Below are positions 1-64,000 of a stretch of DNA of 64,000 nucleotides, in pieces. Source of the DNA: Aminobacterium mobile DSM 12262 (GTDB lineage Bacteria > Synergistota > Synergistia > Synergistales > Aminobacteriaceae); the NCBI RefSeq assembly GCF_000526395.1, contig NZ_JAFZ01000001.1:930001-994000 (forward strand), given 5' to 3'. Position 1 is the first letter of the stretch, and each line of letters opens with the position of its first letter. The notes beneath the pieces are model-generated. The model saw only the letters and a program-made list of their open reading frames with translations. It ran no database searches and was not told where the DNA came from. Made by a program: the position numbers and the translations under genes.

Positions 1-137
1 ACGTAGGAAGTCATGTGGAGGTCCTTTCCAGGGCTTTCGGTATCCCTATTGCGGGGGAGAGTTTCTTTCTTCCCCATGTGGTTTCGAGAAAAAAGCAAGT
101 TATACCCCAGCTTATATCGGCTCTTCGTTCCTTGTAG
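1..137 (+). CDS. ppaC: Manganese-dependent inorganic pyrophosphatase, C-terminal end (partial)
   Basis: Only the last 44 codons are present, read from position 3 to the TAG at 135-137; the gene begins before the window. The tail carries SRKKQVIPQL, which matches the conserved SRKKQ signature near the C-terminus of family II (DHH/DHHA2) pyrophosphatases, preceded by a short AFGI...FFLP stretch typical of the same domain. The enzyme hydrolyses cytoplasmic pyrophosphate to phosphate. Identification rests on this short signature, so the family call is good but nothing can be said of the N-terminal catalytic half. Confidence 0.75.
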   Translation, partial: VGSHVEVLSRAFGIPIAGESFFLPHVVSRKKQVIPQLISALRSL

Positions 138-233
138 AAAAAGATATCCCATGGTGCTTCATTATTAATGGCGAGAGTAACAATAATTCATTCCTTTGAG
201 TTATTATAAAAGACGTGGTAGAAAAAGAAGGAG

Positions 234-2798
234 TTGAATACCCTGAAAAAAAGATCGATACTTCTTGTTGATGGGCATGCATTGGCATTTAGAGCGTTCT
301 ATGCCTTGCCAGAATTGAATGCCCCAGATGGTACACCTACAAACGCTATTTTAGGTTTTGTCAATATGCTCTTTAAAACAATTGACGAATGTAAACCGGA
401 TATGACGGCTGTTGTATTCGATGCCCCTGGCAAAACTTTCCGTCACATAGCATACCCTGAATATAAAATGGGTCGGAAACCAACGCCGGAAGAATATAAA
501 GTTCAAGTTCCACTCCTTCAGGAACTCATGGAATCTATGGGGATTCGGATTGTAGTCAAGGATGGGGTGGAGGCCGACGACGTTATAGCTTCCGCGGCAT
601 GTAGTGCTGCTCGTCTGGGGGTTGACGTTATAGCCTTGACCTCAGATAAAGACATTCTTCAGGTTCTTCAGCCCGGCGTAAGAATTATCAGGCCCATACG
701 GGGCGTTTCCGAGTTTAAAGATTACGACGAAAAAAATTTTGAAGCAGAATGGGGATTTCCTCCCTCCGCCATGCCAGACTACCTGGCCATGTTGGGAGAC
801 TCTGTAGACAATATTCCGGGGGTTCCTGGAGTTGGAGAGAAAACGGCGAAAAAGTTGCTCTCCCAATATGTGTCCCTTGAAGATATTTACGATCACTTGA
901 AAGATCTGAAGCCAGGACTACAAAAAAAGTTTGAAAACACGAAAGAGCAGGCCTTTAAGAGTCGGGAGCTTATTCGCTTAAAGTGCGATGTTCCTGTCAC
1001 TGCCGAGGAGTTTAGGCAGACAGACGTACAGTTCGAGAAATTCGAAGAGCTATGTCAACATCTCGGACTTTCAAAAATATACCAAAGGGTTAAGGAAGAA
1101 CAGTCTCCCTCCCTTGAGCTTCAGCAAGAAGAGCTTATTATTGGCGATGCCGTTGAGGGAAATTTGGACGAAGTCCTCGCAGGCGATACGTTGGCTCTTT
1201 TTGGTCAGGTTGAAGGAAGCTATCCTGTAGGTCTTTCAAAAGCCAGACTCGTTGTTCGCTCTCAGGACGGAGCCTTTTGGCATGGAGTAGTACAAAGTAC
1301 CGATGTTCCTCAGCCTCTAAAAAAATGGCTTCGTCATGGTCATGTTATTACATCGGATTATAAAATGTTGCAGGCCTTCCTGAAAGAAGATGCCCCAGCT
1401 CCGGAAAGAGTATGGGATGTTCAGGTAGCTCATTATCTGCTGCACCCCGACGCGAAGGCTCATAGTCCCTTGGAATGGTCGGGATCGGAAATATTCGATC
1501 CGATAGAAGGGGCTGGGTTGCTTTGGAAAACTAAAAATGAACTTGGAGAGCAGCTCGCTCGTTACGAAGGTCTTGTTGATGTAATGGATAAGATAGACCT
1601 TCCCTTGGTCCCTGTGTTGTGGAAGATGGAGAGTTGGGGGGTAGGCCTGGATACAAACTCCTTTGAAGCTCTGGAGAGAGACCTACAGGAACGGATTGGA
1701 GAGATAGAGGAGCGAATAGCTGACAAAGGGAATGAACGTATCAACCTTAATTCTCCAAAACAGGTTGCCTGGCTTCTCTTTGAAAAATTGCAGCTTCCTC
1801 CTATAAAAGAGACAAAAACAGGCTATTCTACAGACGTTACTGTGCTGGAAGAGCTCGTTAAAATGGATCTGCCTGAAAGCGAAGTACCGAAACTATTGCT
1901 GGAGCATCGCGAGTTATCTAAAATTCAGTCAGGTTTTGTCCATCCCTTGATGAGCGCTGTAAACCCAGAAACAGGGTTCATCCATGGAACTTTTGAATCC
2001 ACGTCTACTGGAACAGGTCGCCTAAGCAGCAGAGATCCTAACTTGCAGAATCTCCCCGCCTACGGCCATTGGTCGAATCGTTTGAAGGAGGGTCTTGTCC
2101 CGCACGCGAATGGCAATATATATGTAGGTGCCGACTATTCCCAAGTGGAGCTCAGGGTTCTTGCCCATCTTTGCGACGAAAAAAGGCTGAAAACGGCTTT
2201 TGAAGCTCAGCGCGATATACATACAGAAACAGCTTCATGGGTATTTAACATAGAGTCTGCGTTAGTGACCCCAGAACTTCGTCGTTTCGCAAAAGTGATT
2301 AATTTTGGAATTCTCTACGGCATGAGTTCCTACGGTTTGGCGAGTCGATTAGGTATAGGCCAACAAGAGGCAGGGGATATTATTAACCGATACTTTAAAG
2401 CCTTCCCGAAAGTAAGAGAATATGTGGAGGAAAGTTATAGAACGGCGAGAAAACGCGGGTATACTGTGACGGAGTTTGGCCGCATTCGCCCCCTTGATGA
2501 GGTATCGGTAAATCCTCGAGATCGGGGAGCCCTTAAAAGAATAGCGGTGAACACTCCTATTCAGGGGACAGCTGCTGACATAGCTCGGATAGCCATGGTG
2601 AATTTTAATCGTCATTTTAAAGATCAAGAGAAGGTCCATCTCGTTTTACAAATACACGACTCTCTTGTGTGTGAGTGTCCTGCTGAAGAGCGGGAATCTA
2701 TAGAGAAAGAATTGGCTGAGGTCATGGAATCTGCTGTAAAGCTTTCTGTTCCCTTGAAAGTAGAAACAAAATGGGGGAAATCCTTAGCAGAAGTCTAG
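234..2798 (+). CDS. polA: DNA polymerase I
   Basis: 854 residues from a TTG start placed 5 nt behind GAAGGAG. Residues 1 to about 290 form the 5' nuclease domain (GDSVDNIPG around 189). Residues about 300-470 are an exonuclease-like domain, and the rest is the family A polymerase with motif A DYSQVELR near 633, motif B RRFAKVINFGILYG near 683-696 and motif C HDS near 808. The DxE pair needed for 3'-5' proofreading is not visible (the region reads DTLALFG), so proofreading is probably lost, as in Taq and Bacillus enzymes. Role: Okazaki fragment processing and repair synthesis. It stands alone, with no tight operon partner. Confidence 0.97.
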   Translation: MNTLKKRSILLVDGHALAFRAFYALPELNAPDGTPTNAILGFVNMLFKTIDECKPDMTAVVFDAPGKTFRHIAYPEYKMGRKPTPEEYKVQVPLLQELMESMGIRIVVKDGVEADDVIASAACSAARLGVDVIALTSDKDILQVLQPGVRIIRPIRGVSEFKDYDEKNFEAEWGFPPSAMPDYLAMLGDSVDNIPGVPGVGEKTAKKLLSQYVSLEDIYDHLKDLKPGLQKKFENTKEQAFKSRELIRLKCDVPVTAEEFRQTDVQFEKFEELCQHLGLSKIYQRVKEEQSPSLELQQEELIIGDAVEGNLDEVLAGDTLALFGQVEGSYPVGLSKARLVVRSQDGAFWHGVVQSTDVPQPLKKWLRHGHVITSDYKMLQAFLKEDAPAPERVWDVQVAHYLLHPDAKAHSPLEWSGSEIFDPIEGAGLLWKTKNELGEQLARYEGLVDVMDKIDLPLVPVLWKMESWGVGLDTNSFEALERDLQERIGEIEERIADKGNERINLNSPKQVAWLLFEKLQLPPIKETKTGYSTDVTVLEELVKMDLPESEVPKLLLEHRELSKIQSGFVHPLMSAVNPETGFIHGTFESTSTGTGRLSSRDPNLQNLPAYGHWSNRLKEGLVPHANGNIYVGADYSQVELRVLAHLCDEKRLKTAFEAQRDIHTETASWVFNIESALVTPELRRFAKVINFGILYGMSSYGLASRLGIGQQEAGDIINRYFKAFPKVREYVEESYRTARKRGYTVTEFGRIRPLDEVSVNPRDRGALKRIAVNTPIQGTAADIARIAMVNFNRHFKDQEKVHLVLQIHDSLVCECPAEERESIEKELAEVMESAVKLSVPLKVETKWGKSLAEV

Positions 2799-2895
2799 GT
2801 TTTTACGTAGCCTTTAAGTAGTAAACTATGATAAAATACGCCGTTGGCATTAGATGTTATTAGCTACGGTTTATGTCAAGGGAGGCAGATTTGCT

Positions 2896-3996
2896 TTGAT
2901 AATGCGCTCGTTAAGAGAAAATGTTCGCTGGATTATGTTGGTTATTGTTGTTGTTTTCGTTCTATCTATTTTTGGTATGTATGGCTTTGGCGGTCGTCGT
3001 TCCGCTCCACAGCAGGAGGGTATGAGAGATTATCCAGTAGCTCAAATAGATGGGAAAAAGATAATGCGCTCATCTCTTGAGAACAACGTTCGTGATTACG
3101 TTGATCGGAATAATCTGAAGGATGTTACGTCGGAAGATTTGGCAGCTCTTCGGCAGGGTGTTCTCGACAATATGGTTATTCAAAATGAGCTTGCGAAAGC
3201 AGTTCAGAAGTCTGGAATAAAAGCTTCTGATGAGGAGATAGATGAGGTTGTAAAGCAGATTAGCTCTCAGTTCCCCACGAAAGAGGCTTTCCAGAAATAT
3301 CTCAACGATAGTGGAATTAAGATGGAAAACCTGAGGGCCAATATTGGAACACAGCTCGCTCAGCAAAAGTTGATAGAACAGTCAGCTGGTTCCGTGGTTG
3401 TTACATCAGATGATGTGCGAGAATTTTATGATAAGGGGAAGAATGTCTTCTTCCGTCAGCCAGCAGGCCGAAAAGTGGTTTTTGCGCGATTTATCAATCA
3501 GGATGTTGCAGCAGCCATGAGTATGGCAGTGAAGAAAGATAACTCCCAATGGGATGCCCTTCTAAAAAATGCCGCTTCTGGCGATGTGAAAGAAAGCATT
3601 TCTTACGACAAGCCTATTTTTATCGCTGAATCTGGCTTGCAAGATAAGTTTGCGTCTTTGAAAGAGCTTCCTATTGGTGGCGTTTCATCTCCTATAGAAA
3701 TAGCGAGTAACGACTATATGGTTATTCTGAATCGCGAAAATGTGGAAGAAAAGATTTTGTCTTTCGACGAAGTGAGCGGCGATATTAAGACGTTGCTTAC
3801 AAATCAGAAAAACCAGGAAGCACAGCGCCAATATATTAGTGGTTTGAAGGAAGAAGCGAAGATTGAGATTCTTGATACAACCATCTTCCCACAGCCAGTA
3901 GAGGCTGTTAAGCCAGCGGAAGCTACCTCTCAACCTGTTGCTTCTGGTGATCAAGAGCCAGTTTCCAGTGAGCCAGCGAGCGGAGATAAGAAATAA
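2896..3996 (+). CDS. SurA/PpiD-like membrane-anchored periplasmic chaperone
   Basis: 366 residues. I chose TTG 2896 because GGAGG at 2881-2885 lies 10 nt upstream; ATG 2902, two codons later, is the alternative. One transmembrane segment (about residues 12-32) follows a short basic N-terminus, so the bulk is periplasmic. The helical part to about residue 180 resembles the SurA N-terminal chaperone domain; the segment after it looks like a worn peptidyl-prolyl isomerase domain in the PpiD manner. The C-terminal tail (about 40 residues) is rich in Pro, Glu, Ala and Ser and probably unstructured. Likely role: holding outer-membrane or secreted proteins as they leave the translocon. Isomerase activity is doubtful. 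Confidence 0.8.
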   Translation: MIMRSLRENVRWIMLVIVVVFVLSIFGMYGFGGRRSAPQQEGMRDYPVAQIDGKKIMRSSLENNVRDYVDRNNLKDVTSEDLAALRQGVLDNMVIQNELAKAVQKSGIKASDEEIDEVVKQISSQFPTKEAFQKYLNDSGIKMENLRANIGTQLAQQKLIEQSAGSVVVTSDDVREFYDKGKNVFFRQPAGRKVVFARFINQDVAAAMSMAVKKDNSQWDALLKNAASGDVKESISYDKPIFIAESGLQDKFASLKELPIGGVSSPIEIASNDYMVILNRENVEEKILSFDEVSGDIKTLLTNQKNQEAQRQYISGLKEEAKIEILDTTIFPQPVEAVKPAEATSQPVASGDQEPVSSEPASGDKK

Positions 3997-4005
3997 GTAA
4001 AGAGC

Positions 4006-4034
4006 TTGACAGAACCGGGTTCCCTTAATAGAAT
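4006..4034 (+). promoter_or_regulatory. Sigma-70 type promoter of tRNA-Ser(GCU)
   Basis: TTGACA at 4006-4011 and TAGAAT at 4029-4034 are separated by exactly 17 nt, and the -10 box ends about 20 nt before the tRNA. This is a near-consensus housekeeping promoter. Confidence 0.85.
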
Positions 4035-4054
4035 AGACCCCGCAGTCTATTGGA

Positions 4055-4144
4055 GGAGAGATGGCCGAGTGGTCGAAGGCGCTCGCCTGCTAAGTGAGTG
4101 AGGCTTTACCGCCTCCGAGGGTTCAAATCCCTCTCTCTCCGCCA
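4055..4144 (+). tRNA. tRNA-Ser (anticodon GCU)
   Basis: Seven-base acceptor arm GGAGAGA pairs with TCTCTCC. The anticodon stem CTCGC/GTGAG carries loop CTGCTAA, so the anticodon is GCU (serine AGC/AGU). A long variable arm GAGGC/GCCTC marks the class II fold of tRNA-Ser. The T arm is GAGGG-TTCAAAT-CCCTC. CCA is encoded at 4142-4144. Confidence 0.97.
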
Positions 4145-4163
4145 TTTAATAAAAGTAATATAA

Positions 4164-4194
4164 AGCTCAGGCCTGAGTGGTCTGGGCTTTTTTT
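4164..4194 (+). terminator. Rho-independent terminator after tRNA-Ser(GCU)
   Basis: A 10-bp stem AGCTCAGGCC/GGTCTGGGCT with loop TGAGT is followed by a run of seven T. It overlaps the stop codon of the converging small gene at 4193. Confidence 0.9.
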
Positions 4195-4423
4195 ATGGTT
4201 TCTCATCAACTATGATTCGGTATTCGCATGAAGTTTTATTTATAAGGGTTTCCAGAAGTTCGGAGAGATTAGCTCCATGTATGTCAGTCTTTTCTTTTCT
4301 TCCTTCCTTAGTGTTGCTTTGATAAAGTACGAAAGATCCGCCTTCTTGAAGAGCGTAATACCAGGTAATCGTGTTCCCCGCGCTGTCTATTTTTCTGTAA
4401 ATGACAGGCCCTTTTTTGTTCAT
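4193..4423 (-). CDS. Small protein of unknown function
   Basis: 76 residues. ATG at 4423 is chosen because GGGAGGTGAA sits about 7 nt upstream; a longer reading from 4456 has no such site. The protein is charged and soluble, with no membrane segment and no motif I recognise. It converges on the tRNA-Ser terminator. The strong ribosome site supports expression, but the function is unknown. Confidence 0.6.
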   Translation of the reverse strand: MNKKGPVIYRKIDSAGNTITWYYALQEGGSFVLYQSNTKEGRKEKTDIHGANLSELLETLINKTSCEYRIIVDEKP

Positions 4424-4465
4424 CGTAAAGTTCACCTCCCAAAGTATTGATACCAATAAGATACC

Positions 4466-4729
4466 ATGATTCGAAGGTTCTGCAAAAGTCTACAGCCCCA
4501 AAAACCTGTAAATAACGCTCTTCGTGCGGTTATTTCCCTTCAAACAGCGAAGCAGCAAGCGGAAAGCTCTAAAGAAGCGATGGAAGCAGAGGCAGCGCTT
4601 TTTGACGAATTGCCGAATCCAGCGGGATATGCGTGGCTCTTGCGAAATATACGCCCGGTAAAGGCCTTTAATGTTCGAGGAATGCCAGGTTTATTTGAAG
4701 TAGAGGATAACTTGATAAAATACCTCTGA
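4466..4729 (+). pseudogene. Probable remnant of an ASCH-domain protein
   Basis: An 87-codon frame. The last 40 residues (YAWLLRNIRPVKAF then GMPGLFEV) resemble the end of ASCH/PUA-like RNA-binding domains, which often close with YGW-L-N-RP...G-LGLFEV. The first half does not resemble the conserved N-terminal ASCH strand and motif, and no convincing ribosome site precedes the ATG. I read it as a truncated relic carried in by phage or plasmid sequence, next to other decayed sequence at 4740-5310. A short functional protein is not excluded. Confidence 0.4.
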
Positions 4730-4739
4730 TTGAATTTAC

Positions 4740-4985
4740 ATGGGAATATGGGCTCAGGCTATGTTTATGTTAGGGAAAGGTTTAACGAAAACCTCTTACG
4801 CATTGGAACTTCAGCAGCGATGTCTTCTGAAACAAATCAGGGGAACAGAAACATGGTTATCGATGAGGTAGCAAAACAGCTTTTCGAAGCGAGGTGAATT
4901 GCCCTCTGCTGAATGAAAGTGTATCAAATACTTGAGATGCCCTAGCCTCGGCCTTTTCCAGGGCATCGTTAAGATTATCGAAGGC
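4740..4985. other. Stretch without an intact gene
   Basis: A 49-codon plus-strand frame (4748-4897) and the minus-strand continuation of the broken gene at 4986-5309 overlap here. Neither has a good ribosome site. I see no RNA gene. It appears to be decaying accessory DNA. Confidence 0.5.
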
Positions 4986-5309
4986 CTAGCTAACGGAGCT
5001 CACTCTCATAACGCTGCTGTTTCTGAAGCTGTTATAAGTTTTCAGTGCCCCCCTTGTTGAGCCATTTTGCGAAATTTCTTCCATAGCCTTTGTTTGGATA
5101 TGCCCTCCATACTCAAAAAGAAAATTTCCATAATCCCCACCATTTAGCAGTCAGTCTGCAACCTCCACAGTGAGCACCGAATCATCGGTAAATTTAGTTA
5201 TGGGAGTTCGAGGCGACAATTCTTCAATTTCCCTTGTCAAAATGTATCGTTCTACCGTTTGTTGCCATGTTTCCTCGGTGTGAAAAAGCCTTGCCACGTT
5301 TCCGGACAT
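4986..5309 (-). pseudogene. Broken gene of unknown family
   Basis: A minus-strand frame starts at ATG 5309 with GGGAGGG 7 nt upstream, a strong ribosome site. After 52 codons it meets TGA at 5151-5153, yet the same frame reads on protein-like for 54 more codons (LLNGGDYGNFLFEYGG and onwards) to TAG at 4986-4988, and stays protein-like beyond that. A single base change of TGG to TGA would explain the first stop. I do not recognise the family. Selenocysteine use of the TGA seems unlikely because no SECIS-like hairpin is evident directly after it, but I cannot exclude it by eye. Confidence 0.4.
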
Positions 5310-5461
5310 GCAGAATCCCTCCCATTGAAAGAGAATTCCTTAAAAATGTCAGGGTGGCTTTTGGGGGCTTAAAATTGTAGTGCGATTCTAGAACGACGGT
5401 GTACGTCTTTTGCACGAGCTTTTCATCTCGAAGGAAATACGGTAAAATATCCCCTAAAAGG

Positions 5462-5490
5462 TTGCATGAATGCCTGTTCCGTGGTAATAT
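5462..5490 (+). promoter_or_regulatory. Promoter of tRNA-Arg(ACG)
   Basis: TTGCAT at 5462-5467 and TAATAT at 5485-5490 are spaced by 17 nt; the tRNA starts 17 nt after the -10 box. Confidence 0.7.
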
Positions 5491-5506
5491 TTCCTCCGTT
5501 CAAGAT

Positions 5507-5583
<77 letters not shown>

Positions 5584-5596
5584 TTTAGATTCGTCA

Positions 5597-5626
5597 ACCG
5601 CTCTTCATATGAAGAGCGGTTTTTTT
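5597..5626 (+). terminator. Terminator after tRNA-Arg(ACG)
   Basis: A perfect 10-bp stem ACCGCTCTTC/GAAGAGCGGT with loop ATAT is followed by six T. Confidence 0.92.
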
Positions 5627-5903
5627 ATTGCAATGGCAGTTTGCCCGTAGATCTACAGAGCTTTCTTCACAGCGTTACGTAAGTTTTTATTGTGATTAAG
5701 CAGATTGCGCCCTTCTATCTTACTTCCCCCAATACGTAGTTCTTGCTTCTCAGATGGCAGGCATGGGGTTCTTGCTTGGCAGGCGACTCAGATAATAAGA
5801 GCTTTTCCTCATTCTTAAAGTGCCTCTTGTTAATAATATTTCAAAAACATAGTAAAATAGTCCTGCTTGTATGTGCCCATCAGAGTTCAGTGGAGGTGGT
5901 GAG

Positions 5904-6590
5904 GTGAGTAACTACTACGCAGAGAACCTGAGTTCGGCGAAGCTGTTTCAAGTTTACGATACTAATATTGATCGAGTTAAGCAGTATTTGCGGGAAGAAA
6001 TAGATTTTGTTCGTCGCAATGTACATGATCATGAGAAAGTATTGGAATTAGGGTGTGGTTATGGGCGAATCATGAAGGAATTGGCTCCTCATGTGGCTTC
6101 TATAATGGGAATAGATATATCTCCAGATTCTGTAAGGTTCGGCGAGGAGTATTTAAAAGGTTGCTCGAACTGCGAAATAAAAGTGATGGATGCCCATGTG
6201 CTCCAGTTCGGGCCAATTTTTGATGTTGTTCTTTGCCTCCAGAACGGTATTTCCGCCCTAAAAGGGAATGAAAGTAATCTTATTGCCCAGAGCCTTAAAG
6301 TTCTTGTTCCAGGAGGAAGAGCTTATTTTAGTACCTATAGCGCTAAATTTTGGAATCATAGACTAGCTTGGTTCCATGAGCAGGCAGATAAAGGGTTGCT
6401 CGGCGAGATTGATATGGAAAAAACCAAAGATGGACATATTGTATGTAAAGATGGTTTCGTAGCGCATACTTGTCGCCCGGAGGATTTTAAAGAATTAGCA
6501 GAACAGACTAGTTATACATATCTGATCCAAGAAGTAGATGACTCAAGCCTCTTTTTAGTTATAGAGAAAAAGAAAAGGGTTTCTTCATAA
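5904..6590 (+). CDS. Class I SAM-dependent methyltransferase
   Basis: 228 residues from GTG 5904, with GGAGGTGG 5 nt upstream; a longer reading from 5871 lacks a ribosome site. Motif I VLELGCGYG lies at residues 46-54 and the acidic ribose-binding strand MGIDIS follows, so the protein should bind S-adenosylmethionine in a Rossmann fold. The methyl acceptor cannot be read from sequence: the C-terminal half is generic and the neighbours (a tRNA and a nicotinamidase gene) give no pathway. Soluble, cytoplasmic. Confidence 0.85.
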   Translation: MSNYYAENLSSAKLFQVYDTNIDRVKQYLREEIDFVRRNVHDHEKVLELGCGYGRIMKELAPHVASIMGIDISPDSVRFGEEYLKGCSNCEIKVMDAHVLQFGPIFDVVLCLQNGISALKGNESNLIAQSLKVLVPGGRAYFSTYSAKFWNHRLAWFHEQADKGLLGEIDMEKTKDGHIVCKDGFVAHTCRPEDFKELAEQTSYTYLIQEVDDSSLFLVIEKKKRVSS

Positions 6591-6746
6591 AGAACGTTAA
6601 AATCTCTTGGGAAGCTTCGGCTTTTATGGTCTGATTTCTCTCTCGTAGACATATTTAACATATTCCATTGGATTGCGTTTTGGAAAGCAGGTCGAACAGA
6701 GGGACCTTTCATGCTTCATAATCTTAAGAGGGGGAGTGGTGTTTAA

Positions 6747-7328
6747 ATGTTGTTAACGATTGGTGATGCTCTGATCGTAGTGGATGTGCAGCAAGATTTT
6801 TGCGAAGGGGGGAGTCTCGCTGTTCGTGGGGCCAATTCTATAATTTCCGTTATTAATAGTCTTGTACAGCTTGCTCAGAATCGAAAAATTCCAGTTTTCT
6901 TCTCTCGCGATTGGCACCCTTCCGATCATATAAGTTTTAAAAAACAGGGTGGTCTTTGGCCTCCCCATTGTGTTCAAGAAGAGAAAGGGGCAGCTTTCCA
7001 TCCTGGTCTCATTGTTCCCGACACGGCTTTTATTATAGATAAAGGAACATGTTGCGAGAAAGATGCTTATTCCGCTTTTGAGGGTACCGATTTATTGGAA
7101 AAACTTCATGCCCAGTCAATCCGGCGAATTTTTGTTTGTGGCTTAGCCACTGATTATTGTGTGAAGAGCACAGCCCTTGATGGCTTATCTCATGGATTTG
7201 ATGTCTACCTTGTTACTGATGGCATGAAGGGTGTCAATGTAAAGGAAGACGATAGCTGTAAAGCCTTGGAAGAACTAAAAGCAAAGGGTGCACGGCTTGT
7301 TACAAGCCATGATGTGGTTGAATCATAA
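6747..7328 (+). CDS. pncA: Nicotinamidase (isochorismatase-like hydrolase)
   Basis: 193 residues. The Asp-Lys-Cys triad is visible as D13 (VVDVQQDF), K99 (IDKGT) and C138 (ATDYCV). The metal-site residues of true nicotinamidases, D55, H57 and H61 (DWHPSDH), are all present, which separates it from other isochorismatase-fold enzymes. It deamidates nicotinamide to nicotinate for NAD salvage in the cytoplasm. A purine-rich GAGGGGGAGTG stretch lies before the ATG. It appears to be transcribed alone. Confidence 0.92.
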   Translation: MLLTIGDALIVVDVQQDFCEGGSLAVRGANSIISVINSLVQLAQNRKIPVFFSRDWHPSDHISFKKQGGLWPPHCVQEEKGAAFHPGLIVPDTAFIIDKGTCCEKDAYSAFEGTDLLEKLHAQSIRRIFVCGLATDYCVKSTALDGLSHGFDVYLVTDGMKGVNVKEDDSCKALEELKAKGARLVTSHDVVES

Positions 7329-7484
7329 TATAATTTTCAACACCTACGCCAATCATTTGCCAATAAGAAGCAATGCGCTTCATTGTTCGTGACCACTTGT
7401 GTTTGCTAACCACTTCTAGATAGAAGCGAACGGTTTGCATTCGGGGCGTACTCCCAAATGCAGTTGATTTTGTCTTTAGTCTGG

Positions 7485-7520
7485 AGCGAAAGGGCCCCTT
7501 TAGTAAGGAGCCCTTTCGTT
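7485..7520. terminator. Hairpin between pncA and feoB
   Basis: A long imperfect stem (CGAAAGGG/CCCTTTCG, continued inwards with one mismatch) lies between the converging pncA and feoB genes. Neither side has a strong T run, so it may be a weak two-way terminator or only an RNA-stabilising fold. Confidence 0.45.
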
Positions 7521-7565
7521 GTGCTGGTTTTGAAGGGGAGGTACTGTATGAAAAAGGTCCTTTAT

Positions 7566-9593
7566 CTACGACAGCCCAAACATACGGCCACCCTGATATA
7601 TAAGGACAGCCAGTCCGTAAGCTACGATTGTTGTGTAGGCTACTAAGAAAAAGGTCCATTTCCAACTGTTTGTTTCCCTTTTAAAGGCAGCTATAGCTGC
7701 TACACATGGGATATAAAGTAATGTCATAACTAAGAATGCGTAAGCACTTAAAGGGGTGAAAAGAGTGGGTAAGACAGCTGCAAGGCCTTCTTCTCCCCCT
7801 AAAAGTGCTCCAAAGGTCCCTACCACAACTTCCTTAGCAAGGAGGCCGAGGAGGAGCGCGACAGTGGCTTGCCAGAAGCCGAAGCCTGCTGGAGCGAAGA
7901 GGGGAGCCATAGCGCGCCCGACATGGCCGATAAGGCTGTTGTAAGAACCATATTCTACGCCGAAGGGAAGGCTGGCCAGAATCCATACAAGCACTACAGC
8001 GCTAAAAATTACAGTTCCTGCCTTTTTAAGAAAGAGGCTTGCTCGTTCCCACGCACTTCCCCAAACAGCACGTACCTGTGGCACGTGGTATGGGGGCAAC
8101 TCCATAACAAATTGGGAAGATTCCCCCTTGAACAGGGTTTTCCCCAAAAGTTTTGCAGATATAACAGCAACAACAATACCAAGTACATAGAGAGAAAAAA
8201 CAACAGTCCCGGCATTTCTGCCGAAAAAGGTTCCAGCAAACAAGAGGTAAATAGGGAGCCTGGCAGAACAACTCATAAAGGGTAAGACTAGAAGAGTGAT
8301 CATTCGGTCTCTTGGGCGCTCTAAAACGCGAGTTGCCATAATAGAAGGAACGTTACACCCGAACCCCATAAGCATAGGGATAAAACTTTTTCCATGGAGG
8401 CCTACAGCCCTCATTATTCTGTCCATCACAAAAGCACCTCTGGCCATGTAACCGGAGTCTTCCAAGATGGCTATAAAGGCGAATAGAATGAAGATATGCG
8501 GGAAAAACACTATCACCGACCCTACACCGCCGATAACTCCGCCAGAGATAAAACTCCCTACTACTGTTGGGAGCCCCCATTTCTCTATGAATATTGAAGC
8601 ATACTCACCTAAGATCCCTATCCAATGATCTAGATAGTCAGCAGCAGGGTCTCCTATTGCATAGGTGAGGCGGAACATGCACCATGTAATAAGGAAGAAA
8701 ATGGGCAGTCCCCATATGCGATGGGTTACAATTCGGTCTACTTTATCTGACAAAGTTACATCTTCTTTTAGAGACAAATCTTTCTTCATTACTTTCCCGG
8801 TGAGAGTAGATATATAATTCCACCGTCTCTCTATAACAGCTGTGAGGAGATCATAACCAAGCGACATTTCCAGCTTTTCGTTCTCTTCTTCTAGAATTTT
8901 TTGGATAGTTTTGTCGTTATCAAGAGTTTCCAGAAGAGAGAATATAGCGGCATTTCCTTCAGCTATTCGAAGGGCTGCGATATCTTTTGATATTTCTATT
9001 TCTCTTGTTACTAATGGATTAACAGCTTCTGCTAACCGTTTCAAAGTGTCTTCTATGTTTTTACCGTAAGGAATAGTTATGCCATGTTTTTCAACGGGAG
9101 TTTCCACGTATTTTTTTACAGCCTTTACTAACTCCTGAATGCCTTTGTTTTCTCGGGCTACGGTAGGAACTACAGGTACGCCAAGCTGTTTTTCCAGTTC
9201 CTCCACGTCTATATGAATACCCTTCTTTTGGGCTATGTCAGTCATATTGAGGGCGATAACCACAGGTTGTCCAGCCTCTAACATTTGCAGTACGAGATAA
9301 AGACTCCGCTCTAGATTAGAGGCGTCCACTACTGTGATAGTAACTTTTGGCTTTTCCCGCAAAAGAAATTCCGAAGCTACTTGTTCATCAATCGAAGAAG
9401 CTCCAAGGCTATAAATACCAGGAAGGTCCACAAGAGAGAACGCCGTGTCCCCCCATTTAAAGTGCCCTTCTTTCCGTTCTACTGTTACACCAGGCCAGTT
9501 TCCTACGTGTTGATGAGAGCCTGTAAGTACATTAAAGAGACTTGTTTTCCCTGTGTTAGGATTGCCGGCTAACGCCAGCGTAATACTCCCCAT
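7566..9593 (-). CDS. feoB: Ferrous iron transporter FeoB
   Basis: 675 residues. ATG 9593 is chosen: it lies 2 nt after the feoA stop with GGGGGTG upstream; a start at 9623 would sit inside feoA. The N-terminal G domain shows G1 GNPNTGKT (10-17), G3 DLPG (56-59) and G4 NMTD (116-119). A helical GDI-like domain follows to about 280, then a polytopic membrane domain with two Gate regions, including MGFGCNVPSIMATR. FeoB drives Fe2+ uptake across the inner membrane. It is co-transcribed with feoA behind the palindrome at 9911-9928. Confidence 0.97.
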   Translation of the reverse strand: MGSITLALAGNPNTGKTSLFNVLTGSHQHVGNWPGVTVERKEGHFKWGDTAFSLVDLPGIYSLGASSIDEQVASEFLLREKPKVTITVVDASNLERSLYLVLQMLEAGQPVVIALNMTDIAQKKGIHIDVEELEKQLGVPVVPTVARENKGIQELVKAVKKYVETPVEKHGITIPYGKNIEDTLKRLAEAVNPLVTREIEISKDIAALRIAEGNAAIFSLLETLDNDKTIQKILEEENEKLEMSLGYDLLTAVIERRWNYISTLTGKVMKKDLSLKEDVTLSDKVDRIVTHRIWGLPIFFLITWCMFRLTYAIGDPAADYLDHWIGILGEYASIFIEKWGLPTVVGSFISGGVIGGVGSVIVFFPHIFILFAFIAILEDSGYMARGAFVMDRIMRAVGLHGKSFIPMLMGFGCNVPSIMATRVLERPRDRMITLLVLPFMSCSARLPIYLLFAGTFFGRNAGTVVFSLYVLGIVVAVISAKLLGKTLFKGESSQFVMELPPYHVPQVRAVWGSAWERASLFLKKAGTVIFSAVVLVWILASLPFGVEYGSYNSLIGHVGRAMAPLFAPAGFGFWQATVALLLGLLAKEVVVGTFGALLGGEEGLAAVLPTLFTPLSAYAFLVMTLLYIPCVAAIAAFKRETNSWKWTFFLVAYTTIVAYGLAVLIYQGGRMFGLS

Positions 9594-9595
9594 AC

Positions 9596-9886
9596 TTAAT
9601 GACACCCCCAGCATTTGCTGCACTCTCCATTACATCCACCGCAACTCACTTTTTTTACCATAACCGTTTCTGCCTCATATATGCGAAGGCTCAGTTCATA
9701 ACCACGAAAAGCCACAGAAATCGGGTCGTTGAGAGGAGCTTTCCGCTGCACTACCAGAGGAGTGCCAGGAACAAGACCCATTTCTAAAACTTTCTTTTTT
9801 AATTCTGGATGTCCTTCTATTCGCATAACAATCGCAAGGCTCCCTGCCGGTAATTCACTAAGAGGCAGTAATTCGGATTCACTCAT
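9596..9886 (-). CDS. feoA: FeoA-like protein with cysteine-rich tail
   Basis: 96 residues. ATG 9886 is preceded by GAGGTGGTG; the longer frame from 9925 lacks this. Residues about 5-78 form the SH3-like FeoA fold, with the usual MGLVPGTPL turn. Unusually, the last 14 residues, from C83, read CGGCNGECSKCWGC, five cysteines that could bind a metal or Fe-S cluster, somewhat as FeoC or a fused sensor would. It stops 2 nt before feoB, so the two are translationally linked. The protein acts at the cytoplasmic face as a FeoB partner. Confidence 0.92.
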   Translation of the reverse strand: MSESELLPLSELPAGSLAIVMRIEGHPELKKKVLEMGLVPGTPLVVQRKAPLNDPISVAFRGYELSLRIYEAETVMVKKVSCGGCNGECSKCWGCH

Positions 9887-9910
9887 ATTTTCACCACCTC
9901 GAAAAATTTT

Positions 9911-9928
9911 AGTTTGATTCATCAAACT
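9911..9928. promoter_or_regulatory. Predicted iron-regulator operator of feoAB
   Basis: Perfect palindrome AGTTTGAT-TC-ATCAAACT lies 25 nt upstream of the feoA start. The same 18-bp pattern overlaps the promoter of the DtxR-like gene at 10923-10940, which points to that regulator as the binding protein. Confidence 0.8.
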
Positions 9929-9942
9929 ATTTTTTTACTAAG

Positions 9943-9962
9943 AAAAAAAGGAGCGTAGCTCC
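9943..9962 (-). terminator. Terminator of the regulator-feoA2 transcript
   Basis: Reading the minus strand, stem GGAGC-TAC-GCTCC is followed by seven T. It ends the upstream transcript just before the feoAB operator, so feoAB has its own promoter. Confidence 0.75.
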
Positions 9963-9976
9963 CAAAAGTGCCGCCT

Positions 9977-10207
9977 TTATTGATTCTCTATTTCTCGGAC
10001 AAAAATTCTATCGCCTACTCCTTGCCCAAGGGCAAGGCGGCTTTCTCCTACTTTGAGCAAATAGGGGCCACCTCCCTTATGAAGTACAGTAAAGGACGCG
10101 CCAGGCAACAATCCAAGCTCAGCCATCCTTTTCCGGAAGGCTAATCCCCCAGTAAGCCTTTCTATCCTCACTTGCGCCCCTTCTTTAACGAGATGGAGTG
10201 GAACCAC
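9977..10207 (-). CDS. feoA: Second FeoA-domain protein
   Basis: 76 residues from GTG 10207, which lies 9 nt after GGAGG; ATG 10216 directly abuts that site and is too close. The whole protein is one FeoA/SH3-like domain with the conserved MAELGLLPGASFTV turn. It overlaps the end of the DtxR-like gene by 23 nt, suggesting translational coupling. The tail lacks the cysteines of the other FeoA. It may pair with FeoB under other conditions or act as a free regulator domain; I cannot tell which. Confidence 0.88.
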   Translation of the reverse strand: MVPLHLVKEGAQVRIERLTGGLAFRKRMAELGLLPGASFTVLHKGGGPYLLKVGESRLALGQGVGDRIFVREIENQ

Positions 10208-10901
10208 AAGCGTCATCCTCCTTTACACGCCGAATCCATACGGTGGCAGCCTCGCTTCGGCGCAAAGCCAAACGTGTGCCTCGTATTTCAAACTCAATAG
10301 GATCTCCGAGAGGAGAGGTTTGTATGTATGTAATAATAGATCCCGGGACGAGCCCCATTTCCAGTAAACGTTTGCGCAGAGGACCATCAGCAGTAATTCT
10401 ATTGATAGTTCCCTTCATTCCAGGCCTTAGCATTACAAGAGGGCAGGGTAGTCGAGAAGGATCATCCATTTCTGCTTTCAGATCATTAAACCATGCAGCC
10501 CCTTCTCGTTGAGCTTGACAGAAAAAGTCTGTTAAAGCGAGAAGCCGACCATCTGTCTGTTCATCCATTTCGTGTTCCATAATACAAGCGAGAGCCCATG
10601 CTTTAGAACGTTCTATTCCTAGAATTTCGGAGAAAAGAAAATTAAGATGGTCATGCCGCCTGTAAACACGCAAGGCCCTCTCTCGCCCATTTTCAGTAAG
10701 AGCGACAGCCCCGTATTTTTCATGGTCGAGAAAGCCTGCTTCTACTAATTTTTTAATGGCAGAAACAACTGTCCCTTTTGTCACTTTCAGGCGTTCAGCT
10801 AAATCGGTTACAGTTGCTTCTTGTCCATGAATTTCCAAGGCAAAAATGGCCTCTAAGTAATCTTCTATTCGAGCCGATAGAATAGCAATCCCTTCCTTCA
10901 T
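10185..10901 (-). CDS. DtxR/MntR-family metal-dependent repressor with FeoA-type domain
   Basis: 238 residues: winged helix-turn-helix (1-65, TVTDLAERLKVTKGTV), metal-binding dimerisation region (66-145) and a C-terminal SH3/FeoA-like domain (about 150-230, MGLVPGSIITY). C106, E109 and H110 (CIMEHEM) line up with the C102-E105-H106 ligands of DtxR, and the cysteine favours iron over manganese as co-repressor. It heads the iron block and probably represses both its own promoter and feoAB through the matching 18-bp palindromes. Cytoplasmic. The family call is firm; the iron specificity is inferred. Confidence 0.92.
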   Translation of the reverse strand: MKEGIAILSARIEDYLEAIFALEIHGQEATVTDLAERLKVTKGTVVSAIKKLVEAGFLDHEKYGAVALTENGRERALRVYRRHDHLNFLFSEILGIERSKAWALACIMEHEMDEQTDGRLLALTDFFCQAQREGAAWFNDLKAEMDDPSRLPCPLVMLRPGMKGTINRITADGPLRKRLLEMGLVPGSIITYIQTSPLGDPIEFEIRGTRLALRRSEAATVWIRRVKEDDACGSTPSR

Positions 10902-10922
10902 TTCCCTTTTTCTCTCTAAGAA

Positions 10923-10951
10923 AGTTTAGTGTATCAAACTATAGCTGTCAA
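10923..10951 (-). promoter_or_regulatory. Promoter with overlapping operator of the DtxR-like gene
   Basis: On the minus strand TTGACA (10951-10946) and TAAACT (10928-10923) are 17 nt apart. The 18-bp palindrome AGTTTAGT-GT-ATCAAACT (10923-10940) covers the -10 box and most of the spacer, so a bound repressor would block RNA polymerase: autoregulation. Confidence 0.8.
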
Positions 10952-11070
10952 GATGTTTTTATGGCTCAACACATTATTGTCATATTGAAAATAATGTTGA
11001 ATTAGGATACAATGCTTGTGAACGTGATATATATAACGAATATGGAAACTAACTCAAAGGAGTGATGGGT

Positions 11071-11946
11071 ATGGTAAAGGTTCTGTTAGCGTTGATTGCA
11101 CTTGTGAATGGGTTTTACGCCGTACGTTTTGCTCGAGACTTCTTTCTTCACCGTGAAGAGGCGTGGGCTGAACCTGGAAATAATGTCTTTCTAGCTATTT
11201 GGGGGGCTATTATTTTCTTTCTTTCGACCTTTGGAATTTCTGATTTTGCTTTATCTACCATCATGTACAGGGCCAAGAAACTTGTAAGTGATACCAAATT
11301 ACCAGGGACGTTGAATACTCAGTGTGCCATTCCTGTTGCTGTTATGGCGCTGGCATACATATCTGCTATCCATGTGGATCCCATAACGCTGGTAGCCTGC
11401 ATAGTTGCTCAAATGTTAGGTGCCTATATAGGTCCTCGCTTTGTAGTAAAGCTTCCAGCGAAAACTATCCGTATCTTTATGGGAACAGGGCTTGTAGTTG
11501 CCGCCTTTTTTATTTTGGCAGGAAAGCTGAATATTGTTCCTTCTGGCGGAGAAGCAGTGGGTTTGAGTGGAGGGAAGCTCTACGTTGCGCTTGTTCTCCT
11601 TTTCATTTATGGAGCTCTTAACAACGTTGGCATAGGTTCATATGCTCCTACAATGGCTACTATTTATGCCTTAGGCGTAAACCCTGCAGTGGCTTTCCCG
11701 ATCATGATGGGAGCCTGTACTTTTTCCGTTCCTATGGGAGCCATGGAGTTCGTTCGTCTTGGTCAATATGGCCGTAAAATTACGTTTTTCTCCAGTGTCT
11801 TTGGAATAGCAGGGGTCCTCGCGGCCGTTTTTATCGTTAAAAGTCTTAATCTCTCTATGCTTCAGTGGGTTATTGCGGCTGTAGTCCTTTATTCTGGAGC
11901 GTCCATGCTTTATGAAGAGTTCTTCAAGAGGAAAGCAGTAGCATAA
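11071..11946 (+). CDS. TauE/SafE-family membrane transporter
   Basis: 291 residues. ATG 11071 is 8 nt after AAAGGAG; upstream GTG 11062 and ATG 11065 overlap that site. About eight hydrophobic helices are visible, in two related halves, each with a GA/PxxG-like stretch (LSTFGISDFALST and YGALNNVGIGSYAP), the layout of the TauE/SafE family thought to export sulfite or organosulfonates. The substrate here is unknown. The next gene, 25 nt downstream, is an ornithine cyclodeaminase homologue, so a carboxylate or amino-acid breakdown product is also possible. Confidence 0.85.
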   Translation: MVKVLLALIALVNGFYAVRFARDFFLHREEAWAEPGNNVFLAIWGAIIFFLSTFGISDFALSTIMYRAKKLVSDTKLPGTLNTQCAIPVAVMALAYISAIHVDPITLVACIVAQMLGAYIGPRFVVKLPAKTIRIFMGTGLVVAAFFILAGKLNIVPSGGEAVGLSGGKLYVALVLLFIYGALNNVGIGSYAPTMATIYALGVNPAVAFPIMMGACTFSVPMGAMEFVRLGQYGRKITFFSSVFGIAGVLAAVFIVKSLNLSMLQWVIAAVVLYSGASMLYEEFFKRKAVA

Positions 11947-11971
11947 AAATATTTATTAGGGAGGAATTATT

Positions 11972-12955
11972 ATGTTATTAATTTCCAGGGAAGATATATT
12001 GAAAATTTTTTCTATGCGAGACGCTATAGAAGCTGATAAAAAAGCTTTTGTAATGCATTATCGAGGGCTAAGCGAGGTTCCTTTGCGTACGAATTTCACA
12101 CTTCAGACAGGGCAAAGTCTTTTTATGTCGGCCTATGCGAAAGAAATAAATACGTGCGGAGTTAAAATTGTTTCTGTTTTCCCCCATAACCCTGCGAAAG
12201 GGTTGCCATCAGTTCCTGCAACAATGATTTTGCTTGATGGGGAGACTGGCGTCGTTTCGGCCATTATAGAAGGAACGACTCTTACACAAATACGCACCGG
12301 TGCCATTGCGGGAGCCGCCACAGAACTGCTTTCGAGAAAAGATGCCTCCATTGGCGCATTATTTGGCGCCGGAGGGCAGGCTGCCACTCAGCTGGAAGCT
12401 ATGTTGACAGTTCGCGATCTAGAAGAAGTGAGGATCTTTGATGTAGATAGAGAACGAGTCCAACGCTTTGTCGAATCCCAAAAGCCCCTTTCCAAAAAAT
12501 TTAATACGAGGATTATAGCAGCTCAAACTTCTGATGAAGCAGTCGAGGGTGCTCACATAATTACCTCTGTTACCACATCGAGGAAGCCGGTATTTAATGG
12601 CAAATTGGTTATGGATGGAGCCCACATAAATGGGGTTGGAGCATATACTCCTGAGATGCAGGAGCTTGATTCGTGTCTCTTAGAAAGAGCGGATAAAGTT
12701 TTCGTAGACAATAGAGAAGCTGTTTTGGCAGAGGCAGGAGACTTTATTATCCCTATAAAAGAAGGAAGATTTGCTCCCGAAAAAATTAGCGGAGAGTTGG
12801 GAGGTTTGATTGTAGGGGACATAGAGGGACGATCCACAGAAAAAGACGTTACACTGTTTAAAACTGTAGGATTTGCCACTCTCGATGTGGTCGCGGCTTT
12901 TACTATATATCAGAAGGCTCGGGAGGCTGGGGTAGGGAAAGAAGTTTCTTTGTAG
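11972..12955 (+). CDS. Ornithine cyclodeaminase / mu-crystallin family dehydrogenase
   Basis: 327 residues after GGGAGG. The Rossmann nucleotide site FGAGGQAATQ lies at residues 131-140, and substrate-pocket residues K65 (GVKIVS) and R108-T109 (QIRTGA) are conserved. The family covers ornithine cyclodeaminase, L-alanine dehydrogenase and ketimine or pyrroline-2-carboxylate reductases, and the exact reaction cannot be read from sequence. It sits 25 nt after the TauE-like gene, and a PAS-HTH regulator gene follows, so the three may form one amino-acid response unit. Cytoplasmic. Confidence 0.88.
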   Translation: MLLISREDILKIFSMRDAIEADKKAFVMHYRGLSEVPLRTNFTLQTGQSLFMSAYAKEINTCGVKIVSVFPHNPAKGLPSVPATMILLDGETGVVSAIIEGTTLTQIRTGAIAGAATELLSRKDASIGALFGAGGQAATQLEAMLTVRDLEEVRIFDVDRERVQRFVESQKPLSKKFNTRIIAAQTSDEAVEGAHIITSVTTSRKPVFNGKLVMDGAHINGVGAYTPEMQELDSCLLERADKVFVDNREAVLAEAGDFIIPIKEGRFAPEKISGELGGLIVGDIEGRSTEKDVTLFKTVGFATLDVVAAFTIYQKAREAGVGKEVSL

Positions 12956-13079
12956 TTTTTCTATTCCATCGACAGACTCTCTTTTCCTTTTATAGTATTA
13001 TCTCAGTAGCTTTAAAAAGGCATGATACAATGTGAGGACGGGGTGCCTCCCCGCCCTCATTTATAGGGAGATGGATCAA

Positions 13080-13778
13080 GTGAAGCGAAAAAAATGCCAT
13101 CCTTATTTAGTGCCTATTATTGCTATTGTAGAAACTTTAAGTGAAACATTAGGTCCTGACTATGAGGTTGTTCTTCATGATGTTTCCGGCGAAGAGCATC
13201 AAATTGTGGCGATGGCTCATGGGGAACTAACGGGACGGACAGAAGACTCTCCTTTAACAGATTTCGGTGAGTACCTGCTTCGTAGTGAAGAGGAATATAA
13301 AGGCGTTCATTATATAGCTAATTACCCTTCTTATGCCTCTGACGGGCGGCCTTTACGATCAAGCGTAACTCTCTTAAGAGATGGGAACGAAAAGATTATT
13401 GGTTTTTTATGTATTAACTACGATATGACCCGAGCTCAAATTTTAAAGGATTTAGGAACAGAATTGACCTGTGTCGTCCCTTTAAAAGCATCTCAGGTTG
13501 CCGAAGAAACTTTTGTCCCTTCTTCGGGCTCTCTCTTGCAAAAAATCCTCGAGGAAATGCGCCAACAACGGGGCGGACGCCCTTTACGTTACACTACTAA
13601 AAGGGAAAAACTTGAGATTATGTCATTTTTGAAGTCTAAAGGGTTCTTTAGGTTGAAGGGAGCTGTAGAGGCTCTGTGTAAAGAGCTGGGGAAAAGTCGT
13701 TATACTGTTTACGGCTATTTAAGAGAGATACGAACTGGCGATAATGACAATAATAATGAAGATTCTTCTCAAGATTAA
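13080..13778 (+). CDS. YheO-like PAS/helix-turn-helix transcriptional regulator
   Basis: 232 residues. GTG 13080 is preferred because GGGAG (13066-13070) leaves no gap to ATG 13071 but 9 nt to the GTG. Residues about 10-125 form the YheO-type PAS-like sensor domain (LGPDYEVVLHDVS at the start, GFLCINYDMT at the end). Residues about 165-215 hold a helix-turn-helix (AVEALCKELGKSRYTVYGYLREIR). Such regulators often control amino-acid catabolic genes, which would suit the dehydrogenase upstream. A G+C-rich hairpin (about 13035-13059) just ahead of the ribosome site may affect translation. Confidence 0.85.
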   Translation: MKRKKCHPYLVPIIAIVETLSETLGPDYEVVLHDVSGEEHQIVAMAHGELTGRTEDSPLTDFGEYLLRSEEEYKGVHYIANYPSYASDGRPLRSSVTLLRDGNEKIIGFLCINYDMTRAQILKDLGTELTCVVPLKASQVAEETFVPSSGSLLQKILEEMRQQRGGRPLRYTTKREKLEIMSFLKSKGFFRLKGAVEALCKELGKSRYTVYGYLREIRTGDNDNNNEDSSQD

Positions 13779-13808
13779 GGTGTTACATTAAAGGAGACTA
13801 CTTTGTGC

Positions 13809-13860
13809 GAAGTGCACCCCAAAAGTTAGACATAAAGTCAAACATTTGGAGGTGCACTTC
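13809..13860. repeat. Inverted repeat resembling insertion-sequence ends, also a possible terminator
   Basis: GAAGTGCACC at 13809-13818 is the exact reverse complement of GGTGCACTTC at 13851-13860, and CCAAA/TTTGG extends the match with a one-base shift. The left side reads GTGCACCCCAAAAGTTAGAC, which resembles IS3-family (IS150-like) ends from memory. No transposase lies between, so this is either a scar or a miniature element. A run of T follows at 13863, so the fold could end transcription of the YheO-like gene. Confidence 0.5.
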
Positions 13861-13874
13861 AGTTTTTCCTTCTT

Positions 13875-16070
13875 TTATTTTTTTATGCTCTGATCCGCTA
13901 TGGTTAAGGATCGGGAAAGATTGTTTTTATCTATCTTAAACTGTGCAATCATCTCTCCCAGGCGATGGGCTCCTTCCGAGAGACTCTGTGATTCTACAGC
14001 AACTTGTTCACCTGCTTTGGCAGTGTCTTCAGATGCCTGACGTATCGTATCCACTGAGGCTACAACTTGAACGGTCGACTGGGTTACTTGGTCGATTCCA
14101 GCTGCCATCTCTTCCGATGATGCTGCTTGCTCTTCTGCTGTGGCGGCTATATTTTGCATAACATCGTTTACGTGCGATATTTCCTCCATGGCTTTTTGCA
14201 GCTGTTTTTTAGCTTTCTCTGATCGATTAATAGTTTGTTCTACGATTTCATCGACCTGGCCTATAGACGTCAAAGCGTTTTTAGTCTGGGTTTGTAGATT
14301 GTTAATAAGTGTCTCCACTTCACCAGCAGCAACGCCAGATTCTTCAGCAAGTTTTCGTACTTCTTCTGCTACTACAGCAAAGCCTCGACCGGCATCTCCT
14401 GCCCGTGCTGCTTCTATAGCGGCGTTTAAAGCCAGAAGATTGGTTTGGTCTGCTATAGTCTGGATGGTTGTTACAAAACGAGTAATAGTTTCAACTGCAT
14501 TTGCAACAGCTTTCATGCTCTGGGCTGTTTCCTTCGAGCGCTTCCCTACATTTGTGATTTCTTCAACAACTGTAGAAACTTCCAAAGTAGCGGCATTGCT
14601 GATTTGCGTGGTTCGAGCAGTTGCTTCGGCACCTTCTGTAGCAGACTTGGCTGCGTTTGTCGCGCTGGAACTTACTTCTTCTACTCCGGCATTCGTCTCT
14701 TCTACTGCTGCGCTTGTTGTTTCTGCCAAGGTAGCTACTTGATCTACAGAGGCTTTTATTTCTTCCATGGAAGCTACCGATTCTTCAGAAAGAGCTGCGA
14801 GAGATTCAGCGCTGGAGCTGAAACGCTGAGATTCTTCCTGAAGCCCATTTATTATTCCCGAGAGATGTTCTTGTAGATTCAACATGGCATGAAGCATTTG
14901 TGCAATCTCGTCTTTTGATTTCATATATTGCTTCATCCATGACAGAGATTGGTTAGAAGAAAAATCAAGATGGGAAAATTGTTGCAACATTTGAGATACG
15001 CCATTAATTGGGCGAACAAGAGTGCGGGTGATAAGGATAATGATGAGGCTCAAAATGATAAGCCCAACAAGAGAGGCCGCAATAGTATTGCGAGCCATGA
15101 TGATGGCGTCTTCTTTTATCTTTGACATGGGAACCTGGATATTGAGGCTCCAGGGGGTTTCCGTATTGCCTAATTGTACAGGAGAATAAATTTTATAGGC
15201 TTCCCCGCTGAGGGCATTAGAGAAATCAATAATATTATAAATCTCACCTTTTTGAATATGCGTTAAAATGGTTCCAACATCTTTTAAATCATCAGTACGT
15301 TCTGTTAAGTTCTTACCAATAAGCGCTTCATTATCATGATAGATGGTAGTTCCATTATTGGAATAGAGAGAGGCCGTACTTCCTTCCACAACGCTGATGT
15401 TTTTCACTATCTCTTGCACTGTAGCTAAATCAATATCTATACCGACGACCCCGGCTATTCCCCCATTTAAAAAAATAGGGGTGCATATACTTGTAATAAA
15501 CTCAAAATCATCTTTTTGCCCAGAATAATTATAAAGATAGGGGTTCATAACAACAGTTTTTCCAGTTTTTTTAGGAAGGATATAGAAATCTCCTTCCCCA
15601 TTTTTGCTTAACAAAGATTCTGTTATGTCAAAAGAACGTTGAATATGTCCGTTTTTCTTGACAAAATCTACAATAAAACGGCCAGTTTCCTGATACCCGT
15701 CGCGTTCCACATACATAGAATCTTTCCCATCAAATGCGTTTGGTTCAAAGGCGACCCATGCGGTAAAAGCGAGGGGCGTTTCTTTTAAAACATTTTCAAG
15801 CATCCCTAACACATTTTGTCGGGCCTGGCTATCTTGCCGGTCTATGCCAGATATGCTTTTGGCGAGAGTTTCTGCGGTAATAAGTCCCTTGTCAATTTCT
15901 GAGGCGATAGCGTAGGCTGACGAACGAGCTGTTTCCGTTACAAGAACCTTTGTTGCCTTCAATGTTTTTCCATGCACGGAAAAAGCAATAAAACCAATTA
16001 AAAATGCGAGTATGATCGTGACTGTGGAGAGAAAATAGAGGAGCATCTTGCCCTGAAGTTTGAGTTTCAA
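13875..16070 (-). CDS. Methyl-accepting chemotaxis protein with Cache sensor domain
   Basis: 731 residues from TTG 16070, 6 nt after AAGGAGGT. Order: transmembrane helix 1 (about 9-31), a double-Cache extracellular sensor (about 35-320), helix 2 (about 330-352), HAMP linker (to about 410) and a cytoplasmic signalling rod. The conserved tip [15 protein letters not shown], followed by [15 protein letters not shown], is clear. dCache receptors often bind amino acids or other small carboxylates, plausible here but not shown. No CheA/CheW gene is in the window. The 366 bp upstream hold nothing coding. Confidence 0.95.
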
Positions 16071-16436
16071 TAGACTACCTCCTTATAGAATAGCGTTATT
16101 TAATATTGAATATGTATATTATGCTAAGTATTGTTATTATTGTTAGGAGCGTAGTGTTTAATAAAACATTATTAGTTTTTATTGTTTGGTTATATTTTGA
16201 GCACTATACATAGTTATAAATTAAGCGAATTATTGTATATGAGCATTGAGGCTTATTATTAACTGGGAAATCATCCTTACTTATATGGGGAAATAGGTGG
16301 CCGTCATTACTATGTCCAGAAAGAAGCATAACTTGTGAAAAAGTGAAATAAATGCTACTCTACTGTTGTTTTTTGGTAATTAAAAAAATGTATTTTTTAC
16401 TAAAAGAGATCATTTTTAAGGGGGAGGAGGGATATT
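16071..16436. other. AT-rich divergent promoter region
   Basis: 366 bp between the divergent chemoreceptor and YkuK-like genes. It is very AT-rich, with short A/T-tract palindromes such as around 16381-16402. I see no open frame, RNA gene or clear palindromic operator. It presumably holds the promoters for both genes. Confidence 0.5.
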
Positions 16437-16964
16437 TTGAGGAGCCCAACGTGGGGTCGCCTTAGTTTATGCCAAGCTATAAATAAGGTTATGGATTTCG
16501 TATCAGGTGATAAGAGTAAAACATACCGTTTCATTATCGGGACAGATTCTCAGGTGCATCGCGAGAGGAGAACAGTTTTTGTCTCCACTATTATTGTGCA
16601 TCGAGTTGGTTACGGTGCAATTTGTTTTTATGAATCTCGAGGAGAGGTGAAGAAATACTCGCTTCGGGAACGTATGTTTACTGAAGTGTTTTTGAGTCTT
16701 GATTTAGCGACCCGTTTTCTTGATGAGCTTAAAGTGAAGGATTATAGTTTCTTTCAACATATGGGGAGTATTGAAATTCATGTTGATGTGGGAGAAAATG
16801 GCGCTACGAGAGATTTAGTAAGCGCTGTAACAGGTATGGTCAAAGGGTGCGGCTTTATTTGTAGAACCAAACCAGAAGCGTGCGGCGCCAGTACTGTGGC
16901 AGATCGCCTTACTAAAGTTCCTCTTGTTCAGAAAAACAATGTTTTTGAAGTAACAGCGAGTTGA
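16437..16964 (+). CDS. YkuK-family protein (RNase H-like fold)
   Basis: 175 residues from TTG 16437, behind GGGGAGGAGG. The strand pattern with FIIGTDSQVH near residue 35 and IEIHVDVGENG near residue 118 matches the DUF458/YkuK family, predicted to adopt an RNase H-like fold. The Asp residues in those two strands could be catalytic. The family's true substrate is unknown. It ends 22 nt before the M18 aminopeptidase gene and probably shares its transcript. Confidence 0.75.
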   Translation: MRSPTWGRLSLCQAINKVMDFVSGDKSKTYRFIIGTDSQVHRERRTVFVSTIIVHRVGYGAICFYESRGEVKKYSLRERMFTEVFLSLDLATRFLDELKVKDYSFFQHMGSIEIHVDVGENGATRDLVSAVTGMVKGCGFICRTKPEACGASTVADRLTKVPLVQKNNVFEVTAS

Positions 16965-16986
16965 TTAAACAGCGGGAGGCGCAGGA

Positions 16987-18417
16987 GTGAACAATCTTAG
17001 TTTGGATGAAAAATATAAAGAAAAAGGTTTCCATTCTTTTTCTAGTGCTTGGTCGGTATTAAAAGATGCAGAAAAATCCCATGTCTTTTCTTTGGCAGAG
17101 GAGTATAAGCAATTTTTGGATAAGGGGAAGATAGAACGGGAGTGTGTAGAACAAATAGTGGCGACGGCTCGAATAGCCGGTTTTGTAGATCTGAACAACG
17201 TAATAGAAGCAGGAAAAAAGCTTGAGCCAGGTATGAAAGTAATGGCGGTAAACCGAGGAAAGGCCGTGGCGCTTTTTGTTTTAGGCAGTAAATCCCTGTC
17301 AGAAGGACTCCGCATAGTCGGCAGTCATATAGATTCTCCCCGCCTGGATTTAAAACCACAGCCTCTTTATGAAGAGGGCGGATTAGCTCTTCTGAAAACT
17401 CATTACTACGGTGGTATTAAGAAATATCAATGGGCGACATTGCCTCTTGCTATTCATGGTGTCTTTGTTAAAAAAGACGGAACAGTTGTCTCTGTCAATA
17501 TAGGGGAGAAAGAGGACGATCCTCTTTTTGTTATTAGCGATATACTGCCTCACCTTGGTAAGGCTCAGGCCGAGAAAAATATGAATGAGGGCATTACAGG
17601 TGAAAATCTGAATGTTATTTTAGGCCATATCCCTGTGGAAGACGGGGATATCAAAGAGAAAGTAAAACTTGGCGTATTGCAAATACTGGGGAAAGTTTTT
17701 GGCATTGATGAGGCCGATTTTACCTCTGCTGAAGTTGAAATAGTACCTGCAGGAAGAGCTCGTGACGCAGGGCTTGATCGTGGACTTATATTGGGATATG
17801 GGCACGACGATCGATCTTGTTCTTTCTCTGCTTTACGGGCATTGTTTGATGTAGAATCCCCCCTTTACACTGCGTCTGCTCTTTTTGTCGATAAGGAAGA
17901 AATTGGGAGTATGGGAAGCACCGGCATGGAATCTGTTTTTTATGAGAATGTTGTGGCAGAACTTCTGGCTCTGGAGAACGAGCATTATTCAGAACTCTTG
18001 CTCCGCCGTGCTTTTAGTAATAGTAAGGTTCTTTCTGCTGACGTGGACGGAGCTTTCGACCCTACATATCCCGAGCCTTTTGATAAACGAAACGCTTCTT
18101 TGATGGGGAATGGCGTAGTTGTGCAGAAATATACAGGAAGTCGGGGAAAATATGGATCTAACGACGCCAGCGCGGAATTTATGGCTCATATTCGTTCCCT
18201 TTTCGACGAGAACAATGTTGTGTGGCAAACTGGTGAACTTGGAAAGGTAGATGAAGGCGGCGGCGGAACCATCGCCTATATTTTGGCAAATCGCGGGGCT
18301 GACGTTATCGATTGCGGCGTGCCGGTACTTTCTATGCACGCTCCATGGGAGCTTATTAGCAAAGTTGACTTATATATGGCATGGAAAGGGTACAGAGCCT
18401 TTCTTCAATCAAGGTAA
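16987..18417 (+). CDS. M18-family aminopeptidase
   Basis: 476 residues from GTG 16987 (GGAGGCGCAGGA upstream). Metal and catalytic motifs of M18 zinc aminopeptidases are present: SHIDSPRLD with H114 and D116, GYGHDDRS near residue 275, DKEEIGSMGSTG with the catalytic Glu, and a closing SMHAPWE histidine. These enzymes trim N-terminal residues, often acidic or hydrophobic, from peptides in the cytoplasm, which suits a peptide-fermenting lifestyle. The final codons are part of a 20-bp direct repeat found again at 18456. Confidence 0.92.
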   Translation: MNNLSLDEKYKEKGFHSFSSAWSVLKDAEKSHVFSLAEEYKQFLDKGKIERECVEQIVATARIAGFVDLNNVIEAGKKLEPGMKVMAVNRGKAVALFVLGSKSLSEGLRIVGSHIDSPRLDLKPQPLYEEGGLALLKTHYYGGIKKYQWATLPLAIHGVFVKKDGTVVSVNIGEKEDDPLFVISDILPHLGKAQAEKNMNEGITGENLNVILGHIPVEDGDIKEKVKLGVLQILGKVFGIDEADFTSAEVEIVPAGRARDAGLDRGLILGYGHDDRSCSFSALRALFDVESPLYTASALFVDKEEIGSMGSTGMESVFYENVVAELLALENEHYSELLLRRAFSNSKVLSADVDGAFDPTYPEPFDKRNASLMGNGVVVQKYTGSRGKYGSNDASAEFMAHIRSLFDENNVVWQTGELGKVDEGGGGTIAYILANRGADVIDCGVPVLSMHAPWELISKVDLYMAWKGYRAFLQSR

Positions 18418-18475
18418 CGTCGGAATATCTTTGGCCATATAAGACAACTTGTTTCGTACAGAGCCTTTCTTCAAT
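18390..18475 (+). repeat. 20-bp direct repeat over the aminopeptidase stop region
   Basis: GTACAGAGCCTTTCTTCAAT occurs at 18390-18409 (last coding codons) and again at 18456-18475 in the untranslated tail, 66 bp apart. It looks like a local duplication, or a rearrangement that changed the end of the gene. Confidence 0.8.
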
Positions 18476-18492
18476 ATAAAATAAGGTTTTTG

Positions 18493-18518
18493 AGCCCGGT
18501 GAAAAGCCGGGCTTTTTT
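18493..18518 (+). terminator. Terminator after the aminopeptidase gene
   Basis: Stem AGCCCGG/CCGGGCT with a short loop is followed by six T. Confidence 0.9.
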
Positions 18519-18585
18519 GTAACCCCTTGATATACCCCAGATAGGTATGTTAAAATTAATATACAATCATTGCGGAGGTGGAGTT

Positions 18586-20019
18586 ATGCTGACATTAAAG
18601 AAAAGAGTACTCATTATCGGAGGGGGCCCGGGGGGAAGGTTTTCGTATATAGCACTTCGACGCATGGGTGAAAAGAGCCTTTCCATTGTGATGAACGAGG
18701 ATCCTACTGTCATTTGCTCGCTTCCTTATAGCGTTGGGAGAAAACTTATTCCAGGCGGTCCCGAAGAAGAAGTTGTTGACTTGGCGAACTCGGATCGCTT
18801 GCCTCCTGAGATCGTTGAGGATGCTATTCGTGGCGTTATAACTGAGCTAGATGCAGAGAATCATATTGCAAGGGGAATGAGCACAGAAGGTCCCTTTGAA
18901 ATTTATTTTGAAAAAGTATTACTCGCGCCTGGTGCGGTTCCCTGGATTCCTCCCGTAAAGGGTCTTTTATCAGATAAGGAAGGGTATAAACAAGACCTGA
19001 CGGAAGTTATGGTTGGACGCGAATATGTTTCTAAAGAGAAATTAGCTGAAAATATTTTTGTTATGCGTGGGGCAGACGATGCCCGTGCACTTGATGCTTT
19101 TGCAGAAAAGAGTGGGCGAGCCGTTGTAGTAGGCAGTGGGGCTATAGGGCTAGAAGTTGTGGAAGCCCTTCACGATAGAGGGCTCACTGTCACTTTAGTT
19201 GAGGCTTTGCCTCATCTTATTGCAGCCATGGATCAAGATATGGCAGAAAAGGTCAACGACCGTCTTTCTGAATGGGGAGTCTCTGTTTATAAAAATATTC
19301 AGCTGACAGAAGTCAAACCAGACAGGGTAATCCTCTCTGATGGTAGGGAGATAGAGACTGATGGCGTTGTTTTCGCAACAGGCGTTCGTCCCAACGTTAC
19401 ACTAGCTCAAAGTGCTGGACTCTCTGTTGAGCGAGGTATAGTGGTCAATGAAAAAATGCAGTCATCCCATCCTGATATATATGTTGTTGGCGACGCTGCT
19501 CAAATCAGGGATGCTGTTACGGGACGCCCTATTTTGCCTCTTATAGGCACTCTTGCTATGCGTCAGGGACTTGTTGCATCTTTCAATATTATGGGGCAAA
19601 CCATGTCTTTGCCGCCTGCAACAGTTTGGGGTCTGAGCGCCATCTTCGACCTTCATTGGGGGAGCGTAGGGTGGACGGAGGAATTGGCAAATGCATCAGA
19701 TATCCAGGCCTTTTCCCTTACATTGCCCTATTATACCCGTGAAAAAGCTATGCCGAACGGGAAGGAGGGGCTCTGGAAAATTATTGTCTCTGCAACTGAC
19801 GAAAAAGGACTGAAAAAGGGGCAGATTATAGGATTCCAAGTTGTCATTGATGGAGAATCTCCTCTCTTCTTAACGGAACGTTTTATCGATATTATTACGC
19901 GAAGGGAAACTGTTTTTGAGTTATTCTCTCATTATTTTGTCCATTCTCCCTACCATAATACTGTTGAAGATCCGTATCTTATGCTTCTCTTTGCAGCGCA
20001 GGAAGCAATGACTCATTAA
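18586..20019 (+). CDS. FAD/NAD(P)-dependent oxidoreductase (CoA-disulfide reductase / NADH oxidase type)
   Basis: 477 residues from ATG 18586 with GGAGGTGGAG upstream. The FAD site IIGGGPGGRFS begins at residue 10, a second Rossmann motif VVVGSGAIGLEV binds NAD(P)H, and the closing FAD motif VYVVGDAAQI is present. A single redox cysteine, C44 in VICSLPYSVG, sits where CoA-disulfide reductases and NADH oxidases carry their active Cys. The C-terminal dimerisation domain follows. Likely role: NAD(P)H-dependent reduction of a disulfide, persulfide or oxygen. The exact acceptor is unknown. Confidence 0.88.
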   Translation: MLTLKKRVLIIGGGPGGRFSYIALRRMGEKSLSIVMNEDPTVICSLPYSVGRKLIPGGPEEEVVDLANSDRLPPEIVEDAIRGVITELDAENHIARGMSTEGPFEIYFEKVLLAPGAVPWIPPVKGLLSDKEGYKQDLTEVMVGREYVSKEKLAENIFVMRGADDARALDAFAEKSGRAVVVGSGAIGLEVVEALHDRGLTVTLVEALPHLIAAMDQDMAEKVNDRLSEWGVSVYKNIQLTEVKPDRVILSDGREIETDGVVFATGVRPNVTLAQSAGLSVERGIVVNEKMQSSHPDIYVVGDAAQIRDAVTGRPILPLIGTLAMRQGLVASFNIMGQTMSLPPATVWGLSAIFDLHWGSVGWTEELANASDIQAFSLTLPYYTREKAMPNGKEGLWKIIVSATDEKGLKKGQIIGFQVVIDGESPLFLTERFIDIITRRETVFELFSHYFVHSPYHNTVEDPYLMLLFAAQEAMTH

Positions 20020-20073
20020 AAAAGAGTATAATACATAATAGTTTGACTTTTAAATAAAGTGAGGGGGATTCAC

Positions 20074-20265
20074 ATGCCAATAGTGAACGTGCATATTCTT
20101 GAGGGAAGAACAGTAGAGCAAAAACGACGACTTGTGCATGAAATGACCCAGACTATATGTTCATGTCTCGATGTACCGGCCGAAAAGGTTCGTATCATAA
20201 TAACAGACATGAAGAAATCTGACTTTGCTGTAGCAGGAGTATTGGCCTCAGATAGAGATAAGTAA
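20074..20265 (+). CDS. 4-oxalocrotonate tautomerase-family protein
   Basis: 63 residues from ATG 20074 (GTGAGGGGG upstream). After Met removal the protein starts with Pro, the catalytic base of the family, and Arg12 is in the expected place. Such proteins are small cytoplasmic hexamers that catalyse keto-enol tautomerisation. The natural substrate is unknown. It lies 54 nt upstream of the next small gene and probably shares a transcript with it and the ArsA-like ATPase gene. Confidence 0.85.
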   Translation: MPIVNVHILEGRTVEQKRRLVHEMTQTICSCLDVPAEKVRIIITDMKKSDFAVAGVLASDRDK

Positions 20266-20291
20266 TCTTTAATCAAGCAGAGGTGTCTACA

Positions 20292-20600
20292 ATGTTTAGC
20301 GAAGAAGACGAAAGGAAAGGAGAAAATTTTCTTTCGAAAGTTCTTTTTTGGTCAAAAGCTTTTACACATGGAACTTTTGTAAATAAAAGAATGGCAGTGG
20401 TTCGAAAAGAGGCTTTCGATGTTAACGACAACCTCATGCTCTTGCTTTTTGGAGATTTTTTGGGAATTCCCAACCCGATTTCATACTACATGTTAGAAGT
20501 TCTCCCCTATTTCGCTGAAGATCTAATCCCTTGGGAACGAAGAATGCAAAACCGAAAATTTATTGTCGCGGAGAAAGCGGCTCAATACGATTTTGATTAA
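20292..20600 (+). CDS. Small protein of unknown function next to ArsA-like ATPase
   Basis: 102 residues. ATG 20292 follows AGAGGTG by 8 nt; GTG 20283 overlaps that site. The protein is basic in its first half, with a hydrophobic stretch NLMLLLFGDFLGIPNP near residue 60, and ends acidic. I do not recognise a family. It ends 14 nt before the ArsA-like gene, so the two are almost certainly co-expressed, and it could be a partner or client-handling subunit. That role is only a guess from position. Confidence 0.65.
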   Translation: MFSEEDERKGENFLSKVLFWSKAFTHGTFVNKRMAVVRKEAFDVNDNLMLLLFGDFLGIPNPISYYMLEVLPYFAEDLIPWERRMQNRKFIVAEKAAQYDFD

Positions 20601-20614
20601 GGGGGCTTCTTTTT

Positions 20615-21595
20615 ATGACAGATGTGGTGAAGCGACAGTTCTCCTTTTTTGGAGGGAAAGGTGGAACGGGCAAAACAACATGTGCTGCAGCCTATGCTTT
20701 GGCATTATCTCAGCGAGGCATTAAAACATTAGTAGTCTCCACTGATCCTGCCCACTCCCTTGCAGATGCTTTTAACAGGCCTATTGGTTTGGAAGTCGTT
20801 CATATAGGTAAAAACCTTTGGGGCATAGAGATTGATGCTGAAGAAGAAGCTAAAAAGTATATGAAAGCTATTCAAGACAAGATGTTGAATATAGTAAGTG
20901 CTGCTATTGTAGATGAAATTAAACGTCAAATAGAGATAGCCTATATGTCGCCAGGTGCGGAAGAAGCGGCAATTTTCGATAAGTTCATCGAACTTATGGA
21001 GACCATAGGAAACCCCTACGATGTTATTGTTTTTGATACAGCCCCTACGGGACACACCCTTCGACTTCTTACTCTCCCGGAAATTCTTGGAATATGGATT
21101 GAACATCTTATCCAAAAGCGAGCTCAAGCCATGGAGCTTATGAAAGCTGCTGCACGATACGATAAAGACCTTCAGGAAAAAATAAAAGAAGATCCTATCA
21201 TAGAAACGCTCCAACTAAGGCGAGACAAATTTGCTCTTGCCCGAAAAATCCTGACAGATCGTGAGCATACAGCCTTTTATTTCGTATTAAACGCAGAAAA
21301 GCTACCTATTATCGAAACGAAAAGGGCCATAGAAATACTAAAGAAGCACAACATTACAATCGGAGGTGTTGTTGTAAATAAAATAATACCCCAAGAAGCA
21401 GGTTCTTTTTTTGAAAAGCGCAGAGAAAAACAAGAAGAGTACCTCCACCAGATTAACGAATTGTTTGGGGACCTCGGAGTAACATATATACCGTTACTTG
21501 ACTCGGATATACAGGGAATAGAGCAATTGGAACAAATAGCACCTCTTATTTTAAAACTCGACGAGCTAAAAAAAATCTTTCGCTACTTGCCATAA
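20615..21595 (+). CDS. ArsA/Get3-family ATPase
   Basis: 326 residues. The deviant Walker A GGKGGTGKTT (13-22) and switch II DTAPTGHTLR (about 141-150) are diagnostic. The protein is single-domain, like archaeal and eukaryotic Get3 rather than the double ArsA of arsenic operons. No CxxC zinc motif and no ars genes are nearby, so arsenite transport is unlikely. Get3-like handling of membrane or tail-anchored proteins is possible. It is the last gene of a tautomerase-small protein-ATPase run. Confidence 0.9.
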   Translation: MTDVVKRQFSFFGGKGGTGKTTCAAAYALALSQRGIKTLVVSTDPAHSLADAFNRPIGLEVVHIGKNLWGIEIDAEEEAKKYMKAIQDKMLNIVSAAIVDEIKRQIEIAYMSPGAEEAAIFDKFIELMETIGNPYDVIVFDTAPTGHTLRLLTLPEILGIWIEHLIQKRAQAMELMKAAARYDKDLQEKIKEDPIIETLQLRRDKFALARKILTDREHTAFYFVLNAEKLPIIETKRAIEILKKHNITIGGVVVNKIIPQEAGSFFEKRREKQEEYLHQINELFGDLGVTYIPLLDSDIQGIEQLEQIAPLILKLDELKKIFRYLP

Positions 21596-21713
21596 AATAA
21601 CGCATCGCTTGGCAGTTTATAGAGCGGCGGTTTCAACGAATATGGCTCTTCAGGGCCGGCGATGAGTCTCTTCTTTTGTAAGTGCTAAGTGCGACAAGGT
21701 ATAAATACCATCA

Positions 21714-22214
21714 TTACTGACAGTCATTGGCCGTTTCTTTAATGTAGGGAATAATATGGAGAGCCCATGTTTCGTCAATTTCCTCGTTAAAGGAGTCTAC
21801 TTGAATAACTCGTCCCCAATGATAGGGCTTATTTGTAGCAGGAAGCATGGGGCCATTGTAAATGATGTAGTCTTGGTAGATGAGCCATGTAAGTTCTTGG
21901 GTCTCTATAAGGCCTCTATCAATGACATTGAGATCATCGTCATATTTTTCCCATCGGTAGGGACCATAAGCGTTTCCGTAAAAAACGAAAGCCGAGCGAT
22001 CCTGTTTGACGCAGATCATTCCATGTTGAAGTTTATGATCGATGAAAATATGGTGAATGCCCCAAAAAGGCGGATTGAATATCGTGAGTTTTTTCCCTCG
22101 GCTCCATTCTAAAACGTGATTGGCCTCTCGAGAACGTTGCACAATATCAGCAGCAGACAAAGGTACCAGCTTTTTAGGGTGAATCCCAAATATATTTAGT
22201 ATTTTGGAAAGCAC
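21714..22214 (-). CDS. Hypothetical soluble protein
   Basis: 166 residues from GTG 22214, 8 nt after GGAG in AAAGGAGCG. There is no signal peptide or membrane helix. It is rich in Trp, Tyr and His (FYGNAYGPYRWEKYDDD and similar), which suggests a compact beta-rich fold. I recognise no family. It converges on the ArsA-like gene and diverges from the repeat region at 22273, so it is probably transcribed alone. Confidence 0.6.
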   Translation of the reverse strand: MLSKILNIFGIHPKKLVPLSAADIVQRSREANHVLEWSRGKKLTIFNPPFWGIHHIFIDHKLQHGMICVKQDRSAFVFYGNAYGPYRWEKYDDDLNVIDRGLIETQELTWLIYQDYIIYNGPMLPATNKPYHWGRVIQVDSFNEEIDETWALHIIPYIKETANDCQ

Positions 22215-22272
22215 AGATAACGCTCCTTTCCTGCTTTTTTACATAGAGTATTGTATCATTTCCAATATAAGG

Positions 22273-22371
22273 GCAAAGCAAGCCACCTCTACGCCAGAGT
22301 ACGAAATTCCACAGCAGAGGTGCGGTCTACACAGCCCAGCAAAGGGGGCCACCTACGCGTTAGAGTACGCT
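22273..22371 (+). repeat. Imperfect 66-bp tandem repeat
   Basis: The segment GCAAAG..GCCACCT..ACGC...AGAGTACG occurs at 22273 and again at 22339, a 66-bp step, with small indels. The first unit also contains CACCTCT/AGAGGTG as an inverted repeat. It lies in the leader of the YhcH-family gene and could be a regulator site or a repeated extragenic element. Confidence 0.65.
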
Positions 22372-22418
22372 ACCATGGTTTGGATTGTATCATTAAATAT
22401 AACAACGAAGGGAAAGTG

Positions 22419-22877
22419 GTGAAATTGATATTCGATACTTTGGGGAATGCAAGCACATACTATTGCATGGGGGAGAGGATACGGCGAGCTTTTGAGTTTC
22501 TTAAAACCTTTGATCCATCCGCAATGGAGGATGGGAAATATGAAATAGAAGGATCATCTGTTTTTGCTATACTCCAGTCAGCTACTACAAAGCCGAAGGA
22601 GGCCCAGGTTTGGGAAGCTCACTGTAAATATATTGATATTCAATGCCTTCTTTCTGGTCAAGAGTGGCTTGGATATGCTCCTCTCGAGAGCATGCATCTT
22701 GTCCTTCCCTACGACGAAATCAGAGATTTTGCCCTCTATGATGGACATGAAGGGCTCTACTTCCAGAATTATCCAGGACGTTTCGTTATTTTCTATCCTC
22801 AGGACGTCCATAAAGGATGTGTTTCTTGTAGAGAACCTAGCTATATACGAAAGATAGTTATAAAAGTGCAACTGTAG
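22419..22877 (+). CDS. YhcH/YjgK/YiaL-family (DUF386) beta-barrel protein
   Basis: 152 residues. GTG 22419 follows GAAGGG by 7 nt; the frame upstream to 22251 is repeat DNA and unlikely to be coding. The family signature is present: WEAHCKYIDIQCLLSGQE in the middle and a C-terminal FYPQDVHKGC with the metal-binding His. These small cupin-like proteins are linked to sugar-acid and sialic acid use (YhcH, EbgC). Here the partner, 15 nt downstream, is a nitrilase-type hydrolase, so the substrate may differ. Confidence 0.82.
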   Translation: MKLIFDTLGNASTYYCMGERIRRAFEFLKTFDPSAMEDGKYEIEGSSVFAILQSATTKPKEAQVWEAHCKYIDIQCLLSGQEWLGYAPLESMHLVLPYDEIRDFALYDGHEGLYFQNYPGRFVIFYPQDVHKGCVSCREPSYIRKIVIKVQL

Positions 22878-22892
22878 AAAGGGGGAAGGGCT

Positions 22893-24476
22893 ATGTTCCG
22901 TGTCGCCTGTGTACAAATGGAGGCAAGGAATGTGAGTCAGTACCTGCAAACAGAGCAAGAAATTTTAGACTCTATTGATACAGTATGCGAAAAGGATGAT
23001 ATAGATCTCATAGTTTTTCCCGAATGCACCTGGCCAGCCTACTATCTGGGGGAAAATCCTGAAGCGGCAGGATTGGCTCATGAAAGAACCCCCCAACTTA
23101 TGGAGCATATAGGTGAGAAAGCAGCGTTATACGGTGTTTATGTCGCCATGGGGCTGTACCTTTTCCATGGGAGATCGCTTCGTAATGCTGGAGTTTTATG
23201 GAACCCACAAGGCCAGATAGCAGGAAGAGTATATAAGTCTAATTTGTGGCATTTTGACTCTAAATATGTTGCTCCAGGAGAAGAATTCCCTGTAATTGAA
23301 ACGCCTCTAGGAAAGATAGGGCTCATGATTTGTGCTGATGGCCGTGCCCCTGAAATAGCCAGGATACTGTCCTTTAAAGGGGCGGAGGTCATTATAGATA
23401 TGACGAATCTCGTAACGTCAGGTTCAGATCCGACCGTATTAAATAACCCCCAGATTGAATACATGCTCCCTGTCAGGGCCTATGAAAATGGTGTGTGGAT
23501 TATTGTATGCGATAAAATTGGTCTGGAAGCATACACCGTTCTGAACACGGGGCGGAGCTGTATCATTAACCCTTATGGTCACATTGTAGCGGAAGCATCT
23601 CCTAATCAAGAGGAAGTAATAACAGCAGCTATAGATACGTCTATAACCCCACCTCCTCACCGCCCGTACCCGGAACACCGCTTTTTCTCCAGACTTGGAA
23701 GCTCCTTGGAGTCGCTACCTATTTTTTCTTTTACAAAAGAGCTCACGGCTTTTACAGGTCTGCTTTGTTCGGTAGCACAGTTCTCCTGGTACGACGAAGA
23801 GCATTATTTTGCCTCAGCGTCTCGAATGATTCGCATTCTTCAGGATCAGGATTCATCCCTTATCCTTTTACCAGATAGCGGAGAGGCAGAGATTTTGGAT
23901 CGTCTCGTACATTATTTGCAGCCTCTTCTTTCCTCCGGTACAGTTGTATGTCTTTCAGGTAAAACTCGCTTAAATGGAGAAGAGAGGAAAGCCATGGTCG
24001 GTTTCTCGAAAAATAATTTTTACGGGCCTGCTTTGTATCAGGATGATCATGATCCCATGGTTTTTCAAACAGAAGCTGGTCGCTTGGGATTCATAGTAGA
24101 TGACGAAATGTCTCTTCCCGAAAAAGCCCGTTGTCTTATGCTGGAAGGAGCCCAAGTTTTTCTTTGGTCTGATTCCTTCCCAAAAAGAATTTCTCGAAAC
24201 GTGGCTCAATGTCGCGGAGCTGAAAATAAGGTTTTCCTCATGCGGAATATTGTGGCGGATGAAGATAGCTCCCTTATTATTTCTCCTTCAGGGTCTATAC
24301 TCGCCGCCGCTCTGCCCGGGAAAGATCAGTGTATTTCTTCATATATTGTGCCTGTGGAGGCCTATAACAAAACAGTTATACCTGGAACGAATGTTGTGAC
24401 AGGACGCCAGCCGAATTTCTATAAAAACGCATTGAATGCACTTAAAGAAAGGCAGGATAGAGAGATTGATGGATGA
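22893..24476 (+). CDS. Tandem nitrilase-superfamily protein, second domain lacking catalytic residues
   Basis: 527 residues, about twice a single nitrilase domain. The first copy (1 to about 255) has the complete triad E44 (FPECTW), K115 (VYKSNLW) and C147 (MICADGR), typical of aliphatic amidase or N-carbamoyl hydrolases. The second (about 280-510) follows the same layout, but the triad positions read D328 (LLPDSG), Q383 (ALYQDD) and D403 or D404 (FIVDDE), so it is probably an inactive partner domain replacing the usual homodimer mate. It overlaps the tadA start by 8 nt. The substrate is unknown. Confidence 0.85.
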   Translation: MFRVACVQMEARNVSQYLQTEQEILDSIDTVCEKDDIDLIVFPECTWPAYYLGENPEAAGLAHERTPQLMEHIGEKAALYGVYVAMGLYLFHGRSLRNAGVLWNPQGQIAGRVYKSNLWHFDSKYVAPGEEFPVIETPLGKIGLMICADGRAPEIARILSFKGAEVIIDMTNLVTSGSDPTVLNNPQIEYMLPVRAYENGVWIIVCDKIGLEAYTVLNTGRSCIINPYGHIVAEASPNQEEVITAAIDTSITPPPHRPYPEHRFFSRLGSSLESLPIFSFTKELTAFTGLLCSVAQFSWYDEEHYFASASRMIRILQDQDSSLILLPDSGEAEILDRLVHYLQPLLSSGTVVCLSGKTRLNGEERKAMVGFSKNNFYGPALYQDDHDPMVFQTEAGRLGFIVDDEMSLPEKARCLMLEGAQVFLWSDSFPKRISRNVAQCRGAENKVFLMRNIVADEDSSLIISPSGSILAAALPGKDQCISSYIVPVEAYNKTVIPGTNVVTGRQPNFYKNALNALKERQDREIDG

Positions 24477-24915
24477 AGATTTATTTTTTATGAAGAAAGC
24501 CTTGGATGAAGCTAAAGAGGCTATGACGAGGGGAGAAGTTCCGGTAGGGGCCATTGTCGTTAAAGCAGGGAAGATTATAGGGCATGGTGGAAATGTAAAA
24601 GATACAGACCCTACGGCTCACGCCGAAATTGTAGCTATTCGTCAGGCAGCTTCTCATCTAGGTGCTTGGAACCTGAAAGGGTGTACACTCTATGTTACTC
24701 TTGAACCTTGCCCTATGTGTGCTGGCGCCATGGTGTTAGCCCGAATTGATCGTTTGGTTTATGGAGCTTCGGATCCTCGAACAGGTGCGTGTGGAACTCT
24801 TTATAACATTGTACAGGACCAGCGGCTCAACCATCGTTGTGAAATAAGAAAAGGGCTTCTTGCCCAAGAAAGCGCTCGACTTCTCTGGGATTTTTTTGAG
24901 AAACGCCGATCTTAG
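24469..24915 (+). CDS. tadA: tRNA-specific adenosine deaminase
   Basis: 148 residues from ATG 24469. The zinc site is H51-A-E53 (TAHAEIV) plus C81 and C84 (PCPMC), the exact cytidine/adenosine deaminase layout, with the TadA-type MVLARIDRLVYGASDPRTGACGTLYN stretch split by usual spacing. It converts A34 to inosine in tRNA-Arg(ACG), encoded in this window at 5507. The start lies inside the end of the nitrilase gene, so translation is probably coupled. Confidence 0.93.
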   Translation: MDEDLFFMKKALDEAKEAMTRGEVPVGAIVVKAGKIIGHGGNVKDTDPTAHAEIVAIRQAASHLGAWNLKGCTLYVTLEPCPMCAGAMVLARIDRLVYGASDPRTGACGTLYNIVQDQRLNHRCEIRKGLLAQESARLLWDFFEKRRS

Positions 24916-25100
24916 CGCTGCGCCTGAGAGACGATAGATTTTATCTCGAGAGCGCTCACAGAGCGGATATTTGCACAGTTCCTGTATCCCAAATAGCCAA
25001 GGGAGTGTATCTGCACAATATTAAGGTTCCTTAATGCGTTTAAAATCTCAAAAAGCGCTATGATATAATTCTTTACGGTTTCCTTACAGGTGTCGGAATC

Positions 25101-25129
25101 TAGACATCTATAGTTAAAATGGCTATAAT
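25101..25129 (+). promoter_or_regulatory. Promoter of tRNA-Ser(CGA)
   Basis: TAGACA at 25101-25106 and a consensus TATAAT at 25124-25129 are separated by 17 nt and lie 18 nt before the tRNA. Confidence 0.75.
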
Positions 25130-25147
25130 GCTCACGTTTGCTTATTC

Positions 25148-25240
25148 GGAGGGGTGGCCGAGTGGTCGAAGGCGGTCGACTCGAAATCGATTAGGCGGCT
25201 CATACCCGTCTCGTGGGTTCAAATCCCACCCTCTCCGCCA
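25148..25240 (+). tRNA. tRNA-Ser (anticodon CGA)
   Basis: Acceptor GGAGGGG pairs with CCTCTCC (one G-U). Anticodon stem GTCGA/TCGAT with loop CTCGAAA gives CGA. A long variable arm fits serine; the T arm is GTGGG-TTCAAAT-CCCAC and CCA is encoded. Confidence 0.96.
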
Positions 25241-25248
25241 GAAAAACG

Positions 25249-25338
25249 AAGCGGCTCTTGTTATGGTGTTCAGCACCTCTAGATGTTGGATTCCTCGTCC
25301 AACTTTCGGGGTGTATTCCATGGCAAGAGCCGCTTTTT
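25249..25338 (+). terminator. Long structured terminator after tRNA-Ser(CGA)
   Basis: A 12-bp outer stem AAGCGGCTCTTG/CAAGAGCCGCTT encloses a 63-nt insert that itself can pair (CACCTC/GGGGTG and GTTGGA/TCCAAC) and is followed by five T. It is much longer than a normal terminator and may be a small structured RNA. Confidence 0.7.
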
Positions 25339-25670
25339 CATTAGAGAGTTTGTTTTTTATGATCAAGTCTATAGAGGATGGGAAATATCTTTCTTGCCTG
25401 GTAATAAAATACATATAGTAGGTTTTGACAAGATAAGCAAGGCTTATTACTGTTACTTTCCGGAACGTAATAAAATATACATGGCAGATCTTGACGGATA
25501 TATGGAAAAATGGTAATCTTCCATACCATGAAGAACAGAGAGAAAATTCATGAAATACTAAAGAGCCAGCTGATTGTTCAGCAGGCAACGAATAGAGACG
25601 GTTTCTTTTATTTTTATTTTAGCGTGGGTCCCTCTCCTGGGATCGACGCCTAGTTGCGTTGATCTTTTAG
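25339..25670. other. No clear gene; possible gene relic and one hairpin
   Basis: Position 25343-25516 holds an open plus frame (about 57 codons to TAA) with protein-like composition but no start with a ribosome site, perhaps a relic. At 25641-25664 GATCGACGC/GCGTTGATC forms a 9-bp hairpin with a CTAGTT loop, followed by TTTT. Confidence 0.4.
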
Positions 25671-25714
25671 GGCGGGGCCCCTTTCCTTACACGGGAGGGG
25701 CTCCGCCTTTTTTT
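25671..25714 (+). terminator. Strong terminator in the leader of the transporter operon
   Basis: A 12-bp stem GGCGGGGCCCCT/AGGGGCTCCGCC (one G-U) is followed by seven T. It directly follows the hairpin at 25641-25664, and a 142-nt leader then runs to the transporter start. It may be an attenuator. Confidence 0.85.
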
Positions 25715-25856
25715 ATACCTTTAGAGCGAGAAAGAGGTGACGGGTATATAGCTCTTATTAGCACTTTAATAATATAAGATGACCGTACCTGAGACGGCTC
25801 CCGGGACAGAATGTAGCTTTTTTAATAAGTTATAACTGAAAAGGATGGTGAGAAAG

Positions 25857-27068
25857 ATGAAAGAGGATGCCCAGAAGGGAACTATCCTTTCGCAACTTCT
25901 TGATATCACGCAGGTTAAATGGTTTAGCCGATGGCTCATGATTGGTTTTTTATGTCAATCTGTGCTTATTGGCGGAGGTTATGCTACGGGACGAGAACTC
26001 GTCGAGTTTTTTATGATGCATGGACTGTTACAGGGATTATATGGTATGGCAGTTTCCACATTCTGCTTTGCCCTTATAGGTATCCTGACTTTTGATTACG
26101 CTCGTCAATTTCATCTTTATAACTATCGCAGCTTTTTCCAAAGCTTGCTTCCAGGTTCTAGTTGGCTTGTTTTTGAAGTTGGTTATATTTTCCTTGTGGT
26201 GCTTGTAGGTGGTATTTTGTCTTCTGCTGCAGGCACTATTCTTCAACAGTGGTTTGGCGTTTCTTATTGGGTAGGGGTAACGATTCTTCTTGTGGGGACT
26301 TCTGCGCTTCTTTTCGCTGGTGGAAAAGCGATTTCCACTATTCTTTCATATTGGTCTTTCTATCTCTATGCAGTAATGTTTATTTTTCTCGCTGTTGCAA
26401 TTCGTCATTTTGGAATGGACGGGGTCTTTGGAAATATGCTTCGAAATCACGACATTACAGAAAACACCAATTGGGTTATGGGAGGCATAAAATATACACT
26501 TTATAACATGGTGTCTTTTTTGCTTGTCCTTTATGCGTTGAAAGATACAATTAAAACGAGGCGCGATGCTGTTATAAATGGCATTGTTTCGTCCATCGTA
26601 ATGATGATTCCTGCCAGTATTGAGTATCTAGCTATGGTTCCTGCCTATCCTTCAATTTTACAGGATCCGGTTCCTGTCTTCAGCATCCTCAAAAATGATC
26701 TTGGTGGAGGCGTTCTTCTTTCTGCCTATGTATTAATGCTTTTCGGAACGAGCATAGAAACAATTACAGGCTTCGTACATGGCCTCAACGAGCGTATCAA
26801 TTCGGTCTATCAGGAGAAAGGTCGGGAAATGTCTCCTCGAACGAGAGGCCTTGTGGGTTTTTTCGTATTAGTTGTATGTTTTATCAGTGCTAAGGTTGGG
26901 CTCGTGGCACTTATTGCGCGTGGATATTCCTTTATGGCCTGGTACTTTCTTTTTGTTATGGTTTTGCCTCTGGTGACAGTTGGTCTTATGCGTTTGAGAG
27001 GAAAAGAAATAGCACCTGTATCTATTTCCCAAAACCTAGAGGAGGTGAAGGTTCATGTGGAGCCCTAA
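25857..27068 (+). CDS. YkvI-family inner-membrane transporter
   Basis: 403 residues. ATG 25857 is chosen over ATG 25845, which overlaps the AAGGA site. About ten hydrophobic helices run through the protein, beginning with GGGYATGREL near residue 45, a glycine-rich broken helix typical of the amino-acid/sodium symporter superfamily (LeuT fold) to which YkvI-like proteins belong. The following gene overlaps by 14 nt and encodes an aminotransferase, which argues for uptake of the amino acid that enzyme uses. The substrate is unknown. Confidence 0.8.
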   Translation: MKEDAQKGTILSQLLDITQVKWFSRWLMIGFLCQSVLIGGGYATGRELVEFFMMHGLLQGLYGMAVSTFCFALIGILTFDYARQFHLYNYRSFFQSLLPGSSWLVFEVGYIFLVVLVGGILSSAAGTILQQWFGVSYWVGVTILLVGTSALLFAGGKAISTILSYWSFYLYAVMFIFLAVAIRHFGMDGVFGNMLRNHDITENTNWVMGGIKYTLYNMVSFLLVLYALKDTIKTRRDAVINGIVSSIVMMIPASIEYLAMVPAYPSILQDPVPVFSILKNDLGGGVLLSAYVLMLFGTSIETITGFVHGLNERINSVYQEKGREMSPRTRGLVGFFVLVVCFISAKVGLVALIARGYSFMAWYFLFVMVLPLVTVGLMRLRGKEIAPVSISQNLEEVKVHVEP

Positions 27069-28158
27069 AGTTCGGCATCATTTAAGAGATTTTGAACGTG
27101 GAAGCTACATTCATGAAGACGGAGTGCATTCTATAAAATTGAATTGCAATGGTCTTGAATCGACGTTGCCACACGCTCCTGAAGTTGAAGCGTTTATCCG
27201 TGGCTACGATTGGATAACAAACATGTGGGAAACGGGGGATACTTCGTATAAAGCTTTGTCAGAAGAAATTTGTCGCTACTGGAAAGAGTATGCAGATATC
27301 AAAGAAGAGCAGGTAAAAATTGGTTGCGGATCAATGCAAGTTCTGGAAAGAATCAATAAAATCTTTCTTGATGAAAGCGCGACTGTTTTAGGGTATACGC
27401 CGCAGTTCGTTGAATATATTACAGAGGTTCGAGTGTCTGGGGCTCGTTTTGAAGCTGTTCCGATGAAACGAGAAGAGAACTTCCTTTTCCACGTGAACTC
27501 TTTACTTGATGCACTAAAAAAGGAACAGACCTTACTTTACATAGATAACCCTAATAATCCGACGGGGCAGCTTATTCCTCTTGATCAAATAGAAGCACTT
27601 GTAGCTCGAGCTCGTGACCTTGGGGTTGTGGTGGTAGTCGACGAAGCCTATGGAGATTATGCTCCTAAAGATGCTTCAGCCATGCAACTTATATCAAAAT
27701 ATAAAAATCTCATTGTAACCAGAACCCTTACAAAAGGCTTCCATTTTGCAGGAACTCGTGTCGGTTATGGAGTTTTTAGTGAGGACCTCTGGAAATACTA
27801 CGATAAAGTGAACCTCCCTTTCCCTGTCTCTTCTGTAAGCACCCTTTTAGCGAGGGAAGCCTTGCGAGGTGGAGCTGTCTTGGAGCAAGTCCGAAAGTTG
27901 GTAGGAGAGGAGAAGGTGAAGCTGATTGCAGGACTTAAAGAGAGAGGATATTCTGTGGCAAACACGTATAATCATTGCCCCATATTGCTCGTGTCTCTGA
28001 ATTCCCCCTGCATACATCTGGCTTCCTCTCTCGCTATGAAAGGAATTGGTGTACGATCAGGGGAAGATTATCCCAATTTGGGGAAAAACTATGTACGAAT
28101 AGCAACGCCGTCAAAGGCCTCAGACTTCTTTGAATGTCTTGATAGAGGGAATCACTAA
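27055..28158 (+). CDS. Class I/II PLP aminotransferase, histidinol-phosphate aminotransferase-like
   Basis: 367 residues from ATG 27055 with GGAGGTGAAGG upstream, overlapping the transporter gene by 14 nt. Fold-type I features: DNPNNPTG (164-171), VVVDEAYGDY with the pyridine-binding Asp at 196, and the Schiff-base lysine K227 in TRTLTKGFHFAG. The overall layout is closest to HisC-like aminotransferases. No histidine genes are nearby, so a catabolic role on an imported amino acid is more likely than histidine synthesis. Confidence 0.88.
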   Translation: MWSPKVRHHLRDFERGSYIHEDGVHSIKLNCNGLESTLPHAPEVEAFIRGYDWITNMWETGDTSYKALSEEICRYWKEYADIKEEQVKIGCGSMQVLERINKIFLDESATVLGYTPQFVEYITEVRVSGARFEAVPMKREENFLFHVNSLLDALKKEQTLLYIDNPNNPTGQLIPLDQIEALVARARDLGVVVVVDEAYGDYAPKDASAMQLISKYKNLIVTRTLTKGFHFAGTRVGYGVFSEDLWKYYDKVNLPFPVSSVSTLLAREALRGGAVLEQVRKLVGEEKVKLIAGLKERGYSVANTYNHCPILLVSLNSPCIHLASSLAMKGIGVRSGEDYPNLGKNYVRIATPSKASDFFECLDRGNH

Positions 28159-28576
28159 TGTCACTAATATAACAATGTTCTGTTCAACTATCTTTAATTT
28201 GATAGAAGTTTCTTTCTGTTTTGTCCTTTACAAAAACTCGAAGCTTTGATAACATCGCGAACCAATACAATGTAAATACAAATCTACACAAAGAGGAGGG
28301 ACCATATGTAAAATGTTGATGCTAATTGTATTTCTTCTACACGTCGGTCCTACCCTCAAGTGGTAGCGTAATAACTCTATAAGTAGAGCGGCCGAGACCT
28401 TGTATAGGGTTTCGGCTTTTTTATATCTGAATATCCAAAGCAGGTAAAGCGTTCCAGAACACGATAGGAGGTGACCATTGTTCCAAATCCTGGATGAGCT
28501 ATAGGCGACATAACATATACGCAGCGCTGGACTTACTTTATACATATCTTGCTTTTCAGCATAAGGAGGATTTTAA
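28159..28576 (+). promoter_or_regulatory. Leader region of the LarA-family gene
   Basis: 418 bp. GAGGAGGG (28293-28300) is followed 5 nt later by ATG-TAA, a start-stop minimal frame, and at 28313 by a 17-codon frame rich in Leu, Ile and Val (MLMLIVFLL...) ending at 28366. A terminator follows at 28391-28422. A second strong ribosome site, AGGAGGTGA (28470-28478), precedes a tiny TTG frame, then comes the larA ribosome site. The arrangement suggests translation-linked attenuation. Confidence 0.45.
28391..28422 (+). terminator. Terminator inside the larA-family leader
   Basis: Stem GCCGAGACC/GGTTTCGGC (one G-U) is followed by six T. It either ends the upstream aminotransferase transcript or acts as an attenuator for the gene downstream. 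Confidence 0.85.
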
Positions 28577-29866
28577 ATGTATTCATACGCCATGAATTAT
28601 GGGAAGAAAAGTGTGGAATTTTCTATTCCCTCCAACAATCTACTCGGAGTAATAGATAGCGAATCACTTGCCTCAGAGGGCTCCGAAGAGGAAATTATAC
28701 GTCGTGCCCTCGAAAATCCTATTGGCTCACCCCGATTGGGAGAACTGGTAAAACCTGGCGATTCAGTATGCATAATAGTGTCAGATATAACCAGGGCGTG
28801 GCAGCGAATGTGGGTCTATTTGCCTTTTATAGTTGATGAACTGAACAAAGCAGGGATACGAGACGAAGATATTCTCTTTCTAAGTGCTACGGGAACTCAT
28901 AGAGAACAAACGCCTGAAGAGCATAGCCAGCTTTTGGGGGAAGAATTGTCAAAAAGATTTACTGTAGTGGATCATAAATGTCTTGCACATGAAGACATGG
29001 TTTATATTGGGACTACATCCTACGGTACGCCTGTTAAAGTCAATAAAAAAGCTCTTGAATGTGACCACATTGTTATAACGGGAGCTATCGGGTATCACTT
29101 TATGGCGGGATGGGGAGGTGGCCGTAAAGGAATTTTGCCGGGTATTTCTTCCTATGAAACTGTCATGTCGAACCATGCTCGAGTTTTAGATCCTGAACCT
29201 GGGAAGGGGCGCAACATGGACTGTCGGCCTGGGAATTTTGAGAATAACTACATACATTTGGATATGCTGGAAGCAGCAGAGATGGTGAAGCCCACTTTCT
29301 TGTTCAATGTTATACCAGGAAACGACGGGAAAATAGCTTTTGCCATAGCTGGAGATTGGAAACAAGCTTTTTATGAGGGAACCAAAATCGTTGATCGGAA
29401 AGATGGCGTCATTATTCCAGAGCTAGGTGAGCTTGTTATTGCCACAGCAGGAGGCTACCCGAAAGACATTAACTTCTATCAATCATCAAAAGTGATTGTT
29501 AACGCTATGGAAGCGGCTCCCCACGGTGGCTCGCTTGTCATATTAAGTGCTTGTAATGAAGGGTATGGCAACGATGAAGTCCAATATATGCTTCAACAAT
29601 TCCCGAACACAGTAGAGCGGGAAAAAGAGATACGCCGCGAGTTTACGATCGCTAAATATATAGGGTACATAGTTGGATATGTGGCAGAGAACTGGGATTT
29701 CTATTTAGTCACAGAAATGTCCCCTGACGATTTCAAGGGAACGGGCATTACGGTAGTGAAAAACCTCGATGAGGCCTTAAAGATGGTTTACCAAAAAAAG
29801 GGGACTCAGCTGAAAACATGGCTTATGCCCCATGGTGCTAATACATTACCTAAACTAAAAAAATAG
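28577..29866 (+). CDS. larA: LarA-family nickel-pincer racemase
   Basis: 429 residues from ATG 28577 with AAGGAGG upstream. The catalytic and cofactor residues of lactate racemase are at the same numbers as in the Lactobacillus plantarum enzyme: H108 (ATGTHRE), H174 (GAIGYHFMAG), K184 (GGRKGILPG) and H200 (SNHA). The family interconverts D/L 2-hydroxyacids using a nickel-pincer nucleotide made by LarB, LarC and LarE, none of which is in this window. The substrate may be lactate or another hydroxyacid. It is convergent with arcA. Confidence 0.85.
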   Translation: MYSYAMNYGKKSVEFSIPSNNLLGVIDSESLASEGSEEEIIRRALENPIGSPRLGELVKPGDSVCIIVSDITRAWQRMWVYLPFIVDELNKAGIRDEDILFLSATGTHREQTPEEHSQLLGEELSKRFTVVDHKCLAHEDMVYIGTTSYGTPVKVNKKALECDHIVITGAIGYHFMAGWGGGRKGILPGISSYETVMSNHARVLDPEPGKGRNMDCRPGNFENNYIHLDMLEAAEMVKPTFLFNVIPGNDGKIAFAIAGDWKQAFYEGTKIVDRKDGVIIPELGELVIATAGGYPKDINFYQSSKVIVNAMEAAPHGGSLVILSACNEGYGNDEVQYMLQQFPNTVEREKEIRREFTIAKYIGYIVGYVAENWDFYLVTEMSPDDFKGTGITVVKNLDEALKMVYQKKGTQLKTWLMPHGANTLPKLKK

Positions 29867-29885
29867 GAGGGCGAAAGCCCTCCTA
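29853..29885 (-). terminator. Terminator of arcA, shared with the larA end
   Basis: The perfect 8-bp stem AGGAGGGC-GAAA-GCCCTCCT overlaps both stop codons. On the minus strand it is followed by a run of seven T, so it mainly serves arcA. Confidence 0.85.
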
Positions 29886-31139
29886 AATATTATCGCGCCA
29901 GAGGGGCATAGTGGAACATCGAGGTCCGCCGCCGCCTTTAACAAGTTCGTCGGCCTCAATAGTAACCACATCAATACCGCCTTTTTCCAGAGCTTTTATT
30001 GTGGCCACATTGCGATCCCAAATACAGAGTTTCCCTGGCTCTAAATTGAAAGTGTTCCCTCCTGACCCCGCTCTTTGCTCTGCAAATGCAATGGCTTCAC
30101 TTTCGTCTCCACCTACTTTTATAATTCGCAAAGAGTCTAACTTCAGCACTTTCTTAATAGCCCCAAAGAGGGAATTTTCTCTCTTAATCCGAAGGCGTCC
30201 CTGCTTCCCCCGGGTAATATGAAGCACAGTGAGCTTCTTTTCTATGTAGGGGAAGAAAAGAAATGCATCGTGATCGATCATGTTCAGGAACATATCCACG
30301 TGTACAGAAAGCCCAATAGAATCGGTAGAGCTGAGCCGCGGATTTTCGAACATAAGTGCTAGAACATCTGTAATCTCGCCATTTTGCATTGTCCTTTGGG
30401 CAATTTTTTCTATAGAAGCCGGATGGGTACGTTCATTGATGCCGATAATAAAAACGTTTCGGCTATAGCAGTGAATATTCCCACCCTCCACAGGTGTAGT
30501 ATCTCCTTGGTCTTCTCCATACCATACTTTATAATCGAGATCTTTAAAATCTGGATGATTCCTAAGAATAGATCGAATGCAATAGGGCTCCTTAATGCGA
30601 TCCCGATTGAACATTTTACAGAAAACGACGCCATCCCCCAGCACGGCAGCAGAATCTCGGGAATAAAGGATATTTGACATAGGGAATAGGCTCCACATGT
30701 GTGTTCCCATATCCACGAGATCTACAAGAGAAACTTCGTGAGTCGCCTTATTCAGTTCTTCTTTTGTCATTCCAAAGAAAAGTTGATCTACTAGCTTTGC
30801 GGGAGGAAGGCTCAACAAATATTCTTGCAGTACACTCATCGTTTGCTGCGTTATAAAAGATTGTTCGGTTTTAACTATCTGAGCAATGAGGTCTTTTTTC
30901 ACGGCTGGGATAGCAAGAACATCTCGAAGCAAATCCTCGAAAAGGTAAACTTTGGCTCCAAAGCGTTCTACTACTTCTACCCACTTCTGATGCTCTTCTG
31001 CGGCTTTATGAGGACTTGGTACAGAATCCCAGGCCAAAGATCCTATATTAAGAGGGGTACATCGTTCAATGCCCTTACCGGGAGATTGCATCATCACCGC
31101 TCTGAGCTTTCCAATTTCTGAATTCACTTGAATTTTCAT
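29883..31139 (-). CDS. arcA: Arginine deiminase
   Basis: 418 residues. ATG 31139 has GGAG 9 nt upstream; ATG 31154 abuts its GGAAGGG. Guanidino-group hydrolase motifs are present: VEGGNIHCY, SVHVDMF with the catalytic His and Asp, and the C-terminal nucleophile C408 in GGGGPRCST. It converts arginine to citrulline and ammonia, the first step of the ATP-yielding arginine deiminase pathway. Carbamate kinase, ornithine carbamoyltransferase and the arginine/ornithine antiporter are not in the window. Cytoplasmic. Confidence 0.95.
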   Translation of the reverse strand: MKIQVNSEIGKLRAVMMQSPGKGIERCTPLNIGSLAWDSVPSPHKAAEEHQKWVEVVERFGAKVYLFEDLLRDVLAIPAVKKDLIAQIVKTEQSFITQQTMSVLQEYLLSLPPAKLVDQLFFGMTKEELNKATHEVSLVDLVDMGTHMWSLFPMSNILYSRDSAAVLGDGVVFCKMFNRDRIKEPYCIRSILRNHPDFKDLDYKVWYGEDQGDTTPVEGGNIHCYSRNVFIIGINERTHPASIEKIAQRTMQNGEITDVLALMFENPRLSSTDSIGLSVHVDMFLNMIDHDAFLFFPYIEKKLTVLHITRGKQGRLRIKRENSLFGAIKKVLKLDSLRIIKVGGDESEAIAFAEQRAGSGGNTFNLEPGKLCIWDRNVATIKALEKGGIDVVTIEADELVKGGGGPRCSTMPLWRDNI

Positions 31140-31597
31140 CCGAGATATCTCCATCCCTTCCTGTAGTCAAAAAATAATCCGGGGAAAGACTATCACCCTT
31201 TGCCTTTTTCAGCAATCTGAATTTTGGGTCTAACAAATTATTTTTTTATTCTCTTTCTTCTTAGACATAATACGAATAAAACATGTGTATGAAATAATGT
31301 CCTCCATCTGCTAATCGGAAGAAACGAGCGGTCTCTCTGCCCCAAGAAGAAGCTTACAGCCAATTGCGCGTTTCCACCAGTCGGAAACGAACGGTACCTC
31401 TGTCTCACGAAGAAGCTTACAGTAAATAACATATCAGTAAGATTCCTTGCAGCATCATGTCCCCCATCTCCTCAATAAAAGGAGGTCTTTGTAGTGAGAT
31501 TCTTTATAACAGTGCGCATAAAGTTTAGGTATACTTAATTGCAAAATTGAATATATTTGATCTATAATAAAGTCACACGAAGGGAGGGGATGAGAGT
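31140..31597. other. Intergenic region with imperfect direct repeats
   Basis: 458 bp between divergent arcA and uspA. A 36-bp segment at 31324-31359 recurs at 31387-31422 with 6 mismatches (both end in GAAGAAGCTTACAG). The pair is flanked by ATGTCCTCCATCTGCT at 31297 and the near copy ATGTCCCCCATCTCCT at 31457. I see no convincing coding frame. Confidence 0.6.
31539..31568 (+). promoter_or_regulatory. Promoter of uspA-cupin operon
   Basis: TTGCAA at 31539-31544 and a consensus TATAAT at 31563-31568, 18 nt apart, lie 30 nt before the UspA start. Confidence 0.6.
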
Positions 31598-32053
31598 ATG
31601 AAAAAAGCGTTAGTAGCAATTGACCAGAGTCAGAATAGTCAGCTCCTCATTAGTTATGCCTTTCGTTTTGCAGAGAAAAACAGTATTGAGCGTTTAGATT
31701 TTATTCACGTGTTAACCCGTATAGACCTTACGATACCTGGATATGTTGATTATCCACCTCACTATAATGAAGAATCCATACGGCAATCTTTTTTGAACAT
31801 GATAGAAAAAGGGTTAAGAGACGCTGGAGTTTCAGCAACGCCTTTTGAATTTGTTCTCACTACAGGCACTCCGTACGAAGAGATTTTAAAAATGGCAGAA
31901 AAGAATAAATATGAACTTATTCTTATCGGCCATAGAGGATTGAGCAACCTGGAGCGCTTCTTTATTGGAAGCGTTGCCGCCAAAGTTGTACGTCACGCAC
32001 CATGCACAATTCTAGTACATCTGCCAAAAAGTGAAGAGGCGCCTAAAACATGA
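31598..32053 (+). CDS. Universal stress protein, UspA family
   Basis: 151 residues after GGGAGGGG. One Usp domain: Walker-like start ALVAIDQS with Asp9, and the ATP-binding loop GHRGLSNLERFFIGSVA near residues 109-125, which fits the G-2x-G-9x-G pattern of ATP-binding members. The final VVRHAPCTILV strand is typical. It is probably cytoplasmic and dimeric, with a role in stress or energy signalling. It overlaps the following cupin gene by 4 nt (ATGA), so the two are co-translated. Confidence 0.9.
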   Translation: MKKALVAIDQSQNSQLLISYAFRFAEKNSIERLDFIHVLTRIDLTIPGYVDYPPHYNEESIRQSFLNMIEKGLRDAGVSATPFEFVLTTGTPYEEILKMAEKNKYELILIGHRGLSNLERFFIGSVAAKVVRHAPCTILVHLPKSEEAPKT

Positions 32054-32406
32054 TCATTCGATCAAGCCAAATAGAGGGGCTTGAAAGCCATCCTTTATTT
32101 GGAGTCCTCGAAGGAGTGGAAAGCCGCTCTATTCATCCAGATGATTTCTACGAGGAGAGTATGTTTCATGAAATAAGCTGGGTGGAAATGGAACCTGGCG
32201 CATCTATTCCTATCCATGAACACGAAGGATGCGAAGAGGTAAAAATTATTGTGTATGGTATTGGCATGTACACGGAAGGGAGACAGAAAGAAAGAATAGG
32301 TGCAGGAGATGTAATTTTGACAGAGCGAGGTCTAGAGCATTCTCTTGAGAACATAGGAAGCTACCCCTTAGTTTATATAGCCATTACGTCCCGTTGTAAT
32401 AAATAA
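32050..32406 (+). CDS. Cupin-domain protein
   Basis: 118 residues. Cupin motif 1 supplies H56, H58 and E62 (PIHEHEGCEE) and motif 2 supplies H97 (TERGLEHSLEN), a full set of metal ligands. It is a single small beta-barrel with no other domain, so it could be an isomerase, dioxygenase or sensor; sequence alone does not decide. Its start overlaps the UspA stop. Confidence 0.85.
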   Translation: MIIRSSQIEGLESHPLFGVLEGVESRSIHPDDFYEESMFHEISWVEMEPGASIPIHEHEGCEEVKIIVYGIGMYTEGRQKERIGAGDVILTERGLEHSLENIGSYPLVYIAITSRCNK

Positions 32407-32436
32407 GACTTTTATGGGTTTTTCTTAAGAAAGGGG

Positions 32437-32465
32437 TGGCAAAAATCTAGGGAAGTTGTTATAAT
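32437..32465 (+). promoter_or_regulatory. Promoter of tRNA-Ser(GGA)
   Basis: TATAAT at 32460-32465 is consensus and lies 18 nt before the tRNA. The -35 at 32437-32442 (TGGCAA) is a weak match at 17-nt spacing. Confidence 0.55.
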
Positions 32466-32483
32466 ACCCAGCGTTGCTGGTAA

Positions 32484-32571
32484 GGAGAAGTGGCCGAGTG
32501 GTCGAAGGCGGGCGCTTGGAGAGCGTCTGAACCGAGAGGTTCCGTGAGTTCGAATCTCACCTTCTCCGCCA
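32484..32571 (+). tRNA. tRNA-Ser (anticodon GGA), integration target
   Basis: Acceptor GGAGAAG pairs with CTTCTCC. Anticodon stem GGCGC/GCGTC with loop TTGGAGA gives GGA. Long variable arm; CCA encoded at 32569-32571. Its last 23 bases are duplicated at 36530, marking the insertion site of the element that follows. Confidence 0.96.
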
Positions 32572-32572
32572 T
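32549..32572 (+). repeat. attL: left copy of the 24-bp core repeat
   Basis: The 24-bp sequence from the T loop of tRNA-Ser(GGA) through CCA and one T (starting TTCGAATCTCACC, ending CTCCGCCAT) is repeated exactly at 36530-36553 in the same orientation. Confidence 0.92.
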
Positions 32573-32582
32573 TTGATATCTC

Positions 32583-32616
32583 GTCCCTCGCTATTACAGC
32601 GTAGGGACATTTTTTT
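32583..32616 (+). terminator. Terminator supplied by the element for tRNA-Ser(GGA)
   Basis: Stem GTCCCTCGCT/AGCGTAGGGAC (one bulged base) with loop ATTAC is followed by seven T. It lies just inside the element, replacing the displaced chromosomal terminator at 36563. Confidence 0.88.
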
Positions 32617-32691
32617 ACCCTCATATGTCTTACTGAAGGCAAACTAGTACAAAGTGCTAGTACAAGGAGGCCGGAAGTCTTCACTTTATCT

Positions 32692-34097
32692 GTGGGTAAA
32701 TCTCCTTCATATCTGGTTTTACAAGGTCAAATATACTATTCCCGTATGTCCATTCCCCTTGGTCTAAGAAAGACATTCGGTAAAACTGAAATACGCTATT
32801 CTTTAAGAACAGGCTATCTGCGTGAGGCTAGAGCAAGGTCAAGGGTATTGGCTGTGCGGGTGCATAAACTTATGAATTTAGTACACAAAGGGGCAGAGCC
32901 AATGTCCGAACTTACTGCAGAACAGATTAAAGAACTAGCTGATACTTGGATGAAAGAAGGACTTGAAGAGGACGAACTAGACAGGGCGTTAGCTCCTAGG
33001 CCAATGACAGTGGAAGAATAGGAAGTAGAGGACGAAGCCCTCTTTATTCTTCCATCAAATTTTAAGGAATATTTAGTCTTGAATGATTATACAAGGGTTA
33101 GATATCTTGTGGATAATTTGTTGGAAGATAGGGGGATAAAGCTCGACCGTGATTCTGTTTCCTATAAGGTTTTATGCAGGGAATTGCTCAAGGCGCTACC
33201 TAAATGGTTTAAGGTTCTTGAAGATAGAAAGTACGGTATTTATGATACAGACCCTGTTTTACAAGTACATAAGTACATAAGTACATAAGTACATAAGTAC
33301 ATAAGTACAAATACATAATAGTATCCCCTCACCCACAGCATTCAAAGCCTTCTCCCTGTCAGACGCAATAGATAAATATGTTGATGAAAAGGTGAGAGCA
33401 GGGGAATGGTCTAAGTCTTCTCTCAAAGATATGACCCCTGACCTGAAACTCTTTCTTGAGTTAGTAGGCGATATTGACACCTCTTTCATAACCAAGGATC
33501 ACGTAAGGCAATTCAGAGAGATAGTCATGAAACTACCAAAGCATTACAAGAGTAAAAAGTGTTATAAAAACTTATCCTTGGTTGAAATAACCTTTCTAGA
33601 TATTCCCAAAGATAAATTGCAATCTACAAACACTGTCAATAACAGGTTGGTAAAGCTTGGTTGTTTTCTTATATGGTTGGGCTCTATGGATTACAACAAT
33701 GTATCTGGTTTAAGTGAACCACTGAAAAAACTGAGGTCCAAGGATAAGAAATCTGACAAAGTGCCCTTTGCTAAAGATGATCTGCAAAAACTTTTTACGG
33801 GTAGGGAGAATAGAAGAGCTTTGTCAACTCCATGTTGATGATGTAAGGGTTGTGGATAGTGTATGGGGTATCGATATTAATAATCAGGGGGAAAAACTTG
33901 TAAAGACCCTAGCAGGAATAAGGCTAGCCTCTCTTCATCCCGTTCTTGTGGAGCTGCGTAGGTTTCCATCCTTTGTGGCAAAGGTCAAAGCTGAGGGGAA
34001 CAAGCGAGTGTTTCCTGAGTTAAAGACTGTGAAAAAAACAGGAAGGTGTTCAGATCGTGCATCCTCGTGGTTTAATCGCAGGCAGAGTCTCCTATAG
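32692..34097 (+). pseudogene. Tyrosine recombinase (integrase), multiply disrupted
   Basis: The N-terminal part (YLVLQGQIYYSRMSIPLGLRK...) resembles the arm-binding start of DUF6538-type phage integrases; the middle is the core-binding domain and RIEELCQLHVDDV is the first catalytic-Arg box. Lesions: TAG at 33019-33021 in frame; an 8-bp repeat expansion at 33263-33308 that shifts frame 1 to frame 2; a frame change near 33790 where about 30 residues before RIEEL seem deleted; and an end before the HxxR and Tyr motifs. It lies directly downstream of attL, as expected for the element's own integrase. Confidence 0.85.
33263..33308 (+). repeat. 8-bp tandem repeat (AAGTACAT), 5.75 copies
   Basis: Five full units and a six-base partial unit follow without interruption. 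Removing exactly five units (40 bp) would join the two halves of the integrase frame. Because 8 is not a multiple of 3, any copy-number change shifts the frame. Confidence 0.95.
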
Positions 34098-34325
34098 GAA
34101 AGTTTTTAGCCTTCCCAGTCTTGGCTTCTCTAAGTACGATCCTATCCTTAATCCTTCCCTTTGAATCTCTTACGTTCTCTACCTTGAGGGACAGAAGGTC
34201 TGACACCCTCAGTCCTGAGTTAATGCCAAGGGTGAACAGGGCTTAGTCTCTTAGGTTTTTTGCTTTGAGTAACCTCTTCATCTTGTCTATTTTTTCCTGT
34301 TTTTTATTGGTTGAACAAATTCCAT
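34072..34325 (-). pseudogene. Second tyrosine recombinase fragment, opposite strand
   Basis: Begins at ATG 34325 behind AAGGGGG. After 12 codons an A6 run shifts the frame. The continuing frame reads KNLRD, then a TAA (34243-34245) in place of the usual Tyr, then ALFTLGINSGLRVSDLLSLKV, the Arg-box region of XerC/D-like recombinases, to about KTGKAKNFPI. It is cut off where it meets the other integrase relic. It was never complete in this element's present form and adds a second, unrelated integrase history. Confidence 0.75.
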
Positions 34326-34653
34326 GCTAATCCCCCTTATGAAAGTAACAAAGAATGCATTGAAAATATATTAAGTTACATTTAAAGTCAACGCTAAAAA
34401 ATACATCTTAAGTTGAATTGCTCTTAAGCCTTGTTAATGCTTAATTGGGGGGGCTTTTTCGAATGTAACAAAATAACATTGTGTTTTATTCGCTAAATAC
34501 TGCCTCTCAAAATGTTTGCTGTATGTTCTGTTGTGTTATGATTAAATAGCTTGTCCATTATTAGCTTAAACTAACCAACTCATTGAGCAAGCGAATTACT
34601 CTCTACACGGTCTAATGATTTATCAAGGATTTTAGATGAAAGGGGAGCTTTCA
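34326..34653. other. AT-rich upstream region of the Mrr-domain gene
   Basis: About 330 bp, AT-rich, without an open frame or RNA gene that I can support. TTGCTG (34515) and TTATGATTAAAT downstream could form a promoter, but spacing is ambiguous. No inverted repeat suggesting a dedicated operator is visible. Confidence 0.45.
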
Positions 34654-36399
34654 ATGAGTCAATTTGTTAAACTGCCAAGGAAATATGATCAAGTTGTGAA
34701 TGTGGATGATCAATTTTCTGTAACGCGTCTTTTTGATTCTCGCTGTGACTATTGCTATAAGCTTTCTCACGATGGTCTAAATAAAATCAAATTAATCAAA
34801 AGTAACGATCCTTATGATCTTGAGATAAAACTTGGTAATCTAACGAATCAATGGATGGATCAATGGGAAAAATTGCAAGAACGTGAAGAGAAGCGAAAAA
34901 ACAGGGAAAATGAAAAGCAACTGAAGGAAGAGAAACAACGGATTGCAGTTGAAAAAAGTGAAGAAGCGAGTAAAAGGCTTAATGAGATACAAGCTCTTCT
35001 AGTTAGTGGGGTTGAAAATACCACTGTCGTTGATTGGGAAAAAGCCAAGAAAACTGAAAACTATCACCTTCCTAAACCTGCTCCTCCTAAGAAACCATCA
35101 TTTCCAATAGAACCTAAAAGGACTGACTTAAAATACAATCCTAAAATTGGTTTCTTTGGTTCTATCTTTGGAGGGAAAAAAGCCAAGGAAGAAGAAGCAT
35201 CGCAAAACTTTATAAAGGACGTTAATGAATGGAAAGGCAAGGTCAATGAGCTTAGAACTAAGCATGAAGAAAAGACAGCAACCTATCAAATACAAATACA
35301 ACAATGGGAAAAAGGTAGAGATGAATTTGTGCAAGAGGTAAGAGCTTTTAATTTGTATCTTGATGGAATGCAAGAAAAGTATAGGGTTGTTACTAAAGAT
35401 GGAGTTGAGTTTCAAGCAAAGCTAGTTCTAGAAGATTCATCTTATCCAGAGAGTTTTCCGAAAAACTTCGATATTGAATATACTCCTGATAATAAGGTTC
35501 TTGTCATTGATTATCAACTCCCCAGTCCAGAAGATCTTCCTCGGCTCAAAGAAGTAAAATACATAGCTTCCAGAGATGAATATCAGGAGAAGTTTATTAC
35601 AGACTCGGCAAGCAAAAAGCTTTACGATGATGCCATATATCAAGTATGTCTTCGGACTATCTATGAATTATTCAAGAATGATCAGATTGATGCATTGTGT
35701 GCCGTTGCATTTAATGGGATTGTTGAATCTATCGATCCTGCTACAGGACAGGATATCAGAGCATGTATCTTAAGTGTACTTGTGGAAAAAGAAGAGTTTT
35801 CAGATATTAACCTAACCAAGATAAATCCTAAACAGTGTTTCAAGAAGCTAAAAGGGGTGGGCAGTTCTGCTCTTCATAGTTTAACTCCTATTGCTCCTGT
35901 TATTGAGCTTAATCGTAAAGATAGTCGTTTTATTGATGCTTATGGAGTAGTTGAAGGAGTTAGTCCCGATACAAACCTTGCTCTGATGAATTGGCAAGAT
36001 TTTGAGCATTTAATCAGAGAGGTCTTTGAAAAGGAGTTTTCTGGAAATGGTGGAGAGGTAAAAGTTACCCAAGGGAGTAGAGATGGGGGAGTAGATGCAA
36101 TAGCTTTTGACCCAGATCCTATCAGGGGCGGTAAAATCATCATTCAAGCTAAAAGATATACTAATACAGTAGGTGTATCTGCGGTGAGGGATCTTTATGG
36201 AACTGTAATGAATGAAGGGGCCACAAAGGGTATACTAATCTCAACTTCTGATTATGGTCCAGATGCCTATGAGTTTGCCCAGGGAAAGCCTATAACGCTA
36301 CTAAATGGTTCAAACCTCCTCCACTTACTTGAAAAACATGGACATCAGGCTAGGATTAATCTGAAGGAAGCAAAACAGATATTAAGTATGGAGCAATAA
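34654..36399 (+). CDS. Coiled-coil protein with C-terminal Mrr-type restriction endonuclease domain
   Basis: 581 residues. ATG 34654 follows GGGGAG by 6 nt; ATG 34636 overlaps that region. Order: a short N-terminal domain (1-60); a highly charged coiled coil (about 65-115); a Pro/Lys linker (about 135-160); a glycine-phenylalanine kink and second helical stretch (165-240); a mixed domain with helices (about 320-440); and an Mrr catalytic domain (about 450-570). The PD-(D/E)xK core is visible as D481 (GGVDAI) and Q498-A-K500 (IIQAKRY). It is the only intact gene of the element. It probably acts as a solitary modification-dependent (type IV) or abortive-infection nuclease. Confidence 0.85.
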   Translation: MSQFVKLPRKYDQVVNVDDQFSVTRLFDSRCDYCYKLSHDGLNKIKLIKSNDPYDLEIKLGNLTNQWMDQWEKLQEREEKRKNRENEKQLKEEKQRIAVEKSEEASKRLNEIQALLVSGVENTTVVDWEKAKKTENYHLPKPAPPKKPSFPIEPKRTDLKYNPKIGFFGSIFGGKKAKEEEASQNFIKDVNEWKGKVNELRTKHEEKTATYQIQIQQWEKGRDEFVQEVRAFNLYLDGMQEKYRVVTKDGVEFQAKLVLEDSSYPESFPKNFDIEYTPDNKVLVIDYQLPSPEDLPRLKEVKYIASRDEYQEKFITDSASKKLYDDAIYQVCLRTIYELFKNDQIDALCAVAFNGIVESIDPATGQDIRACILSVLVEKEEFSDINLTKINPKQCFKKLKGVGSSALHSLTPIAPVIELNRKDSRFIDAYGVVEGVSPDTNLALMNWQDFEHLIREVFEKEFSGNGGEVKVTQGSRDGGVDAIAFDPDPIRGGKIIIQAKRYTNTVGVSAVRDLYGTVMNEGATKGILISTSDYGPDAYEFAQGKPITLLNGSNLLHLLEKHGHQARINLKEAKQILSMEQ

Positions 36400-36529
36400 A
36401 TGGGGGGAAATATTTTCTCCAATGTCCTTGAGTTGTCTTAGTGGACTTCAACTGATACAATTCGCTACGACAAACAAAAAAGTAAGACATAGATAGCATC
36501 AGGGCTTGGGAGTTTTTGGCAAGCGAATT

Positions 36530-36553
36530 TTCGAATCTCACCTTCTCCGCCAT
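36530..36553 (+). repeat. attR: right copy of the 24-bp core repeat
   Basis: Identical to 32549-32572 over 24 bp, direct orientation. The sequence on the left differs from the tRNA, so only the 3' tRNA end is duplicated. Confidence 0.92.
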
Positions 36554-36562
36554 GAATATACA

Positions 36563-36590
36563 AGGTTGCCTCATAAGGGCAACCTTTTTT
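36563..36590 (+). terminator. Original terminator of tRNA-Ser(GGA), displaced
   Basis: Stem AGGTTGCC/GGCAACCT with loop TCATAAG and a T run lies 10 nt after attR, at the distance seen behind the other tRNAs here. It was probably next to the tRNA before insertion. Confidence 0.85.
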
Positions 36591-36656
36591 GTTCTTGCCA
36601 AGCAGCAACAATCTTTTCTTTAAGATAATGCATTCTCAAGTCAATATATTCCAACG

Positions 36657-37754
36657 TTACCACGATATTTGGTCTTTCCCTAAATTCTTCGCATTGTAAA
36701 GAAGAATATCTGCTTTATGTATAAATGCCTCAAGGGTATCTTCATCATTAAATTTTACGATCCCCCCACTGACGGAAATAGACGTATAGGATCCTTGGCT
36801 GTCTGGTGTCACTAAGGCCTGGCGAAATCTTTCTGCGGCAATGACGGCATCTTCCACCTCTGTCTCTGGAAATATAACAAGAAATTCATCTCCTCCATAT
36901 CTCCCAATGAGATCGGTATCTCGAAAGGTTTCCATCATCTGCTGTGCTACGTAAATAAGAATAGCGTCACCTTCTTGATGACCATGAGTGTCGTTAACAT
37001 TTTTGAAACCATCGAGGTCAAAGAGCCCGATGGAGAGGGGGGTTTTATACCGCTTAGTACGCCGTATTTCTTCTTCCAGCCGCGTGCAGATGTAATTGTG
37101 ATTGAAAAGGCCAGTCATTCCATCTTTTATAGAAAGATCTCTCAGTGCTTCCATTTGTTCTTCAATGGTTTTACTATTTATGAACGCCGTAATTTTCTGG
37201 TTATACGTAAGCCTGGAAATGAAAAAGGCGAGGCAGAGGGCCGCCGTTGAATTGACAACGTGGTCCTGAAGAAGTAGGTAGTGGGAATGTATATGAAGAA
37301 GAGTGTAAGTAAAGAAAAGATGCGAACCAATAAATATGAACAGTGACGGTAAAAAGGGGATATAGAAAAAGGAAGCAAGGCTAAACATTACAATAATGTA
37401 TTCAGAAATAGCGCCTGTGTAGTATTGGTTCATAATGCTGAGAAAAGATGCATAGATAAGAATAGCGAAAAGGAAAAAGCATCCAAACACATTTCCTCCA
37501 CGAGGCATAAAATCCATCTTCCTTTTATTTAGGTATATTAAAAGCGGAATGATTCCAAGAGCTGCAAGAAAAAGAGTGATGTAAAAAGGGAAGTAACGAG
37601 TTAATTTAGCTTTTAAAACATACCCAAAGGCCATGCTTTCTACAAAAAGTCCTATAGAACTAAAAACAAGGGAGTGATGGATATTTTGACTCCAGAGAAA
37701 GTGTTCGAATTCTTTCCCCTTCATTCTTAAATCGACTTCACGTATAAAATTCAT
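36657..37754 (-). CDS. Membrane-bound diguanylate cyclase
   Basis: 365 residues. ATG 37754 follows GAGGTCG; longer starts to 37835 have no ribosome site. Five or six hydrophobic helices fill the first 185 residues, followed by a short linker and a GGDEF domain (about 205-365) with an intact RYGGDEF active site. RDTD, five residues before it, fits the RxxD inhibitory site for product feedback. It makes cyclic di-GMP at the inner membrane. The N-terminal membrane sensor is of an unnamed type. No EAL protein or known effector is adjacent. Confidence 0.92.
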   Translation of the reverse strand: MNFIREVDLRMKGKEFEHFLWSQNIHHSLVFSSIGLFVESMAFGYVLKAKLTRYFPFYITLFLAALGIIPLLIYLNKRKMDFMPRGGNVFGCFFLFAILIYASFLSIMNQYYTGAISEYIIVMFSLASFFYIPFLPSLFIFIGSHLFFTYTLLHIHSHYLLLQDHVVNSTAALCLAFFISRLTYNQKITAFINSKTIEEQMEALRDLSIKDGMTGLFNHNYICTRLEEEIRRTKRYKTPLSIGLFDLDGFKNVNDTHGHQEGDAILIYVAQQMMETFRDTDLIGRYGGDEFLVIFPETEVEDAVIAAERFRQALVTPDSQGSYTSISVSGGIVKFNDEDTLEAFIHKADILLYNAKNLGKDQISW

Positions 37755-38026
37755 ATTCGACCTCGTTGGCGCGAATATCCGAAACCTCACCAGTTTCTGA
37801 TTCCGCTTATAGAATTCATATCCTGTGCTCTCCATATAAAATATGAAATATATTGTTATTTCCTTAATATTATTCTACACGATTATTTAAAGAAAGCCTA
37901 CAGAATGAAGGTACATTCATTTACGTGTTTTCCCCCTTGACCGCTTAATAAAATCCTTTATAATGGCTCAAGTTGACTATCAAGTCATTTTTTGGGCCTC
38001 AGAGTCAAATGTATTGGGGGAATTTA

Positions 38027-38665
38027 ATGTCTCGACTTCATTCTAAGAAAAAGGCAGTAGTAGGAGAATTAATGCGTGACCTCTTATACAGATCTGCGCG
38101 AAAAGTTTTAGAAGATTACGGTTGGAAAGGCACGACTATGGATAGGGTAGCCCAGCAGGCTGGCGTTGCCAAAGGAACTGTCTATAACTACTTTAAAAAT
38201 AAGCGCGAGCTTATGGCTTTTGTGCTAGACAAGAATGTAGAACCTCTAAACCAGAAAGTGGCTTCTATAATAGACGATTCGCCGTCAAGTATGAAAGAAG
38301 CACTAGCTGATATTATACAAACCGTCTTAAACGGCATGAAACAAAATCGTAAAATAAATTCAGCAATGATATTGGCTTTTCATGAGGATGTAGAGCTCCG
38401 CCGCAGCTATAACCCAGAAGAGCATCCGCTTCAGTTTATACGAAATGGTGTTCGTCAAATTATTGCGGAGGGAATTTCTAGCGGCGAGTTTCGCGTCGTT
38501 AATCCAATCCTTGCTGAAGCCATGATCCATTCCCTTATTACTGGCCTCTCGCGACAAACGGCTTTTGGCTATCTCGATATAACAGAAAAAAATATGGACA
38601 ACGATATTGTTTCTATTATTTTAGATGGATTAGCAGCTCCAATTATTAGAGGAGGAAGCCTATGA
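38027..38665 (+). CDS. TetR-family transcriptional repressor
   Basis: 212 residues from ATG 38027 with GGGGG upstream; the longer frame from 37973 lacks a ribosome site. The N-terminal helix-turn-helix reads TTMDRVAQQAGVAKGTVYNYFKNKREL, split at usual spacing, the standard TetR signature. The all-helical C-terminal domain binds an unknown ligand. It overlaps the RND pump gene by 4 nt (ATGA), so it is the first gene of the efflux operon and very probably its own and the pump's regulator. Confidence 0.92.
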   Translation: MSRLHSKKKAVVGELMRDLLYRSARKVLEDYGWKGTTMDRVAQQAGVAKGTVYNYFKNKRELMAFVLDKNVEPLNQKVASIIDDSPSSMKEALADIIQTVLNGMKQNRKINSAMILAFHEDVELRRSYNPEEHPLQFIRNGVRQIIAEGISSGEFRVVNPILAEAMIHSLITGLSRQTAFGYLDITEKNMDNDIVSIILDGLAAPIIRGGSL

Positions 38666-41600
38666 AAGTTACCGATATTTCTTTACGAAGACCTGTCACT
38701 GTTTTAATTGGAACCTTTGCTCTTATTTTCTTTGGTCTTTTGGCCATGAGAAATATGGGAATGGAGCGAATACCAGACGTAGATTTTCCATTAGTCGTAG
38801 TTTCTACCACAATGGAAGGCGCTAGCCCTACCGTTATGGATAATGACGTAACAGATGTGTTGGAGGAACAGCTCAACACCATTTCTGGGATAGAGAGTAT
38901 TCGTTCTAGCAGCTATGAAGGGCGTTCTCTCGTAATAGTGGAATTCGAGCTTGGTCGAGACATAGATGCGGCAGCGGCAGATGTTCGGGATAAAGTAAAT
39001 TTGGCCATTGCTGATTTGCCGGTAGAAGCTGACACTCCCATTGTTCAGAAGTTTTCGGCTGCCGATAGTCCGGTTATCACTTTAGGTGTTGTAGGGACAG
39101 CCCCTTATCGGGTCATGTCTCACTATGCTGATAAAGTTGTAAAAGAGCGGCTCCAGGCCGTTAATGGAGTAGGAAATGTAGACACTATCGGCCTGCGAAA
39201 TAGGGAGATACGTGTGTGGCTAAATCCAGCACTTCTTGAGGCCCGAAATTTAACGGTGCAAGATGTTCGGGACGCCATTAAAGATAAGCACGTAGAACTC
39301 CCTGCCGGGCGTCTTGAATCTGACCGCCGAGAACTCAGCATCAGGCTTGAAGGAGAATATGGTTCTGTTGAAGAACTCAAGAGCCTCCCTATTGTTTCTC
39401 GGGATGGCGCCGTTATACGCCTTCAAGACGTGGCAAAGGTAGAAGATGGCTTCGAAGACATCCGGTCTGTGGCTACCTATAATGGAGAGCCGGTCATCCT
39501 TCTCGATATTTTGAAGCAACGTGGAGCTAACGAAGTTTCATTGGCTGATGATGTAATGAAGCAACTCGACGGTCTAAAGAATTTGGCTCCAGAAGGTGTA
39601 AAACTTCTGGTACTTTCAGACACTTCTGACTTCGTTCGAAAATCGATGACTGGTGTAGGGTGGGATATGCTTGCCGGAATTGGGCTTTGTTCTTTGATCA
39701 TGCTTTTTTTCCTTCAAACATTCCGAGCGACCTTCGTAACGGTAGTAACGATCCCTGTCTGTCTTTTAGGGAGCTTGATCGTATTGCGAGGTTTGGGAAT
39801 AACCATTAACAACTTGAGCATGATGGGCCTTTCTCTGGCGGTAGGTATGGTTGTTGACGCAACTACAGTGGTTCTTGAGAATATCCATCGTCACATGGAA
39901 CAAGGAAAGACGGCATTTCTGGCAGCATCTGAAGGCACAAGCGAAGTAGGTTTCTCCGTTATAGCTGGGGCTGCAACTACAGTATGTGTTTTTGCTCCAG
40001 TAGCATCTATGGGTGGAATTATCGGGCGATTTTTCTACGCCTTTGGAATGACAGTTGTTATGACGATCATTATTTCTCTGGTTCTTTCTGTCACTTTATC
40101 TCCTTTCCTTTGCTCTCGAATCCTGAAGAGAGACAACCCAGGGAGAATAGCTTCTAAAATCGAGAATTTTCTTAGAGAGATGGAGAACTCTTATAAGAAG
40201 GCATTGCATGTCTGTCTGCGTCATCGCTTTCTCGTTCTCGGAGCGGCGAGCGTTTTCTTTATAGTAGGTCTTGTCGTCGCCAGCAGACTAGGGACGGGCT
40301 TTTTCCCTAACGAGGACCGGGGAGACTTTACCATTAGCTTTGAGCTCCCAGCAGGGACGTCACTTGAAGAGTCGAAACAATTCCTTCTCGAGCTAGGAGA
40401 ATCTGTTCGTTTATACCCTGAGGTAGCTTACACCTACGGTACCATCGGTTCTGGAATGGGGAAGGAAGTAAATAAAGGTGCGCTGAATGTAACCCTCATT
40501 CCTCGCAAACAGCGAGTTCCTTCGAAGGCTATTATGGGACAGATGAGAAAACAGTTTTCTTCGTACAAAGATGCGGAACTTACCTTTGGAACGTGGGGCT
40601 CCGACATTACTTTGACTCTTGTTGGGCAAGACACGGAGCAGCTTTCCCGTATAGGAGAAGCGATGAAAAAGGATCTTGAGAAAGATAATCGTTTAGCTGA
40701 CATTACCACAGACGTACGTCTCGATAGCCCTCGAATAAATGTGAGCATTAATCGTGGACTGGCCGATGAAATGGATATTAACGTACGAGACCTTTCTCAA
40801 GATATTCAGGCGTATTTTGGTGGAGTCAAGGCTGGAGTTTTCAAAGACGGCGGATATCGATATGACATTAGAGTGAAGGCCGAAGAAGGATATCGTCGAA
40901 GTTTGGCAGATATAGAAAGTCTTACTTTCAAAGATGGGAGCAAAAAATTAGTGAAGGCCCCTGGACTCATTAAAGTAGAGGAAGGGCGCGGACCAACTCT
41001 GGTAAAACGCTATAATCGACAGCGCTCCCTTACTGTAAGTGCCAATACTGCCGGGATATCTTCAGGAGAAGGAATGGCTCTTGTTATGAATGCCTTTGAG
41101 CAGAATGCTCCGGTAGATGGCAGTGTACGACTTATACCAACTGGCTCATCGAAACATATGCAAGAGAACTTCAGAGAACTCTTAATGGCCCTAGCTATTG
41201 CTATCGTTCTGGTCTATATGGTTATGGCTGTCCAGTTTGAATCGTTCCTCTATCCTTTAATGGTCATGTTCTCGTTACCTCTTGCGACATCAGGTGTATT
41301 TTTTATTTTGTTGTTAACAGGAATGGAAATAGATATGATGAGCATGATGGGTATTATCCTTCTTGTTGGAATAGTTGTTAACAACGCTATTATCCTGGTG
41401 GACTTCGCCAACCAGCGTCGCGCAGCAGGATATGACGGGCTTACTGCTATGGAAGAATCAGCTCCCCTTCGGTTACGGCCTATATTAATGACGGCCCTAT
41501 CCACAGTTATCGCAGCTGTTCCTATAGCGTTGGGGCTGAGCGAAGGCGGCGAAATTCGACAGCCCATGTCTACTGCTGTTATTGGTGGAATGCTGACCTC

Positions 41601-41757
41601 GACTTTCTTGACCCTCTTCGTTATCCCTGCGGTTTACGTTATTCTTGGAGATGTGAAGGAGAAAGTAAAAGTGTTGTTTTTTCGCGTCAGAGGAAGAGAA
41701 AAAACAGTAGTTCAGGCTGGCAATCCTGGTACGAGTATGGGCGGAGGGGAAAAATGA
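38662..41757 (+). CDS. RND efflux pump inner-membrane transporter (HAE1/AcrB type)
   Basis: 1031 residues with twelve membrane helices and two large periplasmic loops. It opens with the standard ITDISLRRPVTV-like amphipathic start and ends with a basic tail. The proton-relay helix reads GMVVDATTVVLENI, where AcrB has VDDAIVV, and the partner helix reads VGIVVNNAIILVDF, where AcrB has a Lys, so only one relay Asp is kept; this variant is common outside the classic AcrB group. It works with the TolC-like and MFP proteins encoded directly after it. The substrates are unknown. Confidence 0.95.
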   Translation: MKVTDISLRRPVTVLIGTFALIFFGLLAMRNMGMERIPDVDFPLVVVSTTMEGASPTVMDNDVTDVLEEQLNTISGIESIRSSSYEGRSLVIVEFELGRDIDAAAADVRDKVNLAIADLPVEADTPIVQKFSAADSPVITLGVVGTAPYRVMSHYADKVVKERLQAVNGVGNVDTIGLRNREIRVWLNPALLEARNLTVQDVRDAIKDKHVELPAGRLESDRRELSIRLEGEYGSVEELKSLPIVSRDGAVIRLQDVAKVEDGFEDIRSVATYNGEPVILLDILKQRGANEVSLADDVMKQLDGLKNLAPEGVKLLVLSDTSDFVRKSMTGVGWDMLAGIGLCSLIMLFFLQTFRATFVTVVTIPVCLLGSLIVLRGLGITINNLSMMGLSLAVGMVVDATTVVLENIHRHMEQGKTAFLAASEGTSEVGFSVIAGAATTVCVFAPVASMGGIIGRFFYAFGMTVVMTIIISLVLSVTLSPFLCSRILKRDNPGRIASKIENFLREMENSYKKALHVCLRHRFLVLGAASVFFIVGLVVASRLGTGFFPNEDRGDFTISFELPAGTSLEESKQFLLELGESVRLYPEVAYTYGTIGSGMGKEVNKGALNVTLIPRKQRVPSKAIMGQMRKQFSSYKDAELTFGTWGSDITLTLVGQDTEQLSRIGEAMKKDLEKDNRLADITTDVRLDSPRINVSINRGLADEMDINVRDLSQDIQAYFGGVKAGVFKDGGYRYDIRVKAEEGYRRSLADIESLTFKDGSKKLVKAPGLIKVEEGRGPTLVKRYNRQRSLTVSANTAGISSGEGMALVMNAFEQNAPVDGSVRLIPTGSSKHMQENFRELLMALAIAIVLVYMVMAVQFESFLYPLMVMFSLPLATSGVFFILLLTGMEIDMMSMMGIILLVGIVVNNAIILVDFANQRRAAGYDGLTAMEESAPLRLRPILMTALSTVIAAVPIALGLSEGGEIRQPMSTAVIGGMLTSTFLTLFVIPAVYVILGDVKEKVKVLFFRVRGREKTVVQAGNPGTSMGGGEK

Positions 41758-43082
41758 GGAGAATAAGAAAAAGCATATACAGTGTTGTTGTTTTATGTGG
41801 AGTGCTCTTGGGCTGTGCGGGAACATATTCCAGCGCTCTTGCTTCTGATGAAAAGCCTTTAACTCTCAAAATGGCACTGGAACTGGCAGAAGAGAGAAAC
41901 CTGGATATCCTTTCTGCCAGAGAAGAACTTGTTCGAGCCAAGGGGAAGATAGTTGAAGCTGATGCAGAAGGTCTTCCCACCTTCAATGCTGGAGCCAGCT
42001 ATACACGCCGTGAGGCAGGGAAAGAAGACATCCTTGAAGAAGATGTTTATAGTGCTGGCGTGACCCTCACCCAGCCTCTTTACAAAGGGGGACAAATCAG
42101 GGCGGGGAAGCGGCAAGCCTCCTATGGCCTTTTACAAGCTGAAAACTTTTACAAGGAAACCAGAGAACAGATAGCTCTTGATGTTTATAATCGTTTCTAT
42201 GCTGTTTTGCTGGAAAAAGAGAATGTAGCTACTGCTGAAGACGCGTTAGCTTTTGCAGAAAAATATCTGGAAGAAGTTAAGAAAAAACGGGTACTGGGCC
42301 TGGCTACGGGGCTTGAAATTACCCGCGCTGAGAAACAACTTGCAGAAAATAGATCGGCATTGATTCGGGCAACGAATAACCTTAAAACTGCCCACCTCGA
42401 TCTTTTTGAACTATTGAATCTCGCTCCTGACGCTTCGTATATGGTACAGGGGAAAATAGCGTATGTTCCTATAGATGGAGGAGATCCGGCTCTCTCTTTA
42501 GCGAAGGCGCTTGAACTCCGCCCAGAATTGTTAAGAGCTAAAAACCTGGTTAAGGAGCGGGAGCAGTCGGTAGAGATAGCTAAAAGTGGACTAAGGCCTT
42601 CTGTATCTGTATCAGGATCGTATCGTTACGATGATCCGAACCAGACAGGATACGATAAAAAAGATACGTGGCTCGCTCGCCTAAATGTTGATATTCCCAT
42701 CATAGATAGCGGTACCACCCATGGGCGAGTGGTTCAGCAAACAGCCTTGTTGGAACAGGCAAAAAGAGGGGTAGAAAAAAAAGAAGAGGCTATTCGAACA
42801 GAAGTACAGTCTGTATATTTAGATTTAGATACGGCTGCTCAAGTTTTAAAAGAGGCTAAAGTGAATTTTGATTTGGCAAAAGAGACCCTTCGTCTTGCGG
42901 AAGTTGGATATAGGGAGGGCGTGGGTATTCAGCTTGATGTTTTAAATGCCCGGGCCTCGTTAACCCAAGCTATGCAGGAACACTCTGCAGCTCTTCGAAA
43001 CTATGCGTATACAGTTGTCCGTCTCAAAAAGGCGGAAGGGATTTTAGTAGACGAACCAGTTCTTTCTTCCATAGAGGAGTGA
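41754..43082 (+). CDS. TolC-family outer-membrane efflux protein
   Basis: 442 residues, overlapping the RND gene by 4 nt. It has a signal peptide with a possible lipobox LLGC (Cys21), so it may be lipid-anchored; cleavage after SSALA is the alternative. Two tandem OEP repeats with long helices, each starting with a TLKMALELA-like or SLAKALELRPEL stretch, form the periplasmic tunnel and barrel. It is the exit channel of the tripartite pump and supports a double-membrane cell envelope. Confidence 0.93.
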   Translation: MRRIRKSIYSVVVLCGVLLGCAGTYSSALASDEKPLTLKMALELAEERNLDILSAREELVRAKGKIVEADAEGLPTFNAGASYTRREAGKEDILEEDVYSAGVTLTQPLYKGGQIRAGKRQASYGLLQAENFYKETREQIALDVYNRFYAVLLEKENVATAEDALAFAEKYLEEVKKKRVLGLATGLEITRAEKQLAENRSALIRATNNLKTAHLDLFELLNLAPDASYMVQGKIAYVPIDGGDPALSLAKALELRPELLRAKNLVKEREQSVEIAKSGLRPSVSVSGSYRYDDPNQTGYDKKDTWLARLNVDIPIIDSGTTHGRVVQQTALLEQAKRGVEKKEEAIRTEVQSVYLDLDTAAQVLKEAKVNFDLAKETLRLAEVGYREGVGIQLDVLNARASLTQAMQEHSAALRNYAYTVVRLKKAEGILVDEPVLSSIEE

Positions 43083-43089
43083 TGGCGTA

Positions 43090-44253
43090 GTGAAATTCAA
43101 AAAGAAAATTATTATTCCTTTCATCTTTATAGTCGCTGTACTTGCATGGCTTATCTGGGGGCCGTTAAAAGATAAACCTGAAGCTTCACAGAGCGTTCCT
43201 TCTCATCTTCCAGAAGTGGCCAAAGTTGTTGCTGTCCCTGTAAAGGAAATGCCACTGCTACGCCAAGGGTTTGAGGAGACATGTTCTATTGAAGCTATAG
43301 AGCGTGTTACTCTCTACCCTAAAGTAACGGGGCGTCTTGAGGAGCTCCGAGCCCATCAGGGCGATAAAGTTCAGAAAGGGCACGTCATAGCCGTTCTGGA
43401 TCATCGTGACATAGATGCCCAAATTGCGTCATTAAAGGCGGGAATTGTTGTGTCTGAAGCTCAGGTAGCGGAAGCGCGAGCAGCTCTTAACAACGCGAAG
43501 GTAGAGTGGGAACGCTATCAGCGCCTCGTTAAAGAGGGGTATGCAACGCAACAGCAACTAGACAACAAAGAGACCGCCTATCTTCAGGCTGAAGCTCGCT
43601 CTCAACTGGCGAAGGCTTCGGTAGATCAGACACGGGCGCAGCTTCAAAACTTGGAAGTTTCCTTGTCTGAGTACTCCATAAAGGCCTCTATTAATGGGAT
43701 TGTATTGAACGATTACGCTCATACGGTAGGCACAATGATGACACCCTCTACTGCCGTTGCCGAGATTGCGAATGTAGATACTCTTAAGGCTGTGGTTCGG
43801 GTTCCTGAATCGAGAGCTTTTTCTCTCTCTAAAGGCATGGTGGGCCTTATAAAAGCAGATGGGCTTGGAGATGGGGTTTTTGAGGGTAAAATAGCACGAA
43901 TGAGCCCTTTCGTAAAAGAGGACACTCGCACGGTTCAGGTTGAGTTCTTTATTGATAACAGAAAAAGCGGTTATCAATTACGTCCAGGAATGTTTGCGAG
44001 GGTTTTCATGGTTCAAGAGGAGCGGCCTGAAGCCCTTGTTGTTCCTCCAGAAGCTCTTTTTACGAATAGTGAAAGTCCATCTGTCCTCTTAGTTGAGGAT
44101 GGGAAAGTTAAACATACACCAGTCTCTTTGGGGTTAAAAACTGACACGGCGGTACAGATTACGGAGGGAGTAAAAGAAGGAGATCTCGTTATTATCTCTG
44201 GTGGAAATCACCTTCAGACAGGGAACCCGGTAGAAGTTTCCGTCCGGGAATAA
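43090..44253 (+). CDS. RND efflux periplasmic adaptor (membrane fusion protein)
   Basis: 387 residues from GTG 43090. An N-terminal hydrophobic helix anchors it in the inner membrane. The split lipoyl domain (LEELRAHQGDKVQKGHVIAVLD and a later SINGIVLNDYAHTVG half), helical hairpin (about 120-195), beta-barrel and membrane-proximal domains appear in the usual order. It bridges the pump and channel. The operon order here is regulator-pump-channel-adaptor, unlike the more usual adaptor-first order. Confidence 0.93.
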   Translation: MKFKKKIIIPFIFIVAVLAWLIWGPLKDKPEASQSVPSHLPEVAKVVAVPVKEMPLLRQGFEETCSIEAIERVTLYPKVTGRLEELRAHQGDKVQKGHVIAVLDHRDIDAQIASLKAGIVVSEAQVAEARAALNNAKVEWERYQRLVKEGYATQQQLDNKETAYLQAEARSQLAKASVDQTRAQLQNLEVSLSEYSIKASINGIVLNDYAHTVGTMMTPSTAVAEIANVDTLKAVVRVPESRAFSLSKGMVGLIKADGLGDGVFEGKIARMSPFVKEDTRTVQVEFFIDNRKSGYQLRPGMFARVFMVQEERPEALVVPPEALFTNSESPSVLLVEDGKVKHTPVSLGLKTDTAVQITEGVKEGDLVIISGGNHLQTGNPVEVSVRE

Positions 44254-44302
44254 CCACACTTCTTGTCATACGCGCGTTCTTTGCTATACGTATAGGTTTC
44301 TT

Positions 44303-44342
44303 CTCCCTGGAGAGGGCTTCTACCTTTTCAGGGAGTTTTTTT
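44303..44342 (+). terminator. Terminator of the efflux operon
   Basis: Stem CTCCCTG/CAGGGAG with a 19-nt loop is followed by seven T. Confidence 0.85.
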
Positions 44343-44390
44343 ATGGTAATGTATATAAATCATGATTCTATTGGAGGCAAAAAATATACA

Positions 44391-46124
44391 ATGAAGCGCA
44401 TTTTTGCAATATGTATTTTATGTACTCTTGCGTTCGGCTGGATAGCTGTTCCCCCTTCAAGAGCAGAAGTGACCCTCCATGAGGAGAAAAAATATGACCC
44501 TATGGAAGTGGTGCAAGCCCTGAATTACTGCACATATTCGTTAAGTAAAATAGTTTCGTACAACGACAAGGTAGTACTTACCTTCGAGTATGACAATATC
44601 ATTAATAATCTCAATCTCAATGCTATTCCTGATGAGGAAATTGTTAAACTTCTTGCGAAGTTAATGGACACATTGAAAGATGAGATTATCTCTGATCGGA
44701 AAAGAGAACGCCTGCAGAGAAGTTACCAAAAGAAGATGGAGCGCACTTTTTTTAATCTGTTAGCAGGGGTAAAAGTCTCTCCCTCTGATGTGGTTTCAGC
44801 GGCAGTAACCGCGGTCTCTTCTATGGGCTCCATGTATGTCAACTACCAACGGCAGCTTGAAGAATACAAGACAGAAAATGAACTTATGATCGAGTCGCTT
44901 GATGACGAAAAACTCAACTCTCTCAACGTCATTCGCAAAGATCTTCTAACGGCCTCCTGGTCTATTATCAAGAAGTACAATCTTGACGATCACTATCGTC
45001 TAACTGAAAAACAAATTAATGAATTTGTAGAGAGCGTAAAGGCAGGGAACTCTGATATTCAGCACCGTAGGTTAGAGCGTCTGCTTCGCGATAACACGGC
45101 TTTTGAAGCATTTCCTCCTTTTTGGTATCACTTTGCTCTCTCTAAGCAAAATGATGCCGATTTTGTGCACTCATGCCTCGATAAATTTCTATCGACACAT
45201 CGTCCCATTTTCCGTAAAGATCCTCTGTGGGCGAGTGTATTAATGGAAAAAATTCGCCTCAATGGAACCCGTGACCATCAACAAGTTCTTTCGGACCTTG
45301 AAGAAATTATTCGACAGTCACACAATGCAGACTGGCAAAATTTCCTGTTTGCAGGTGTAACTTACGCTCAGCTCGATAAGATGGACGAGGCAAAAGATTG
45401 TTTGCAGAGAAATATAGATAACGGATACGAAGTCTCCCTTAATAGCAGAATTCTTGCGGAAACCTTGTATGAAGGGGGAGCACAAAGTGAGTTTGAAAAT
45501 ATTTTGAAAAAAGCTATTACTGATAATCGGATAAGCAATAGTGATAAGCTCTACCTTATCGGACGCTGTAAAAACGTAACGTACCTGAATCGTTTCCGCG
45601 AGGAGATTGGCGAAATTCGCTTGATTGCCATGAATGAAGCGGGAGTTACTGAAATTATGAACCCGACATATTTGCTTACAATCCCAATTAAATGGCTTAT
45701 AGAAGATGCCCCCTTCGATGTGCGGCTCTTCAACGAAACCATCGATCGCTCCCATCACTTCGAGTCTTTAGATGATAAAGATTTAGTGGTAAGCGAGAAA
45801 AAAAAGAGGGTAGCCATTAAATTTCCAGAACCTGACCACACTGTGGCTCGTAAACCTGAAAAGGTTTTATCTGTAAATATACGGCACCCTATGATCGATA
45901 TGACCCTCTGCTATGCGCTGGAAAAGAAAGATATTGGTAGGGCGGCTAAAACAACTTTGGAAGCCTTTATTCCTTTCTACTCTGAAGTTTTAGGAACGTA
46001 CCGCCTCACAGAAGTTCTCTTTATGGGGGATCGATATATTTTTACTCAAAAGGGATTTACTCTGGAACAGGGTGACGGAACGCAAAACAAAACAACGCAG
46101 GAGAAAGGAACTCAAAACCAGTAG
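44391..46124 (+). CDS. Large exported protein of unknown function
   Basis: 577 residues from ATG 44391; GGAGG lies 14 nt upstream, rather far. A clear Sec signal peptide (MKRIFAICILCTLAFGW... cut near PSRAEV) sends it to the periplasm. The mature protein is helical and charged: residues about 60-230 look like a long alpha domain, 230-400 have TPR-like spacing (DWQNFLFAGVTYAQLDKMDEAKDC), then a smaller C-terminal domain and a polar Gln/Thr/Lys tail. No known catalytic motif. It lies behind the efflux operon but has its own terminator on each side. Confidence 0.7.
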   Translation: MKRIFAICILCTLAFGWIAVPPSRAEVTLHEEKKYDPMEVVQALNYCTYSLSKIVSYNDKVVLTFEYDNIINNLNLNAIPDEEIVKLLAKLMDTLKDEIISDRKRERLQRSYQKKMERTFFNLLAGVKVSPSDVVSAAVTAVSSMGSMYVNYQRQLEEYKTENELMIESLDDEKLNSLNVIRKDLLTASWSIIKKYNLDDHYRLTEKQINEFVESVKAGNSDIQHRRLERLLRDNTAFEAFPPFWYHFALSKQNDADFVHSCLDKFLSTHRPIFRKDPLWASVLMEKIRLNGTRDHQQVLSDLEEIIRQSHNADWQNFLFAGVTYAQLDKMDEAKDCLQRNIDNGYEVSLNSRILAETLYEGGAQSEFENILKKAITDNRISNSDKLYLIGRCKNVTYLNRFREEIGEIRLIAMNEAGVTEIMNPTYLLTIPIKWLIEDAPFDVRLFNETIDRSHHFESLDDKDLVVSEKKKRVAIKFPEPDHTVARKPEKVLSVNIRHPMIDMTLCYALEKKDIGRAAKTTLEAFIPFYSEVLGTYRLTEVLFMGDRYIFTQKGFTLEQGDGTQNKTTQEKGTQNQ

Positions 46125-46160
46125 ACATCCCTTCCAATCGGAATAATAAAGATGATGACC

Positions 46161-46194
46161 AACAGAGCTGTTTTTTAGAGCAGCTCTGTTTTTT
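46161..46194 (+). terminator. Terminator after the exported protein gene
   Basis: Stem ACAGAGCTG/CAGCTCTGT with a loop of ten bases, then a run of T. Confidence 0.88.
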
Positions 46195-46410
46195 GTTGCA
46201 ATTGACAAAAGAGATTGAAGATTCTATTATTGATGAAGGAAAAACTTCATAAAAATAGAATATAAGTAGCGTATACTTCTTTTTGTGCACAACGAAATTA
46301 TTCTTCAGCTTTCTCTCCGTTTTTCCACTTTAAGGCTTTTTCTCTGTAAGTTCCGGCCAGGTTGTTACAGAGAGAGTATGTTGTCAAAACACAGAGAGGG
46401 GATGATTTGT

Positions 46411-47760
46411 GTGCCGGAATATGGAGCTATGATTCCTCGTAGTTATAAGACGGCTTTAAAAAAGGCGGTCAGGGGGGAAGGAATTTATATTTTTGATGAA
46501 GATAAGAAGCCCTATATTGACGGTTGTAGCGGGGCCTTACTTTCCAGTGTGGGGCATGGGAACAGAGAGATAGCTGATGCTATCTATAAACAGCTTACGA
46601 CTCTTGAATTTGCTCACCCTTCGCGATGGTATAACGAAGCAACTATGGAAGCGTCAAAAGAAGTGGCATCGATGTCCCCAGAGGAACTGAACTACGTATG
46701 GCTTGTAAGTGGCGGGAGCGAGGCCATAGAATCGGCTCTCAAGCTGGCCAGACAGTACTTTGTAGAACGAGATGGGGTTAGTTCCGCTAAATATGTAATG
46801 ATTGCGCGATGGAACTCCTATCATGGAAGCACGATTGGTACCATGGGCTTAGCCGGCAGTATGGCTCGGCGGCGAACCTTTTATCCTCTCTATCAAGATT
46901 ATCCTAAAATAGCTTCTCATTATTGTTATCGTTGTCCCTTCGGATTATCGTATCCTTCCTGCGATATTCGTTGTGCCTATGATCTCGAACATGAAATTCG
47001 GAAAATCGGTGCTCAATATATTGCTGCCTTTGTAGCTGAACCGATTGTTGGTTCTACTGTTGGAGGACTCCACCCACCTAAGGAATATTGGCCGATAGTA
47101 CGGGATATTTGCTCAAAATATGATGTGCTTCTCATTGCTGATGAAATCATGACAGGCATTGGGCGGACAGGGAAAAACTTTTGTTTGAACCATTGGAACG
47201 TTGTGCCCGATATGATTTGTTCAGCAAAAGCTCTGTCTGGTGGCTATTCTCCAGTAGGTGCTCTCATCGTGAAGGATGAAATTATTGAAACTCTAAAGGA
47301 AGGTAGCGGAGCTTTTCAGCATGGTCACACGTATAACGCAAATCCAGTAACTGCCGCAGCTGTTACGGCAACTCTCCGATTAATCAAACGAGAAGGATTG
47401 GTAGAAAATGCTTATATTCAAGGAGAGAGACTTGGTAAAAAACTACAGAGCCTCTACGAGATACCTATTGTAGGTGATGTTCGGGGAATGGGGCTCATGA
47501 GGGGTATTGAAATAGTAGCGGATCCTGCCACTCGCCAAGCCTTCCCATCTCCAGTCAATGCTGCAGGTGTGGTAACAAACGAATGCTTAAAGCAAGGGCT
47601 TGTTGTTTACCCCGGTCGAGGACAAATAGATGGCATAGAGGGAGATCAGTTTTTAGTAGCGCCTCCCTTAATAGTAACAGAGCAAGATGTAGACGAAATC
47701 TTTACTCGTTTAGAGAAAGGGCTGAGGGCAGCGAGAGACATATTGCTGCCTAGACAATAA
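46411..47760 (+). CDS. Class III PLP aminotransferase
   Basis: 449 residues. GTG 46411 lies 9 nt after AGAGAGGGG; ATG 46378 or 46402 are other possible starts. Class III features: WLVSGGSEAIESALKLARQ for PLP phosphate, NSYHGSTIGTMGL, LLIADEIMTGIGRTG with the pyridine-binding Asp, and the lysine in CSAKALSGGYSPVGA. The class acts on omega-amino groups or on beta-alanine, GABA and similar substrates. A cysteine cluster (CYRCPFGLSYPSCDIRC, about residue 170) is notable. It opens a cluster with TRAP uptake, CoA-transferase and thiolase genes. Confidence 0.88.
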   Translation: MPEYGAMIPRSYKTALKKAVRGEGIYIFDEDKKPYIDGCSGALLSSVGHGNREIADAIYKQLTTLEFAHPSRWYNEATMEASKEVASMSPEELNYVWLVSGGSEAIESALKLARQYFVERDGVSSAKYVMIARWNSYHGSTIGTMGLAGSMARRRTFYPLYQDYPKIASHYCYRCPFGLSYPSCDIRCAYDLEHEIRKIGAQYIAAFVAEPIVGSTVGGLHPPKEYWPIVRDICSKYDVLLIADEIMTGIGRTGKNFCLNHWNVVPDMICSAKALSGGYSPVGALIVKDEIIETLKEGSGAFQHGHTYNANPVTAAAVTATLRLIKREGLVENAYIQGERLGKKLQSLYEIPIVGDVRGMGLMRGIEIVADPATRQAFPSPVNAAGVVTNECLKQGLVVYPGRGQIDGIEGDQFLVAPPLIVTEQDVDEIFTRLEKGLRAARDILLPRQ

Positions 47761-47793
47761 GAGTAGGGTAACTCGCAAAAGGAGGGTCTAAGT

Positions 47794-48747
47794 ATGAAGA
47801 AAAAATGGATAGCCCTGATAGCGGTTCTAGCTCTCATTGCTTTGGGCGCTACAGCAGCAGCCGTAACCTTTATCACCATAGGGTCTGGTGGGGTTGGCGG
47901 AACCTACTATCCCTTGGGTGGAGCTATGGCAGAGATACTCACCAAAGCGGATATTGGCGTGAAAGCTACTTCGCGCTCAACAGCTGCCTCGAAAGAAAAT
48001 TGTCGTCTTGTAGCATCTGGAAAAGCCCAGATAGGAATGTCTATGGGGTCTACTTTGTACCAAGCTTATACAGGTACCGAAGCCTTTGAACAAGATGGAA
48101 AACTGCCGTTGAGAATTCTTATGCATATGTACCCTGCCCCCCAGCATCTTGTAACTACAACAAAAACAGGCATTAAATCTTTTGGAGATATTAAAGGTAA
48201 AAAGGTGTCTGTGGGAGCCCCTGGCGGAGGAGATCAAATATTAAGCAATATTATCCTTAATGCTGCTGGAATTGATCCGGATAAAGACATTCAAAAACAG
48301 CAACTTACACAGCCTGAGGGCGTTATGGCTCTGAAAGATGGCAATATAGACGCCGTATTTTGGAACTTTGCAGCTCCAGGGTCGGCAGTACTGGAGGTAG
48401 CGGCTGTTCGGGATATAGTATTGATTCCTCTCCCTCAAGATGTAGTGAATAACATCGTGGAGAAAAATCCATTCCTCTTCTCGTACAACATAGCGAAAGG
48501 GACATATCCAGGTATTGACGAAGACATCCTCACTGTCGCCGATGGCAACTTTCTTGTTGTGCGCGAAGATATGCCAGAAGAGCTTGGATATAACCTCGTA
48601 AAAACAATTATTGAAAAAGCGAAAGCTTTTATGGATGTAACCCAGCAGGCATCTCATTTTGTCCCCAAAGAAGCGAGTGTAGGAATAATCCCCTTTACGT
48701 CAGGATCCATTAAATATTTTAAAGAACAAGGCATAGATATGAAATAA
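47794..48747 (+). CDS. TRAP transporter solute-binding protein, TAXI family
   Basis: 317 residues with a Sec signal peptide (cut after about residue 25). The mature start FITIGSGGVGGTYYPLGGAMAE is the TAXI-family signature. Two alpha/beta lobes form the periplasmic binding site. TAXI receptors usually bind glutamate, 2-oxoglutarate or other carboxylates. It is followed, after an 11-bp intercistronic hairpin, by the fused permease gene. Such hairpins often keep receptor mRNA more abundant than the permease message. Confidence 0.92.
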   Translation: MKKKWIALIAVLALIALGATAAAVTFITIGSGGVGGTYYPLGGAMAEILTKADIGVKATSRSTAASKENCRLVASGKAQIGMSMGSTLYQAYTGTEAFEQDGKLPLRILMHMYPAPQHLVTTTKTGIKSFGDIKGKKVSVGAPGGGDQILSNIILNAAGIDPDKDIQKQQLTQPEGVMALKDGNIDAVFWNFAAPGSAVLEVAAVRDIVLIPLPQDVVNNIVEKNPFLFSYNIAKGTYPGIDEDILTVADGNFLVVREDMPEELGYNLVKTIIEKAKAFMDVTQQASHFVPKEASVGIIPFTSGSIKYFKEQGIDMK

Positions 48748-48766
48748 GTCTCCCTTTATTAATATT

Positions 48767-48794
48767 AAGCGGGAGAGCTCAGACTCTCCCGCTT
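48767..48794 (+). promoter_or_regulatory. Intercistronic hairpin between TAXI receptor and permease
   Basis: A perfect 11-bp stem AAGCGGGAGAG/CTCTCCCGCTT with loop CTCAGA and no T run. It is unlikely to terminate fully and more likely protects the 3' end of the receptor message. Confidence 0.8.
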
Positions 48795-48823
48795 AAGGGG
48801 GGATTAGACTGGGGGGAAGCTCA

Positions 48824-50776
48824 ATGACAGATCCTTCAACACTTTCACCGAAGGATGTACAGCCAGTAGAAGTGGAAATGGATTCAAAAAAACGGGATCT
48901 CCACGGTTGGCGATATTTGGTAGTAGCTTTCCTAGCCTTATCTGCATCTATTTTTCATCTTTATACAGCTGTATCCGGATTGCGTTCGGCTATGTATCAG
49001 CGAAGCATACATTGGCTCTTTATGGGGGCTCTTATGTTTCTTCTTTATCCCGTGTCGAGAAAAAGGCCTAAAAACAGTATTGATTGGTGGGATTGGATAT
49101 TAGCAGGGCTCCTTATAGCGGGATGTCTCAATATTATTCTTAATTGGGAAGCAATTACCATACGGGAAGGGGCACCTATCCCCTCCGATATTTATTGGGG
49201 CACAGTCATGGTTCTTCTCGTTCTAGAAGGAACACGAAGATCTATGGGGCTTCCTTTGCCTATTATGGCTACTATAGCCCTGCTGTACGCCTTTTTAGGG
49301 CCCTACTTCCCTGGTATTCTAGCCCATGGAGGTTTTGCCCTTGAAGAAATAGCACCTTTCCAATATTTGCGTACAGACGGCATATTTGGAGTCCCCTTGG
49401 GAGTTTCTGCCTCCTTTATATTTCTATTCGTCTTGTTCGGAGCGGTTCTTAACGTTTCTGGAGCGGGACAATTTTTTATCGATCTCTCCATAGCTTTAAC
49501 AGGAAAAAGTCGCGGCGGTCCCGCAAAAGCGGCGGTTGTTGCCAGTGCCCTTATGGGAACTGTCTCTGGTAGTTCTGTGGCGAATACAGTTACGACAGGG
49601 GCTTTTACAATCCCTCTTATGAAAAGAGCGGGGTACAAATCTGAATTTGCCGGTGCTGTTGTAGCGGCAGCCTCTACAGGCGGGCAGGTTATGCCACCTG
49701 TAATGGGGGCGGCAGCTTTTATTATGGCCCAGTTTTTAGGAATCTCTTATTGGGACATTGTTGTAGCGGCCGCTATTCCAGCAGCCCTGTATTTCTTTTC
49801 CATATGGGCCATGGTTCATTTCAGGGCCGGGAAGAGGGGTATTCGCGCCATGACAAACGAAGAAGTGCCTAAAATCGGCCCAGTACTCCGAGAGGGATGG
49901 CATCTTTTAATACCTATCATTACTCTTATTGCTTTTCTTGCTACTGGATATTCGGCTGTAAAAGCGGTCTTTTGGTCGATCCTTTGTCTTATAGGGGCAT
50001 CGTGGTTGGGAGAGAAGAAATATCGGATGACGCCCCAACGCGTCCTCGACGCTCTTATTAATGGAGCTATTGGCGCTGTAGATGTGGCAGCGGCATGTGC
50101 CTGTTCCGGCATCGTTATTGGCGTTATCGGCATTACTGGCGTTGGCCTTGCTTTCTCTTCTTTTGTCATGAGCCTTTCTTACGGAATCCTCCCCTTAGCT
50201 CTTGTTTTGACCATGATCGGATCTATTATCCTCGGCATGGGAGTCCCTACCACAGCTCAATATATCATTACGTCTACACTGGCAGCGCCAGCGCTGGCTC
50301 AGATGGGAGTCCCCATGATGTCCGCCCATCTTTTTTGCCTTTACTTTGGCGTTTTAGCAGACGTAACCCCCCCTGTGGCACTCGCTACCTACGCAGCAGC
50401 CGGAATAGCTCGTTCTAACGCAATGAAAACTGGATTTACAGCGTTAGTGGTTGCTGTGGCAGGGTTTATTGTCCCCTACATGTTTGTGTACAACAGCTAC
50501 CTCCTATTTCAAGGCAGCATCGTCAAAATTATTATCGGATGTGTCACTGCATTCCTGGGGATTATTGGACTGGCAGCAGGAGTTCAGGGCTATTTTGTTA
50601 CCCATCTCCCTCTCTGGGGAAGGGCTGCATTACTTGCAGTTCCTTTTTTGCTCATCCACCCAGCCCTTATATCTAATTGCATAGCCGTGGGAATCATTGG
50701 GTCTATGTACTTTATTCAGAGACGAAGAGCTTCTCGTATCGTCTCTCCTGTATTTGAAAAGACAGAACAACAATAA
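48824..50776 (+). CDS. TRAP transporter fused permease (DctQM type)
   Basis: 650 residues with about 17 hydrophobic helices. The first 150 residues correspond to the small DctQ subunit, joined to a DctM-type large subunit with conserved GTVSGSSVANTVTTG and GGQVMPPVMGAAAF loops and a later GMGVPTTAQYII. Fused permeases are usual for TAXI systems. It imports the receptor's ligand with a sodium or proton gradient. It lies 16 nt before the first CoA-transferase gene, so import and catabolism are co-expressed. Confidence 0.93.
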   Translation: MTDPSTLSPKDVQPVEVEMDSKKRDLHGWRYLVVAFLALSASIFHLYTAVSGLRSAMYQRSIHWLFMGALMFLLYPVSRKRPKNSIDWWDWILAGLLIAGCLNIILNWEAITIREGAPIPSDIYWGTVMVLLVLEGTRRSMGLPLPIMATIALLYAFLGPYFPGILAHGGFALEEIAPFQYLRTDGIFGVPLGVSASFIFLFVLFGAVLNVSGAGQFFIDLSIALTGKSRGGPAKAAVVASALMGTVSGSSVANTVTTGAFTIPLMKRAGYKSEFAGAVVAAASTGGQVMPPVMGAAAFIMAQFLGISYWDIVVAAAIPAALYFFSIWAMVHFRAGKRGIRAMTNEEVPKIGPVLREGWHLLIPIITLIAFLATGYSAVKAVFWSILCLIGASWLGEKKYRMTPQRVLDALINGAIGAVDVAAACACSGIVIGVIGITGVGLAFSSFVMSLSYGILPLALVLTMIGSIILGMGVPTTAQYIITSTLAAPALAQMGVPMMSAHLFCLYFGVLADVTPPVALATYAAAGIARSNAMKTGFTALVVAVAGFIVPYMFVYNSYLLFQGSIVKIIIGCVTAFLGIIGLAAGVQGYFVTHLPLWGRAALLAVPFLLIHPALISNCIAVGIIGSMYFIQRRRASRIVSPVFEKTEQQ

Positions 50777-50792
50777 AAGGGAGGTTCTGCAT

Positions 50793-51500
50793 ATGCCCAA
50801 AAAAACTATTAAACCAGTTATGTCGGCAGAAGAGGCAGTGCGATACGTTAAGCCTGGAGCCTCGTTGATGGTAGGTGGTTTTAATTACGGTGGGGTTCCC
50901 TACACCCTGGTAGACGCATTAGCTTCTACTGACATCAATAACTTGCATCTTATTGCGAATGACACTGTATATGCGAATGAAAAATATCCCAAAGGGGTTG
51001 GTCATGGGAAGCTCGTTGTAAATGGGCAGATTCGTAAGGTAACAGCCTCTCATATCGGTCTGAATAAAGAGACTCAGCGTTTGTTCAACGAAAGCAAACT
51101 TGAGCTTGAACTTGTTCCTCAGGGCAGCTTTGTTGAACGTATTCGGGCCGGAGGCTTTGGGTTAGGAGGAATTTTAACGCCCACTGGCGTTGGTACGTGT
51201 TATGAGGAAGGAAAACAAATTATAGAGGTTGAGGGGGAAAGATATATTTTAGAGCTACCGTTACGGGCAGATGTAGCCTTCATTCGTGCCTATCGAGCCG
51301 ATCGGTGTGGAAACTTAACTTACTTTGGAACCAACAGAAACTTCAATCCCATAATGGCTACTGCAGCCGATATTGTTATCGCCGAAGTAGACTCCATTCT
51401 TAGAGAGGGAGAAATAGATCCCAACGACGTTGTAACTCCTGGAATTCTTGTGGATATTCTTGTTCTGAAAGGAGATGGATACTATGCTTCCAGAACTTGA
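50793..51500 (+). CDS. 3-oxoacid/acetate CoA-transferase, alpha subunit
   Basis: 235 residues from ATG 50793 with GGGAGG upstream. The glycine-rich GASLMVGGFNYGGVP loop and the GFGLGGILTPTGVGT stretch are family I CoA-transferase alpha-subunit signatures. It works as a heterodimer with the next gene product, whose start overlaps this gene by 17 nt. The pair moves CoA between carboxylates such as acetate or butyrate and a 3-oxoacid. Confidence 0.92.
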   Translation: MPKKTIKPVMSAEEAVRYVKPGASLMVGGFNYGGVPYTLVDALASTDINNLHLIANDTVYANEKYPKGVGHGKLVVNGQIRKVTASHIGLNKETQRLFNESKLELELVPQGSFVERIRAGGFGLGGILTPTGVGTCYEEGKQIIEVEGERYILELPLRADVAFIRAYRADRCGNLTYFGTNRNFNPIMATAADIVIAEVDSILREGEIDPNDVVTPGILVDILVLKGDGYYASRT

Positions 51501-52185
51501 TGAAAAGATTGTTCGGGAAAGAATAGCCAAGAGAATAGCTCTTGATTTCGATAACGGGTCTGTTGTGAACTTAGGCATAGGGATCCCTACTCTTGTGTCA
51601 GATTTCATCCCCCCAAACGTTCAAGTCATTATGCAAACGGAAAATGGAGTCGTTGGAGCAGGCCCATCCCCTGAAGAGGCGGATCTTCGTTTTATTGGAG
51701 CAGGTGGCCGAGGCCTCAGTCTCCTCCCCGGCTCCTCCATAGTATCAAGCGACATGAGCTTCGGGCTTATTCGAGGGGGCCATCTTGACGCCACAGTACT
51801 GGGAGCCTTGGAAGTGGACGAGGAGGGTAATTTAGCGAATTGGTGGATCCCCGGCAAACTTGTGCCAGGAATGGGGGGGGCCATGGATCTTGTTACCGGA
51901 GCAAAAGCGGTGTATGTAGCTACCACCCATTTAGACAAAAAAGGGCGTCCAAAACTCGTAAAGAAATGCACCTTGCCTCTTACAGGGGCAGGCATAGTCT
52001 CCACTATAGTTACTGAATATTGCGTTATAAGGAAACAGAACGGTCACATGGTTTTAACAGAAATAGCTCCAGGTATTGAGCTTGAAGATCTTCAGTCTAA
52101 TACAGGAATAAATTTTGAAGTCAGTAAAGATCTTTGCATCATGCAAGGGACGGAAGAATATCTTTGCGAGGGGGTTGCGAAATGA
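51484..52185 (+). CDS. 3-oxoacid/acetate CoA-transferase, beta subunit
   Basis: 233 residues. ATG 51484 lies 9 nt after GGAG; ATG 51475 is too close. The catalytic glutamate is in MQTENGVVGAGP, and VNLGIGIPTLV near the N-terminus is the usual start of the subunit. The thiolase start overlaps its last codons. With the alpha subunit it activates a 3-oxoacid for thiolysis. Confidence 0.93.
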   Translation: MLPELDEKIVRERIAKRIALDFDNGSVVNLGIGIPTLVSDFIPPNVQVIMQTENGVVGAGPSPEEADLRFIGAGGRGLSLLPGSSIVSSDMSFGLIRGGHLDATVLGALEVDEEGNLANWWIPGKLVPGMGGAMDLVTGAKAVYVATTHLDKKGRPKLVKKCTLPLTGAGIVSTIVTEYCVIRKQNGHMVLTEIAPGIELEDLQSNTGINFEVSKDLCIMQGTEEYLCEGVAK

Positions 52186-53366
52186 CCAAGGCCGTTATTC
52201 TGAGCGCTTGTCGAACTCCAGGGGGGAAATATGGCGGTTCCCTGAAGTCTTTCCAAGCTCCCGACCTCGGCGGTGTTGCCATAGCGGAAGCTATAAAACG
52301 TTCAGGTATAAACCCGGAAGATGTTGAAGAAGTTATTATGGGAAACGGATGGCAAGCCGGTGTAGGTGCTAACCCTGCTCGAATTGCCATGGTCAAAGGG
52401 GATGTCCCTCAGGATGTTCCGGCTTTCACTGTAAACAAGCGGTGTGGATCTGGCCTGAGAACAGTTATGCTTCTTGCCGATCGAGTCCGTCTTGGGGATA
52501 TTAGCGTTGGTGTGGCGGGAGGAATGGAAAGCGCCACGAACACGCCCTATCTTCTTCCAGAAGCTCGGTGGGGACATCGCATGGGAGAAAAAAAGGCTCT
52601 CGATGTTTTACATCAAGATGGATTTATGTGTCCGGTAGCAGGAGCCTTAATGGGGGCCATTACAGAACGTTTAGTGGAGGAACACCACATTTCCAGGCAA
52701 GAACAAGATGAATTTGCCTTAGCGAGCCATCAGAAAGCAGTGAGGGCAATGGAGGAGGGGCTCTTTGCCGAAGAGACAGTCCCTCTCTTTATTCATGATC
52801 GAAAAAAAGGCGATATTGCTATTGATAGCGAGGAAATTCCGAGGAAGGATACAACTCTTGAAGCTTTAGGACGTCTTCCTGCCATATTTAAAGAAGGAGG
52901 AACAATTACCGCCGGAAGCAGCTCTGCCCTATGCGACGCTGGTAGTGCTGTGGTTGTAGCCCATGAGGAGTGGGCACAGAAAAATGGATATACTCCTATT
53001 GCTCGAATCTTGGGATACGCTGACGCTGCTATTGATGCCTCGCTTTTTGGAATATCCCCCACAGTTGCCATGCCGAAAGCTCTCGATATGGCCGGACTCT
53101 CTTTGGAAGAGATGGATCTTATAGAGATTAATGAAGCCTTTGCAGCCCAAGTTATCGCCTGCCATCGCATTATGCCCTTCAACATGGATAAATTAAATAT
53201 TCATGGTGGCGCCATAGCTCTTGGACACCCTATCGGAGCGACAGGCTCCAGAATACTCACAACTCTTCTTTACGCCCTTAAACATGCAGATAAAGAGTTG
53301 GGAATAGCCAGTGCCTGCATTGGTGGCGGGCAAGGGGTAGCCATGGTAGTGCAGCGCTTGCGTTAA
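52182..53366 (+). CDS. Thiolase (acetyl-CoA acetyltransferase)
   Basis: 394 residues. Active-site residues are all present: nucleophile C88 in VNKRCGSGLR, H in GGAIALGHPIGATG near 352, and the second cysteine in SACIGGGQG near 382. It splits a 3-oxoacyl-CoA such as acetoacetyl-CoA into two acyl-CoA units, or runs in reverse. It overlaps the beta-subunit stop by 4 nt and closes the aminotransferase-TRAP-CoA-transferase cluster. Biodegradative direction is favoured by context. Confidence 0.94.
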   Translation: MTKAVILSACRTPGGKYGGSLKSFQAPDLGGVAIAEAIKRSGINPEDVEEVIMGNGWQAGVGANPARIAMVKGDVPQDVPAFTVNKRCGSGLRTVMLLADRVRLGDISVGVAGGMESATNTPYLLPEARWGHRMGEKKALDVLHQDGFMCPVAGALMGAITERLVEEHHISRQEQDEFALASHQKAVRAMEEGLFAEETVPLFIHDRKKGDIAIDSEEIPRKDTTLEALGRLPAIFKEGGTITAGSSSALCDAGSAVVVAHEEWAQKNGYTPIARILGYADAAIDASLFGISPTVAMPKALDMAGLSLEEMDLIEINEAFAAQVIACHRIMPFNMDKLNIHGGAIALGHPIGATGSRILTTLLYALKHADKELGIASACIGGGQGVAMVVQRLR

Positions 53367-53409
53367 GCTTTCTTGCGCTTAAAGTTAATTAAAGTTTGTT
53401 TTTGTTGCG

Positions 53410-53445
53410 AAGGCTTTTGCCTCTCTTCGAGGCAAAAGCCTTTCC
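53410..53445 (+). terminator. Terminator of the catabolic cluster
   Basis: A perfect 14-bp stem AAGGCTTTTGCCTC/GAGGCAAAAGCCTT with a five-base loop. Few T follow, but the stem is very stable. Confidence 0.8.
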
Positions 53446-53610
53446 TCTTGTCTGTTGATGCTGGTATAATACCAATAGCCCTATAAAATTGAATATTAAA
53501 AATTAAATTCTTTATTGATTTTTCATGATATAATCTATTGACTTTCTATGAAATATGTATGGATTAGCGGTGTTTTTATTAAAAATAAATTTATAGACCG
53601 GAGGAGGCCC

Positions 53611-54756
53611 ATGAAAAGCGATTCGATTTATACCAGGTTGAAAAATATTCACGAAAAAGTAAGCGGGTATATTTCATCGAATTTGGCCAGTGTTTCCGGT
53701 ATCCGAGAGCAAGAATCCACTAGGTTGAAGGAAATACGCGAAAAATTTGATTTTGTTCAAAAAAACATTGTCGAGCTTATAGAAGCTTCAGATAAGGCTG
53801 AGGAAGCGTATAAATTTGCTCGGCAAAAGTTAGTAGATGCCACAAGGGAAGGGGATGGGCCTTCTCAACGTCAGGCATATGACCGAGCGGAACATCTGAT
53901 GAAAATGCTGGCAACTTTCGAGGAACGAGAGAGAAATTTAAAACAACAACGAGAGTATTTAAGCCTTGAAGAACGAGAGATTTTAAAGTATTTAGCTCGC
54001 AGCGATGAGATGGCGAACAAATTTCGGCTAGCATTAGAGCTTCTTCGAGACCAGTCTATAAATGCCATGTTAGGAGATAGTAACGAAAAAAGCTTTAGCG
54101 TTCTTCTTGCTGCTTTAAGTCTGGCAGAAAGGGACAGTCGAACTTTGGCCAGAGACCTTCACGATGGGCCGGCTCAAAGGCTGTCGGGGGCTATTATGCT
54201 TTATGATTTATCGGATCGTTATTTTCAGACAGGCCGTACTGAAGAAGCCTTGGCTGAATTTCGCAAAGTGAAAACACAGATGCAGGAAGCGATGGCAGAC
54301 ATAAGAGCTTTCCTCTTCCAGATCTACCCGCAAGGCCTGGAGGAGGGTCTTGATGTAGCCCTTCAACGATATGCAAAGCAGGCTAGCGATCGGTATGGAG
54401 TTGATATTACATTCCAATCTTCTGGAGATATTGTTGCTTTGCCCATGGCTCTTCGTTCAAATCTGTTTAAAATTATTCATCAGGCCATGGATAATGCCAT
54501 ACAAAGAGGTGAAGCCAAAAGCATCAAAATAACGTTGAGCGCAGGGAGTGAGGCTTTTAGCGCACGTATAGCAGACGATGGTATGGGGTTCGACGTGAAT
54601 AAAGCCAGAATGGCAGCTCAAACACGAGGTTCCTATGGGCTTATGAATATGGAGGAACGAACGCGTCTTTTTGGAGGAAATTTTTCCATTGATAGCGCAC
54701 CGGGTAAGGGTACAGTTGTAACTATGAGTGTTCCACTTCCGGAGGATGATATGTGA
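53611..54756 (+). CDS. DegS/NarX-type cytoplasmic sensor histidine kinase
   Basis: 381 residues from ATG 53611 with GGAGGAGG upstream. No membrane helix; residues 1 to about 165 are a long coiled coil like the DegS sensor. HisKA_3 phosphoacceptor H184 lies in LARDLHDGPAQRL, followed by a HATPase domain (N box DNAIQRGE, G box DDGMGFD, closing GKGTVV). It overlaps the response-regulator gene. With no sensor domain facing outward, it must read a cytoplasmic signal or a partner protein. It sits just upstream of the Tad pilus locus. Confidence 0.9.
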   Translation: MKSDSIYTRLKNIHEKVSGYISSNLASVSGIREQESTRLKEIREKFDFVQKNIVELIEASDKAEEAYKFARQKLVDATREGDGPSQRQAYDRAEHLMKMLATFEERERNLKQQREYLSLEEREILKYLARSDEMANKFRLALELLRDQSINAMLGDSNEKSFSVLLAALSLAERDSRTLARDLHDGPAQRLSGAIMLYDLSDRYFQTGRTEEALAEFRKVKTQMQEAMADIRAFLFQIYPQGLEEGLDVALQRYAKQASDRYGVDITFQSSGDIVALPMALRSNLFKIIHQAMDNAIQRGEAKSIKITLSAGSEAFSARIADDGMGFDVNKARMAAQTRGSYGLMNMEERTRLFGGNFSIDSAPGKGTVVTMSVPLPEDDM

Positions 54757-55427
54757 TGGAAAAAATTACGATAGTTATAGCAGATGATCATAATATGTTC
54801 AGGGAAAGCCTTCGAAAAGTTCTGGACCTTGAATCTGATCTGGAAGTTGTAGGGGAAGCCAGAGATGGACAAGAGACTGTAGATGTTATAGAGCGAACCA
54901 ACCCCCAAATAGTAATGCTTGATATACGCATGCCGAAGTTTGATGGTATAGAGGTCGTAACACAGCTCAAAAAGAAAGGATGCCCCTGTAAATTTATTAT
55001 CATTACAGCCTTGGATGGAGAAAATCAAATAACTCGCATATCCCGAGCCGGAATAGAAGGATATGTGCTTAAATCCTCTGGTTTGACGGAATTGCTCATT
55101 GCATTAAGAACCGTCGCCTCAGGTGGAAGCTATGTGGATCCCAAGGTAGCTTCGAAGCTCCTTACATCTTTCTCTACCCATGCAGAATTTCGAGAAAAAA
55201 TGGATCTTCTCACCAATAGAGAAAAACAGATTCTCTATTGGGTCTCTCACGGACTCTCCTCAAGAGACATAGCCAAACAAATGATCCTCTCAAATAAAAC
55301 GATACAGAACCATATAAGCCAAATTCTTAAGAAGTTGCAATTACAGGAAAAAGGGCAAGCAGTAGCTCTTGCCTGGAAATGGGGCCTTCCTGAGCGCTCT
55401 CCTTCAGACTTTTCTGAAAAAGATTAA
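54753..55427 (+). CDS. NarL/DegU-family response regulator
   Basis: 224 residues from GTG 54753, 7 nt after GGAGG; ATG 54756 is equally possible. The receiver domain carries the acidic pair IADDH, phosphoacceptor D57 (VMLDIRMP) and the conserved Thr and Lys (ITALD, VLKSSG). A LuxR-type helix-turn-helix (about 150-215, LTNREKQILYWVSHGLSS) follows. It is the partner of the overlapping kinase gene. A likely target is the downstream pilus operon or the preceding catabolic cluster, both inferred from position only. Confidence 0.93.
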   Translation: MMEKITIVIADDHNMFRESLRKVLDLESDLEVVGEARDGQETVDVIERTNPQIVMLDIRMPKFDGIEVVTQLKKKGCPCKFIIITALDGENQITRISRAGIEGYVLKSSGLTELLIALRTVASGGSYVDPKVASKLLTSFSTHAEFREKMDLLTNREKQILYWVSHGLSSRDIAKQMILSNKTIQNHISQILKKLQLQEKGQAVALAWKWGLPERSPSDFSEKD

Positions 55428-55453
55428 ACCCAAATAAAATATATAACACACGT

Positions 55454-55490
55454 AGAGAGGCGGAGAAAAATCTCCGCCTCTCTTGTACTC
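55454..55490 (+). terminator. Terminator after the two-component pair
   Basis: A perfect 13-bp stem AGAGAGGCGGAGA/TCTCCGCCTCTCT with an A4 loop, then TTGT. It separates the regulator pair from the pilus locus, which must therefore have its own promoter. Confidence 0.82.
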
Positions 55491-55675
55491 TCCTTTGTAT
55501 TCGTACAGGCGGGAAATATTCCTTTATTTATAAGTTAATCTTCCTTTTATTTTAGTGAGTCTCCCCACCTTATTTATGAAACTTCCGTTATGTATGAAAA
55601 AACATTAACCCATTATTATTATTGTAAAACAGTAGTAAAAATATTTACAGATACAGAGAAGGGGAGGGATTATAG

Positions 55676-55855
55676 ATGCTAGAAAGACTTCGTAACCTTG
55701 TGTGGGATGAGGAAGGCCAGGGAATGGTGGAGTACGGGCTGATTATAGCATTGGTTTCACTCGCCGTAATTCTAATATTAGGAGCCTTAGGCGGAAGTTT
55801 GAAACAATTATTTCAGGATGCGAAAACAGAACTAGACAAACGACCAACATCATAA
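55676..55855 (+). CDS. flp: Flp-type pilin (Tad system)
   Basis: 59 residues. ATG 55676 follows GGGGAGGG. The prepilin signal ends at Gly before QGMVEYG, giving Glu+5 and Tyr+6, the hallmark of Flp pilins cut by TadV. A single hydrophobic helix (LIIALVSLAVILILGALGG) and a short polar tail follow. The gene is followed by a strong terminator, which usually makes pilin message far more abundant than the machinery genes downstream. It forms the fibre shaft. Confidence 0.92.
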   Translation: MLERLRNLVWDEEGQGMVEYGLIIALVSLAVILILGALGGSLKQLFQDAKTELDKRPTS

Positions 55856-55895
55856 ATCATGTATTTTTATTGCGCAAAGATTTTGATTAATTAAC

Positions 55896-55928
55896 AAGAA
55901 AGGGCAGGTTTTTCCTGCCCTTTCTTTC
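55896..55928 (+). terminator. Terminator/attenuator after flp
   Basis: A perfect 13-bp stem AAGAAAGGGCAGG/CCTGCCCTTTCTT with a T5 loop; partial readthrough would feed the downstream tad genes. Confidence 0.85.
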
Positions 55929-55946
55929 TAAAACAGGAGGGGCTGT

Positions 55947-56423
55947 ATGGAGTGGGGAGTGCTGGCAGTCGTATGTTGGGCTGGTTTTTACGATATGAAA
56001 TATAAAAAGGTTCCTAATTGGCTCACCTATGGACTGTTAGTGGTGGCGTTGTGCTTTCATGGAGTAACGGGCTCTGTCTCCATGTCTCTTGTAGGGGCAG
56101 TAATGGGGCTTGTGTGGTTCCTCATCCCTTATTTACTTGGTGGCATGGGAGCGGGTGACGTGAAACTTTTGGCGGCTACAGGGGCTGTGGTGGCGTGGCC
56201 GGGTGCTTTGAATCTCGTTTTGTATTCGTCCATAGCCGGTGGCGTGTTAGTGATAGCCTTGGCTTTTAAAGGTATAGATTACCAGAGCTTTTGGCTGGCT
56301 TTAGCTGGAGGCCCCAGGGTTTTTTTTAAAAGCATATGGAGGTCGGGGCGGGAACATCGTAAAGAAAAAGTACCTTATGCCCTATCTATTGCCGTGGGAT
56401 ATGCCATATATCTCCTGCTGTGA
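55947..56423 (+). CDS. cpaA: Prepilin peptidase TadV/CpaA (A24 family)
   Basis: 158 residues with five or six membrane helices. The two catalytic aspartates of A24 peptidases are D16 (FYDMKYKKVPN) and D71 in GMGAGDVK. It lacks the N-terminal methylase domain of PilD, as TadV does. It processes the Flp and TadE/TadG prepilins at the inner membrane. The next gene's possible GTG start overlaps its stop. Confidence 0.92.
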   Translation: MEWGVLAVVCWAGFYDMKYKKVPNWLTYGLLVVALCFHGVTGSVSMSLVGAVMGLVWFLIPYLLGGMGAGDVKLLAATGAVVAWPGALNLVLYSSIAGGVLVIALAFKGIDYQSFWLALAGGPRVFFKSIWRSGREHRKEKVPYALSIAVGYAIYLLL

Positions 56424-56437
56424 GCGGGGGTGATGAA

Positions 56438-56836
56438 ATGAGAAGACTTTTGAAAAAACGAAGTGAAGGGCAGGCGTTAGTTGAGTTTGCCATAGTGTTG
56501 CCCCTTTTGCTTCTTCTCGTGATGGGAATAATAGATTTCGGTTTGATGATGCAGCAATACCTTACGTTAAATCACGGAGCTCGAGAAGGGGCCCGTCTGG
56601 CAGCTGTAGGAGGTTCTGCTTCAGATGTAGAGGCTCGAGTCAAAGAAATTTTAGCCGTCAGGTGGTCTGAAGACAAGGTATCTGTGAACGTCACAGAAGT
56701 AGATAAAGGGACCTATAAGGAAGATGTGGTTACAGTGCAGGCCCCGGTCGCATTTTTAACGCCTTTGAGTGCTTTTGTGAAAGGGCTTACTCCTAACTGG
56801 ACAGCCCAGGCCAAGGCGGCATTTAGATCGGAGTGA
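56438..56836 (+). CDS. tadE: TadE-like minor pilin
   Basis: 132 residues. ATG 56438 lies 7 nt after GGGGGTG; GTG 56420 is less likely. The N-terminus, RSEGQALVEFAIVLPLLLLL, is the TadE signature: cleavage after Gly and Glu+5. The HGAREGARLAAVG stretch is also typical. It is a pseudopilin needed for Flp fibre assembly. It overlaps the next gene's frame slightly. Confidence 0.9.
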   Translation: MRRLLKKRSEGQALVEFAIVLPLLLLLVMGIIDFGLMMQQYLTLNHGAREGARLAAVGGSASDVEARVKEILAVRWSEDKVSVNVTEVDKGTYKEDVVTVQAPVAFLTPLSAFVKGLTPNWTAQAKAAFRSE

Positions 56837-56841
56837 TAGAC

Positions 56842-57861
56842 ATGAGAAAAGAGAGCCATAGGCAATTAAAGAGAAGTAGGGGAGCTGTTCTGGTGTGGGT
56901 AGCGGGAAGTTTGGTAGTGCTTCTTGGCGCTGGCGCCCTTTCTTTAGATTACGGCCGTCTCGTGTTGAGTCGTTGGAGATTGCAGGCTGCTGCTGATGCC
57001 GGAAGTTTAGGGGGGGCTTGGGAGCTTGGAAATGCCATGGTGGATCAAGGCATTCGTGAAAGCGCTGCCACTCAAGTGGCGACAAGTATTGCTTCTGAGA
57101 ATAGGAATGAGGGGAATTATTCTGTAACTTTCCCTGATACTAAAACATGCCATGTACTGGGACAGGAAAATGTTTCCATGACCTTCGCCAGAATTTTAGG
57201 CTTTGAAAGCAGTACTGTCCAGGCAGAAGCTTCGGCACGTCTTTCAGCCGCATCGTCAGTTAAGGGGCTTCGTCCTTTAGGTATTCAGGAACCGGAAAGC
57301 GGTTTTGTTTTCGGAGAACAATATCTTTTAAAGATTGGGCCTCATGATCCTACAAACCCTGACGAGACAGGCTATCAACACTTTGGGAATTTTCACGCAC
57401 TGGCTTTTGGAGGGAACGGCGCGAATAACTTTCGTGAAAAACTCAAATACGGTTATGACGCCATCGTGACAGAAAATATGATGGTTACTACAGAACCGGG
57501 AAATATGTCTGGCCCCACAGAAGACGGAATTGATTACATTATAGCCTTAGAAATTATTAAAGAAGGGGTAGATTACATTTTGGATCAAGATGGGCATATT
57601 TCGTGGGACTGGTATGTGACCCATCTCGATGAGTTATATGAAAGCCCCCGCCTCATTACGTTGCCTGTAGTGGCTGAGTGGGATGTACATGGCCGCAAAC
57701 AGGTTCGAGTTATCGGTTTTGCTAATTTTTTCCTAGAAGGTGTGGAGGGTACGGGTAAGGACTCTCGAGTTATTGGTCGTTTTGTAGAGCAAGTGATACC
57801 AGACAGTGCTGGTGGCGGAAGTGGAAGCTTTGGCGGATATTCTGTGAAGCTCATTCAATAA
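56842..57861 (+). CDS. tadG: TadG-like pilus-associated protein
   Basis: 339 residues. ATG 56842 follows GGAG by 8 nt. The N-terminal RGAVLVWVAGSLVVLLGAGA helix and the LQAAADAGSLGGA stretch match the TadG/TadE-N family anchor. The rest is a periplasmic domain of unknown fold ending in a Gly/Ser-rich tail. No von Willebrand domain is obvious, which some TadG proteins have. It is probably involved in pilus anchoring or tip assembly. Confidence 0.85.
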   Translation: MRKESHRQLKRSRGAVLVWVAGSLVVLLGAGALSLDYGRLVLSRWRLQAAADAGSLGGAWELGNAMVDQGIRESAATQVATSIASENRNEGNYSVTFPDTKTCHVLGQENVSMTFARILGFESSTVQAEASARLSAASSVKGLRPLGIQEPESGFVFGEQYLLKIGPHDPTNPDETGYQHFGNFHALAFGGNGANNFREKLKYGYDAIVTENMMVTTEPGNMSGPTEDGIDYIIALEIIKEGVDYILDQDGHISWDWYVTHLDELYESPRLITLPVVAEWDVHGRKQVRVIGFANFFLEGVEGTGKDSRVIGRFVEQVIPDSAGGGSGSFGGYSVKLIQ

Positions 57862-57877
57862 AAGGTGAGGTGAGGAC

Positions 57878-58747
57878 GTGAAAAAGCGAGGCATTTTCCT
57901 AATTGTTTCCCTGTTGTTGGGAACCATGGCAGGACTTCTTGTGTACCAACAGATACGAAGTTATAAACAGAAAATTGCCCGTGCAGAACGAGAGCTTATT
58001 TCTGTGGTAGTGGCGACACGTCCCAAAGATGCTTTTTCCATTATTACATCTGAAGATGTAAAAGCTGTGCGTATGCCTCGAAGCAGCATTCCAGTAGAAG
58101 AAGTGCTTTCTCTTGACGATGTGGTAGGAAAGGCGTCGATGATGGATCTCTCTACAGGAGACCCTGTCCTGAAAAATAAATTATCCTTGGATCCAGAAAA
58201 GCTCGGAGTTGCTTTCCAACTTGCAAATGGTCGGTTGGCAATAGCCCTGCCTATCGATGAAGTTCGGGCTACTGGAGGTCTGCTCAAACCTGGAGATTAT
58301 GTTGATATTTTCCATGTATATCGCGAAAAAGATGTTGAAACTCCTACATCACGACTTCTTCTGTCTCGAGTAAAAGTTCTTGCTATTGGCGGGGTCATGG
58401 CGAGGAAAGAAGAAAAAGAGAGTACGAAAGAGAAACAAATGGTTGCACAAACAGCAGTAGTGGAAGTTTCCCCAGAGGAAGCAGCGGTTGCGGCATGGGC
58501 TCAAAGTTTGGGAAATTTATGGCTGGCGTTGCGACCAGCCCAAGAAGAGACACCAACGTCATTAGTTGTTTATAGAGGGCCTGACGTGAGTAACCCTGCC
58601 CCGTTAAAAACAGCATCAGCGGAGCCGGTAAAGGCACGGTCTGTGAAGAAAGTGGTTCCCAGAACGCCTCAAGGGTGGAAGATAGAAATGATTCAACCTG
58701 GAAATATAACCACAGTAACAGTTCCTTCTGATGGGAGGTCTCGATGA
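57878..58747 (+). CDS. cpaB: Pilus assembly protein CpaB/RcpC
   Basis: 289 residues. One N-terminal membrane helix (about 5-25), then a SAF-like domain (about 40-105, VVATRPKDAFSIITSEDVKAVRMP) and the CpaB C-terminal domain (LAIALPIDEVRATGGLLKPGDYVDIF). It is periplasmic and binds the secretin complex or peptidoglycan. The following secretin gene overlaps its stop by 4 nt. Confidence 0.92.
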   Translation: MKKRGIFLIVSLLLGTMAGLLVYQQIRSYKQKIARAERELISVVVATRPKDAFSIITSEDVKAVRMPRSSIPVEEVLSLDDVVGKASMMDLSTGDPVLKNKLSLDPEKLGVAFQLANGRLAIALPIDEVRATGGLLKPGDYVDIFHVYREKDVETPTSRLLLSRVKVLAIGGVMARKEEKESTKEKQMVAQTAVVEVSPEEAAVAAWAQSLGNLWLALRPAQEETPTSLVVYRGPDVSNPAPLKTASAEPVKARSVKKVVPRTPQGWKIEMIQPGNITTVTVPSDGRSR

Positions 58748-59901
58748 TGACTTGCCTCGTTAGAAAAACAAAAATATTTATGGCTCTAGCGTTCCTGTTC
58801 ATTGTTTTAGGCGCCCTTCCCGCTTTTGCTGAAACCTATAACCTCGATGTAGGGGATAGTGCTGTTTTACAGTATCAGAATGTGAGCCGGATTTCTGTGG
58901 GAAACCCAGACGTTCTCGATGCGATTCCTTTAGATAAAAGTCAGATTCTTCTAACGGGGAAAGCGACTGGCGGCGCAGCCTTAATCGTTTGGGACAGTAA
59001 GGGCATGCATATGGAAAAAGTGATGGTCCATCCAGCAAGCGATGCGCCCACATGGGAATTGAAAGAACTTTTAAAAGCAGAAAATGTGGAGGTAACAGTT
59101 CGAGGAAACGCAGTAGTGCTGGAAGGGAAGGTAAAGACTCCTCGCGATAGACTAAGGGCTGCTGCGATAGCAGGCGCCTTTGGAGAAAAAATAATTAATC
59201 TACTTGATGTAGACGATGCTCCTCAAATTAAGCTCAGGGCTATTGTAATGGAAATTAAAAAGCAGGATGGAGATTTGCTTGGAATGAAGCGTCTTGAAGG
59301 AAGAGAGGGGAGTTTTTGGGGTATTTTTGACCTTGCGCCAGACATAGGACATATCCTTGATTACTCAAAAGACGCTGACTATTCTGCCAAAATCAACGCA
59401 CGCATCAACGCTCTTGTAGAGAACAAGCAAGCAAAAATATTGAGCAAGCCGTACTTGACAACCTTGAGCGGAGAAGAGGCTTCTCTTAACGTAGGTGGAG
59501 AAATTCCGGTGCCTGTTGGGGTGGATAATAACGAGATAAAAGTGGAATGGAAGCCCTATGGGGTTATTTTGAAGTTTACGCCTGAATTAGATGGACTGGG
59601 GGAGATATGGCTCTCCTTTGAGGCTGAAGTGAGCGAGATAGATTGGGAGAATGCTGTGGAAACCGAGGGTATTAAGATACCTGCTATTCGTAGCCGGAAA
59701 ATAGCGAATAAAGTTCGACTCGCCCATAATGAATCTCTGGTTGTTGGAGGGCTTCTCGACAATAAACAATCGAAGCTCGTAAAAAAGATACCCTTGTTAG
59801 GGGATATTCCTATTATTGGAGAGCTATTTAAGAGCAGAGAGTTTACGAACGATGAAACAGAGCTTGTAATTACTGTAACTCCGGAGGTGGTGGGTCTATG
59901 A
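58744..59901 (+). CDS. cpaC: Tad secretin CpaC/RcpA
   Basis: 385 residues with a signal peptide (cut near LPAFA). The N-terminal pilus/BON-like part (about 30-155) precedes the secretin domain (VSVGGEIPVPV-type gate region, and the closing PLLGDIPIIGELFKSRE motif). Being short, it resembles compact Tad secretins. It forms the outer-membrane pore for the Flp fibre, again implying a diderm envelope. It overlaps cpaE by 4 nt. Confidence 0.92.
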   Translation: MMTCLVRKTKIFMALAFLFIVLGALPAFAETYNLDVGDSAVLQYQNVSRISVGNPDVLDAIPLDKSQILLTGKATGGAALIVWDSKGMHMEKVMVHPASDAPTWELKELLKAENVEVTVRGNAVVLEGKVKTPRDRLRAAAIAGAFGEKIINLLDVDDAPQIKLRAIVMEIKKQDGDLLGMKRLEGREGSFWGIFDLAPDIGHILDYSKDADYSAKINARINALVENKQAKILSKPYLTTLSGEEASLNVGGEIPVPVGVDNNEIKVEWKPYGVILKFTPELDGLGEIWLSFEAEVSEIDWENAVETEGIKIPAIRSRKIANKVRLAHNESLVVGGLLDNKQSKLVKKIPLLGDIPIIGELFKSREFTNDETELVITVTPEVVGL

Positions 59902-61016
59902 TACGAATTTTTGTTGTAGATGATGATGCTATAACCCGTGAAGTTATTCGTGGCATGATTGCTATGGAGCCTGATATGGAACTCATTGGTGAAAGCGACC
60001 GCCTTGATGGGGTTATGGAGACTGTTACTCGCCTCAGACCTTCGATTTTGCTTCTTGACGTGCAATTGCCAGATGGAGATGGGCCTGATCTGGCAGAAAA
60101 ATTGGCGGAAATGCCTGCTCATCCAGGGATCATCATGATTTCAGTGCAAAAAGATGTGGCTTTCTTGCGGAAAGCTATGCAGGCTGGTGCGCGTGATTAC
60201 CTTTTAAAACCCTTTACTGGCGTAGAGCTCGTAGATGCTATTAGGCGTGTAAATGCTGAGGCAGCCTCTAGAGGCGGTTCTCATCAAGCCGAATGTATCG
60301 CTGTTTGGAGTTGCCGGGGTGGCGCAGGTGGTTCTTCCTTTTCCATCTCTTTTGCTTCTCAGCTCGCCATGATGGGGAAACGCACCGCTTTAATAGATGG
60401 AGATCTTTTTATGGGGGATATAGCCTTTCTTTTAAATACTCCCTATGAGCTGAGCTGGACCCATTGGGCTAACGAATGTCTAAGTGGGACGGTGGATGGA
60501 GAACGCTATCTAACCTTTGGCCCTAATAATCTTATGATTATGCCTACCGCTAAGAATCCGGTTCAGGCAGAGCTTATAAAACCGGGGATGGGAAATAGGC
60601 TTTTGCAAGCTCTTTCTGACCGTTTCGATTTCGTTATTGTAGACCTCCATCGTTTGCTTGATGAAATGACGTTGGAATTGGCAGAAGCCTGTCAGCGTTT
60701 ATGGCTCGTGACTGATTGCAGTTGTACGGGCGTTAAAAATTTACATCTTATTACAGGAGTGCTCGATCAGCTGCGAATCCCATGGATAGAGAGAGGCGTT
60801 ATTCTCAATAAAGCGCGAAGGGAAGACCGATCTATTATTGAAAAGATACAAAAAGAATATCCAGTGAAAGGAATTTTGCCATTCGACGAAAAAATCGAAG
60901 ATGGGTGGCTGAAAGGAGATCCCCTTATTATTGATCAGCCTCGATCGCCTTATTCCAAAACAATAAAGGAGATGGCTTCGGGCTTTATGGCTCGAGAGAA
61001 GGTGAAGGTATCATGA
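59898..61016 (+). CDS. cpaE: Tad localisation protein CpaE/TadZ with receiver and ParA-like domains
   Basis: 372 residues. The receiver domain (1 to about 118) keeps all phosphorylation residues: D8-D9, D54 (LLLDVQL), S82 and K104 (YLLKPF), so it may still be phosphorylated. The second half is a ParA/MinD-like domain (130-360), but the P loop at 140-147 reads R-G-G-A-G-G-S-S with no Lys, so ATP hydrolysis is doubtful. TadZ/CpaE places the pilus machine in the cell. It overlaps cpaF by 4 nt. Confidence 0.9.
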   Translation: MIRIFVVDDDAITREVIRGMIAMEPDMELIGESDRLDGVMETVTRLRPSILLLDVQLPDGDGPDLAEKLAEMPAHPGIIMISVQKDVAFLRKAMQAGARDYLLKPFTGVELVDAIRRVNAEAASRGGSHQAECIAVWSCRGGAGGSSFSISFASQLAMMGKRTALIDGDLFMGDIAFLLNTPYELSWTHWANECLSGTVDGERYLTFGPNNLMIMPTAKNPVQAELIKPGMGNRLLQALSDRFDFVIVDLHRLLDEMTLELAEACQRLWLVTDCSCTGVKNLHLITGVLDQLRIPWIERGVILNKARREDRSIIEKIQKEYPVKGILPFDEKIEDGWLKGDPLIIDQPRSPYSKTIKEMASGFMAREKVKVS

Positions 61017-62356
61017 GCCTTTTACGCCGTTTGGCAGGAGACACACTAGGGCAACGGCGAGGTCGTGGAAGCGTATCAGATCTGTATCGAGAAACCTATC
61101 GGCGGGTATTGTCTCGCTTAGCAGACGAAGTGGATATGGAGGAAATAACTTCTCAGCCAGATTGGGGGAAGTCCACTCTTGTCAAAGAGCAGATTACCCT
61201 TGAAATTCAATCGATGCTCGAAGAAGTTCGGGGACTGAATGCATTAGAGCTGAGTCGTCTTCACGATGACCTCCTGAACGAAGTTTTCGGGTATGGACCT
61301 ATTCAGCCCCTCCTTGACGATGACACAGTAACGGAAGTAATGGTGAACGGCTGTGACCGTGTATATATGGAGAGATGGGGGAAAATAGAGCCAGCCGATG
61401 TGTTTTTTAATGATGATGACCATATCCGACGCATTATCGACAAGATAGTGGCCCCGTTAGGGCGGCGCATTGATGAAGCTTCCCCTATGGTAGATGCGCG
61501 ATTGCCAGACGGGTCTCGTGTCAATGCTGTTATTCCGCCCATATCTATCGATGGGCCTACGTTAACTGTCCGGAAGTTTAGAAGGGAGCCCTTTACAGGG
61601 CAAGATCTTATTGCTCTCGGCACTCTTTCTGACGAATCGGTAGGTTTTTTACGGGTAGCTACTGAAGCTCGATACAATATTATTGTCACTGGCGGAACAG
61701 GATCTGGTAAAACCACAACATTGAACGTGCTTTCTAGCTTTATCCCTAACCGAGAACGAATTGTTACTATCGAAGATGCAGCAGAATTGAGCTTGCAACA
61801 GGAACATGTTGTTCGTATGGAATCTCGCCCTGTAAATATAGAGGGGACAGGGGCCATTACTATCCGCATGCTGGTTCGGAACGCCCTGCGAATGAGACCC
61901 GACCGAATCATAGTTGGAGAGTGCCGGGGTGAAGAGGCCTTTGATATGCTTCAAGCCATGAATACGGGGCACGACGGATCTCTCACTACTCTTCATGCCA
62001 ATTCACCTCGAGATGTACTTTCCCGTCTTGAAAGCATGGTCCTTATGGCTGGGATGGAACTGCCTATACGTGCCATTCGAGAGCAAATATCTTCTGGCAT
62101 CGATCTTATTGTCCATCAGGAGCGTTTGAAAGATGGAACTCGCCGTGTCCTCACGATCTCGGAAATTACAGGTATGGAAGGCGACACAATTCAGATGCAA
62201 GATCTATTTGTTTTTAATCATCAAGGGTTTGACGACGCCGGCAGAATTCGGGGTAACCTTGATCCAACAGGCATTCAGCCTCACCGCAGCTTTAAGTTCG
62301 AAATGGCTGGTGTCTCATTGCCTAAAGATGTTTTGAGAGCTAAAAGGGGGAGCTAA
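61013..62356 (+). CDS. cpaF: Tad secretion ATPase CpaF/TadA
   Basis: 447 residues. VirB11/GspE-family ATPase with Walker A GGTGSGKTT (about 227-235), the Asp box (IEDAAEL), Walker B (RIIVGECRGEEA) and His box (TTLHANS). It sits at the inner-membrane base and powers extension, and in Tad systems perhaps also retraction. The preceding N-terminal domain (about 1-130) is the usual CpaF helical part. It ends 2 nt before tadB. Confidence 0.96.
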   Translation: MSLLRRLAGDTLGQRRGRGSVSDLYRETYRRVLSRLADEVDMEEITSQPDWGKSTLVKEQITLEIQSMLEEVRGLNALELSRLHDDLLNEVFGYGPIQPLLDDDTVTEVMVNGCDRVYMERWGKIEPADVFFNDDDHIRRIIDKIVAPLGRRIDEASPMVDARLPDGSRVNAVIPPISIDGPTLTVRKFRREPFTGQDLIALGTLSDESVGFLRVATEARYNIIVTGGTGSGKTTTLNVLSSFIPNRERIVTIEDAAELSLQQEHVVRMESRPVNIEGTGAITIRMLVRNALRMRPDRIIVGECRGEEAFDMLQAMNTGHDGSLTTLHANSPRDVLSRLESMVLMAGMELPIRAIREQISSGIDLIVHQERLKDGTRRVLTISEITGMEGDTIQMQDLFVFNHQGFDDAGRIRGNLDPTGIQPHRSFKFEMAGVSLPKDVLRAKRGS

Positions 62357-62358
62357 GC

Positions 62359-63285
62359 ATGGGAGGAGTTCTTTTTGCTCTTGTTATAGGAGTGCTTCTC
62401 TTTTTGATGGCATGGGGTTTTTCTAAAATAATATTGGGAGAAGAAACAGATCAGCTGACGAGAACGGAGTCATGGTTTACTGGCAACCGAGAAAAGCAGG
62501 GGGAAGAAAAAAGGCAGTGGAATAAACGTTTTACTTCCGATTCTTTTCGGAAAAAGCTTGAAGTCGAGCTTGTAAAAGCGGACCTACCTCTTAAACTGCA
62601 GGAAGCTTTTGTTCTGTGGCTCGCTCTTCTCATTGTCGTTCCATTCCTTCTTTTTATGTTTCGCGGCCCCTTCGGTCTTGCTGTAGGCCTTGTTGCTGTT
62701 ATTGTTGTTCCAATTGTCATGATACGAGTTCGGAGGCAACATCGCCTTCAAAAGTTTGAGCGTCAGATTCCGCCCATGCTCGATATGCTTTCATCAGGGT
62801 TACGAGCTGGATTCAGCTTTTTGCAATCTTTGCAGAATGCAGCTACGCAAATTGAATCTCCCTTGGGAGATACGTTACAGCAGGTCGTAGCTGAAATTTC
62901 ATTGGGACTGGATCTAGAAGATGTTCTGAATCGCTGGGTTGAAAGGGTTGGAAGTATGGACCTTGAGCTTGTAGTAACATCAATTTTGATTCAGAAAGAA
63001 ATTGGTGGTAACTTGGCGAAAATTTTAGAAAATATAGCGAGAGTTATGCGAGACCGTCAAGATGTGGCAGCTCAGATGCGAGCACTAACATCTCAGGGAC
63101 GCCTTGAAGGCCTTATTATATCTGTGTTGCCAGTGGTTATGGCCGTTATTATTAATATAATGAATCCCGGGTATTTAACCCCCTTATTTCAGACAGCTTT
63201 TGGGCAAAAGATGCTGGGAACAGCCGTGTTCTTTGGGCTCGTTGGTATTTTCGTTATCCAACGTATCGTTAAGCCTCGATATTAA
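62359..63285 (+). CDS. tadB: Tad inner-membrane platform protein TadB
   Basis: 308 residues with membrane helices at the N-terminus (about 3-25), a pair near 85-125 and more at the C-terminus. The T2SSF domain (LDMLSSGLRAGFSFLQSLQ to MRALTSQGRLEGLI) is clear. With TadC it forms the platform on which the ATPase acts. The start follows GGGGGAGC. Closely spaced with cpaF upstream and tadC downstream. Confidence 0.93.
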   Translation: MGGVLFALVIGVLLFLMAWGFSKIILGEETDQLTRTESWFTGNREKQGEEKRQWNKRFTSDSFRKKLEVELVKADLPLKLQEAFVLWLALLIVVPFLLFMFRGPFGLAVGLVAVIVVPIVMIRVRRQHRLQKFERQIPPMLDMLSSGLRAGFSFLQSLQNAATQIESPLGDTLQQVVAEISLGLDLEDVLNRWVERVGSMDLELVVTSILIQKEIGGNLAKILENIARVMRDRQDVAAQMRALTSQGRLEGLIISVLPVVMAVIINIMNPGYLTPLFQTAFGQKMLGTAVFFGLVGIFVIQRIVKPRY

Positions 63286-63297
63286 GGGGGGAGAAAT

Positions 63298-64000
63298 ATG
63301 GAGATTTTAGTGATTGTTTTTTTGGTGCTTGTCGTAACATTATGTCTCTTCCTGATTTTAAATATCATCTCTCCTCAGAAAGAAGACTCTTTTGATAGGG
63401 CAGCTCGTTTTGCCGGTGACGAGGAAGAAGAGATCGCCTCTTTTAAGGAGCGGGTTGTTGAACCTTTGCAGGTTAAAATAAGTCGAGTCGGCCGTTTTCT
63501 GTTCCCTAAAGAAGCTATTGCACGTATGGACCGTTATTGTGTTATTGCTGGTCGTCCCTTGGGAGTGCGAGGAGAAGTTTTAGCTGGTATGAAGGTTTCC
63601 TTTGCCTTGATTACAGCTATAGTGTCTCTATTTATTCTTCCCATACCGTTGCGTATTTCAGGAGCTTTTATTCTCGGAGCCCTAGGGTATCTGATTCCTG
63701 GAATATGGATTACCAAAAAAGGAAAAGAGCGTCAGATGTTGGCTCGTAACCAGCTCCCAGATGTTATGGACCTTATGGTGGTGAGTGTAGAAGCAGGGCT
63801 TGGCCTTGATGCGGCTATGGCACGCGTAGCCGAGAGGCTTCGTGGCCCTATGGGAGAGAGTTTTGCTCGGGCTCTTCATGAAATCAGCTTGGGAGAAAAT
63901 CGCCAGACAGCTCTTCGGGGCATTGAAGAAAGATTGCCCATGGAGGAAGTTCGCCATTTTATTACAAGTCTTATCCAAGCCGAAGAGTTGGGGGTCTCTG
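63298..64000 (+). CDS. tadC: Tad inner-membrane platform protein TadC (partial)
   Basis: 234 codons from ATG 63298 (GGGGGGAG upstream); the gene runs past the window. N-terminal membrane helix (about 5-25), a second pair (about 100-140), then the start of the T2SSF domain (LPDVMDLMVVSVEAGLGLDAAM). It is the second platform protein paired with TadB. Further tad genes (for example tadD) probably follow outside the window. Confidence 0.92.
   Translation, partial: MEILVIVFLVLVVTLCLFLILNIISPQKEDSFDRAARFAGDEEEEIASFKERVVEPLQVKISRVGRFLFPKEAIARMDRYCVIAGRPLGVRGEVLAGMKVSFALITAIVSLFILPIPLRISGAFILGALGYLIPGIWITKKGKERQMLARNQLPDVMDLMVVSVEAGLGLDAAMARVAERLRGPMGESFARALHEISLGENRQTALRGIEERLPMEEVRHFITSLIQAEELGVS

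Follow-up and report, generated by a model that had tools for sequence, protein, structure and literature searches.

A tRNA-Ser(GGA) islet of Aminobacterium mobile with two recombinase remnants and a single Mrr-type nuclease gene

Among published concepts, the integrase-only defence islands of E. coli (PMC10121019) come nearest to the locus described here. These islands hold an integrase or recombinase and defence genes with no other mobility genes. They often occupy tRNA hotspots and are present in some genomes only. Their mode of movement was left open, and with it the question of how a lone defence gene can move when no mobility genes are apparent (PMC10121019). GInt or Tn6571-type islands carry three integrases and a small protein (PMC10121019). 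P4-like and PICI phage satellites have defence hotspots (PMC9122126). A CIME, the decay product of an ICE or IME, retains attL and attR and has lost its integration genes (PMC5704250).

The present locus is an islet in Aminobacterium mobile DSM 12262, within a stretch of 64,000 nucleotides that was analysed as a whole (the window). Like the integrase-only islands, it is small, lies at a tRNA, has a partial distribution among genomes, and combines recombinase genes, here pseudogenes, with a defence-type gene and no other mobility genes. It differs from the E. coli islands in its phylum and in the recurrent pairing of a large DUF6538 integrase with a short, convergent phage-type recombinase. Furthermore, the boundary between backbone and cargo is resolved, and both recombinases are dead in the window islet. 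The islet also shows the decay typical of a CIME, with attL and attR kept and the integration genes lost, and like a CIME it could in principle move via an integrase in trans or by accretion. No relaxase or conjugation genes, as would point to an ICE or IME, were noticed among the ORFs of four intact relatives (L164, L165, L166, and L215), which were read mostly by inspection and in a few cases by profile. A literature search on mobile elements in the phylum (Synergistota) returned little, and one on DUF6538 returned nothing. We conclude that the islet is best read as decayed and probably immobile, a member of a family of small phage- or satellite-like elements with exchangeable defence-type cargo.

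An insertion at the 3′ end of tRNA-Ser(GGA)

The islet is bounded by two exact copies of TTCGAATCTCACCTTCTCCGCCAT, which is the 3′ end of the tRNA plus one base (Table 1). The preliminary description had reported this 24-bp direct repeat at both edges, and a search of the window confirms it. No further copy occurs in the window, even with 3 mismatches allowed, and none of 100 shuffles of the window contained a repeat at ≤3 mismatches. Across the whole genome, TTCGAATCTCACCTTCTCCGCCAT is found twice, at the two edges of the islet.

Two congeners, each a complete single chromosome, were compared. In A. colombiense the tRNA runs directly into CATGAATATTAAAAGCTGCC; next come a terminator and a GGDEF gene in convergent orientation, which shares 48% identity with the GGDEF gene right of the islet. 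In Aminobacterium sp. MB27-C1, CATGAATATTTAAGCTGCCC and a terminator come after the tRNA. The element is absent from both. Both CATGAATATTAAAAGCTGCC and CATGAATATTTAAGCTGCCC match CATGAATATACAAGGTTGCC, the window sequence that follows the second repeat, and the two alleles are unoccupied versions of the window sequence from 36551 onward. Since neither congener has the element in tRNA-Ser(GGA), the region in the window is an insertion. The matching alleles further show the sequence outside the two repeats, on either side, to be native, so that the 3.98 kb between the repeats is what was inserted. The autotransporter- and CarD-like gene labels in Aminobacterium sp. MB27-C1 were assigned by reading translations.

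Partial tRNA duplications occur, and a duplicated tRNA 3′ end could by chance come to lie beside unrelated genes with no mobile element involved. Against this stand the unoccupied sites in both congeners and the homologous arms in another genome of the order, G043 (see below). The unoccupied alleles lead us to reject such a chance duplication, to which we assign virtually no weight. The preliminary description had proposed two checks, and they diverged. The empty tRNA-Ser locus, with the tRNA followed by its terminator, was found in both congeners. The same 24-bp core next to other cargo genes was not: in 183 genomes of the order, a search with the 23-bp core that allowed 1 mismatch gave no same-locus duplicate besides the present one.

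The tRNA gene itself is left intact, and its terminator has been pushed to the far side of the islet. A hairpin and T run borne by the element replaces this native terminator. When the equivalent spot was folded in the window, L164, L166, L215, and L216, similar hairpins were strong in L164, L166, and L215 and weaker in L216.

Table 1. Features of the islet and its edges, in window coordinates
Feature	Position	Strand	Evidence
tRNA-Ser(GGA), target gene, left intact by insertion	32484..32571	+	ARAGORN; Rfam RF00005, 54 bits
attL core, 24 bp, tRNA 3′ end	32549..32572	+	Exact repeat; unoccupied alleles in A. colombiense (G001) and Aminobacterium sp. MB27-C1 (G002)
Element-borne terminator-like hairpin and T run, now after tRNA	32587..32621	+	Fold −15.9 kcal/mol, z −6.2
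Repeated ACTAGTACAA / GCTAGTACAA motif, left arm	32643..32666	+	92% match to right arm of G043 element
int1 remnant, DUF6538 + Phage_integrase tyrosine recombinase, pseudogene	32683..34082	+	PF20172, 4e-16; comparison with G043 int1
7-copy 8-bp tandem repeat within int1 remnant	33263..33318	+	TRF
int2 remnant, N-terminal ~75 aa of ~190-aa phage-type tyrosine recombinase	34081..34326	−	6.5e-26; PF00589
Left edge of cargo slot: final backbone match, upstream of int2	34460..34483		87.5%, E=0.022
Mrr-type nuclease, 587 aa, intact cargo gene	34636..36399	+	PF04471 (Mrr_cat), 1e-32; PADLOC mREase_IV, 5e-65
Right arm of element, homologous to G043 right arm	36446..36509		0/300 shuffles reach score
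attR core, 24 bp	36530..36553	+	Exact repeat
Original tRNA terminator, displaced by insertion	36562..36593	+	Fold; same core-relative position in G001 and G002

Two recombinase remnants and one open nuclease gene

A broken integrase had been described next to the left repeat, and it is indeed broken in several ways. The remnant (int1) shares 53–73% amino acid identity with the intact 567-aa int1 of G043. It carries an in-frame TAG at 33019, frame breaks around the 8-bp tandem repeat (AAGTACAT), and an internal deletion between two LFTG motifs. It also stops short of the C-terminal catalytic region, where the later ones of the invariant catalytic columns (His, Arg, and Tyr) lie. With the premature TAG, the broken frame, and the loss of C-terminal catalytic residues, int1 is non-functional and is the reason to class the islet as a decayed member of the tRNA-integrated tyrosine-recombinase elements. 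No other int1 copy able to act in trans was found in the genome at the thresholds used; its other PF00589 genes are three of 296–314 aa and one of 411 aa. The claim that the islet can no longer move by itself is thereby supported. Homologs of int1 are rare, occurring in 10 of the 183 genomes of the order.

The second recombinase remnant (int2), which the preliminary description did not mention, is convergent with int1 and 65% identical in amino acids to its G043 homolog. Its C-terminus is missing at a deletion junction (~34083–34091). Because int1 and int2 are both cut at this one junction, a single deletion of ~2.65 kb explains the fusion, running from 1564 to 4216 in the coordinates of the G043 element. 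Homologs of int2 are common (76/183 genomes), and its best matches among phage records are mostly Gram-positive temperate phages.

The islet's only sizeable intact gene encodes a protein with an Mrr catalytic domain, in agreement with the earlier report of one intact, defence-type gene between the repeats. Translation more likely begins at the ATG at 34654 (581 aa), which has GAAAGGGGAG 6 nt upstream. The catalytic domain spans residues 451–565, and D487, Q504, and K506 are invariant across 32 sequences, the homologs being 39–50% identical. At the curated cut-off there is no Pfam match outside 451–565. In an AlphaFold model (mean pLDDT 84, pTM 0.57) the protein consists of a small N-terminal beta domain, a coiled coil of two long helices, a central alpha/beta domain, and the C-terminal Mrr nuclease. 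The N-terminal DNA-binding domain of Mrr gave no match, and the model has the coiled coil in its place. This is therefore a protein with an Mrr catalytic domain and not an orthologue of E. coli Mrr.

A sequence search for solved structures of the nuclease gave none. The top PDB fold matches of the model are AspBHI and MspJI, both modification-dependent endonucleases; the whole-chain TM-scores are low, which means that chiefly the nuclease part is matched. The protein thus resembles the Mrr/MspJI-type (type IV) nucleases in its Mrr_cat domain with intact catalytic motif and in its closest folds. It differs from them in having the long coiled coil and an unclassified central domain instead of a known recognition domain. 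Judged by its family, the enzyme is probably modification-dependent and would cut foreign DNA, and its likely role would be cleavage of incoming DNA; both the nuclease activity and the part in defence are predictions. In phages, the gene has one weak partial match. Plasmids carry relatives at ≤51% identity, annotated as restriction endonuclease.

Backbone and cargo slot in the int1+int2 elements

The two intact proteins, int1 and int2, were used to search the 183 genomes of the order. Five intact loci with both genes were found in four other genomes, with lengths of 6.5–15.6 kb: L164 (G043, tRNA-Ser(GGA), 6.7 kb), L165 (G043, tRNA-Ser(TGA), 7.0 kb), L166 (G128, tRNA-Ala(GGC), 6.5 kb), L215 (G137, tRNA-Ser(TGA), 8.3 kb), and L216 (G138, tRNA-Thr(TGT), 15.6 kb). 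A sixth (L168, G070) is interrupted by a contig end. In all five intact loci int1 and int2 are convergent, int1 adjoins the tRNA, and a 17–20-bp repeat of the tRNA 3′ end lies at the far side. The order of the family is an attL arm, int1 reading inward, int2 reading back toward int1, and an attR arm. The nearest relatives have a variable cargo slot between int2 and the right arm. The window islet belongs to this family, as both remnants are convergent and collinear with G043.

The closest relative, L164, is intact and shares the same tRNA-Ser(GGA) and the same backbone. The left arm and int1 are 72–76% identical to it in nucleotides, followed collinearly by the int2 segment. The last match upstream of int2 beats 300 of 300 shuffles, narrowly (score 71 against a shuffle maximum of 68). 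Homology is then absent for ~1.9 kb after 34483 and resumes in the right arm, which scores 52 against a maximum of 45 in 300 shuffles. A 600-bp stretch of the cargo has no significant similarity to L164, its score being beaten by 34 of 100 shuffles. In the window the slot holds the Mrr-type nuclease gene. In L164 it holds two genes, one of 208 aa with no assigned function and one with AbiJ_NTD4 (1e-23) and PADLOC PDC-S32 (1e-84) matches. The arms contain repeated GTACAA-type motifs, and the left-arm TATGTCTTACT recurs in inverted orientation as AGTAAGACAT in the right arm. These motifs and the inverted pair are possibly arm-type integrase sites.

The same ends and recombinases with a different defence-type gene suggest a small shuttle whose slot takes exchangeable cargo. 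The preliminary description had proposed a shuttle for single anti-phage genes. The G043 element, with its same backbone and isoacceptor and different defence-type cargo, speaks for this part of the earlier account; the exact core elsewhere was absent, and the swap is resolved at the nucleotide level in one comparison, that of the window with L164. In L165 the cargo comprises a 260-aa and a 228-aa gene without recognisable domains, plus a bactofilin-like gene. Four loci (L166, L168, L215, and L216) carry phage-like regulators, namely a ParB-like protein, Rha/KilA-N proteins, and a BRO antirepressor. In L166, L215, and L216 these lie between int1 and int2, and there is no defence gene beyond int2.

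Such genes raise the question of whether the islet is instead what is left of an ordinary prophage or ICE, its body deleted down to integrase pieces and one unrelated gene. L166, L168, and L215 carry ParB-like, Rha/KilA-N, or BRO antirepressor genes, and int2 relatives stand directly before the terminase genes in those prophages with a recognisable terminase (L230, L231, L232, and L283). However, the intact relatives measure only 6.5–8.3 kb in four of five cases, and a phage terminase query had no homolog in the six int1+int2 loci scanned. On the L283 phage contig, int1 is located at the edge of the contig and next to another integrase, the phage's own, of 425 aa. We hold a prophage or ICE origin to be improbable.

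The decayed element of the preferred reading may be a satellite. Like P4-like and PICI satellites, which are tRNA-targeted in part, the int1+int2 elements are small and lie at tRNA genes, have phage-like regulators in some members, and carry variable defence cargo. Unlike those satellites, they lack a terminase-query homolog in the six loci scanned, and the element proteins run against Pfam and PHROGs included no capsid, primase, or satellite hallmark. A bolder proposal, which we would sooner doubt than accept, is that they form an undescribed family of Synergistales phage satellites. In such a family, int1 would serve entry into the tRNA. As a homolog of the terminase-adjacent recombinase of the helpers, int2 would serve helper exploitation, and a one- or two-gene anti-phage slot would shuttle single defence genes between genomes. 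The elements also resemble GInt in carrying several recombinase genes with defence cargo, and differ from it in that their two recombinases are dissimilar and convergent and their att sites tRNA-specific. With two recombinases only, identity with GInt is rejected.

Proposed history and the tRNA sites of nuclease homologs

We consider it likely that the islet is the decayed form of an integrative element that was perhaps 6–7 kb long, is now 4.0 kb, and entered tRNA-Ser(GGA) by means of its own int1. The DUF6538-type int1 would have catalysed site-specific recombination into the 3′ end of the tRNA. The incoming element would have brought a copy of this 3′ end as its attP core, its own terminator for the tRNA, and one Mrr-type nuclease gene in its slot. 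Later, the ~2.65-kb deletion would have fused int1, cut in its middle, to the end of int2. Extra stops and frame breaks would have killed int1, with the nuclease gene staying open. Because int1 and int2 are both ruined, the islet is probably fixed in place. The contrast between an open nuclease gene and ruined recombinases suggests that the nuclease is what was kept, possibly by selection. As both cores and both arms are retained, an int1 from outside could in principle move the islet; remobilisation by an incoming int1 is speculation.

Besides the single nucleotide-level cargo comparison, the unassigned cargo of L165, and the regulators of L166, L215, and L216, one further observation counts against this reading. 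An 11-bp repeat, GCAAGCGAATT, with copies at 34587 and 36519, flanks the nuclease gene together with the right arm and could reflect a second insertion, in tandem. An Mrr islet without an integrase would in that case have entered the tRNA first and the int1+int2 element later, in tandem, with the middle core since decayed. Mrr homologs do occur elsewhere as integrase-less tRNA islets. In Actibacterium mucosum (L127) a 2.6-kb nuclease islet that lacks an integrase is found at tRNA-Pro and shows a 49-bp repeat, and L090 has a 41-bp repeat. In L215 a toxin-antitoxin-like islet of 1.2 kb stands in tandem behind the int1+int2 element and brings a third copy of the core. Against accretion, the window has no third core copy, even with 3 mismatches, and the 11-mer is near chance level (~0.2 expected by our own estimate). 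Moreover, the right arm, next to attR on its inner side, has its homolog in the right arm of the int1-type G043 element, which puts the nuclease inside one int1-type element. Stepwise accretion is therefore an unlikely origin, and we retain entry as one element.

The question posed for the E. coli islands (PMC10121019) can here be put in concrete terms. The ends, integrase family, attachment sites, unoccupied alleles, and alternative cargo in one backbone can all be named, which makes the shuttle idea testable. The order of tRNA, DUF6538 integrase, convergent ~190-aa recombinase, and slot also gives a genome-mining rule for candidate defence genes.

The nuclease was compared with 80 homologs from other genomes. 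The L127 insert is absent from a relative, Marivivens donghaensis (L276), which has the same tRNA-Pro neighbourhood and flanking NrdJ gene. A 43-bp repeat was found at L107. Tyrosine recombinases were detected near 3 of the 80 homologs by a narrow home-made profile, so that absence is weak evidence. Five Mrr homologs have a tRNA within 600 nt, where the remaining loci would predict 1.1; the count is post hoc. Since the majority of homologs are away from tRNAs, the association is a tendency. At two loci, L071 and L132, the gene order is tRNA, recombinase, nuclease.

The nuclease gene and its chromosomal gap

In the window, the Mrr-type nuclease gene of the islet, the decayed insertion in tRNA-Ser(GGA), is flanked by an 11-bp direct repeat, GCAAGCGAATT. 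One copy lies 56 bp upstream of the likelier nuclease start, and the other abuts the right core, the islet-edge copy of the tRNA 3' end. The repeat may be due to chance or be a scar of cargo insertion.

The same chromosomal gap is occupied in the congener Aminobacterium sp. MB27-C1, where 8.4 kb lies 3' of an intact tRNA terminator. Besides HerA, this segment encodes a KAP/PifA-like NTPase and a SIR2-like protein, and it includes an autotransporter-like ORF and a CarD-like gene. It is a different, defence-type cluster and lacks a tRNA repeat. tRNA-Ser(GGA) itself looks like a recurrent integration target, because in another genus (L234, L210) a more distant 752-aa recombinase-like ORF sits directly 3' of this tRNA and overlaps it.

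Coordinates of the features described in this part
Locus	Source	Positions	Feature
Window	A. mobile	34587-34597	11-bp repeat, upstream copy
Window	A. mobile	36519-36529	11-bp repeat, right copy
L053	G002 (MB27-C1)	2944-11242	defence-type cluster
L234	G004	3375-5633	752-aa recombinase-like ORF
L210	G032		752-aa recombinase-like ORF
L215	G137	13098-14315	1.2-kb segment
L127	Actibacterium mucosum	5756-8396	2.6-kb islet
L276	Marivivens donghaensis		site without insert
L283	IMG/VR contig 2513237299_000003	569-5600	region with int1-type integrase

Islets without an integrase

The L215 segment, bounded by the second and third copies of the tRNA-Ser core, stands in tandem with the int1+int2 element of that locus. 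It pairs a Gp49/HigB-like toxin gene with an HTH antitoxin gene, and is a toxin-antitoxin islet without an integrase. The L127 islet, at tRNA-Pro, carries an Mrr homolog and a 49-bp repeat and also lacks an integrase; the corresponding site in a relative (L276) has no insert.

Recombinases in prophages

At four prophage loci (L230, L231, L232 and L283), the terminase genes are directly preceded by short int2-type tyrosine recombinases, where these would be a second recombinase. At the prophage contig edge of L283 lies an int1-type integrase (63% to that of L166, an intact int1+int2 locus), adjoined by the phage's own 425-aa integrase. The int1-type gene may represent a small element lying tandem to the prophage.
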